A stretch of DNA of 64,000 bases, from positions 17,016,501-17,080,500 of the forward strand of contig NC_134963.1 in the NCBI RefSeq assembly GCF_965638725.1, given 5' to 3'. Position numbers and translations under genes: made by a program. This DNA comes from Aptenodytes patagonicus. Taxonomy: Eukaryota; Chordata; Aves; Sphenisciformes; Spheniscidae. Each line of letters starts with the position of its first letter. Position 1 is the stretch's first letter. The notes under the pieces were generated by a model. It was not told the origin of the DNA. It ran no database searches and worked only from the letters and a program-made list of their open reading frames with translations. Positions 1 to 64,000 of this stretch are shown here, one piece after another.

Positions 1-425
1 ATATTACCAGCTGCCTTTTCACAAATCCTTTAAGATCTCCCAGTATAAATAAAATGTTTAAGAAATGTTTAAGCCGTCACTGTCTGCACTGCTTGCCGGC
101 TGATTATCCTAATCAGAGGCCGTTTGGTCACCCCAGGTCCACGTGAGGATGCTCACAAATGGCAGGCAAGAAATGATGGCCACCACGGAGTTTGCACGGG
201 GTGTCCTTCCTGCCACGGGAGGAATCGCGTTAACTGTGGTTTTGAACAACCACAGGCAACCTGCGCTCTGGGGCATAAAACAGGGGGGCTGGGGGAGACC
301 CAACGTTTCTGCAACGGCATCCAGTGAGCCAAGAACAGAGACAGCTGCCACATCTCCTAAACACAGCCCTTGCCTACCAGCACATGCAGCAGACGGCCTG
401 CAGGTACACATAGGACTCTCCTTAC

Positions 426-512
426 CTGCATTTCGGTCAGGACTTCGATGTCGTAGGTGCAGAAGAACTCCTTGGGGCGCAGGGCTATCTGCTCCGGGTG
501 GGAATCCATCGA
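426..512 (-). CDS. AIFM3: AIFM3 coding exon 8
   Basis: 87-nt phase-0 exon encoding [17 protein letters not shown] through IEVLTEMQ. It is the last exon before the left edge; donor GTAAGG at 425-421. The 425 bases to the left are intron. Confidence 0.94.
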
Positions 513-3500
513 CTGCAAAAAAAGCCATTTTTCTGTCAACCGCTGTGGGTTGAACAGGCGAGTGGAGAAATGCCTGTTACCAACACAAGTCAGCGGTAGT
601 CTGAAGTCAGTCCTTATGGCATGGATTAAGAGAGTTGCTCTACAGGGGCTGGAATCAAAGCCTGTTCAAGTGAAAGTCATCACAAGGTGCTGGACTGGGC
701 TCTGGTTCCTTCTCTGCCCGCTCGGTGCGGGGCTGGCACTGACCGGCTAAGGCAGGAGCACAGCAAGTGCTTCTGAGTGTCTGCAAAGCAGCTCTAACTG
801 CAGCTCCTCATAACACACACAAGTTCATAGGAGCAAAAGAAAAGCCCCATTATTTGGAAAACAACCAGTTGCCAGGGGAAATGGAAGCTAAAAGAGCAAT
901 AAGAACAATCAGCATTAACACAGCAAGGGCAACGCTTTCAAAACCACCCAAGTTACGCAGCACGAGTTCCCTCAAAAGCTGAAGCAGGGGCATGTGGCCC
1001 ATATCTGCTCATCTTTAGCTGCAAGATAAAGGTTCTTGCTCTTCACAGCCTTCCCTGGTCAGTTGGGTAAGACCTACATCATCTTTACATGCAGGGTTGA
1101 GCTCACATTTGAGCCGCAGTTCATCTGTCCTCCTAATTCTGCTCAGACATACGCTGAGAACAAGCTGAGCACCAAGTGACCTGTGTGCAGGCTGTTCCAT
1201 GCTCCAGTGCATCCCTCCCTGCCTGCAGCACAGCAGGGACGGGCACGGCCGCACACATGCCACGGTCAAGCCCTGCAACGACATATCGCACAGCGCTCAG
1301 CAGCAGCAGCAGCATCTACCCGTGCCACACAGGCATGATGTTTGGGCTTGACCCAACAGGGACAGGGGATGCAGGAATCAAGGACTTCACCATCTGCCCC
1401 CAGGGATGGATGTGCAAGGTCCTTCTCCCTGGAGGTGGCTCGGTCAGGGGCTGGGATGAGCCCTGCCCTTACCGTGACTTCAGATAACGCTGTGCTCAGA
1501 AGAGACCTGTATCTTAGGACTTGAGGCAGGTGCAGGGTCATACAGGTTTTACTGCAAATTCTTTAAACACCCAATGTTTACAGAAAGGAACGTCTGACCC
1601 CACGGCTCGGGAGAGGTGGCCCCCCCCGCTAGTGTGCATGGAGGGCAGCGCAGAGCAGTGCACAACCACCATGGGTTTTGCTGCTGCTCGGTGCTCCGGA
1701 GACGGTAATGGGAATGTTGCAGCACACCAGGGAGCTGCATGGTCCAAAGGGCACAAAGAGGAACAGTCCGGCGGGACCTCGGGACAGATTCATAACAGGC
1801 ATTCAGCAAGGCAGAGGAAGGGCAATGCTGCAGTTTCAGGAGACAAGAAGTCTGCTGCTTACAGCTTTACGTGCTCCTCCTCTAATGGCTCTTTCCAGGG
1901 TTAGTCCCACTCACAATAGGATTAAGAAAAATCCCCTTTTTTTCTAGCCTGTTCCCAAAAATTCTGCCTTCTCTTCCACTGGGCTTTGTGCACCTTCCAA
2001 AAGCAACTACATCCAGAGTTGTTTAGTGGAGAGTTTAACAAAGCATGGATAACATCTCTGGCATGTGAGATGTTCTTACTATTTAACGGAGAGTGGAAAA
2101 GGCAGTCTAAGACTCACACGGAGGGGATAAGTGTTTCAGAGAGCTTGCCTGGCTGGGACAGGGACTGCGAGCTTCTCCGAGCTCCCCAGCCCAACCTCTG
2201 TGACTCTTGGATGCAGGTTTCAGCCAGCTGCTCCTCACCCCAAACAGGTCTTGTCCAAGCACAGAAATGGCTTGAATGCTCTCAAAAAGCCACATGCATA
2301 TTTGCCTTCCTTTGAAAATCACTTTGCCTTGGGGCTGGAAGCAGAGTTAGGTGCTGTGATTGTAGAGTACCAGCCCCCATAGGGAAGCATCCCTGACATA
2401 AAGGGGAATACATATACTGCCTGTTCTTACGGTATCTCCAAGCTTCAAGATCAAACGCTGCTGTCCAGCCTGAGTTGCTGTCTGATATCAAGTAAGGCTC
2501 AGGAATCAGTAATAAAAAATGTGATTAGAAGATCATCCGGTGTCTACAAATTGGAATGCAAAACGGGATGTGTGCCAGAAAAAGTGATCTTTGCACTGCC
2601 ATCAAGTCACCAAGTTGTGATGATGACCGATAATCATGATTACGGCACGGAGCATCACTGGGCAGTAAGAACCATACACTATTAAAAAACCTGGTAGACA
2701 ATACAATTTTTTCACATGCCCCATTTCACTGCCCTAAAGATTTTGATCCGGAAACATAATAAGAAGATCCATCCAGGTACGAACTGGCCAAGACAGCTAT
2801 TGCCAGACCTGTGAAGAACGCCCTTGTTTCCGTGCTGGAGAACTCTTAGTTCAGAGTTTGAACAACTCCTCTTCTGTGTTTCATATTTCAGTCACCAACA
2901 GAAAAGAAAATTCAAGGGAAAACAGAGACAGGACAAATAAGGAAGAAGAAACATGCTGCTGCAATGAATAACGGTGGGGAAAGGTCCTAAGGCAATTTTT
3001 AAAACGGGGGAGGAATGTGACATACCCAAAGTGATACAAACCTTACTGAGCTTTGGTCTGTCATAGGGCAAGTGTCGGTCCATCGTGCACATCACAATCC
3101 TGTCCGAGAAGCCCTCCTGGCGCAAGGTCTCTGCGCAGACCAGTCCAGCTGCCCCTAAGGGAGAAGGAAGACCGGCGGCAGCCGTGCGTATGGGGCATTT
3201 GAAGGTTTGAACCCTTTGCTCCTAAACCCCACCGGGGCTGTCTCCAAAATCACCATCTCCACTAGCCCTGGCCTTACTTCACGGCCCTGCCCAAGTCAAA
3301 CAGCTTGCAGGGGAAGCCGGTTGGGGTGGATGCACCAGGCAGGAGGAGGGACCCTCTGTCTGTGGAGCGTGACATTAATCCTCTGAGGGACTTGTCTGTC
3401 CCTAAACTCACACAGACCCACAAAGAGCACACCTGAGGAGGGCTGCCAATGCCTACACACCTCTCACAAGCTCAGGGGCATGGGCGGCCACTCAGACCCT

Positions 3501-6500
3501 TGCACTCCCCTAGTCGAGGAAGGGTCTTGCAGCTTCCCCTCTGCGCACTCAGCTCCTGGTGAATTTACAGCCGAACACGGAGGGCAGGGAGCGTTCAGTG
3601 CTCCCTCCTTCACGGCTGAAGTGTTGGTTGCGTGTTTCACTGTGGAGGATTTTGCATGCAATTTCTTTGAAGTTTTTTTGTTTGCTTGTTTTTAAACACA
3701 GAAAAAAGGCTAAATCAAACAAAAAGCTGCCTTGGGGCGCGCTGTCCCCCTGCAGCCACACAGTCTGATGGGCATGTCCCTTCTTCCCTGGCCAAACTGG
3801 TGAGACTTGAGAGCTCAAGTGAGAAATCCTGAGTCTCTTCTCAACCAAGGAAGCCTCACTCGATGAGTGTTGTAAAGGCCACAGTTTCTGTAATACCAAT
3901 GAAAGAAGATGGACCTGGACAGTATCGTGGTTTGGTCCGTTAACAAAATGCACCCAAAGGCGGGGGACAGTGGAAGAAGAGGTGGGTGGGTGGACGCCCC
4001 GTGCACGCTGCCTGGAGCATGCTGAGCCAGGACTGCTGCTGCACTGATGCCAGGATGCCGCTCACATGAGCAAGGGGCTGCGGTCGCCTGCCCTCAGCTC
4101 TGCTGGGCACGGCTGGATCTTGGTCCTCGATGCAGGGCTGGATGGGTAGTCTCTTCCCAACACTTCTTCCTCACAACCCCAGCTTTGAAATCTCCTTTCC
4201 CGTCCACGAGAACAGACCTTGGTCTTTAATAGCCCTGTAAATTTAGCTGGTCAAGCCTGAGAAAGTTCCTTCAGCAATGGCTAACATTGCCTGTGGAGTC
4301 ACCTTGCTGAGGATTTGATGACTGTCCAGCCTTGCCGCACACCAGGACAGCCCAGCTGACCTCGGGGAGCAGCAGTGTCACACCCTGCCTTTCAGTCAAC
4401 AAACAGCAGGGGCACGAGGAAGGGAAAAATGTTACCCAGCAGCAAGGGAAAAGCCAGCCGGGCTGGTTTTCCCTTCTGCTCAGGCTGCAAGCTGCAACCT
4501 AGATGGCAGGAGCAGGAGATCGCCGTGTGCTCCCCATTTCCACAGCTTGGATCTGGTGACCTGGGGGCTGTAATCAAGTAAGAACAACCCATGTGCCAGG
4601 AGCAGCCACTCCCTCCCAGCCCCAGGTCCAACACCAGACACCTTGTGTCCTCCTCCCATCCTCCGTTTCACCACGACATGGTCCAGCCTAGCGTCCAACC
4701 CATTCCAGAAACAGGCAAACTCGGTAGATGGGATTCACTCCATCAGGCTTTCTACAAAAATTGTATTACACAAATGGAGCTGGGACAAGCGATAAGAAAA
4801 GATAGCTTGGCAGTTTTGCTATTTCATGCAAGGATTTGGTATTTTCTGAGAAGATGGAAGAATTTATCTTCAGAGAAGCACCTTGAGGCAAGAGCTTTGG
4901 AGCTGCAGGCAGCTGCAATGGGATGAGACAGAGATGTGCAGGCTCCAAGAGGAAAAGGCGTATCCACATCACAGGAACACCTGAGAGGATTTTATACTTA
5001 CCAGTTGTGGAAATCAGGGGTTACTCATGTATCTGGGGAGGGCGTAGAGGGAAAAGGGTTCAGGACACCCACTACAAAGGACTGTGACAGGGAACTACAA
5101 AGCTCCACAGACCAGAGGCACAGGGCACCTTTGGACCGTTAGTGTCTAGGACAAAAAGGCTCAGGAAGACCCTCTGGTCTGACCCTTGGCACAGGGAGGG
5201 ATGCAGGAGGGGTGACAGAAGGTGCACGGCACACAGACACCCGGGAGGGGACACACACGGCGGTCCCAGCACATACCACCCAATACCTGCACCGATGATC
5301 AGCACGTTGGTACTGCTCAGGTTATAGTTGCTCAAGGAGATGCACTTTGCCATCATCTTTGTCCTCCTCTGTGTCTGAAGAGCCTATGCCACCACCAACA
5401 AGAAGAAAAGTCATTATCTTTTCTCAGCTTTAACCTGGGTAGCTGGGCAGGAATGGGGACGACTACACTATTGTCATAAAACAGCTTGGATAGAAAGGGA
5501 ACAACTGCACCCTTGTACCCCACGAGCACTCCAAACCCATGCTCATCCAAATACCTTTCCACCATCTAGTGCACTACCCCCTTACAAGGCACAAGAGAAA
5601 AATAAATCCATCATCTTCTGCAAATTCATCCAGGTACACAGAGCTGGGGAAAAAAAATAGAAAAAGCAGCCCAGGTGTGTTATTGTGCAATTCTGCAACC
5701 AACAGGTGAGATGGAAATGCAGAAGTCCTATCAGGAACTTTATCCTGCACCTGAGAAGAGCTTGTACACCTCTGATATCCAAAGAAGATGACGGGCTTGT
5801 CCAACCTACCAGAGCACACCCAAGGACCTATGACACTGTAGCCCTGCTGCACAGACCCTCTGATGCCATCGGAGGCCAAAATCCATTTCTGGCAGAGGGA
5901 ACAGGCTCAACCCTCCTCATCACATCCCACCCAAATCAGCTGAAGTAGAAGTGCTGCCATTCAGGTGACCTGTCTGGATCTAACCCAAGTGCTGTAAGGG
6001 TCCGGCTGGTTCTGAGCCACTGGATTCACACATGTGTATGTGCAAATGCGCATCAGAAGGCGGCTTTTCATGGAAAGAAAGATGGCAGTGGCCTGAATGG
6101 GCTTCATTCTGCATCCAATCTGGGGGGATGAGAGCCCTCCCTGCCCACGCACCAGGTTCCTCTCCAGCAAAAGGAGCTGATGTCTGGGCTCAAGAGGGAG
6201 CACAGATGACCTCTGTTATCACCGTGCCACATTCAGACCCAGCAGACAAGGCCAAAAGGCTGGTGGAAGAGGCCTGTTTCCATGGGCCAACTAAATTAAA
6301 AGTTGCTATGAGCTTAAGGTAATATAGGACAAGTTCAGGACAAACACCTAGGAAGACCTCCTGAATCCATGGACACCCCATCTCAGGTGTCGGGCAGCTG
6401 CAGGGAGGCTGGGGGAGCACAGGCAGGACGGGATGGGGACACAACACCTCTGCCCTGCTCCACTTGTGTCCCCGTATGAACTTCGGGCTGTTGCTTGAGA

Positions 6501-9500
6501 CAGGACCGGGCTAGGTGGACCTTTGGTTTACCCATGTTGGATGTTCATGCACCCTTCTGTTCACGCACTGCTTCCTCTGCCAGAGAGCCCAAAGAAAAGC
6601 ATTTCCCCCCCACCCCCATGCACACAGAGCAAAAAGCAAAAGCATGGGCCTTGATTTTGGGATGCCAGTGGCACCTCACCTGCTTGCTTGCTCGGATGTA
6701 CACCTTCTCCTTCTCAATCTTCACCTGAGGGCAAAAGAACATCAGTGGTTTGCAGGACAGTGAGTGCCTCCGGCATGAAGAGGGTGATTAACTCTGTGCA
6801 ACAACTAACAAACAGAGCAGAAATCTCACCAGGTCTCCTGCGAGAGCAGCTCAGGCCATGGCAGGGCTCGCCCCAGCTCGAGGCTGTGGGACGTTTCCTG
6901 TCTCTTATCAACTATGCACTGATGGTCGGTATAAAACCTGATTTTTATCTCAGGCTTACGGCTGGTTTCTCAGTCCCACCCCACTCCAGCTCAAGAGGCC
7001 TCCCAGACTGTGCACCTCTACCCTCAGGTTCCCACGACATGCCTGATGCCGGTGGGTGGATGCAAGGGGAGCTGCAGGGAGGAAGGAGAGCTGCGTGAGG
7101 TGCTACTCTCCACTGGCCACCCCAGCATGTGCTTAGAAAATGTTTGCTCCACACCTTCAAAGAGCATGCTTACCCCAATGCAAACAGCCATTTTGCGGAT
7201 GACACCAAGCTGGTGCAGTTGATACTCTAGAGGGACGGGATGCCATCCAGAGGGACTTGGATGGGCTGGAGAATTGGGCCCATGTGAATCTCATGAAGTT
7301 CAACAAGGCCAAGTGCAAGGTCCTGCACCTGGGTCGGGGCAACCCCCGGTATCAATACAGGCTGGGGGATGAAGGGGTTGAGAGCAGCCCTGCCGAGAAG
7401 GGCTTGGGGGTACTGGTGGATGAAAAGCTGGACATGAGCCGGCAATGTGCGCTCGCAGCCCAGAAGGCCAATCGTATCCTGGGCTGCATCCAAAGCAGCG
7501 TGGCCAGCAGGTCGAGGGAGGGGATTCTGCCCCTCTGCTCTGCTCTGGTGAGACCCCACCTGCAGCCCTGCGTCCAGCTCTGGAGCCCTCAGCATGAGAC
7601 ACACACGGACCTGTTGGAGCGGGTCCAGAGGAGGGTCACAAAAATGATCAGGGGGATGGAACACCTCTCCTGTGAAGAAAGGCTGAGAGAGTTGGGGTTG
7701 TTCAGCCTGGAGAAGAGAAGGCTCCGGCGAGACCATATTGCAGCCTGTCAGTACTTAAAGGGGGCTTATAAAAAAGATGGGGACAGACTTTTTAGCAGGG
7801 CCTGTTGCGACAGGACAAGGGGGAATGGCTTTAAACTAAGAAAGGGTAGATTTAGATTGGACATAAGGAAGAAACATTTTATGATGAGGGTGGTGAGGCA
7901 CTGGAACAGATTGCACAGAGATGTTATGGATGCCCCATCCCTGGAAGTGTTCAAGGTCAGGTTGGACGGGGCTTTGAGCAGCATGATCTGGTGAAAGATG
8001 TCCCTGCCCACGGCAGGGGGGTTGGACTAGGTGATCTTTAAAGGTCCCTTCCAACCCAAACCATGCTGTGATTCTGTGATTTCCTCTGCCGCTGCAAGAA
8101 CGAAGGTCTCACCTGGAACCTGGGTAAGCTGTCCAAGCCAGGAAAGTCCTCTATGTCGCCTGTGCCGATGTTGAAGCAAGCTCCGTGCCAGGGACAGCGA
8201 ACTCTTCCTTTTGACAAAACCCCTGCAGGAAACACGGCAGAGCAGAGTTGGTGCTGCCCTGCAGCTGCCTCCCGTCCCTGCCCGCAGCCCACTGAGGTCG
8301 AGCTGCCGTGACCTGGCCAGGGCAAGGATGGCAGAGGCCAGGTCTCCCTCCTGCTGTCCCGGTGATGGTGGATTCCTCAGCTTCTTCACAACGAGAACGC
8401 CACTGCTGAGTGAGGCTGACCTCCTGAAGGCTGAAGGCTGCTGCCCAGGTCCTCCTGCAGCAGCCGGAGCTGTGCTGCTCCACGCAGAGCAGCTTCAAAG
8501 TTCAGACTCTGCGAGCATGTCCCCGTGACACTCCTCCTTTACCCAGAGGTGTCACCGCTCTTACAGGACACATGGCAGCTGTTGTGGACCTGGATGGTCA
8601 ACAGCATCTTGGCTACTTGATGTGGAGTTATCTTAACTTGCACGTGGGACTGGTCCAGCCGTTTGGGATAGAGGGTGAACACAGTTACCAACTGGGATCC
8701 TGTATGAGGGATCCCATCGAAAATGCCCTCGCTGACAGTGCCCTTCCAGCGCCTCTGAGCACAGCTCCGAAGCTGTCTGCTCTGCCTGGAATATAATCTC
8801 ACTCTCCGGCAGGGCCTGGGGCTGCAGTCTCCAGAGTCTCGTAGTCACCTCCACAAGCCCCAGTAGCACCTGGAGCAAGCAGTGCCTCAAGCAGAGCATC
8901 ACTTATTTAGAGCAAGCATGTTTCAGAGCAGATCCTGACACAGCAAGGAGTCTGCACACCGCCAGAAAAGCACGGGGCATGCCCAAAGCCACGAGTTCAC
9001 TCCTCGCAAGTGTTTGCTCAGAGGCTGCTACCTTGGACTTTGGCTTTCCCCACCTGAAAGAGCTGGCTCACAACACCAGGGCAGAGCGAACGGCTACAAT
9101 TTGGCCATGCCGGACCGGCCCTGAGCTTGTGCCTTCGCTCGCTGAGGCACAGCAGTGCCACATCTCGTCACCCACCACATGTGGGGACGCCGGGGCAGCC
9201 CCTGCACTTACTTCTGCAGCAAGTCCTGTATTCCCCAGCGAGATCCCTGTGCGAGCGGCCAGTCTCAGGGATGCGCCTGCAGGTCTCTGACAGGCAGGCA
9301 GGCTCTCACCTTCGTTGGCCACTGGAGCGGCGTGGGGCTCTTCTGCCCTGCTCAGCGGGATGCTAGACCCAGGCGAGGGGCTGAGAGCATGGCTGCCGGC
9401 ACCCAGCACTGCTGCTGGGCCAGCAATGCCCAGAGGGCACTCAGCAGGATGCTCTGCTGTCTTCCTCAGGATCCCACCTCTAGCAAAATGCCCCCCACCC

Positions 9501-12500
9501 CCAGTCTGGGTGATGCATTTCTCCAGCACGCAGCTGGGCCAGCACTGCCTGCTACCATTACTCCGACTCTGGGTAAGGACCTGCCTGAAGCCCATGCTGA
9601 GAAAATGCCAGGATGCTATTTTTAAGCACCAAGATGGGAAACCACTGTACCTCATCCCACTTCAGTCAATAACACCAGCAACATTTCTTTTTGCTACTGA
9701 AAGGATCCCATCAGCCCAAAAAGCTCCCTCCTTCCCCCACAAACAGGATTTTGATTTACAGGGAGCTGTGGTTTTGTGGCTTTTATTAAGACTGAGTGGC
9801 CTGAAAAATCATAAGGTGATTTTTTTTTTTCCCTTTAAGACATTTTTTTAACTCCTCAGTGGCTGGGAACCGATAAACAGAACAATACGAAAAGCCCCAT
9901 AAAACCAGGCTTTGAGTGGGGACAGTGAGCTGCAGCTGTTTCATACCATCCAAGAGAGATTCAGCTCCAGCTGAAGAATGAAGCAGAAGCCAAATTTAAT
10001 GGCGCCCATGCCGTTTCGTTCTTCAAAGTCACCCAAAGAAGCCCCAGCCCTGTGACCAGCAGTGGCAAGCTGGGGTCACCAGCAAACCAGATCTGCGGCG
10101 AAGTGCTCCCAGGAGGTTTGTGCACCCCCAGCTTTCTGCCCATGCCTTCCCCCAGCGAGAAGATGCCAAGAAGATGCTGAGCGTGTCGCATGGCACTGCC
10201 CCATGCCCAGCAGCACAGCCGGATGAACACCGGGCTGTCTTTTGCCAACACTTTGATGCCCCTGGTTAGCCTCCTAGGATGTGATGCAGACTGACCTTTG
10301 ACCAGCGGAGCCCCGTAGTGGGGACACTTGTGTCCCACGGCGTGGAACTCGCCACTCTCCTTGATGAGCAGAGCCTTCCCGCAGCCCAGGTCCACTTCCC
10401 GCATCCTGGGGAAGAGGAGCACGGAAAACACATGGCAGAGCATCCGCCTGGCAGCGGATGCCACCCTCTCGCCCTGCACCCCAGCCCTGGCCCCACCAGG
10501 CTCCCCCCCTCCTTCAACTTGCTCACCACCGGCTCCAGGTGACCTGCAGGTGTGGGTCACTCCTGTCACCAAGCCAGTTTTGGAGGTGGCTGTACTGCTC
10601 CCAGCCTGGGGCACATCCAAGCTGGGCCATTGAGTGGCAGCTTCTTCATCCATCACTGTGCCAAGAGGTGGCCCAAAGCACCTCCCCAGCTGCTCGGGAA
10701 GCAGCTGGTGGTCTCCACCCAAGTCCAGGGGGTCAGAATAAAGCTTTTCAGCACGTAGTGGGAGCAAGAAGCCAAACGGGTTTTACTGCGACATCACCTC
10801 CCCTCCTGGCCCCAGCAGCTCAGCAGGTCCCTGCCAGGCTTGTGTTCACTCACTCAAAGCAAACACAACATTTCTGAGACTTGAAAACCAGGAGAGGCGA
10901 TTCTGACCCCCTGCATACTCCGGCCTTGGGGTCTGCCTCCCTGCGCCTCAGGGGGTCATGCTCTGGTCCTGGCCACATCCCAGGGTCAACAACGTGGGTC
11001 ACCTTTTCCTGATAAAACCCTCAGGACAGCAGACACCTACATGTGACCTCCTTGCTGTTTCCCTCAGCTGTTTTTGCAGAGTAAAGCTCACACAGCGACC
11101 TGCCCGCCTGCTCTGGGCTGCTGGCCCCAGCTCTGCATCACGGAGGGGCTTTGCCTCCCTGGTGCTGCTGGCACTCAGCCCCGCATTCGCATAGGAGCCA
11201 ACTTAACCCTCAAGCCATTCCCCCGGAGAGATTCAGGTGCTCTCTGAAAGACCACAGTTGCTTGTGTGGTACCCTGGACAAAAGCGTGATTAGCACAGCA
11301 GGAATCCTTTACACACAAAGCTTTGCAATTTTTAGGCTCTCTGGGTCACACCTCCCCAGCTGCAGTCACCTGGTCCTTGACCAGCCAAGGCAGGCTGAGG
11401 CTCCAGCCACCCCTGTCCTGGCCAAAAGCATCTTTTTACCGATCACGCACCTTGTCTGCAAAGACAGAAAGAGATCCCCATCTGCTGAATGAGTGATTAA
11501 TGATGCCATTAGTGCTGGAAAGCAGCGTTTTAGAAAATCCTTTCTAACTCCCTTGGCTTGACTGAGAGCAGGGCTGTGCTGAGCGACACACACCTCTGCG
11601 CTGGCCGCAGTGTGGGTGCAGCGTCCCCAAATAGCAGGTGCATTTGCCCACAGCAGCCGGCTGCCCAGGTCTCCCTGGGAATGGCGTGCCTCCTCCCCGG
11701 TGCCCGGCGGCAGCCAGCCGGCTGTGGCCCGTTGCTCTGCTTGCTGCAGGCTGGCCGGGCGCAGGTTTTGCGATGCATCTGCAACATGTGCTTTTATTTG
11801 CAAGAGTTTCCAAGCCCTGCAGACCATATACAGAACTGGGCTGCATTTAGGCAGTGGCATTACACCGGGCAGTTGCATTATGCACTGAAATATGAGTCTT
11901 TCAACCATTCTTCATTTCCAGGAGGCTGCCCATTGCTCCTCTCCGCAGAGTCTGAAGATTGGGATGCAGGAGGTGCCAGCGCTGAGACCCCCACTCCTCC
12001 ACCTGCCCAGATCTCTGCTAAGGGGATTTCTGCAGCTTTCCACCCATGGGGCAGTGCAGGCTGCCCAAGCATCATTGAGTGAGACTGATGTTGCTCTGCA
12101 CTGAGCAGATGTCTACTCTCTGCTCTCTCACTATGTCTCCACCAGATGTTCATCCCAACATGTCCTGTCCTCACCTCCTTTTCTCGTCTCACCACTCAGG
12201 TGTTCCCTTTCCAAGCAACAGCCCTGATACACCCTGTGCAATCCATGGCCCTGTGTGAGGCACTGAACCTCTTCCCAATGCAATTATCAGCAGCTGTTTC
12301 CCTACAGCAGAGCCTTCCAGCTAACCATGGAGGAAAGCAGAGAGATGAGGAGTGAGCCCGCGTTTTGCAGGGAGCTGGGCGCGGAGCACAGAGCTGCTGT
12401 TCTCTGGAAACTTCCCTTCTTCCAGGCAGAAAACCTGTCACCGCACAACTTGATGTTTATCTGGAAATCCTGGTTGTTCCCATTGCATGAAGTGGACCGC

Positions 12501-15500
12501 CTCTACAGCAAGCCCGGCACATTGCATCTGGTGTACCGAATACACCACTGTGCACACAGCAAACCCCATGTGCTCAAGAAAGCTGCTGGCCATGTGTGAT
12601 CCCTGAATGCTGTTCAGGCACGGTAGGTCCCAGGGTCTCAGAAGAATGGGACGCACTTTGCATGCTCATTCCTCTTTGGGTTACATCCCAACTCTATCCC
12701 ATCACTAGCACCCAGGCTACAGAGACACGTGTCCCCCTCTCTGCTTCACAGCCATGGAGATGAGACCAGGGCTCAGTCCACCAGCACCTCTGTAACACCT
12801 TCAAACCCACCTTGGACAAGTCTTCGTGCAGGTGCCTGCTCCACCTGCATCAACTGTCCCACTAGAGTAACGGCAAATGCTCAATTTCCCTGCCACCTCG
12901 GGTGAAAACAGCAGCAGAGCTCATCATGCCTGCCCTTGGGAGCCGTTTTGTCCCAGTAAATTGGCAGCCCCACTCCCGAGCGATGCAGGTCTGCTCCCTC
13001 CCCGTGTAGGACACTTGGCACTTGGAGGTCCTTCCGTCAGCACAAGGGCAATAGAGCAGTACAAGTCCTACTGCATTCCTCAGCTGTGCAGAACTTCAGA
13101 TAAAACCTGCGGTTAAATGACAACCATAACTCTACGGGAAGATAAGATAAGATAAGATAAGATGAGTGAAAGAGTTTACAATTTACCCAAGGAACTGCGT
13201 GATCTGAGAGAGTCACAAACAAGACCTGGTGTCTTCAAGGCAGCACACAGCCACCTGCAAGGCTCCCGATCCTACACCCACTCCAGAGTGAGCGAGAGGA
13301 TGATTTACACTGCACTGCTCGCCGCTGAGCTATTTACTCAGCTGGAAATTTGTCCTGTTGCCCCACTCCACTCCCCACTTGTGAAGCACCAGCTAAAACT
13401 CAGCTCTGGCCTGCAAAGGACCTTTGCTCAGGAGCTGAGGGAGCACTGAGGGCTGTTTTCTGTCTGCAGCACACTGACCTCCCCCAGTCAGCCTGCTGGG
13501 AGGCTGGCTGGGTACAGAAGCGCCAGAGTTTACCCTCCAGCATCTTTTACTGGTTCTGCTGAGACCATCTTGGTACCAGAAGGATAGAAAGGGTGGGCAG
13601 AAAGAGTACCTTGTGCTTGCAGACTCCACTAACACAACATAGAGGTGCTCGAACCCTTGTGCCAGTGCCCCACACTGCTGCTGTGCCCATGCACACCCCT
13701 GCCCAGCACACTCCTCGAGAGAAGCATCCCAGAAAATCCCTCTGGGTATCACAGCAAGAAGGGACTCCTTTCATCTGGCATGTTGCTTACACAAGCCGTG
13801 GGACCTTCTTGCAGCACCTCTCTTTTGTGCTAGACTCATCCTGCTAGGAAAAAAGCTATTCTCAACTTAAAATGTCCAGTGATGGCAAGTCCGCTGCCAT
13901 ACTTGGCAGCGTGTTTCAGTAGCTGAACGTACACATGGTTGAAGTGTGAGCCCAGTTTCCAGACCGATGCCAGTTTCTAGCCCTGGCTTTAGCTGAGGAG
14001 CTCCCTGCTACAGCCGCCTGCAGCCAGGTATGTTCCCACGGACTGCAGCCAGGTCCCTCCTCACCTTCCCCACGACCGGCAGAGCTCTTCGAATCTTTTC
14101 ATCTACTATACTGCACGCTTTCCAGTCAATGCATCTATTGCAGCCCTAATTTTCCAAAGTCCTTCCTGCACTGGGGCACTAAAGCAGAGCACGCTTTTTT
14201 AGTAACGCCCCAAAGACAAAGTCAGCAGAAGCTGCCTCTGTGAACACTTGGTGCTCAGCCATCAGGCTACATCTTGACTTGACACTGGAACAGGACCCTC
14301 CCTGTGCAACCAGTATTTCCCAGGATAGTCTCCCCTTTTTGCTTCGCTCCAGCTTCAAGGCAACCCCGGTGACTGCCTGTGCTCTGCCCCAGGTCCCCTC
14401 TTCCCCAGCCCTGCTGTCGCTGCTCAACTGTGCAGGAGGCAGTGGGTTGCCCACCACCTCCCAGAAGCAGCCCTGCAGCCACTGTGCTTGCCTTCGAGTC
14501 CAGTGCATCTCTACTGGCTCCTCACCCCCACCTCTCACTGGAGGAGGCCATTCACCTGCTGGCCTGATGGCCCTCCAGCACTTCTCTGAGCTGCAGCAGA
14601 GCTTGCAGAGTCAGCCACACCTCATCACGTGAAGATTTAATCCAACAGAGTCCGGTGCATGCCTTTGTAGAACGGTCTAATACGTAAATTCCCATCACAA
14701 TGAAAAAAACAGTTTATTCCTGGATGAACTTACCTAATGAGAAGAATTTACAGCCCATAAAGCCCCTTAAGTTTAGCACAAAGTAGGCTGTAGTACATGG
14801 ATTATTCTAGAATATTATCACAAGCAATAGTTCAATTAAAAGCAAATAGCTGCCAGACTCCTGCTGTGTCCCACACACCTGACATCACTCCCTCACTGGA
14901 ATAATAGCTATTTCGAACTATGTTTTCTTTCACACAAGGACAGAGCCCGCTGAGATGTTGGCCATCAGACTAATGGAACATGCTGCAGAAAAGGCACATC
15001 TACCCCAGAAAAGAAACACCAGCCTGTAAAGCACCGTGACCGGGACAGGCACTTTTTAGGCTTCAGAAAACTCTTAAATCAGGGTAGTGAAACTGTACGC
15101 AGCTGAAGTGTGTTGCCATTAGCAAAAAATTTGGAAAACTGCATCCTTGGTGAAAGAGCAAATTGAAAGAGATGAGCTGGGCTAGAAGAGCAAGGCGCTG
15201 CAGAAGTGATGGAGCACACGATCTGCCCCATCAGCTCCACCCATGCGCTACTCATGCTGCTTCGTAAAACTACTAAGGCTATGAATTTATAAAAAATTGT
15301 CAGGGTTGTCTAACGCAAGCTGAGCAGAGCCTGTTGAGAAATTCCGCTACAGAACATCACATCTCTCTAAGACGAGTCCCAGGGCGGACCGTGCAGGGAA
15401 CAGTTGACCTTCTGGTAAAAAACAGTTGTCGCTTGTCCGTGATGTCATTTTTTAAGATGAAAAAAAAAAATTACTTTACTAAGTTAAATTATCATCTCCA

Positions 15501-18500
15501 GAAACTCTAAAGAACAAGACAGGGGGGTCGGTTTATGTTATAAGGCCTCTCAAGTTTTACCTGCAAAAATTTTAGGCACTTACTGTCCATTCTCCAAGTC
15601 CTTCACATGGCACACGGACGCTTCCACCACATCCTTTGGGTTGTGGTAGGGATTGCTGGCAATGGGATGCTCCTCGAGATGATAATGCCGGGCAGTCCCA
15701 TTGACTTTGTAGATCAGGGGGCTGGCTTTCCCGTTGGGCGACATCTCCTCCTTGCTTCTCTCCTTCTCAGGTATCACGACTTCAATTTTCACTTCAACTG
15801 CAGGAACAAACAGAAATCTTCATTAAAATGAAGCCAGAGGTTTTGCTGCCATTCTGCCTCTCCCTCCTTCCCTGGACTTCACAAGGGGCTGACAGACATC
15901 AGGACAGACATTTTTTGTTGACTTGCTTGGGAAGATAAAACATTTAATATCAAACTCGGCTTGATTATCCGAGCCCATTGTTCCACTGTTCTTTCTCCAT
16001 CAGGCACCTTTGCATGCATAAAGTACATATTCTTGCAAGCAGACATTAGTCATCAGTGCAAAACAACCCCTCAGTCACAGTTCCTGTCCTATTTAGTGGA
16101 AAACAGCTTCAGGTAGCTACATGTGAGGCATGCCAAGGCCTCTAGGGCTCAGACAGACTTCAAAAAACCCTTTAATTGTTTGTAGATAACATTAACTGAA
16201 AGAGAAAGCCAACGCTGCATGGTGTATAAAGCTGCTTCATTAGATGGAGACCAATTAATAAGGAGCTAGAAATATCCATGAGGTTTTCAGCATAGACTGA
16301 ATCTTCAGCATTAAGTGAGAAAAGCAAGGACTGTCCGTTTTACTTAGGTGTACACCATTGAACCCGTTTGACAATAAAGGCATCCCTGGCCTGGGGACCA
16401 GGGGACCCAGGGACACGCAGGAGCTGCTTGTGCCAGCACCGCGCATCCCCCAGACCATCAGAGGGGACACCGGAGCCAGCGGGTCCCCTCGGCCCCACCG
16501 CCACCCTGGGTGCTGTCACGGGGCAGTGATGGAGCAAGGCAGCCCCTGGCACTGCACAGCCGGGGCGCTGCCCCTCCGTCCCCCCCTGCCCTCCCGCTGC
16601 CTCGACCGGGATGTGCTGCCGGTCCTCCCCTCCCCACCCAGGGGCGGAGGGGGAGCACAGGGGCTCTCCTAGGCCACCCAGGTGAAGACATGCAGATGTT
16701 CATTGGCAGCGCTCGCCCAGCCTCGCTGTGCACCCACCCAGCCGCACCCCCACCCATCACCCCGTGCCTGGGGGGAGCAGGCTGGACACAGGAGCATCAG
16801 AGGAAGCCAGTGATGAGCTCTCACTTCATAAAGTGAAAAACATCACTTTAGCTCCTAGGGACTTCGCAAAACTAAAGCCATGAATATTTATAATAAACCC
16901 CAGGGGAGCTCTATAGCGAGCCGGGGGGTAAGTGCCAGAGACTGAAGAAGTGTCTCAAGCAAGTGGGAGATTGCTGAGCTTTCCCCATCTTATAAATGTC
17001 ATGAACAGGAAAAGCTGTGCAGAAGATAAAAATTAAAGCTCATGACCTAAACAGGTTAAGGAAAGGCAAAGAGAGGGGAACAATGTGCCCCAGAAGAGTG
17101 GGACGAGCCCTGCAGCAAGAGAAGGGTGCTGGGTCTTCCCAGCTTCATCCGTTGCCCCACGCCATTTATTGCAAGTCCATTGAGAGGACGATGAAAGAAA
17201 AGGTCAGGGGGAGGGTCGTTCATTTAGGAAGGGAGAAAAGCAAGTGGCCATGGCTGTCCAGGCACTGGAGGCAGGCGGCTGTTTCAAGAGTCCTGCGAGT
17301 TTCTGCTTTTTGTGCCAGCTCAGCAGGGCAGGGGATGGGGCGGCTTTTCGCCAAAGTGCCAAATCCTCGCACTCACCAGGGGCAGGATTCACTGGGGGCT
17401 CTGACAGACAGATCCAGTAAAGCAATTTTCTGTGCATCCACACTAAACCAACAGAAAATGTGAACTTCTGTTGCGTTATTGCAGCTGCCCGCTGCAGGAG
17501 TTACTGCAAACTAATAGGCCCAGCACCATGCCTTAAAAAAAAAAAACGTTGCTATGAGCAGATTTGTTCCTGGAGCTCTACAGAAGCAGCCCAGCTCCCT
17601 GCAGGTACCCAGCAAAGAGGCCGCTTTCCATAAGCACTGTTTTCCTATGGCGTTTGGAAAAGCAGACATGGATTTTTCAGGACAGAGTTAGGAAATATTT
17701 CATAAGATTACGCAGTCGATCAGACATTTATCTGGAGTGAACGCGGCTGCGCATCCTTGCGGCCAGACCCCGGAGCCGGGCAGCATGCTGTTGCTGCTGC
17801 CGACCGCGGTGCAGGATGAGACTGGGCTGGCACCGGTGAAGCTGCCAGCTCCGAGCCTTAACAGTGACGTTGATGCCGGTGAATTCACCCTGCAGGGAAC
17901 AACCCCCATCTCTCACTTGGCTCGATGCCCCAGAATTTTGTTTTCCAAACTACATTTGGGTCAGGTGAGCACCCGGAGTGCTCGCTGATCCACGGGCATA
18001 TGAACCTGTGGGGATGAAGATGGAAATTTTGCTCTGAGCTCTTCACTTCTTTCTCGGTCAGAAAAACATATGCAAAAAGCAGCAGGTCTCTGGCACCGGT
18101 ACGTGACAGCGTTCCCAGCCATCCCCGCTCGGCACTCACTGACACTGCTGGACAAATGTCCAGAGGAAAAGAAAAAGAGGTATAAAGTCTCCCCCCCTCC
18201 TATTTCGGGCCCCACACTTCACCACTTGCCTCCGTGGGGGGCAACTCCCACTTGCCTCTCCCCAACCCTTTATCCCCCCCTTCTCCTCCTCCTCCTCGTC
18301 CCCCCCGGCCCCGCGTGGGGCGTCCCTCTGGCCAGAAACCTGCATTCCCGAAGGATGATCCCTCCAGGAATCCAGGGCTCAGCGGCACCTGAGCTGATCC
18401 AGCAAACTGCTTCAATTGCCATCAGGGAAAATGACATTTAAATGAGATATTTATAAACCCAAGCTTAATTCTGAAATCCAATTGGCAGGGTGTGGCTGGG

Positions 18501-21500
18501 TCCAGCGCGCTCCATCCCTCTGACAGTCATTTTCTATAACTGCTAGAAGAGGTTCCTGACTTTAAAGCAAACTGTTTGGAAAGTTTTAGGCACGTGCCTA
18601 CAAATCTGTGCGGTGGCCGACTCCTCGGGGACCGGCCAAGGCCACCGCTGCCACACAGCAGCACTGCCCCGGCCATGGCTGGTGGGAACAAGGGTGACAG
18701 CTGTAGCTTCCAGGGCAGAGCAACTGCTGCTCTCCAAGCATCTCTATGTATGCATCTAGAGATACAGATATGCCTGCTTGCCCTGTGCCACCAGCATCAC
18801 TTAAATACATATATATATGTATGTGTACATTTTTAATATATATGTATTTTTTATCTATATATACACACACACATATATATGAAGGACCAGGAGGCCAGGG
18901 ATGGAAGTATTTTATAAGAATATATAAAAAAGCAGATGAAACAGTTGAGCATTATAGCAGGTGCTAATACCACACATCCACATACACCTCAGCACTGCCA
19001 GCTCTTAGTATTCAAAAATCCTGAGTCAGGTCCCCAAAATCATAGAATTGCTTAAAATACAGACTCTTGTCAAGACTATAAATTTTGACCCAATTTTTAT
19101 TTTTTCTCCCAGGTTTTCAGCCTTTATGTCTGAGCACTGCCGGGACCCCTACGCGCACACCCAGGAACCATGTCCCAACCCCGTTTATCACGGTTGCTCA
19201 GGTTTTTTTTTCACACTGAGGCCACGATGCTCTTGTGCTTTGCCTCATGTCATTAACAGCTGGCAGTCAGTCATTAATACCCCATTAAATCTCCCGTAAA
19301 TTCATTCCTTCTCCATCACTATTCACAGCCTTGTGGGACAACTCAAAGCCTCTGCCTGCTTTTAGGCAGGTACCTGAGACACGAGGCTGGAAATGTTGGC
19401 ATCGACCCCTGGGCAGGGTGCTGGCAGGTGGAGGGTGGCCGGGCTGCAGTGCAGGGCCACGGTTATTATTTTAAAAAATTAGGGCAATTAAATGACCCAA
19501 GACTTCTTTACCACAGGATTAGGTTCCCAGTATGGCTCACTGCCCTTCTAGAGACTAAATTTAAACTACGGGTATCAGGCCAGTTAAAGTATTGTACTTA
19601 AAACAGTAGAAACAAGGAAAATACTAAGTTAATACGGCAGCGCAGGGGAAGAGAGAACTGGCATGAGCCAAGAGTTGGCCTGAACCTGGGGGAGTCTGGG
19701 TAAGATGAGGATGCCTGGCCGTAGGGGATGGAAGAGCTGGGCCGGCGGAGGGGAGAGCTGTGTGCTGCCTTCCCCAACCACAAAACCCTGCGACGCCTCA
19801 GGGTTTGCTGCTTAGGGGCTGCAGGCGCAGGGCAAATGAGCACTGAGGGCAGGGAACAGCCTTGTACCGGCTGGACGGTGCCGACAGCTCCAAGAGCAGT
19901 GGAAACCAGAAAAGCATCAAGGGTAGTGACGATGGAGGGACCAGCAGGGTACGGTGGGCACAGCCAGAAAGCCCGGTTTACCCCAGCACGGATTATTTTC
20001 CCGCAGCCAGCACAGAGTAAATCCACCGCGGTGGGACATGTTTGGGGTCTCGCTCTGCCCTGCCAGAGCTGCACTCTCCAGGCATCCCCTGGGCTTCCCC
20101 CTTAACTGCAAACCTCGATGACAACTACTTTAGGTGGTCTCAAAGAGACTCCAAACCATTTCTATTAAAAATGAGAGACGACAAAACCATCACATCAAAC
20201 GTGCCCGGCTCTACCCTCCCTCTCCAGATGCCCTGCTCAGCAAACGCCACAATCCCAAAAACCAGGAGGTGAGACTTGCCAGCCAAGCCTGGGGGCACCC
20301 TCAGAGCCAAGCTGAGAAGGTCACACAGCCCACGGCACCCCCTCCAGCAGCATGCAGCATCCCTGCAAAGGGGACATGTTCCCTGCTCAGAGCCGAATGC
20401 ATCCTCTGTGCGAGGGCAAAGCTCACCCGCAGACACGCCGTGCTGTGCTGGAGCTGCTGCCCTACCCCACTATCAATTGCTGAGCCCAGCAGAGAGTGCA
20501 AAGAAAAATAATCACAACTTTATAGGTTTTGCAAGCTGCTCTCCCACGCCTGGTGCAGAGACGGTGCTGCTGCAGCTCACACCGAGCAGTCGCTGGCGCA
20601 CGATGGGTCCCTTTACCCGTCATCCTGACCTGGCTGCCTCTCCTGGAGCGGGTGCTGGGATCCCACGCAGACTGCCAGCTGGCAGCTCATCACGTATGCA
20701 TTGCGCACCCGGAGAAAAACAGGAGAAAAAAGATTATGCAGAGATTGAGAACTGGGCCTTCAGAAGAGGATCCAGCATCACGGGATTGCAGCACTAGAGA
20801 TAACAGAAGATTACTTCGCTGCTTGAACATAAGCTCTTAATTAAACACTTAAATATCAGGATGGGGTCGGGCACTGCAGCAGCAGCCAGACTTCAGGGCT
20901 GGCCTCTGGTGCAGCCAGCATAGTTATTTACTGTTTCAGGACTCCACTCCCCAAAGCTCTTGTACCAGTGATCTGCTCATCAAAAGGTCTTCCTGGCACA
21001 CAGCGACGTGTGCGCAATGTCAAGGTTATCTCGAGAAATGCTGAGGGTGCTCAGGGGGACTGAGGGTCTCTCTTGGATATAAGAAGATGGAGCAGATAAG
21101 GACCTCGTACACATCTTTCAAAAGTGTCTAAATAAATTCTGTTGACTTCAGGCTGCATCTGAAATATTCCCGTCATGTCAAAACAGCACTCATGTAGAAA
21201 ATAGCTCTGTTTGGTCCCTGCGTGATTCGCTTCTCATTCGTACAGGGGATAGGTGGATCTTTAGAAATACGAAAGTCCACTACTTAGCTCCGATGGTGCA
21301 TAGCTCCCGCAAGAAATGGGAATGACAAATATCACAAAAAGGCTGTGAAACCTCTTTGCCAGAACAATCGGTATCCACAAATGCATCTGTTTACCTCACT
21401 GCGTTTGCAGGTTTTATAACCGCTGAGGTGAAGCACTGCAGTCAGTGGTGTGCTAACCAGGGGCTGGGGAAAGGCTTCTCAAAAGCCTTTGAAGACTGCT

Positions 21501-23274
21501 AATCAAAACCAGAGCTGCAGAGAGAGCGTTACATTACAGGATGGCATTTTCAGTCATTTGGCCCTGCTATGCAAATACAGCTCTACATGAAAATCTGCAG
21601 TTCAGGAAATATGCCTGCAGAGCGCTTTTATTCCTGCACCGGTCCAAGATTAAACACAGTTTTGCTGATGGTATACAAAATAAAGTGGAACTGCCAGCAG
21701 AGTTTGTTACAAGTTTAGTCAACAAAGGCATTTATTCCTGGATACGTTTTCACTCCTCAAACATTTCAAGGAAGGATGTAAACAGCATGGGTTTTCACGA
21801 AAGAAAACTTACTTACAGTTCACAGTGTCCAATGCCAGATTACCTTGGCACTGCAGTGACCCGTAAAATAATCACAGTACAGGTCAAGGGCAGAAAACCA
21901 CCTTTATTTTCTCCTTGTGCCTTGCAAAGCAAAGGCAGAGGACCTCACTCAGTGGATGCTCGGTGGGCCGCAGACACGACTTATATCGCCCCTCTGACCT
22001 TTCGAGTCCTTCAACCTGAAATCCCCCCTGCCTGAGGCAATGAAGACAAATTGCCAGTAAAAGGTCCCCAAAAGTCATTTTTCCACCCGCAAAGGCTATG
22101 TGTGGATGCTGACTGATCTGATAGATCAGCGCGACTGTCTGATTCCCCTTGCCCTTGGGCACGAGCAGATAAGAAGGACAGGGTTGTCCTTCAGCTCCCT
22201 CTTAGGTGGCCAAAACAAGCTGCAGGATGGGAGCTCTCCTCGAAGGCAACTTTGGCAACGCCAACTGCACCAGCCCCCCCATGCACCAGCATCGGTGCCC
22301 GGGGACCAGCACTGGGGCGATGAGGGTGCTGCGGGGTATGATGAGCCCGGGTGACCACGCGGTGCCTGCTCATGCCCTCGCTGCCGGCAGGGGCTCAGGA
22401 CAAGGCTTAACGTTGACAGTTCCGCATCAGACCTCCCTCGACCAGCCAGTTTGCCCACACACCCTGCACCGCAGCCCCTTCCCCTCCTACGTACGCCCAC
22501 CTTCGCCAAACCGCAAGAGACCCCATCCAGCCCAGCCACGGGCGGGAGCGTGCAGGGCAAGGGGAACATCCTTGACGTCCAGGTGCCTACAGCTGCTTTC
22601 CCCACCGGAGGCACCACGCACGGACAAGCTTTGCCAAGAAAATAAAATCTAGAGAGCGGAGCAGCCCCAGGACCTGGCCTGGGTGGTGGGACTGAGAAAG
22701 CACCAAGAAATCAAGCAGTAGGTGGTCCTGCTTCCTTCCCTGGTCATTCCCTTCCAGAAGGGACAAAATTAAGGGCCGGCCAGCGAGTGGCAAAGCCGCG
22801 GCAGCAGGGAAGGTGCCGGAGCCACACACGTCTGTCTGGGGATGGCTGTCACACAAACCCACCCCGCGGCACAAGGGGGGCAGTTCTGCCCCCAGGCGCT
22901 GCGGGAAGGCAGAAGCTGGGAGGGTGGCGGAGGTACGAGGAGACGGGACGGGGAAGAGCTGGCAGCGGGCGTTTGGATGGGGTTGCAGGGTGCGGGCTGA
23001 GCTCTCCTCCCGCCCCCCCCCCCCCCCCACCGCCCCCCGGCACCGCTGCAGCCCCCGCACAGCTCCCCGCCTGGGAGCGAGAGCGCCGAGGAATTTGGGG
23101 GGGGGGGGGGGATTAACGGGCCGGTAATCCTCCCTGCGGGAGCCGAGAATTAACATTCCCCCGGCCAGCGGCCGCCGCCGCTGACCTACTTCTCCCCGCG
23201 GGGACGGCGGGACGGGGGCACGGCGCCGGAGGAGGGCGGTCACCTGGTTTGGGCTTGGAGAAGCATCCTCCCAT
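426..23274 (-). CDS. AIFM3: Apoptosis-inducing factor mitochondria-associated 3 (5' part, partial)
   Basis: Eight coding exons read right to left: 23244-23274, 15584-15797, 10296-10405, 8113-8222, 6680-6724, 5287-5374, 3042-3154 and 426-512, 798 nt or 266 codons in one continuous frame with matching intron phases. All donors are GT and acceptors AG. The gene runs off the left edge, so most of the FAD/NAD oxidoreductase half is missing. AIFM3 (AIF-like) is a Rieske-ferredoxin plus pyridine-nucleotide-disulphide oxidoreductase; human protein is reported at mitochondria and can promote caspase-dependent death. Seen here: N-terminus [10 protein letters not shown], a charged linker, a Rieske domain split over two exons (C-P-H, then C-P-W-H), and GAGAAG, the dinucleotide-binding loop. 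No lesion is visible. Start chosen because [10 protein letters not shown] matches the mammalian N-terminus and the exon ends in a correct phase-1 donor. Confidence 0.96.
513..3041. other. AIFM3 intron, no other feature seen
   Basis: Spliced out of AIFM3. Short open frames only; no repeat or conserved element recognised. Confidence 0.7.
3042..3154 (-). CDS. AIFM3: AIFM3 coding exon 7 (FAD-binding loop)
   Basis: 113 nt, phase 1 in, phase 0 out. It completes GAGAAG of the Rossmann FAD loop and continues [12 protein letters not shown] and ends YDRPKLSK, a hallmark stretch of AIF-family oxidoreductases. Confidence 0.95.
3155..5286. other. AIFM3 intron, no other feature seen
   Basis: No protein similarity or repeat recognised on either strand. 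The small introns 5375-6679 and 6725-8112 are also unremarkable apart from the CR1 in the latter. Confidence 0.65.
5287..5374 (-). CDS. AIFM3: AIFM3 coding exon 6 (start of FAD domain)
   Basis: 88 nt. It reads [11 protein letters not shown]..., then [10 protein letters not shown], the first strand and start of the glycine-rich FAD loop. Compared with the human protein as I remember it, the joint with exon 5 looks about four residues shorter. Confidence 0.92.
6680..6724 (-). CDS. AIFM3: AIFM3 coding exon 5
   Basis: A 45-nt phase-0 exon encoding [15 protein letters not shown], the last strand after the Rieske domain. Acceptor CCCTCAG and donor GTGAGG are strong. Confidence 0.94.
7188..8082 (+). 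mobile_element. CR1 LINE, 5'-truncated
   Basis: Retroposon in an AIFM3 intron, antisense to the gene. It starts in the reverse-transcriptase FADDTKL box and keeps a 245-codon open stretch of ORF2 ([16 protein letters not shown], then the conserved [11 protein letters not shown] region). It ends with the CR1 3' untranslated part and one ATTCTGTG unit. An early TAG after FADDTKL breaks the frame. CR1 has no poly(A) tail, which fits. Confidence 0.93.
8113..8222 (-). CDS. AIFM3: AIFM3 coding exon 4 (Rieske half 2)
   Basis: 110 nt. It contains [12 protein letters not shown], whose Cys-x2-His is the second ligand pair of the Rieske cluster, then [14 protein letters not shown]1 element ends about 30 bp past its splice donor. 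Confidence 0.95.
8223..10295. other. AIFM3 intron, no other feature seen
   Basis: Intron between the two Rieske exons. A poly-T run near 9821 is the only low-complexity tract noted. Confidence 0.65.
10296..10405 (-). CDS. AIFM3: AIFM3 coding exon 3 (Rieske half 1)
   Basis: 110 nt. It begins with MREVDLG and contains [13 protein letters not shown], whose Cys-x-His is the first [2Fe-2S] ligand pair of the Rieske centre. Phase 2 in, phase 1 out. Confidence 0.95.
13141..13163. repeat. (GATAA)n microsatellite
   Basis: Four perfect GATAA units followed by GAT, in an AIFM3 intron. Each unit is also a GATA-factor core. Confidence 0.9.
13855..13935 (-). repeat. Probable old CR1 fragment
   Basis: The stretch with GTGATGGCAAGTCCGCTGCC resembles the CR1 3' half read on the minus strand (a 'dominant-sense' reading of the same segment occurs at 60.3 kb). 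It is strongly diverged. Confidence 0.35.
15584..15797 (-). CDS. AIFM3: AIFM3 coding exon 2 (linker before Rieske domain)
   Basis: 214 nt, acceptor CTGCAG, donor GTAAGT. It encodes the charged linker that starts [14 protein letters not shown] and ends [11 protein letters not shown], which leads into the Rieske fold. Phase 1 in and phase 2 out fit both neighbours. Confidence 0.94.
15798..23243. other. AIFM3 first coding intron
   Basis: 7.4-kb intron. It contains an AT-rich microsatellite near 18.8 kb and a 164-codon plus-strand open frame at 21541-22035 that I do not recognise and treat as chance. No repeat family identified. Confidence 0.6.
18790..18885. repeat. AT/AC-rich microsatellite
   Basis: Alternating TA, TATG and CA runs (ACATATATATATGTATGTG..., then ACACACACACATATATAT). 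Simple sequence only. Confidence 0.85.
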
Positions 23275-23660
23275 GGCGCCGGCCGGGACGGGCGGCGGGG
23301 CCGGGACGGGCGGCGGGGCCGGGGGCGGCGGGCGGGTCAGCGGGGGCGCGGGCGCATCCTGGCATGATAAACCGGCGGCTGGCGCCGTCCCGGGCTCCAG
23401 GCGTCGATCACCACCTGCGTCGGGTAGAAAAGCTCGGTGAGAAGCGGCAGCGGCGGGGGAAGGCGGGTGCGCGGGGCGGGGAAGGCAGAAGCCGGCGAGC
23501 AGCGCTGCCGCCCGCCCCGAAGGCTGCGGCAGGAGCCGGGCGGCGGGAGCACAACGGGGGGCACGGGGCACCCGGCCCCCCCCCCCCCCCCCCCCCGGCG
23601 AGCCGAGTGAGAGGGGGGGAAAGGCGGCGCTGGGGTCACCGCGCTGGGGGTCACCGGTAA
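22850..23660 (-). promoter_or_regulatory. AIFM3: CpG island at the AIFM3 start codon
   Basis: Very GC- and CpG-rich block that covers coding exon 1 and its upstream side, most likely a promoter plus 5'UTR. It includes a C-run near 23018-23038, a G-run near 23098-23112 and a C-run near 23578-23597, which are G-quadruplex candidates and hard to sequence. Confidence 0.75.
23244..23274 (-). CDS. AIFM3: AIFM3 coding exon 1 (start codon)
   Basis: Only 31 nt are coding: ATG at 23274-23272, then ten codons [10 protein letters not shown] and one base before donor GTGACC. The Gly2/Cys4 pattern is what N-myristoyl- and palmitoyl-transferases use. The exon lies inside a CpG island, and the same frame stays open upstream to about 23712, but that stretch is Pro/Ala/Gly-rich and is best read as 5'UTR. 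Confidence 0.93.
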
Positions 23661-26600
23661 ATTGGGTTGTGAGGTTCATAAAGTCACTCATCCTTTCAAA
23701 GTTCAAAATCACAAAACCCCTCGTATCGTTTGTGTTCAGACTTTTTAATAGCTTTCCAAAGCCCTGCCTTTGGGAATTAAATCTCTAAGCACATAGGTCA
23801 CAGGCCAAATACAACGATTAAACCATAAACACATTTCAGCCAGGTTTTTTTCTTTTATTGTTAGGTGATGGAAAAAAGAAATCTACTTTATTGCCCGGTC
23901 CTGCAAGTTCCCCCTTTCCAGTAATGCTCATTCCTGCAGAAGTCCCATTCGCTTTGGAACAATTATTTACTTGAGAAAGGGTTTTCAGTATCGGGCCATT
24001 TTGCACAAAACCCCAATTTTTTATACAAGATTTTTTTATGTTTAAGTGGGGCAGGCAAACAGTCCGCTTCAAGTTGTGTTTATCTCATTGGCTTTGACGG
24101 ATAGTGCTCTCAGATTTGGTACAGACTAAGAATTAGGATAAACCTTTTCGGTTATATTCCTTGACTGAAAACAGCAAAGATTCATACAACACAGCTGGTA
24201 ATAAAATAGAACATTCAACTCCTTTTACCCATTCATACCTGTACTTGAACTGATTTACTATGGTTTTGCCATATATTTGTCACAATGCCTTCCGACCTGT
24301 GCAGGAAGTTAAAACCGTTTCCAAAGGATATTTTAACACAGGCAAAGTAGGCTTTTCTGCAGCTTAGAAAGTGCCTTAAGATCTTTCCGTTGAGAAGAAA
24401 ATATGTAAGTGCCAGGAGGCAGACACCAAGCACTGCAATTTCTCCCCTTTACTTAAGCACCAACTGAAAATATCCAGACGTATCCCTCCGTTTTCAGCTA
24501 TATCCCTCCAAAACACGTACTCTCCTTCCCGCACACCTCCAGACTCCCCTCTGCCATGCATGGCTTGACCTCCACCAAGTCCCAGGTGCGTTGCAGGAGC
24601 ACCTCCAAAGCCTGAAGCATGTTGAATAAGTAATCCAGGCTATAGAGGAACAAGAGACGGGTGCCTTGCCACGTGGTGCAAAGCAGAGACGTGCCATTTG
24701 ATAATGGGCACTGAGGGGTCCCAGTTTGGGACAATTAACAGGACAAAAAACACACAAGCTTGCCTGCAGACTACAAAGAGCGATCAGATGTGTGCGGAGC
24801 CTCCGAACAAGCTCACTTGCAAAGGGGGAACATTAAACGGAGCAGGGAAGAGCCAAGAGCTCTTCTCGCAAAAGCAAGAGCATCCAAGGAAAGCAGCACA
24901 CCAATATATGTGCAAGAGCAAATGCAAAAAAATGCCATGCAAGAAGGTGCACAAACGCAGAGGAAGATTTGGGAGAGCCAGGGCAAAACGCAGCGGAGAA
25001 GCCACATGCAGTAACTGCTGCATGGCCCTTCGCCAAAACTGGCTGGAAGAAAGGGAAAATGGCTTTGTACCGGAGAACCAGAGTCTCAAGCCATTGATGT
25101 ATCAGTGACACAGGACAATAATTTAGTGTAAAACATATAATAAAATACCATGCAAAGGTTGGCAAAGAAGGAGGCAGGAGGTGAGTGCCAAAGGTGATGG
25201 GGGATGAGCTGGGGGGGACATCCAGGACATCCTCAGCATCAAGCCAGAAGGGAAAGTAAAACAGCACGTAAGTGAGTTCATACCAAATGAGATGCCGCTG
25301 TGAGCAGAACGTGCCAATGAGACAATGTGAGCCATGCAAAGGAGAGCAAAGAGAAAGCTGAAACGAAGATACTGTCACCTACACAGAGGCTGGGCTTTCT
25401 TCTGGAAGGCAACCAGCCTACTCCGAGGTCCGCGATAGCCGATTCCCACAGCCAACTCACGAGCAAACCAAACCCCCTGCTAACCCGGAGCAGACGCTTG
25501 CTGTGGGTTTCCTGCAGCAGAAAGTGGACGCGGTGCCGGCAGGACGGGGCTACGCTCCAGGCAGGCAGTGCCCAGGCAGCATCGGAGCGAGCCCTCGGGA
25601 TGCTGCGCACGTGGGGGAGCACAGCGGGGACCCCCAACCACCCGGGCAGGCAGTGGGGTGGATGGCAGAAGGGTGGCTCCCGAATGTGCCTCACCAGAGG
25701 ATGCCTCGATCTTCTCCAAACCCCCCAGAGATGCTGATGCGAAGTCTGATGGCCGTGGGACTGGTTTCCAGCTGGTCTGGCTGGTTTTACGAGGGACTTT
25801 GGGGCGATGTCAGAGCTCCTGTCCCTGAGTATCAGCCATTTGTCTGAGATGCCTTTGCTTTGTTTGGACCTTAAAGATCTCAATCTGAAGCCACCCCCTC
25901 AGGCCCACTTCACATCTCCTAACTTCCCCACTGATGGTCCCCCTGGGCCTTTCAGGGGCACAGGCTGTGCTCTGGCTGACTGAGCCACCCACAACCTCCT
26001 AGAGCAGGTCAGAGCAGAGCACAGTGCACAGTTCTGGGTGTCGCTCCTCCACTCCTGGAGTTAACCAGGCGAAAGCAAAATGGTTCTTGGGAGGATTTCA
26101 GCTGACACTACCAGAGGAGAAGCCGTCTGGCTGCCCACAGCCTCAGTCCCAGCGAGCACATAGAGATGTTTCAGAAAGTCACCCGAGACCCAGCTGGTTG
26201 CAGAAAGTCACCAGCCTGCCCTGCCAGACCGCCTCATGAGGCACAATGGGATCGTGTCACCGCTAGCAGCATCCAGAGGTACCGATCTGGAGCTGGATCC
26301 TGCAGAAGTCATGGTCAAAATCTCTTCTCTGTTAGGAAAAGGAAATAAGCTTATATACAACACGATGTAACGGAATGCAGGATCATCCATAAAACCTTGC
26401 TAGCTCTTGAAGGGTAATGCACTGACCTATACAAGGTCAGGCAGCTGATGTCCATGCCTCAGTAAACCAGTTCATAATCTGTTCCCTGAACAAAACAGCG
26501 CTCTGTGCTTCACAGCTGTACAGGAACACCTTCAGCATCTGCTCGAAGAGGGCAACAAGGAGTGGGTTATCAAAATACGAGGCAACTGTTACGGTGCTGA

Positions 26601-27450
26601 GGAACATACTACCCCATCTCGAAAAACTCCAGTGTGAATGGGGAATCGGCCCTCCAACAGGCTGTCTGCAAAACAGGACTCCAGCGTCGCCCACGGAGAG
26701 CACTGCCCAAGAGCACACCACCAGAGACACCACCCTGCTCCCAAACAGAAGAAACATGGAAAATAATCCAGCAGGAGAAATGTAGAAAACAATCCAGCGC
26801 TACGAACCCCAAGCAAGCACTTCCACTGCACGGCAGTAAAACTGCAATATTGCAACGTCAAGTTTTCACTGCAGGTGAGGGATATAAAGCCAGAAGAAGG
26901 ACCGTGCAGCTCAGCCCAGGTGTCCACCCCTCTGACAGTGGCCAAGAGCGTTTACGTGCCACAAGCAGGCAAGAACAAGGCAGGCATACGGTGACACTTC
27001 AGCCCACGTTTCCTGCCAGGTTCAGGCAACCCGTGCACAGATCAGGATCCAGAGCTTGCACCGTTTTTGAGAGACGGCGCAGTACTGACAGTGCTATTAT
27101 TAGCGCCGTATTTACCTCTCTGCTCGCTGCTGAGCCCCAGGCTCCTATTTTAATTGAATGCTCTGCTGTGACTCCAAAATCTTTTCCAAGTGGTAATGTG
27201 CTAAGTATGTAAGTATATAGTATGATGTAGCTATAATTAGTATTTTTCCCCTGAGCATTAGTTTGTGTTTATTGACACAGTGTCATTTTATCACCTGGCC
27301 ACCAAGGTCCACCGTACCCAGCTTGCAACATTTCACAGTCAGCATCTGTTTTGCTGCTGTGAATAATTCTGTACTGCCTGCCTAGAAACCTGGCACGTGT
27401 CTGAGCACTGAGCCGTGCCCAGTGACATGGGCATCTCCCAGACAAACCAG
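23661..27450. other. Intergenic or 5' intronic, nothing recognised
   Basis: No coding similarity, RNA gene or repeat family recognised on either strand. It would be part of AIFM3 intron 1 if the exon near 35.3 kb is real. Confidence 0.55.
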
Positions 27451-27539
27451 TTTGCGATCCAAGCTAGCTCCAGCTGGAGATGTCAGCTGGAGACCTCTCC
27501 ATGTGGAGCACTAGGCACGGACACGCTCATGACAATGTT

Positions 27540-28945
27540 CACAGGGTCCCCTCAGCCATGATTCACCTGCTGCAGAAGGGGGCCCTGGTGCACGTGGACA
27601 CCAGCTGCCCCTGCGGCCTCTCCTGGCTCCTCCAGATCCCCTCGCTGAGCTTCTGGCTGTGCCCTCACCTTTTTACGGACATCGTCCTGACCCAAGTTGC
27701 CCCTTGCCTGCTGGCCCTGGCCAAGCCAGCCCTGGGTGCCACCAGAGGGAGAAGGGGGAGAGAGGGCTGCTTCTCATCCCCTTCCCACTTGCCCAGCACG
27801 AGTCCCCACCTCTGCCCCATTGCTGTCCCCCCCAGCCCCCCGGCCAGACTTTCTTGAGAGGGGGGATCCTGCCACCTCCCAGGGCAGCTCTGTCCCCTCC
27901 CCACCTCAACCCCTCCTCTCAAGCCCTGGCCCCACATGCCGCCTCCCCTCCCCACATCTTCTCCCATCTCCTCTCCTCAGTGATGTGGGGGCTCCCAGTG
28001 CCAGCAAGAAGAAGACTGATGTGATCTCCTCGCACAAGGGGCCGGTGGGTGTGAGGCCAGAGAAGGCAGAGGCTGTGGTGCCGACCCACCGCTTGCTCCC
28101 AGAGAAGGGAGCCTGCACTGGGGCTGGACCATGGGCCCACAGGGCCTGAAGATGGAGGAGCCAAAGATGCTGGAGCAGCTGCCAGCTCCTGAGGATCCTG
28201 GTTGTGGCTACCAGAACACAGGATCTGTGTCCTGACCTCTGGGTCTTACAATCTAGATCCTCAAGGCTTTGCAGGGGCACAGCCCCTGGTTCCTCCCACA
28301 GCTGCACCTCCTCCACTGCCCTATCCTCCTCTTGGGCCAGACTCAAGCCAGCCCTGGGGCTGCTGGGGACACAGTCAAGGTTCCCAAGGTCTAAGGGCTC
28401 AAGAATATGACCATCAGTCCAAGGTAAGCAGACAACAATGGGAGCATCCTGCCACCACCAGCCACCAACCTCCAGTCTCCCAGGCACCTCAGGATCATGT
28501 GCTCAGCCAGCCTTCCTCCTCTCTTGATTTCTGCTGAGGACAGGTTCAGCAGGCACCACTGCCTGGACTTGCTCCCTTCCACAGCTGAAAATGCGTGCAT
28601 GATCTCTGCCATGGGTCCAGCAAACCAGGCTCCAATGCCTGGGTGCTGGCAGGGATCAGCAGGCTTGTCCTCTCCACGCAGATCTCCACCACAGCTGAAC
28701 TTTGCTTTCTTTGCAGTGCTCTGCAGGAGGCTCTGGAAGAAACCTGGGGGGACCCCTAGGAGGAAACTTGGGAGAGCACCCGGAAGATCTTTGAGGACAT
28801 TTCTGAGGAGCCACTGGAACTCACGGTGACCAAGTGGGACATCTGGGACCTGCTCTGTTCCCAAGGAGATGACTTCTGTCTCTTCATTGACACCACCAAT
28901 CTGGAGGAAAAGGGCTGCATGTTCATGGAAAGCCAAGGTCCACAC
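27540..28945 (+). pseudogene. Unidentified exon-like block, frame-broken
   Basis: I do not recognise the product. Two segments look like decayed exons on the plus strand. One ends at about 28421 in AAG before a GTAAGC donor and is Pro/Gln-rich (contains PPTAAPPPLPYPPLGP). The next follows a strong polypyrimidine acceptor at 28716 and reads ALQEALEETWGDP, then a stop or frame slip, then a stretch containing LELTVTKWDIWDLLCSQGDD and NLEEKGCMF before a stop near 28950. Stops and slips break both. It could be an old gene, a processed remnant or chance. Confidence 0.3.
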
Positions 28946-29559
28946 AAGTGAGGATGAGGAAGATCTCTTCTAGGACACACACCAGGATCTCAAAGCAGAG
29001 GTCAGCAAGAGATACCCCCTAAGGAAGCCATTCCCTCAGGATGAGGAAGAGAGCTTCCCCAAGGTTGAGGGAGAACTTCTCAGTTTGCAGGACTGAAGAA
29101 AACCACAATGGAGAAGGCAGGCAGTGTGGGCCCCTGGGATGCCAGTTTCCCAAGAGTGGGATGAAGGGCCTACCGAAGAGACGTGACGCCACTTGGCAGC
29201 TTTTAACGCGGGGAGGGCGTTATATACTTGGCAGCCCCAAGCAGTTGTGGTTGTGACCACGCTGGCCTTCATCTCCCATCAGGATGGCACCTCTTGCTCT
29301 GCACCTTCTGCCCAGGCAGCAACATGTCTCTCCTCTGCCATTCAAAGGTCTCTCCCTCGCCAGGCACGCTGCCTGTCCAGCATTCACCCTAAGGGCACCA
29401 AGACAATTGGGAGAGATTGGGAGGCTGATGGCAGCCTCATGTGCCTGCGGCAGGAGGTCCTGCAGCCGGTAATAACTGGCATCATGAGCTGCATTTCAGC
29501 CTTGCAGGCAACAGGCTGAATCCCACGCCTGAGAGCGCTGCACTGAAGAGCTATTGTGT

Positions 29560-29640
29560 AGCCACAGGCTGGAAGAGGTCTCTGGTGGTCATCTGATCCA
29601 ATTCCAGCTCTGAGCAGGGCGAGATACCAACCTGGATCTA
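29560..29640 (-). repeat. Possible CR1 3' fragment
   Basis: AGGTCTCTGGTGGTCATCTG and the following GAGCAGGGC resemble the CR1 3' UTR in reverse orientation, with many changes. Confidence 0.35.
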
Positions 29641-29999
29641 ACCTTAATCCTGCTTTAAGCTTTGGAGAATGGACCCAATGCCATTCGTGACATGAGAAGA
29701 CCCACTAATACCCAAGGGTACCAGGCCTTTTCAGATGGGTATCAGTGCAAAAGGCTGAGACTCAATGGTCTACAAAGAACAAGAAAATCCATTCGTGGCA
29801 GCTGGAGACCACCCCAGAGCTCCCCATCCACACCTCTTCCATTGTCAGATGCAGCACCCATTAGAAATGGGAAGTTGAGATGTTCAAACAAGTTCACTCT
29901 CTCAACACTTTGGAGCACCCAATGGTCTCCTGCAGGGACCGGGAATGACATCTTCTCTCCCAGGCCTATCACTTCTGGAGTATTTTGCCATGCTTGGAA

Positions 30000-30260
30000 G
30001 CCCCTGAGATGCCTCCAGGGGAGGGAAGGAAGGGGTTGGGCAGTGCTGGTGTCCCCTGGAGCCCCGGCAGCCCCGGGAGGCTGGGTGGCAGGCCTTGCTC
30101 ACGTGCTCAGGGAACAGCCGATTGTCAGTTCTGGGGTCAGGAAGGAGTTTTTTCCCCTGGGCAGATTGGCACAGGTCCCCGGGGTTTTTTTGCCTTCCTG
30201 TGCAGCATTGAGCACGGCCCCTTGCCAGGGCTCCTTGGGGCCATTTCTGGCCAGCGATCC
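30000..30260. repeat. Possible avian interspersed repeat
   Basis: The block with GGGGTCAGGAAGGAGTTTTT and TTTGCCTTCCTGTGCAGCAT resembles a sequence I recall as widespread in bird genomes; family not assigned. Confidence 0.35.
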
Positions 30261-30435
30261 CTGCTGTTGCAAGACCAGGAGCCCAGCTGTGTCCGATCTC
30301 TCCGCCTCTCTTCCCTGTGAGAAGCATTCTAGCTTTGTTTTTCTAGTTTTCAGTCATTTGTAGCATAGGTCTTCTAAGGCAATGTCCTACAGCTCCATGC
30401 TCAACAGGAGCTGCTGTTTTTTAACTGCCCCTGCA

Positions 30436-30461
30436 TACAATAAAATTTTCTTTTTATTGTA
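30436..30461. terminator. Perfect 10-bp inverted repeat carrying AATAAA on both strands
   Basis: TACAATAAAA (30436-30445), a 6-nt spacer TTTTCT, then TTTTATTGTA (30452-30461). AATAAA lies at 30439-30444 on the plus strand and 30453-30458 on the minus strand. It could serve as a two-way poly(A) signal; no transcript end is proven. Confidence 0.5.
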
Positions 30462-30469
30462 TCTTGGTT

Positions 30470-33400
30470 CTGTTGTCTGCAAACATATGCCTATTTCTGC
30501 CTCAAGAACTTTGTCCTTCAGAAGCATTATCAGTTACTGCAGATAATTTTTGGACTCACAGTGATGTTATCACCATTTGAAGAACTCAGCACGTTCTTCT
30601 CGGGACATCCTTCATGGATGTCTCTGAAGAGTCCATGTCAGAGCATGTCAGAGTCACTTCTTTCCTGTTCAGTATAAGGACACCTAAAATGGGTCTCACC
30701 AGCACCCTTGCGCTCTGCACGCTTAGATCTCACTGGCTGCCACAATGCACCTCGCTCTGAGAGAAGGCCCTATGGCCAGGAGAAGAAAGTCAATGGAGGC
30801 ACCTGTACTTGGGGATACCATCCCAACAGACACCTGGAGTTTTAGGAACTGAATGTCTATCAATAATAGCCTTTTTCTACCACACTTGCGGCTCAGGTGA
30901 GAGATTCTGGCCCGTTGTCGCACACAGCTGGTTTTCCATCTGAACTCTTTATTCTGGACAGAATCCATCTTCAGAAACAAGAAAGCAAAACTTTCCTATC
31001 TATAAGCCTGGACACACGCTGCCCCGTGATCCTTGGTTCCTCACCTACCAGCATGCAATGCCACGCACGCCAGGCACGCCAGGGAACAGAGGACACATGG
31101 CAGCTCCACATCTCCTGGAAGACTTGCTTGTCTGCAAACAGCCTTGCCTGCTCTGCAGAGCAAGGAGGACCGCGTGCCTTTTCTAGCCAGCGAGATCTGG
31201 CTCTGCAGGCTGCACCCCCCCGAGCAGGAGCACAAGAGGAGGGGGAGGCTGGAGGCTCAGAGCATCTGGTGGCACTCTCCATACTTGCAGGGAAGAGCTG
31301 GCTCTGACTCTGGTCCCTGCTGTGGAAAAAAAACAACCCTTGATCCCAACTGTACCCTATCTACTGCAGAGCTGCCTCCTTGCCAGTTCTCCATCCATGC
31401 AAAATATTGTCTTTAACACAAGGCCCAGCGGGAACCATGGAGCAGTCCCAGCAGCAGACCCGTTTCAGACACACCCTACAAACAAAGTGAAGCACAGACC
31501 CCACCACAGCCTCTCCAGCGCGTCCCGCAAAGCACAGCCCATCCCGTGGGGCAGCTTGGGCTCTGGTCCTTGGGCGCAGGGCACTTCCCCTGCCCACTGA
31601 GTCCTGAACTTCACCGGGACCCAGAGCCCTCGTCTCCCACCCACCTCCTCACCCTGTGCGATGGCACCCAGCAGCGGACCCCGTCTCCCAGCCCCACCAT
31701 CGCACCACACATTGCCCTGTGTAGGTCCATCCCAGCCAGGTACATACCCATCCTGACCCACCACATATCCCCCCCCCCACGCCACCAGCCCCCACACACC
31801 AGACTCACACTCCTGGTGTCCTCCAAAGACAAGGGCTGCCCATTTCTCTTACTTTTCTGGGGATTTGCTCTAGTTCGACTCCCACAGTGATTGCCAGAAC
31901 TATGTGGTGGGCCACCAGCCTCCACCAGGTCCTCCCACGCCTGGCGCAGCAATATTAGAAAGATTTAAGAGTGGTGACTCCACGTCCCCCTGTCCCTGAT
32001 GAGTACACCCAGACTGTCCTCCTCTGTCACCTCCTCAAGGTCAGCTCCTGTTCCACTCTTGGTCGCCCTGTGCACAACCTCGTGCCCCAATTCTCCACCG
32101 TCTCTGCTCAGTGGGGCACCTCCAGCCACTGGCGATGCTTCTCACCTCCGCCTCCTCAGCAAGTTTGAGCAGCATCTGCTGCTTTGTGGGCAGAGGCCAT
32201 TAATAAAAATGTATAAGGTGGATCCCAAGAGTCCCTGCAGCCCACCGGCCAGCACGCCTGCCTCTGCTCCAGTACCCTCCTGGCCCCCAGGAATCCTGGC
32301 ATGACCCCCAGTACCCCTGCCATGCCTCCCCAGCCCTGCCAGGGACCAGGCTTCAGCCCAGAGGCCCAACAGCACCCTCCCGCAGCTGACCTCCTTCCCT
32401 CCCCAAAAGCAGCCAGTCTCCATGGGCCACCAGTTTGGAGCAGTCCTGGTCCATCCCAGCACAGCCTGGCAGAGCAGGAGCCGGCACAGACCCCGCAGTG
32501 CACAGACCCACAGCACAGAGCAGGTGGTGGTGAGACAGCATTTGGGCTCCCGATTGTTGTCTGAGTACAGCCACACCTACAGTGTCACGCAGCCCACAGG
32601 CACTGTCATGCCGTCTCCACTGCCCTGCAGACAGCGACTCCACCAAAACCCAAGGCAGCTGCTAGCACAAAGTCCTGCTGACACCCCGAGCTGCTCGCAG
32701 CCTCCCTCCCTGCCCACCCAGGGTCCATCCTCCACCCGCTGCACCACCCTGGGCACAACCAAGCTGCCACAGCCCATGACCACCAGGAGAAACTCCCCAG
32801 TTTAGCATCAGGAGCTCCAGTCCTCTGCAAGGTCTGGCTCAGCAGAGTCAAACTGCCCCATCTCCAGGACAAGCTGGGCTCTGCTGCCAAGGAAAGCAGG
32901 TCTCTCCTCTGGATGTGGGACTCTGAGCACAGCCCAGGCGTGGCGGGAGCATCAGGGGTCCCAAGGCTCTTTCCCATGCCCCACAGACCATGCTGTGTGC
33001 TCTGTGTTATCAAGGCAACGCGCAGCAGCCCTGCTCTGACCCCAGGGAGGTGCACAGGGTTCACCCACCACAAGAAAAGCCTGGAAAGAGCCAGTGGGAA
33101 GACAACCAAGTCACACAAAAGAGAGCGTGACAGGGGACGATGTTTTTAGGGCAGGGAGAACTTGTATTTTTAAAATAATTTGGGGCTGAAAATAGACGGG
33201 TCTCCATCCTGAAGCTATCACTTTTTTCAGGAATTGCACTGCAAAGGATGAACACGGGGCTCCCACAACCCCCCCCAGCCCCGGCTCCCAGCACTTGCAC
33301 AGACCGGCCTCCCAGCACGGGGTGCCCAAATGGGGGGAAAACACCCTCATCAGTGTAGCTGCCTCCTGTCCCTCCACCTCGAGGATGCTGCACCCACGAC

Positions 33401-34890
33401 ACCGTCACACTGCTTGCAGGGATGTGCCGTGCACCGCTGCCCGTCCCCTGCCCATGCAGCAGATGAGCCAAACTCAAGGGGGCTGGCGCACAGGAACCCC
33501 CTTCTCCCCCCTCCCTGGCATCCCAACCTCCCCTTTACCTCTCCAGCTCTTCCCCCCCTTTTTTCCCCCCTGGACAGCTCTCCAGCTAGTTCCCCCTTCC
33601 CTCTGCCCAACCCTCCTGCTCCCAGTTTCCTGCCATTTCCATACCCATCCCGACCCTGCTGCCTGGCCCCCACTCCAGGGGTCCCCCAGTTGCTGACACC
33701 CAGAAACTCTGACACCATCTGAGCCCCACCGGTCCCTTCCTTCCCCTCCTGCTCCTTCCACCACCTCGCCTCCCCCTTGCTGGGAGCCCCCAGCCCCTGC
33801 CCACTCCTCAGCACACCCCTCCCTGCCAAACCTTTACCTCTCCAGCTGCTTCCTGGCGGGGACCGAGATTTGCTTTGCACCCGCCTGGAGCAAACAGTGG
33901 GTTTGGCTTTCCCAGGTAATTTGCTTTCGGACGGCCCCAAGACACAGAAGCAAAACTCAAGCTGCAAAACACCGAGAGCAGCTCACAGCCCCGCCGATGG
34001 GCTGCACGGCCCCGTCTCACCGAGGACGGCGAGGGATGCGTCCTGGCACACTTCACCTTGCCACCTTGTCACCAGCAGTTTGTGTCAGCGGCAGCACAGG
34101 GAGCTACAAAGCTGCCATTTAACGTCTCCGCCGGCTCCCGAAGAAGCGCAGCGGGAACACTATGTCAGACTACAATTAGCCACAATTGTTTTACTGGCTG
34201 CTGCTTCAGCAATTTATAGGCTCCAGGTTAAAGGCTCGTTCGGCAGCGCTGTCATTGCCACCCCTCCAAACACGTCCTCTGCAAGCTGGATTGGAAATAT
34301 ACTGAAATTAATAATTAAGCACAAGATTTGGTTCAGATCTCAAAGGTACACCAACAAAAAGAGCAAATGCTGAAAATTCTCCCCAGGTGCAGACTGCTTG
34401 ATGCAAAAATCAAAACATTTCACAACATAAGAGAGTTTTAATTCTCAATCGCTCTACTACAGGCAGCCAAGTCGTCCTCTTGCTGGCTATCTCTGCCAGT
34501 TCACAATCGCACAAGAGAAAACCATGTTCCCCACAAAAGCTGCAAGCAGTGCAAAAGGAGTTTATCGCGGCAATGTTTTCCAAGACTAACAGCTAAAGCA
34601 CAACACCACCAAATTTCATCTTCCATCCACCGCACTCGGAATTGAATGTTCCCTCTCAAAGGAGACCGTGCAGTTACCCACACTTTTGCTAATGCCATTT
34701 CCCCACGCACTCGTGCAAAGGCAGATTTGCACCTGCGGGTGTTGCTTGGACTGCCTGCATTTTGCCAGTCCCCCAGCTGCTGGTCTGTGAAACCAGGGCT
34801 GCTTGCCCAGGTGGGGTTACAGCCCCCCAAAACAGGGACAAACAAACTTGGAGGACACGCTGGGGCGGGGGGGGGGGAACACAGGGACCC
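30470..34890. other. GC/CT-rich stretch, nothing recognised
   Basis: Pyrimidine-rich, low-complexity in places (for example 33.5-33.8 kb), which produces long spurious open frames. No gene or repeat family recognised. Confidence 0.55.
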
Positions 34891-34989
34891 CAAAACCGGG
34901 GGTTCAGGAGAAACGCGGCTTTTCCCCGACAGCAATCGCAGCCCGTTTTTTTGCTGCTTTGGTTTCTTAAGCAATTGCTGCATCTCAAG

Positions 34990-35510
34990 AGAGATGCGAA
35001 AACAAGCGGCGCTCCCGCAGCGCTGCGGCGGCCGCCGGCCACCTCTCCCCCGGCCCGGCCTTGCCGGCAGCTCCCGCTGCAGAGAAGCCCCCGGGTCCGG
35101 TGCGGCCCCCCGCCGCCTCCGCGCCCCCGGAATCCCCGCGCCTGCGGGGGCAGCGGCGGCTCCCACCGCCCGATCCCCCCCGACCGGAGGCGCGGACGCG
35201 GTCCCGGGCAGGCTGAGGGCAGCGGCCCCCCCCCCGGCTCCACCACCCCCGGGATGACCCCCGCGACGGGGCCCCGCCGCCCCCCGCGCTTACCTGGGCA
35301 GCAGCGGCGGTGCCGGCGCGGCGGGCGGCGGGGGGGAGCGCGGCCGCCCCCGGGCGTGGCGGGGCGGAGCGGGGCGGAGCGGGGCGTCCGCCCGCCCGGG
35401 AGACGGCACCGGCAGCGGGGAGCGGAGCGCGGGGGTCCCCGCCGGCCCTCCCCACCCCCGGGGCACAGGCGGCGTGGGTGGCCACGCCGGCCCCGGGCAC
35501 GCAAAGAGGC
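34990..35510 (-). promoter_or_regulatory. CpG island with a minus-strand splice donor: possible upstream first exon of AIFM3
   Basis: Extremely CpG-rich. On the minus strand CAG|GTAAGC occurs with the exon side ending at 35294, a near-ideal donor. Upstream are repeated GGGGCGGAGC Sp1-like boxes on the plus strand (35356-35387). The nearest minus-strand gene downstream is AIFM3, so this may be a non-coding first exon 12 kb upstream of the start-codon exon. No acceptor next to the ATG exon is obvious, so it could instead be an unknown transcript or a plain CpG island. Confidence 0.45.
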
Positions 35511-37590
35511 GTTTTCGCTCCCGCTCGGTCAAGCAGTGCCCAGCCCTGGGCATCGCCGCCTGCAAGCGGGGTTATTCCTGCCCTCTTGGAAATAACCTGT
35601 CCCGTCCTTTCCCAGGTCGCTTGTTTTACATTTTCCTTCTGGATACACATTTCTCTGCTCTCCCCTCGGAGACGGGGATCTCTCCCCCCTCCTGCCTGCC
35701 TGGCACGTTTCTGTTCTCCCCAGTAAACTATTTTCCTTCTCCATCATACCCTGTTTGGCAGAGTGTCAGCATCTCTGTGTGCCTTTTCTTATTGCATGCC
35801 CCAAATATGTCCTTTATTGTCCCTCTATGACTTCTGAGAACACCCTGGATACAGAGGAAGGTTTTTTTCTCCCCCGGATACAGTTTGTCTTGGGTCGCTG
35901 CTGTCTTACACCCTGATTATACGGCTCCCTGAGGTTGTCCGGGTGGTTCACTGCCCTCTGATATGCACAGCTTTAGTTCCTTGCTCTGTGCTCGAAATGA
36001 GACGAGAGGCTTAACTGAGCTGTTCAGCTGCGGTTTTCACTGCTGTTAAAAAAACTACCCATGGATGGAGCCTGCAGACGTGGGAGCTGCAGGGGAGACA
36101 CATGCCTCCACGGCCTTGCGAGAGGGACCGTGGATCCGTGTGGAGCTGCCTCAGTTTTAAGGCAGGAGAAATGACAGCAGGTCCACTGGGCATGTCTGCA
36201 GGCAGCGGAGCAGGAGCAGGAGCATCCCCCCATGTGGTGCTGTGCCTGGCTGGGGCATGGTGCAGAGCTCATCCCACGGGATGCAGTACTGCTGGCAGCG
36301 GGGACCCGTGGCAGCCGACAGCCACCTCCATTTCCCTACCCGGCACGCAGGATTTTTGACCTCTGGTGTGGAAAACCACTCCCACGCAGCTGCCAAGCAA
36401 ACAGCAAGGATTGGGCCTTGGAAGGAGCTGATAAATCGCTTTGCGGGGAATTATCCCAACAGTAAGCTCTGTCAGCGAGCCACGGGCAGTCAGGCTCGGC
36501 TGACACTACACACGTACAAGATTTGGGGCTGTTTCACTGCACCTTGCGGGGCCGAGCGCATTGCTCCAGGGGAGGGACGGCGAGACACCAGCAGCACTGT
36601 GAGGCTACGCTGCCCCAGGAACAGTGGGAGCTGCGGCTCTGCCTGCAATGGGGTGACTGGGCTAGGGCAAGGACCCGTGACAGCAGGGCACGCGGGCAGC
36701 CCCAGCCCTGAGGGCTGTGGGTCCTCCCCATAAATACCACGCGTGCCCCCGTCATCACCATCTCTTGGAGTGCAGCCTTGGGCTCCAGGCACTGACTCCA
36801 TCACCCTGACGCCACTCCCACGTTGGGCACTGCCTGGACCACAGGGTCAGTCACTGAAATGTCCTCATCCCCCCAGGGCAGAGGGATCCCTGAATGTCAC
36901 TGGCAGGTCCTGCCCCTCCTGCCTGGCTCCTGGGCTGCCCCGGGCACCCTGGGGTGCATGGCAGGGTGCTCAGCCATCCTGGGGCTGCTGGTGGGGGTGG
37001 TGGGTGCTGTGGGGCGGGGCCTGCAGGTCTGCCCCAAGGGGGCCAGCGGTGCCTCACTGCAGGGCTGACAGGGCCATGTCAGCGATGCCAGGCAGCTGCC
37101 CACTGTGCTGCCTACCCTTGGGTCCCTGCCAGCTCTGCAGGGGTCAGGGAGATGACAACCCGCAGCCCTGCACCTCCCACCACCCCCAAATTAACACACA
37201 CACACCCCCGCCACTGCAGCAGGGATGGGGGCGGGCTGGTCCCCCATGCAGCCTGGGACAAGAGCTGTGTCCTGCCCAGCCCGGGCACAGGCAGGACTGG
37301 CAGGAAAGGGAGGGCAGGGATGTGCTGGGGAGAGGGTGAAGGGGCACTGGGGTGACCCCGTAACCCAGTGGGGGGACTCTCTGGCACCCCCAGACCTGCT
37401 TTCCAGATTGGCTCCAAGCCTCTGCTGCACCATTCCCTTGGGAAAAAGCTCTGCCCTTGCCTGCACAGCCCTGCCCTGCCTTCCCCTGCCTTCCCCAGGG
37501 AAGGAAATCCCAGGAGAGGAGCTGGGTGGGGGAGAAGGGGAAAGGGAAGGTAACAAGGGAGAGAGGTTGTGCAAATGGAGCAGCCCAGGG
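35511..37590. other. Intergenic, nothing recognised
   Basis: GC-rich with long spurious open frames on both strands (for example minus 37112-38038). No domain, RNA gene or repeat family recognised. Confidence 0.55.
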
Positions 37591-37591
37591 G

Positions 37592-37660
37592 AGAAAGCCT
37601 GGTGCAGGCAGGGAAAAAAGCCCAGTGCAGGCAGGGAAGAAAGCCTGTGTAGGCAAGAGG
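37592..37660. repeat. 23-bp minisatellite, three copies
   Basis: Units 37592-37614, 37615-37637 and 37638-37660, each built as A(G/A)AAAGCC...GCAGGCA(G/A)G. It lies just upstream of the promoter of the UBL-FIIND-CARD gene. Confidence 0.8.
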
Positions 37661-37708
37661 AGGAGCGCTCAGCCGAGGCATGAAGGCGCTTTGACAGCAG
37701 GTCAGCCC

Positions 37709-37734
37709 TGACGTCACCCAATGCTTTCGTTTTC
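37709..37734 (+). promoter_or_regulatory. CRE, CCAAT box and ISRE-like element
   Basis: Within 26 bp: TGACGTCA (37709-37716, perfect CRE palindrome), CCAAT (37718-37722) and TTTCGTTTTC (37725-37734), whose complement GAAAACGAAA fits the interferon-response consensus GAAANNGAAA. The start codon of the UBL gene follows at 37773. The cluster suggests a compact promoter responsive to interferon. Confidence 0.6.
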
Positions 37735-37772
37735 TTGGGAAGTGACGGAGCCGGAGCCTCAGATCTTCTGGG

Positions 37773-38048
37773 ATGGCTGAAAGAGACGCCATGGTGGAGC
37801 AGCAGCCCGTGGCCAGCAGCCCCAGCAAGCTCCGTGTCTTCATTAAGACTTTGTGCAGCAAAACGTTTGCAGTGCCAGTGCCTCTGGATGACGATGTCCG
37901 GGAGCTTAGGCTAAGCTGAATGCACAGGACTCCTCCCTGACCCCCGAAACGGGAATGCTGCTCTACAATAGCAGACAGATGGAGGATGTCCTGACCCTGC
38001 AACACTATGAAATCACACCCAACCGCTTTTTGTACCATACACTAATAT
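37773..38048 (+). pseudogene. UBL exon: ubiquitin-like domain with one frame slip
   Basis: From ATG at 37773, about 18 residues lead to KLRVFIKTL, matching the ubiquitin start. After RELRL (about 37914) the frame breaks where AAA is expected but only AA is present; the next frame continues with LYNSRQMED (ubiquitin 45-52 region) and LTLQHYEI. The K11 equivalent is Lys, K48 is Arg and K63 is Pro. The hydrophobic patch positions 8 and 44 are Leu. Donor GTAAGT at 38049. The single slip sits in a homopolymer, so a sequencing error is possible. Confidence 0.82.
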
Positions 38049-38623
38049 GTAAGTGCAGGGTGGCCCGGGGGAGGTGGATGAGGATCTGTCTAGAGGTGGG
38101 AGAGGGGGGGTGGGTGCAGATCAGGGATCTGCAGGCCCCCTCCACCCCCGAGGAGGGACCCTGGCCAGGACTGCAGGCAGGAGCCTCCACAGGCAGGAGG
38201 GAAGGGGCAAGGCGGATGCAGCTGTGTGTGCACCAGGGAGCTGCCAGAGCATGCTTGCACTGGAAGGTGGGAGGAATGCGAGGGCCCAGGGATGCACCTA
38301 TGCAGGAGGAAGGCAGGAGGGAGAGGAAGGACTCCGTTCTTGGAAGCTGAGCAAGAAATCTGCTCTCTGCATGGCAGCGGGGAAGGATGGAGAGGCAGAG
38401 GCTGGGAGCATGTTCTCAGCCCCACAATGCGCTGCCCTCCTAGGATGGGCAGCTGAGTGGGATTCCTGGTACCCAGCGGCTTGGTGCGAGTGGGCACAAA
38501 CTGCCAGGAAGAGGTTTCATAGCAAAGGCGTGAAGAAGAGGGAGAGGACGGGCAGAGGATGGGATACTCCTCTGGACACGACCTGGCTCCTGAGCTCTCC
38601 TCTGCTTTGTGTTGCTGGTGCAG

Positions 38624-38662
38624 CGCGAGGCGGTGGTGAAGCTGTCAAATCTCGATTTTCAG
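38624..38662 (+). pseudogene. UBL C-terminal exon (RGGG)
   Basis: 39-nt symmetric phase-1 exon between GTGCAG and GTAAGG. Spliced to the first exon it gives YHTLISRGGGEAVKSRFS, placing Arg-Gly-Gly exactly where ubiquitin ends in R74-G75-G76, then running on. Confidence 0.75.
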
Positions 38663-38945
38663 GTAAGGTCATGCCCTGGTCCTCACTGACAACCTGGTGC
38701 AGCGGGGCTGGTGGAGCTGCACGGTGGTGAGAGTAGGACCTCAACTCACTGCATGATGGTGAGCATGTCCCTGCCACGGTTCATGGAGGAGGATGTGGAA
38801 GTTGCGGTAGATGTGGGAGCATGCGGTGGTACACGAGGGGACCGGTGTGGCTAATGGGATCAGGAAGGTTGGGCGAAGGCTGCTTGGGGATGGCTTCTTC
38901 GCCCAAACATGAGGGAAAAACGACAACGTCTTCCTGTTGTTCCAG

Positions 38946-39022
38946 TCACAGACTTAGCCCTAAGGAAGCTGGTGGCAGGCCCTCGCAAATCTCTGACAGA
39001 TGAGGCCTCGGGGAGCGCAGAG
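38946..39022 (+). pseudogene. Linker exon of the UBL-FIIND-CARD gene
   Basis: 77 nt after acceptor TTGTTCCAG, phase 1 in and 0 out, encoding TDLALRKLVAGPRKSL and an acidic end; donor GTGAGG. Predicted from splice signals and open phase only. Confidence 0.5.
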
Positions 39023-39286
39023 GTGAGGTCTTCCAGGACACGATGCCTGAGGCCGGGGTGCCTGAGTGAGGAGCGCTTGCGGGGCTGGGGAGGAAGGCAC
39101 GGCTGCAGCGCGTGGGTTCACAGCCGGCCCTGCGGATGGGGGGTCCGGTGCTGCCCATCGCCACCACAGCACCGCGCTGGGTGGCAGGAGCTGGTGGGTG
39201 CTGCCCTCTGTCCCAGGAGAGGGACCTCACCCTGCTGGCAGGCCAGGCGGGCACAGCTCCCGCGCCAGCCTGTTTCCTCCCTGCAG

Positions 39287-39499
39287 GAGCGGGGAGCAGG
39301 GCCAGCACTACACCTGATGCTGGGAATGTTGCTCATGCTCTCAGAAGACCTCTCCTCCCGCCTCCAGCGGGCAAGCACGGCTGGAGGGGAGAAATACAGC
39401 TTGCGAGTGCTTTCCTCTATGTTCCCCTCTGCAGGAGCGCTATCACTGGCTGAACCTGGGCTCACCACCGCAGGGAAACTCTGGCAGTGCACGGGGGAG
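39287..39499 (+). pseudogene. Possible second linker exon
   Basis: 213 nt, exactly 71 open codons, phase 0 at both ends, acceptor CTCCCTGCAG and donor GTAAGG. It would join the previous exon in frame. An internal acceptor at 39434 offers a shorter form. No domain recognised. Confidence 0.35.
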
Positions 39500-40309
39500 G
39501 TAAGGGCTTTGCCGGTCCTGGCAGGGCACTGTCGCACCCAAAGGAAAGGGCACAGCAGGGAGCCTGGGACTGACCCTGGCTGTCACCTGGGAGGTTGGGT
39601 GTGCCTTCAAAACCTGTTATTCGCAGCAGTTCTTCATCCTCCAGAAGAGTCCGGTCCCTTTTGCTATGCTAACTCAGCATGCACTGCCCCAGTTTTCAAG
39701 TTCGTGGGAAGACAAATTCCACTTGCTCGCATCCCAAATTTATTCTCGCTGCTAAACATTTTGTCTGCCTGTGGCCACTGTCCTCTCTGCTGATACACCA
39801 TGGCAGAGAGGGAACAGCCCAGGCTTTACTCACAAGAAAGTCAGCAGCCAACAACATTTTCTCTCTCAGGAAACAGAAACTTTCCTATCTGGAATTCCCA
39901 TTTGCAAAATACATCCTAAAAATCAGGGGGTGAAACACGTAGTTTTGAGCTCCGGGAGCTGCTCTGCGTGTCCACCCATTATCTTTCCCACTGATGCACG
40001 GGGGATGCATGGACTAACCGATGCCTTCCCCACCCCAGTGGCATCTACCCAAGTGCGGCTAAGTGTTCAGTCCTCCTTGCTGTGCCTGCGCACAGGATTT
40101 CTCTTGGGCACCGCTACAAGGATCTGCATTAAAGGGGTCATGAGCCTCAGACAGGGCCAGTGCTTGTTTCGGATCCCAGGGCAGAGGAGTTGCCAGTCAA
40201 TGATTTTTCTGGCCTCTTCACTGATGAGAGTGATGCCTTTCTGGGCACCAGGCAGCAGCTGCTGATCCCCTGCTGCTACTTCCAAGGCTCCAAGCTCCCA
40301 CGCCAAGCT

Positions 40310-40469
40310 GCATCGTGCTTCACTGTAAATCCCAGCACACCTCCTGCAAGCAGCACCCAGTGCGCAACACCCCATTCAGTCCCAAAGTGGCCACACTCGT
40401 GTTGCAGGATCTCCCAGAAGTGATGCCGGAGATAACCCAAGACTTTTTGAAGTACCGCACCGTGTACCG
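40310..40469 (+). pseudogene. FIIND exon (lead-in to ZU5)
   Basis: Open frame ending VMPEITQDFLKYRTVYR at donor GTAAGA (40470). The final YR aligns with the YRVHFP start of the mammalian FIIND core. The 5' boundary is uncertain. Confidence 0.6.
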
Positions 40470-40552
40470 GTAAGAGCTGTCGGGCGAAACCAGAGCACCT
40501 TCCAAAAGCCCCATCCTAGGCGGCATGAGCCTGTCGTCCCTCCCACCTGCAG

Positions 40553-40850
40553 AGCTCACCTCCCTGGTGCAGGCGTCTTCCAGTGCTCCAACACAGGCCT
40601 CAGCTTCGAGGTGAAGTCGGCAGTGACCATCACCTACAGATACGTCACCTGGACCAGGCACCTGAGCAAGGCTGACGAGGAAACATGGGTGCCCGCCAGA
40701 CCCCTCTTCCACATCAAGGTGTAGCCCGGGGCACGCGGGCAGTGCGTCTCCCCCACTTCATCTGCCTGGCAAGTACAGCAGCTGCAGGGACCTGGGTCTC
40801 CCAAGCCACCATCCCTCAGCCTGTCTCCCACCCGGGGACGTCTCCGGCTC
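40553..40850 (+). pseudogene. FIIND ZU5 exon with stop and frame slip
   Basis: Begins 83 bp after the previous donor. Reads AHLPGAGVFQCSNTGLSFEV, then VTITYRY, TWTRHL and PLFHIKV, a clear FIIND/ZU5 match to CARD8 and NLRP1. An in-frame TAG at 40732-40734 stands where Glu is expected, and one base is out before VRLPHFICLA (from 40742), the conserved start of the next FIIND strand. After about 40790 the match fades. The self-cleavage Phe-Ser is not identified. Confidence 0.82.
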
Positions 40851-41753
40851 CTTGGAGACCTCTCTCCAGACAGGCCCAAATTCTCCCTTCCCTCTGAGGT
40901 CACCTGAACTCCCCTGTATTCCTCTGCTTTGCTTTGGCATCCTTCATCCTGCTCTCACTTTCTATCAAGCCTTCGCAGTGCTCCCTTCCCCAGCTCCCGC
41001 TCCACACCACCAGCCCCTCCTCACCCACCCTCTCTACTGGGTGACCAGTACAAATTCCGTGGTGATAACACCTGAAGTAAGTGGGATTATTCCTTTTTTT
41101 TTTTTTCAGTGAAATAGAAAGTACAAGAAGCCTCTGCCTTCAGCCATATTCTGCTACCAGAATCTGTCTTACTAGATCTCAGAGCCAGAGGTGCAGGGAG
41201 CTGTACTGGCAAAGATATCTCATGATACACATCCTCAGAAAGAGCATGGAGCACACCCCAAAGCCCCAAAGGAGCTGTGTTTGTTCTTCCTTAAGGCAGA
41301 AATCATAACGTGGGACTTGTTGGACTTACCATAGCTGCATATCAAGAAGGAATTTCAGAGGTGTTGACTCAGGTGTGGTCCCAAGTCCTTCATCTTCATC
41401 TCCTCTGGAGTGAGTTTCCTTCAGCTTAGGAGCAGGACTGGAGAGACACTTTCTCTCTGTGCCATGATGTGACATGACTTCTTTCTCTATTGAAACTCCG
41501 TCTGAGGATTTCTGATTTTGGGCACCATGCCCTGTGGCAATCAGATTGCAATGGCTGGGAAAATCTGGGAAGATTTGGCCATTTAGCCCTTGTGGTTGTT
41601 TTACACAGGAGTTTGTGACATCCTGAGAGCAGCTGATGACAACCCAATGGCTGGTTGTGAAAATCTCCTTTCATGGGTCTGCACTGCACCATAATCATGA
41701 AAAGGGAATCAGAGAAACTTAGGTTGGATGGGACCTTAGGAGGTCTCTGGTCC

Positions 41754-41868
41754 TGTTACCATAAGTCGGCAGGTGATGAACTCCCTAAGACTCAGTTTGG
41801 AGTTTTAGAAAGCAGGCATTCTTTATTGTGGCGCCGGGGGCTAGGTGGAATTTCCACAAATCAAGCAC
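41754..41868 (-). repeat. ERV 3' LTR remnant (R-U5 only)
   Basis: 115 bp matching 44624-44738 of the 5' LTR with four differences, all transitions, three at CpG. The U3 part is missing; the sequence runs directly into reverse-transcriptase coding sequence at 41869. Confidence 0.9.
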
Positions 41869-42624
41869 CGTAAACCACTGATGAACCTCTCTTAATGCTG
41901 TTAAAAGTGTATATGGATTTGCAACTACAGGGTGTATGTCTTTCACTATTTGATTTATAGCCCTTAAATCCTGGACTAATCTATATTCACCTGAAGGTTT
42001 TCTTACTGGTAAAATTGGGGTATTATATTCTGACACACATTCTTCAAGAATTCCAAACTTTAAAAATTTGTCAATTTCTTGATTCCTTGTCTAACCTCTG
42101 GCTCAACTGGATATTGCTTGATTCTCACTGGTTTTGCCTGTTCTTTTAATTCTATTTTTACAGGTTGTGCTGTTTTTGAGTTACCGGGTACGTCTGTATC
42201 CCAGACTATAGGTACAACAGCCTGATCTACTTCTTGTGGTATTTGTTCCTTAACCTTCTCCTGTATCATCAATATTTCACCTGTCTTTGATTCTGGTATT
42301 TTTAAAAGAATTTCTCCTTCTTCAAACACTATTTGCGCATTTAGTTTGGACAATAGATCTCGCCCTAACAAGGGTATCGGACAATCTGGCACATACAAAA
42401 ATTCGTGTGTAATTACCTTATTTCCAAATTTCAAATCTAGGGGTTGAAGGAATGGCCTGTTTCCCTGTTTCCCAGTCCAGTTATACTAGCCATTTTATTT
42501 CCTAATTTCCCTTTGCAAGTATTCAAAACAGAATATGTTGCGCCCGTATCTACTAAAAATTCAACTTATCATCTCCCAGCTTAATTATAACCAGAGGCTC
42601 AGCTGGGTTCCCCTCCAGTCCTCT
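41869..42624 (-). pseudogene. ERV protease and start of reverse transcriptase
   Basis: Downstream of the gag stop in the same frame, then a slip just before the protease active site (VDTGAT at about 42538-42555). The next open piece (42060-42434) carries the C-terminal protease strand and the linker to RT; after another slip, 41869-42036 encodes the RT fingers with YNTPILPV, YRLVQDLRAIN and VANPYTLL. RT stops at VLDL, well before the catalytic YVDD box, where it joins the LTR remnant. Confidence 0.88.
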
Positions 42625-42627
42625 TCA

Positions 42628-44198
42628 GTCGTCTAGGGTCATCATCCTTGCTGCTTCTCGCCGACCTGTCCTCAGTTCAGGACAATTCCTTTTCCAATGT
42701 CCTTTTTTCCTGCAATATGCACATTGATTTAGCCCTAGAGGTGCATTAGGTTCTCGGTTACCAAAGTTTCTAAAACCTCCTCTTCCTCTGGCCCGTCCTC
42801 TTCCTTGTACTGCATTGCCTGTTAAAAGAGCCATCAATTTGCTCTCCCTACCTTTACCTTTCTTTTCTTTTCTTTGTTCTTCTTCTTTCTCTCTATTGTT
42901 ATAGACTTTCCATGCTACTTCGAGCATTTTATTTAAATTTCTGGAATCCTCTCCCTCCAACTTTTGGAGTTTCCTTTTCATATCGGGTGCTGATTGTCCC
43001 ATAAAAATCAAAGCCAATTGTTGTTGTTCTGCCTCTGTTTCCAATTTTAGATCAGTATATTTTCTAGCAGTTTCCTTTAATTTTTCTAGGAGCACAGAGA
43101 GAGATTCATTTTTGTCTTGTTTTACCTCATATAATTTAGACCAATTTAGGGCTCTTGGCATTGCATGCTCTACTCCATACAACATCCATTTTTGATACCG
43201 ATTTAACCTTCTTCTGTGTTCTATATTATTTGGGTCCCATTGGGGATCTCCCAAAGGGAAATTCTGCTCCAAAGTTCCAGGGAGAGGTTCACTCGTGTGC
43301 AGCCTCTGCTTGTGCTCTTGCTGCTTTTAACACCATCTGTTTCTCAGCACTACCCAACAAATTATCCAATCTCACTTGTAAATCATTCCAGTCAGGATCC
43401 TGAGTTCTAATAATTGTCTCTACCACTCTTCCTACCCTCTCTGGATCTTCTCTGTATACCCCTGCTGCTTGTTTCCACGCCATCGAGTCTGTGATTGAAA
43501 ACGGCACTTTCACATATACCGGCCCATTCTGTCCTACTCCCTGCCTTAAAGGAGCTAGCGATTGGGTTTGTCGTCTAGTTCTTCGAGAAACTGGAGTATG
43601 AGCCTCTACCTCTTCTATCTCCCCCCCCATTCCACTACTGTCCGGTTCTGTTTCAACACTTCTTTCCCTTACACGTGAGGGAGGGAAATTCCGTCCCTCC
43701 TGCGGGGGTGCTACTTCTAGTTCTAACTCCTTTTCATCCTCTTTTGGTCCTGTACACCTAATGCACTTCTTTCCAATATCACAAGCCAAACAACAACTCT
43801 TTTGTTTTCTTATTCTCCAAAGTTAACGCCATTACCAAAGTATCTCGGCTAATTAACTTACATTCACTCTGCCAATCCACTCGCTGCCTCAAAGAAAAGA
43901 ACAAATCTACGTATGGTACTTCATTCCATTTGCCTTCTCTTCTACAGAACACCATTAACTGCAGGATAGTATTATAACTCAAAGTTCCGTTCTTTGGCCA
44001 TTTTTCCTGATCCTCCAAAACGTACAAAGGCCACCAATGGTTACAATATTCAATCATCTGGGTTTTGCGCAAATCATCATGTAAATCACCCCAATGCACT
44101 AACAAACACCCCAACAGCGAGGTTTTTGGTATCTTTTCATCCGTTGCTAAATTCCCAGCACTTTTACTCTTAAACAGTTTTACAAATCCTGATGCCAT
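42628..44198 (-). pseudogene. ERV gag, split by frame slips
   Basis: Three open pieces in different frames: matrix 43779-44198 (ATG at 44198; motifs KWPKNGTLSY and REGKWNEVPYV), p12/capsid start 43289-43789, and capsid C-terminus plus nucleocapsid 42625-43272 with the zinc knuckle CAYCRKKGHWKRNC. Slips lie near 43785 and 43285. Capsid shows the QSAPDMKRKLQKLE major-homology-like stretch. The matrix starts MASG rather than MG, so no Gly2 is available for myristoylation. The frame ends TLDD then TGA at 42625-42627, the position of the read-through stop in murine-leukaemia-type viruses. Confidence 0.88.
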
Positions 44199-44600
44199 TA
44201 CAACAAATATTCAAAGGTAATTATAAAATTATAATTCCCAAATAACTATATATGTATTATATATATTATATATTTTATATATATATCAATATTAGTATAT
44301 ATATGGCTCGCCAGTTATATAACCAAACAAAGTCCAACCCAGCAATAGCTTTCACTTATGACTTACGGGCAGACGCCTAGGCTTCCGACTGCAAAACAGG
44401 TACCCTCTTAGCCCCAGCCTTACAGGCAGGCTTTTTCAACTGCAAAATATTCAAGTTTTGAAAGAATGCCTTGATACTTACAAAGCAATGTTCTTGGCTC
44501 AGGGGCTCTTTGGTCCGGGGATCGGAAAATCCTCTCTGAGAATCCCTCGGTGCCGGTTGAGGTTCCGTGATCCCAGGATCCGTCGAGGCTCCAGAGCAGG

Positions 44601-44618
44601 GTCCCATCTGGGTCGCCA
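44601..44618 (-). other. ERV primer-binding site, tRNA-Arg-like
   Basis: TGGCGACCCAGATGGGAC begins 5 nt inside the LTR end. By eye it agrees at 15 of 18 positions with the 3' end complement of vertebrate tRNA-Arg (CCG/TCG type, from memory), better than Lys, Pro or Trp. Confidence 0.5.
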
Positions 44619-44623
44619 AAATC

Positions 44624-45274
44624 TGTTACCGTAAGTCGGCAGGTGATGAACTCCCTAAGACTCAGTTTGGAGTTTTAGAAAGCAGGCGTTCTTTATTGCG
44701 GCGCCGGGGGCTAGGTGGAACTTCCACAAATCAAGCACACCTATGCCAAGTTCACCGTGACATTTATACACAGAAATTACACGGTAGTACACTCCCAGTT
44801 ACAATGATTGGTTAGTGATTTGCATATAGTTATAATATCTGCTGTGTCATTCTCTTGTGTTACTACGCTTGCGCAGGGGAAGGGTCTTCACCTGGGCAAG
44901 GGTCGTCTTGACCTGTGGGTGTGTTTTTTAGTATTACAATGAAGGCAGCGCACTTCAGGACACCTTAAAAGTAGGTTTTGTTGCCAAGTTGGCCAGCTAG
45001 ATATCTACCTTGCCAGGTTGTCAAATAACTCATCCCATATACAACAGAACCTCGGGGCTCTGGTTATGGTCCAGAGAATAAGGACTGAGGCTGACATGGT
45101 CCAGAGAATAGGGACTTCAAGCAACCCAGCCTCGGATAACAAGTAGCACAGCAACCCATACATAACGTTAACATAGAGGCTAACTTCCTAAATCAAGATG
45201 TTCTTACAGTTGCTTATCCGTTAACAAAAACAAAATATAGAAAGATTCAATAAAACTTATGATAATCTTCAGCA
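44624..45274 (-). repeat. ERV 5' LTR (651 bp)
   Basis: TG...CA ends in the minus sense. TATAAA at 44763-44768, inverted CCAAT at 44801 region, octamer-like ATTTGCAT near 44818, poly(A) signal AATAAA at 44692-44697. A direct repeat GGTCCAGAGAATA(A/G)GGACT near 45070-45120 may be an enhancer duplication. Confidence 0.88.
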
Positions 45275-46205
45275 GTCCAACCTCTTGCTCAAAGCATGCG
45301 AGTTTTAAAGTTAGATCAAAGTGCTCAAGGCCATGTCCGGTCAAGGTTGAATATCTCCAAGGATGGAGATACCACAGCCTCTCTGGGTCTCTAGTCCAGT
45401 GTTGTAACATCCTCATTGTGATTTTTTTTCCCTATTATCTAATCGAAGTTTCTGTTGCTGCAGCCTGTGCCTGTTGCCTCTTGTCTCATCGCTGTGTACC
45501 TCCAGGAGGCTGGGTCTGTCTTTTCTTTAGTTCCTCTTCACATAGTTAAAGGCAGTGATTAGTTCTCCCCATGTCTTTTTCTTCTACACGAACCCAACTC
45601 CCTCTGCCTCTGCTCGTATATCGTGCACTCCAGCCTGGAGCTGGCCTTGCTCCAGGATGCCCATGTCTTTCTTGTACTGGGAAGCCCCCAGCTGGACCCA
45701 GTGCCCAAATGTGGTCTCACAAGAGCTGAACAGAGGGAAGGAATCCCTGACCTCACTGTGCTGGCTGTGGTCTTGCTACACAGCCTGGGATGCGGCCAGC
45801 CTTTGCTGCCAGGGCACACTGCTGACTCCTGTTCAACTTGCATGCCCACCAGGACTCCCGCGTCCTTCCCTGAGAAGCTGCTTTCTGTGTCCACCCCGTG
45901 CCCAGGCTCTTGTCTGGAGTGGGGCTATTCCATCCCAGACGCAGGACTGTACATTTGCCTTTGCCGAATTGCACGAGCTTCCTGCCAGCTAAGTTCTCCA
46001 GCCTTTCCAGGTTCCTCTGAATGGCATCCCTCCCGTCCAGCTTATTCGTCATCCCCCCTTGCAGCTTCAACCCTGCTCCTGAGCTGAGCGCAGCCCCAAC
46101 AGCCAGGGCCTTCAGCTTAACTGAGAGACAGTCTTAAACCCGTGAATCAGGGTTTGGTTTTCCCACTTCGACCAGGTGGTAACCGGGCACTCAGCCTCGA
46201 AGAGC

Positions 46206-46500
46206 AGTTGTAAAGATGGCAGAGCCAAGCTCTCGGCACCGTCAGATAAAAGCGGTAAAAGCCCTAAGTTGCAACCTGGGAAGTTCAGGCCGAATGTTAG
46301 GAAAAATTTTATCACTCGGTGGAGATGCAGCCATCAGAGAAGGTTAGACGGTGGTGAATCTCTGCTCTTTGAGGTTTTCAGTACTCAGCTAGACAAAGCC
46401 CCGGCTGAGCAGATCTAGGCTTGACATTGGTCCATCTTTGAGAGGTAGGTCAGATAAGACACCCCAGAGGTCCCTTCCAACCAAAATTTGTGATATTGGC
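46206..46500 (+). mobile_element. CR1 fragment
   Basis: Plus-strand 3' CR1 piece: GAAGTTCAGGCCGAATGTTAGG, GGTTTTCAGTACTCAGCTAG and CAGAGGTCCCTTCCAACC. It is diverged, and lies about 140 bp before the UPA exon. Confidence 0.75.
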
Positions 46501-46639
46501 AGCATGGCAGAGCCCTGACATGTGCATCTTCCCTTGTCTTTCCCCTTGCTGGCACGGCCAGGAAACACAGGATGATGTATGCGAATTCACTGCAGCTCCC
46601 CACTGTGAGAGAGACTCAGCTTGCTTCTTACCCTTACAG

Positions 46640-46756
46640 GCACACTTGCCATTTTGCTACAAGAGTCCGAAGGAACAGCAGCTCTTTGTCAAGATCTACA
46701 TCAGGAACGTGGCAGACGCAATGACACCGTGGTCTGGAGGGCATCACTGAGATCAG
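46640..46756 (+). pseudogene. UPA C-terminal exon with frame slip
   Basis: After acceptor CCCTTACAG it reads HLPFCYKSPKEQQLFVKIYI, matching the last strands of UPA (LxYRSPGExQxFxxFY). Near 46723 the frame slips; the remaining frame gives DTVVWRASLRSG, matching the ETLVWE(A)LVKPG end of the mammalian exon. Phase 1 donor GTAGGA. Confidence 0.8.
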
Positions 46757-47934
46757 GTAGGAACAGCAGGTCCATCTAGGGGCTCATTCGCCTTAGCAAA
46801 AGCAGAGGTGTACCCCCCAAGCAGACCTCACGCATTTTGTGGTCACAGTCATCCACGCATCCTCCAGGGAAAGCAAACCCTGCGTATGCAGCAGTTGGCC
46901 ACTGAAGAATAGGGACCTGAAAGGACACCCCAATGTCAGTAGACCAGAGCTTCAGATTTAACGTGGAGTTTCGGATGCTGGGGTTTAAGAGAGCATGACA
47001 GCACTATCGGTGTCTCTCTGTTCTCTTGGCTACTGTTTGCATAGAAATCTGACTTATTTTTAAAAGTCCATTAATGTAGCGAACACCCACTGAGCGATGC
47101 AGAGGAGGTAAGGAGAATACCAAAATTTTAGTGAAAATCGACATCTTAAAAACCTACATGTTCCAGGCAGCACTACTCTTCTAGATTTGCCGGGTGCGAC
47201 ACCAGTGTGTGAAAGAGCGCACAGGGTCGGGGCAAGGACAGATGGACCAGAGCCGGCCTTCACCACACGTCTCTGCTCACAGCGGCATCACGAACGTGGC
47301 ACGCAGCAAGCCTGCTGATGGTGTGGGGACGGCTCTCTTGTGGCATAAAGAGACCATTGCTTCCAACTATCCTGCTTTAGGGCTGACGGTACTGACTTGG
47401 GTCCCATGCAGAACTTCGGTCAGGACAGCAGATGATGGAGGCAGAAAGAGCAGGGTTAGCGATGGCGGGTGCCAAGACTCACGTTCGTGTGTCCTCTGGG
47501 CGGACAGAGGCAGCTCCAGGGCGGCAGGTTCCTAGTCTCCACGCCTCTCTGCCCAGCTGCTGCCACGTCGGCTCAGCAGCCACTGCACATGCTGTTAACT
47601 TCACGTAGCAACACCCACCCGTGGGGTCCCCTGTGGGAAAGCTTGGCAGAGGAGCTGTGGGCAGCAGCATCTCGCAGGTGCAGGGTATGGTACTGCTCAG
47701 CGTGCCTTGAGACCCCTTCTCTGTTAGTCTAATCCAGCACCCCCTAAAAGTAACACCTACAACCGTGCAGAGCCCAGGACCTTTTACTGAGTTCTCCACA
47801 TTTGGGCAGGAACAGTAGGAGGAATGGCTAATGGCTTCATGGAGGATTAGGCACCTCAGGAAGATGTCATGGAAGATTAGGCACCATCATTTCAGTGATG
47901 GCATATTCAGTGATCTCTCTCCTTTCTCTTTCAG

Positions 47935-47976
47935 GTGATATTAATCTTCCTGCCTGTGTCTCCAAGACCTTGTCTG
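47935..47976 (+). pseudogene. 42-nt hinge exon between UPA and CARD
   Basis: Phase 1-1 exon after TTTCTCTTTCAG, encoding DINLPACVSKTLS. It matches the GDLMPATTL-type hinge that NLRP1 has between UPA and CARD and joins both neighbours in frame. No lesion. Confidence 0.68.
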
Positions 47977-48774
47977 GTCAGTACCGTGTTTCAGAGCTGC
48001 ATTTCTAGAGTCTGAATCTATTTCTATGGAGCTCGCCATCCTCTGGTTTAAAGCCGATATCAGCCTCTTTTCCCATCCTTATGATAGTTTCTAGACAAAA
48101 AGCCTTGAAAGCTGCAACCTCAGACTTTGATTCCCACACTGCTGGCAGCACGCTGTGTGCCGTGCTGGTGGGTAAAGTGGCATTAGTGCAGATGACCCTC
48201 CAAACTGGTTTGCCTTCTTTGGGGACAGACGTGCTGTTGTTACAGAGAATGAGCTGCAGCTAGTACAGTTCACGGTCCATAAATAATATTTCATTGGAAT
48301 TCTAGTGAGCGGTACAGCTGCTGCATCCCGTACAGCCACCTCGGGGGCTGACAGCCGCTGTGCCGAACGGGAGCATTTTCCACGGGAGCGACGCTGCTGG
48401 GAAGGAGCCTGCAACCAGGTGTTGGCAGAGGGGACGGCAGGGCCACCTTTACAGCAGATCCAGGAGTTTCTGACCAAGGGGCTCTGCTTTCCACTTGCTT
48501 CAAATACAGTAACAACAGCATGCTGCCCAGCAGTTCTGCAGGTATTACCCCAGCCTAATTTCTCCAGGGCAACAACATTCCATCATTGCATCTTGCATCT
48601 CCTCTCATCAATGAAAGGCCAGATCCAAGAGGACACCCAGGCAGCTAAGCCACAGGATGAGGCAGATAGGCCTGGCTCAGATAGACACAAATTTGGACAT
48701 TTTGGCATTATTCTTTATCCTTGCCATGCACATGGATGGAGTCACCACACTGGCCTACAACCTGTCCGACAGCA

Positions 48775-49068
48775 CCAGGAGAGTAGGGTGGCAGGCAGGA
48801 GCAAGGACAGGACAAGGGGCAAGGGTTTTAAACTGAAAGAGGGCAGGTTTAGATCGGACATATGGAAGACATTTTTTACACTGAGGGTGCTGAGACACTG
48901 GAACAGATTGCCCAGAGAAGTTGTGGATACCCCATCATTGGAAGTGTTCAAGGTCAGGCTGGATGGGGCTTTGAGCAACCTGATCTGGCGAAAGATATCC
49001 CTGTCCATGGCAGGGGGGTTGAACTTTAAAGGTCTCTTCCAACCCAAACCATCCTGTGATTCTACAAG
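48775..49068 (+). mobile_element. CR1 fragment
   Basis: 3' end of a CR1 LINE: GGTTTTAAACTGAAAGAGGG, GGAACAGATTGCCCAGAGAA, CTCTTCCAACCCAAACC and a final TGTGATTCT. It lies in the intron before the CARD exon, close in sequence to the 7.2-kb copy. Confidence 0.92.
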
Positions 49069-49627
49069 GAGATGCCCATCTGGGTGCCCACTTCAGCCTC
49101 ATGTAGGAGGACTGGGTGGAGGCTTGGGAGGAGAAGCCAGGCAGTGCTGTCCGCTGCACTGACCCACGGCTTGTTCAGCACCCTGCTGGCGTCGGCTGCC
49201 TTTCCAGGCTCTGTTTCTTTACAAACCGCATGCAATCCTGCGAGATTTCAGAGCTTTGAGCGACCTGTGCTCTCAGTTAAGAGCTCCTCACCTTGCCGGG
49301 GGTGGGGGGGGGCCAGGACAGTAACTTCACGCCCAGGCACTGTAGGAATCCCAGAGGGGACAGCTGCCGGCAGCTGATGGGGGCTGCCACCCTCCCCCAG
49401 CTCTGACTTCACGTTCCCACGCCCTTCCTTGCCCTGCCTCCAGTGCTCCCACCGCTGGTGCAGCAGGTGCCCATCCTTTTTTGTGGAGGGATGGAGACAC
49501 GTGGCTGTGGGACAGGGTGCACAGCCATGGTGTCCGCTGGCTTAGGATGCCACGTACCGCAGCACGGCACTCACCTGCGGCTGCCTGGCTGCGTGCAGCA
49601 CAAGAACATGGGCTTGGTGTCTGCTAG

Positions 49628-50085
49628 GTGTAGCCTTCATGAAGAAGCACAAGACTGAGCTTTGCTCCAGGATGAGGCAGCTCTCCACCATTCTGCTACA
49701 CTTACGGGATGCAAACTTCATCAACAGCAATGAAGAAGAGGAGGTGCAAGGTCAAGGTACGAGTCAAAGGAGGAACCAAGTTTTGCTGGAGATAGCTGAG
49801 GAGAAAGGGCCGGAGGCCCAGGAGCAGCTCTACCAGATCCCCCGGGTGATAGACCCGTACCTCAACGCAGACCCGGAAAAGTCCAGCTGGGCCTGGGAAA
49901 GCAGACTGCTTTTGCTCCCATTGCTCAGCTTACGGGAGCAAAGAAGGGCAGGCAGTCAGGTTTACCAGCACCTGAATCCTGACCTGTCAATGCAAAATCC
50001 ATGGTGCAAAGCAGCAATAAGCCTCCTGAGCCGCCTGGTCTCAGGCCTGCCTTGCTTGGCTGATTTGGTTGCCAGCAGTGGATGA
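49628..50085 (+). pseudogene. CARD exon, intact, with C-terminal extension
   Basis: Begins VAFMKKHKTELCSRM and runs through an acidic helix (NSNEEEEVQ), QVLLEIAEEKGPEAQEQLYQ and IDPYL, aligning over its whole length with the CARD8 CARD (AFVKENHRQLQARM ... DPYL). About 85 residues form the CARD. The frame stays open for about 68 more residues to TGA at 50083, an extension that CARD8 and NLRP1 lack; it may be genuine or the result of a lost stop. No lesion inside the CARD. Confidence 0.8.
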
Positions 50086-51080
50086 CCAGTGTCGCACCGG
50101 CCACTGGTGAGAAGCTGCTGGAACAAAAGACCTTGGTTCCCAATCCAGTACCAATACCTCGGACCTGTCTGCCTCCCTGAGACAGGGCCTCTGCTTCTCC
50201 AGAAGCTCCAGGCAGCTGCTAGCAGAGGAGCTCCCATCACAACAGGTACCCTCAGCTCAGCCTCCCCATCCTCAGTGTCCGTGGGCACCTCTCGCGGCTG
50301 GAAGAGGGGAGCTGCTTTACCATGCAGAGCTGTTTGCAAAGGCTTGTTCTCATGCACAAGCCACAGCAAGCCACAGATGTTGATGTGAACCCATATCAAC
50401 ATCAAACCTTCCCCTCGTTTCCCTCCAGCCTAGTTAACTCAAATGATCAAAACTCACTGAAGGAGCAAACAAGCATCCGGACCCCAGCAGCAGCCGGGTG
50501 AAGGAGCCCCTCCCAAAGAAGCCACGAAAAATAGCAAAGATAAGAAATACAGGTTCATGCATCTTCAGGGAAAGTCTGACTCAATAGCAGCTTCTTTACG
50601 TTCAAAAGAAAGCCAGCAGATTATTTTTAAATCACATCCTTTGCATCCACAAAGTCAGTTCCTTTCTGGATCACGTGGATGCCTTCACTGATGGCATCCT
50701 CCTGCTGTTGAACACGCCAGTCAGGGCAGGAACACTCTGCTCTGGTGTCCAGTATCTAAGAAGAGATTTTTTGTGTCAAGCTCAGGTGAAATTCAGACTT
50801 ACCTAAGTGGAGACAGCAACTTCTGGAAGCTCAAAGGAGCTTCCAGGGAGTGTTGAGTGAAATGGTCCCCACCACAGGCCCCGTGGCTTTGTGGGGTGGA
50901 AATGAGACTGCTGCCTTAAGTATTGCTTTATATTTATTCCTCCTCTTGAACACCTGGAGAGCACATCGCTGCTGAAACATGCTGTAAGAGTGTGTCTCTG
51001 CTCCGTTAAGGGTCGAGGACCTTCAGTGCAACCAGGGATAATATAAAAAGAAGGAAGCTGGGAACAAGACCATACCGGGA
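50086..51080. other. Intergenic, nothing recognised
   Basis: Lies between the CARD exon and the probable LTR. No AATAAA close after the stop codon was seen; no repeat family recognised. Confidence 0.5.
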
Positions 51081-51084
51081 CACA

Positions 51085-51560
51085 GACCTGACTGCCAGAT
51101 GACAAGGGACATCACCGCTCGCACTAATTCATGGGCTATCCAGAAACCACACCGGGGCCGGCCCTTCCAGGAGGATCAGCCTGGGCTTTGCAACTGCTGG
51201 GCGTGTAAACCAGGGGGACCCTGGACACGGGCTGGGAGGGGTGCGGGAATGGACCCATGGGGACGGGAAGGGGAACCAGGAGGAATAAAGTGGGGGGAGG
51301 CAGAAAGGCGTATAAAAGGGGCCACTCGGGTATAAACCGGGGCCGGTTTGGCTGAGCCCTGTGCCCGGTCACCACAGTCTGTCCTATCTTTTTATATTTT
51401 CTTATTAAAAGTTTTCTTAACTATTTCTCTGCATCATCTCACTCCCTATCCCGTGTGAGTGTGTGCTGCAAGGACCGAGTGCCAGCTACTGGTGGGACCT
51501 GTGTGCGTCAGGGGACTTGGTGTCACCTGCGCGAGTGAGTGGGGTCCCAGTGCAGCTACT
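51085..51560 (+). mobile_element. Probable solo LTR of an avian ERV
   Basis: TATAAAAG at 51311-51318, a poly(A) signal ATTAAA at 51404-51409 about 90 bp later, then TAACTATTTCTCTGCATCAT and CACTCCCTATCCCGTGTGAG, a U5 pattern I recall from avian ERV LTRs. No internal retroviral sequence follows. Exact ends and target duplication not found, so it may be truncated. Confidence 0.5.
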
Positions 51561-51640
51561 GGAGTGAGTGGGGGTCTTTAACCTCCAGCCACGGGGTGGG
51601 AATGGTGTCCCCAAAACTAGCTACTGGGGGGGACTGGTGT
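51480..51640. repeat. Imperfect repeats of CAGCTACTGG
   Basis: (C/T)AGCTACTGG recurs near 51483, 51553 and 51618 with GAGTGAGTGGGG(T) between, next to the probable LTR end. Confidence 0.5.
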
Positions 51641-52489
51641 GAGGCGAATGAGGGACTCCATGCAGCTGGAGCTGGACCGTGTGTCACAGCCTGTGTGTCT
51701 GGTGGGAGGCGAGAGTATCCCCCCCCCCCAAACCGGGTGTGTGAGGGGGGTGCCTGGGCATTCACCAGCAAAACTCAAGCCGGACCAGCTGCTGAGTCAA
51801 GGACCCATGGGGCGGGTCTGAGGGCTGGGGTCCAGGCAGGGGTGCCGGGGGGACAGCGGGGCCGTGCTGGTGCTCAGCGGACCCACGAGTGCGCGTATGC
51901 GTGTGAACCCCGAGCGTGCGTGTGCCTGCGCTAGTGACCTCCCGCCTCTGCCACCCCAGAGGAGGAGGGGACGGGGCCGGTGTGTGTGATGCGGGTCCTG
52001 CGCGTGGGCGCTGACGATGGCAGCGCCTTGCCCGTGGCCGTCTGTGTGTCCCGTGTCCGTGTGTCCATGCGCGTGTCCCTGGGACACGCGCTCAGCTTCG
52101 CTGCTGGTTGAACCCACAAAGGGGAACGCGGCAGCCACATCCCCCAGCCTGGGCAGGGACCCCGGGTCCCTGGGCTCCAGCGGCCGGGCAGGGGGATCCC
52201 GGCGGGGGGGCGCCGGGGCCGGCCACGCCGTTCCGTCTCTGCGCGGTGTGCTGGGCCGCTCCTCCGCCTCTCGGGCTGCGGGAGAGCTCCTCAGTCACGC
52301 CTCGGCCGGCCGAGGGGCACTCAGTTTTGCAGCCAGGAGTGGGCAGCAGGCCGCCTTCACTGCAGACCCGCAGCAGCCGCTTTGCCCGGGCGGCCGAGGA
52401 GGCCCCTCCCGCCCGGACCGCCGGCCGGGCCCGTAACGGGCAGCACCGGGCGCCGCTGCCGGGCGGGCAGGGCCTGGCGGGAGCGGGGC

Positions 52490-52715
52490 GCGCCGGGGGC
52501 GGGGCGGGGCGGGGCGGGGCGCGTCAGGGCCCGCCGCCAGGCATTGGTGGGCGGTGCCCGCGGGGGGGGCGGGACCGCTCTCTGATTGGTGCTCTCGCCG
52601 CGGGGCGGGGGGAGGGGGGTGGGCTGTCGCTCTCGCGGGAACCGGGCGCAGCGCGGGAAATTCCTTCCGCGGCGGCGGGCCGGGCCGGGCCGGGCCGGGC
52701 CGGGCCGGGCCGGGG
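52490..52715 (+). promoter_or_regulatory. POLE: POLE CpG-island promoter
   Basis: TATA-less. About five GGGGC(G) Sp1-type boxes in a row (52497-52522), inverted CCAAT boxes ATTGG at 52543-52547 and 52585-52589, and E2F-type sites CGCGGGAA (52634-52641) and GCGCGGGAAA (52651-52660). A (GGGCC)n run of about seven units reaches the start codon (about 52676-52713). E2F plus NF-Y sites suit an S-phase replication gene. Confidence 0.75.
52676..52713. repeat. (GGGCC)n pentanucleotide repeat in the POLE leader
   Basis: About seven tandem CGGGC units ending two bases before the ATG at 52716. Likely in the 5'UTR. Confidence 0.85.

Positions 52716-64000
<11,285 letters not shown>

Follow-up and report, generated by a model that had tools for sequence, protein, structure and literature searches.

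Did birds, or their ancestors, once possess a FIIND sensor that carried a ubiquitin-like (UBL) domain at its N-terminus? The question is raised by a locus of Aptenodytes patagonicus, which lies within the 64-kb stretch of DNA analyzed here (the window) and was read in the initial annotation as an apparently joined UBL-FIIND-CARD gene. Exons for a UBL, the ZU5 start of FIIND, the end of UPA, a hinge and a CARD are indeed present in the claimed order on the plus strand, as Pfam profiles and alignments confirm. The joined gene is not: the locus is broken and the catalytic middle of FIIND is missing. It is probably a unitary or lineage-specific pseudogene of a UBL-linker-FIIND (ZU5-UPA)-CARD gene.

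Position and architecture of the locus

All of the sensor exons lie between AIFM3 on the minus strand and POLE on the plus strand, and exon matches for both genes uphold the interval assigned to the locus (Table 1). PXMP2 and CRKL were sought as further neighbors in the window, which gave nothing convincing (best E-value 0.023, for CRKL). No second copy of the sensor exons was found in the 64-kb window, where the best other match has an E-value of 0.42. The claimed splice sites and phases also hold, with AG/GT borders at the six junctions examined. The phases join the UBL exon through those at 38.62, 38.95 and 40.41 kb to the ZU5 exon at 40.55 kb, and the UPA exon through the hinge to the CARD exon, given that the linker exons were chosen in part for their fit and that the joins of the UBL and UPA exons use the frame downstream of the break in each.

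Table 1. Features of the locus and its neighbors, in window coordinates.
Feature	Position	Strand	Basis or remarks
AIFM3, 6 exons (left neighbor, truncated at window edge)	423..15798	-	tblastn, 59-95% identity per match (human AIFM3 as query)
Promoter-like stretch	37709..37734	.	TGACGTCA, presumed CRE-like, at 37709; TTTCGTTTTC, presumed ISRE-like core, at 37725
UBL exon, from ATG	37773..38048	+	PF00240; donor GTAAGT
Candidate linker exon, phase 1 in/out	38624..38662	+	AG/GT borders, open frame; no homology known
Candidate linker exon, phase 0 at end	38946..39022	+	AG/GT borders, open frame; no homology known
Exon directly upstream of ZU5, phase 0 in, 2 out	40408..40469	+	second half within NLRP1 alignment
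ZU5 exon	40553..40772	+	PF13553; right border not certain, GTACAG at 40773 may be the donor
Endogenous retrovirus fragment (gag pieces, LTR-like 116-nt repeats)	41753..44738	-	Gag_p30 profile
End-of-UPA exon	46640..46756	+	tblastn, 28.5 bits, reached by 0/200 shuffles
Hinge exon, 42 nt, phase 1 in/out, open	47935..47976	+	within CARD8 UPA-CARD linker in alignment
CARD exon, 458 nt, open to TGA	49628..50085	+	PF00619
POLE, 18 exon matches (right neighbor, truncated at window edge)	52845..63348	+	tblastn (human POLE as query)

The ubiquitin-like exon

The frame of the UBL exon, whose ATG stands in the context GGGATGG, is broken by a net loss of 1 nt near 37913. When both halves are read conceptually with X at this break, and are assumed to belong together, the exon resembles ubiquitin-like domains: PF00240 matches at 6.8e-7 (29.4 bits, cut-off 25.4), and the best single-ubiquitin PDB chain at 1.1e-6. 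Taken separately, the second half reaches 0.0028 (17.8 bits) and the first has no match to PF00240. About 39-64 bp upstream of the ATG lies a promoter-like stretch, with motifs that we take to be CRE-like and ISRE-like. GAAANNGAAA matches at 10 places in the window, which corresponds to a chance of about 1.6% that one falls within 100 bp of the UBL ATG.

The UBL exon might instead be a separate gene or fragment, 2.4 kb ahead of what is left of an ordinary FIIND-CARD gene. This would fit the dependence of the PF00240 significance on both halves, the linker exons without homology, and the literature, since no UBL-FIIND protein was found in the available excerpts of the open-licence PubMed Central literature, where UBL and FIIND are mentioned together in two papers but described apart. 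Strand and order agree, however, and the phases join from the UBL end through to ZU5; the donor at the end of the exon is strong, and no di-glycine C-terminus precedes it, as for an internal domain. We regard a separate origin as unlikely, though deserving of attention. Exon order, joining phases and the promoter-like motifs suggest that UBL and FIIND would have formed one transcript.

The two ends of FIIND and its missing middle

The initial annotation expected profile searches to place the exons at 40.55, 46.64 and 49.63 kb. Pfam assigns the first to FIIND and the last to CARD, whereas the exon at 46.64 kb has no Pfam match and is placed as UPA by alignment with CARD8; of the UPA half, the end portion alone is seen, and it is a net 28 nt shorter than in CARD8. 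The ZU5 half known from the FIIND proteins NLRP1 and CARD8 is clearly present, matching PF13553 at 2.9e-20 as far as an in-frame TAG at 40722-40724. Farther on, ahead of LPHFICL, the exon has lost a net 1 nt (29 nt compared with 30 in NLRP1). The TAG was considered as the natural end of the exon and rejected because NLRP1 homology goes on past it in a shifted frame; NLRP1-like sequence (PGA..AV.LPHFICL) persists beyond both lesions. Read conceptually with X at both, and with the pieces assumed to belong together, ZU5 is closer to NLRP1 (1.2e-15) than to CARD8 (1.6e-9), and its five significant PDB matches are all NLRP1 and CARD8 chains.

Between these two ends, FIIND proteins carry the SF/S self-cleavage motif (PMC3210808). 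The corresponding middle, 134 residues of NLRP1 that include the SF/S site, is undetectable in 40.70-46.66 kb, and so is the self-cleavage segment, when human NLRP1 is the query, which a diverged middle exon could escape. Its best score in the plus-strand frames is 17.3 bits, a value reached by 179 of 200 shuffles; in the same test no shuffle out of 200 reaches the 45.4 bits of the ZU5 start, and none the 28.5 bits of the UPA end. Against the whole window, the best among the matches listed has an E-value of 2.7 and lies inside POLE, and 10 chosen open plus-strand pieces of the gap have no FIIND match in Pfam. Because this segment was not found, ZU5 cannot be joined to UPA. The gap is occupied by a retroviral gag fragment, with two Gag_p30 matches (1.7e-24 and 1.8e-8), matches to Gag_MA and a zinc knuckle that fall under their cut-offs, and an LTR-like direct repeat (97%) at 41753 and 44623.

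The hinge and CARD exons

At the 3' end a CARD follows UPA, as in FIIND proteins, with phases that join across the hinge. The CARD exon matches PF00619 (2.9e-12) and is nearest to CARD8 (2.1e-8); none of its 21 matches is to an NLRP1 chain. CARD8 is also the best match (4.1e-13) of the conceptual UPA-hinge-CARD reading, which has X at the lesion and pieces that are assumed to belong together. The CARD frame extends some 64 codons farther than the CARD8-like end. A structure check had been proposed for this domain, and AlphaFold prediction of the CARD stretch alone is poor (mean pLDDT 65.3) and was set aside. The openness of the exon over 458 nt counts against the reading of the locus as a wreck.

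A shorter product could survive from the 3' exons, either CARD alone or a UPA remnant with CARD, and would regulate CARD signaling. The open hinge and the open exon with its CARD8-like CARD are what such a product would use, but this openness could be due to chance: with lesions as frequent as in the other exons, the domain would escape them with P 0.22 and the full frame with P 0.08. Moreover, the first in-frame ATG of the CARD exon, at 49639, has a poor context. We consider this explanation improbable.

Lesions and the state of the gene

Instead of the intact frame of a FIIND protein, the locus presents four lesions in addition to the missing middle: the net 1-nt loss in UBL, the TAG and the net 1-nt loss in ZU5, and the net 28-nt loss in UPA. 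The neighboring exons have neither stops nor frame breaks within the 252 codons checked for AIFM3 and the 712 checked for POLE. Four lesions in 331 locus codons thus compare with none in about 964 neighbor codons (Fisher p = 0.004, where sites are taken as independent, the result depends on the chosen exon borders, and the tally is 964/965, as one intron codon of the POLE block reads as a stop and a few other border codons are intronic). Two of the lesions each amount to a net loss of one base, and the linker, hinge and CARD exons keep open frames, as would be expected of a working gene whose lesions are assembly or base-calling errors. However, the lesion-free neighbors make assembly error unlikely, and a net 28-nt loss together with the absence of some 130 residues is unlike single-base slips or base-call errors. 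Assembly error was therefore rejected as the source of the lesions, and a working gene is very improbable. The pseudogene reading given at the outset is the one we adopt.

A possible sensing mechanism

In the ancestral gene, self-cleavage of FIIND at SF/S would have left the UBL-ZU5 half attached, holding UPA-CARD silent. Destruction of the UBL half, for instance by a pathogen protease or through viral enzymes that target ubiquitin-like proteins and take the UBL as bait, would have freed UPA-CARD, which would then polymerize and recruit a CARD caspase directly. In the present genome the gene is probably dead, through the UBL frameshift, the ZU5 stop and frameshift, the UPA loss and the lack of a self-cleavage segment; the copy is therefore evidence of history, not a usable protein. 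Tentatively, and with somewhat less than even confidence, we propose that a third type of FIIND sensor exists, or once existed, among sauropsids: an interferon-controlled UBL-FIIND-CARD protein whose UBL is bait and whose UPA-CARD is released by viral enzymes acting on ubiquitin-like proteins. It would have been lost here, with intact orthologues at the AIFM3-POLE interval in other birds, crocodiles or turtles.

A UBL bait ahead of FIIND would be a new way of sensing attack on the ubiquitin system. The wreck hints that birds or their ancestors once had such a sensor, and its interest lies in the architecture rather than in the present copy. CARD8 is described as functioning without ASC (PMC12945228), so whether a CARD8-like sensor is present or lost matters for caspase-1 switching in birds; the available parts of one study report that chicken yielded no Pycard (PMC13076529). 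The avian NLR homologues named in the excerpt of a review are NLRX1, NLRP3, NLRC3 and NLRC5 (PMC7157566), and in the NLR tree of a review on fish, also available in part, chicken is represented and one clade is NLRP1. A duck 'NLRP1' mentioned in the literature was discarded as NLRP12.

Comparison with known systems

CARD8 has the same succession of FIIND and CARD, and is the nearest relative of the locus in its CARD and its UPA-hinge-CARD reading. It differs in having an intact frame with the FIIND middle, and in an N-terminus described as disordered (PMC10249858) where the locus has a UBL exon, a difference that holds if the UBL belongs to the gene. NLRP1 is nearest in the ZU5 part but not in the CARD. 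It carries NACHT and LRR ahead of FIIND, and neither was noticed at the locus, where the Pfam scans covered the conceptual exons and open pieces of the FIIND gap. The anole Nlrp1-like gene LOC100556846 (PYD-FIIND) is a further case of a sauropsid FIIND gene whose domain set is unusual; as far as the available text describes it, it has a PYD where the locus has UBL, and is without CARD (PMC13076529). More distantly, PIDD and UNC5 are described as having ZU5-UPA followed by a death-fold domain, which in them is a death domain, whereas in the locus it is a CARD (PMC3210808).

Genomic setting and exon structure

The locus lies between two neighbors, as the initial annotation had proposed, and this setting is right because exons of both genes are found in the window when the human AIFM3 and POLE proteins are used as tblastn queries. 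AIFM3 is represented by six exon matches on the minus strand, from 15798 down to 423, and POLE by 18 on the plus strand, from 52845 to 63348. About 22 kb (15800-37700) separate the AIFM3 exons from the exon encoding the ubiquitin-like domain (UBL), the first of the series listed in the table.

Features of the locus with the basis of each assignment (window positions)
Feature	Position	Strand	Basis
UBL exon	37773-38048	+	PF00240
Linker exon, candidate	38624-38662	+	Splice borders/phase
Linker exon, candidate	38946-39022	+	Splice borders/phase
Exon ahead of ZU5	40408-40469	+	Splice borders/phase
ZU5 exon	40553 to about 40772	+	PF13553
Endogenous retrovirus fragment, gag pieces and LTR-like ends	41753-44738	-	Pfam, direct repeat
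UPA end exon	46640-46756	+	tblastn vs shuffles
Hinge exon	47935-47976	+	Splice borders/phase
CARD exon	49628-50085	+	PF00619

The canonical splice sites and joining phases first described for these exons hold at six junctions, each with AG/GT borders, but for UBL and UPA only if the exon is read in the frame that follows its break. The exons were chosen partly for fitting borders and phases, so this agreement supports the series and does not prove it. The two candidate linker exons have no known homology.

Domain identity of the exons

FIIND, which comprises the ZU5 and UPA halves and a self-cleavage site, had been claimed at 40.55 kb and a CARD at 49.63 kb; Pfam places both, as FIIND/ZU5 (PF13553, 2.9e-20) and CARD (PF00619, 2.9e-12). 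Among solved structures, the ZU5 exon matches NLRP1 first and CARD8 next. The top match of the CARD exon is CARD8 (2.1e-8), and NLRP1 chains are absent from its 21 matches. Read together with a placeholder residue (X) at the lesion, the UPA end, hinge and CARD match CARD8 over nearly the full length at 4.1e-13, while NLRP1 chains follow at 8.7e-7 and weaker.

The proposed end of UPA at 46.64 kb is matched by tblastn at 28.5 bits, a score reached by none of 200 shuffles, but by itself it has no FIIND or UPA match in Pfam. For the 37.77 kb exon, the ubiquitin-like assignment (PF00240, 6.8e-7) requires its two halves to be joined in one reading, with X where the frame breaks; the second half by itself reaches 0.0028 in Pfam, and the first half has no match there.

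Lesions and the missing FIIND block

The reading frame is damaged in several exons. In UBL it shifts near 37913 with a net loss of one base. The ZU5 exon carries a TAG at 40722-40724, which is ruled out as the natural end of the exon because the NLRP1 alignment runs on beyond it through PGA and LPHFICL; the stretch from HIK to LPHF measures 29 nt vs 30 in NLRP1. In UPA, 26 nt stand against 54 in CARD8, a net loss of 28.

The middle of FIIND (134 NLRP1 residues including the self-cleavage site) was not found between ZU5 and UPA: the best match in 40.70-46.66 kb scores 17.3 bits and is equaled by 179 of 200 shuffles. The start of ZU5, used as a positive control, scores 45.4 bits and is equaled by none of 200. 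Across the whole window the best match to the FIIND middle has an E value of 2.7 and falls inside POLE.

The gap between ZU5 and UPA holds a retroviral fragment on the minus strand. Its open pieces match Gag_p30 (Pfam, 1.7e-24 and 1.8e-8), with Gag_MA and a zinc knuckle under their Pfam cut-offs, and a 116-nt direct repeat of 97% identity occurs at 41753 and 44623. An RT-like stretch at 41785-42090 was noticed by eye and has no Pfam match. The retroviral arrival may have removed the FIIND middle, or it may postdate the death of the gene.

Sequencing error or decay

Neither stops nor frame breaks occur in about 964 codons of the neighboring genes, compared with four lesions in 331 codons at the locus (Fisher p = 0.004). 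The 28-nt loss and the missing FIIND block are not base-calling slips. The open CARD exon is no proof of a surviving product, since at the lesion rate of the other exons the probability of being spared by chance alone is 0.22 for the CARD domain and 0.08 for the entire open frame. This frame extends 64 codons beyond the CARD8-like end (49891-50085), which may mean either that the stop was lost or that the tail is genuine.

Judged from this one locus, we consider it likely that this is a pseudogene of a FIIND-CARD sensor whose front end was probably a UBL. The locus is real, and its interest is greater as history than as a gene.

Promoter-like stretch

Upstream of the UBL start codon, at 37709-37734 (39-64 bp from the ATG), lie TTTCGTTTTC and TGACGTCA, which we take to be an ISRE-like core and a CRE-like palindrome, respectively. 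The window (1-64000) holds 10 copies of GAAANNGAAA vs 2.3 expected, a number reached in 0 of 100 shuffles; the chance that one falls no farther than 100 bp from the UBL ATG is therefore about 1.6 per cent, for a motif spotted post hoc. As a sequence motif, the stretch hints at a gene start at UBL and at interferon control.

Ancestral mechanism and comparison with CARD8 and NLRP1

The exons found in the present genome cannot yield a protein with the mechanism of CARD8 and NLRP1 (PMC3210808, PMC10249858, PMC12945228). By analogy with these two, self-cleavage of the ancestral protein within FIIND would have been combined with silencing of UPA-CARD; destruction of the N-terminal half would then have set UPA-CARD free. 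No UBL-FIIND protein appeared in searches of the open-licence literature; automatic annotations of bird genomes may hold relatives under NLRP1-like or CARD8-like names. The new element would be the front end: in place of the disordered protease tripwire, the ancestral sensor would have had a UBL.
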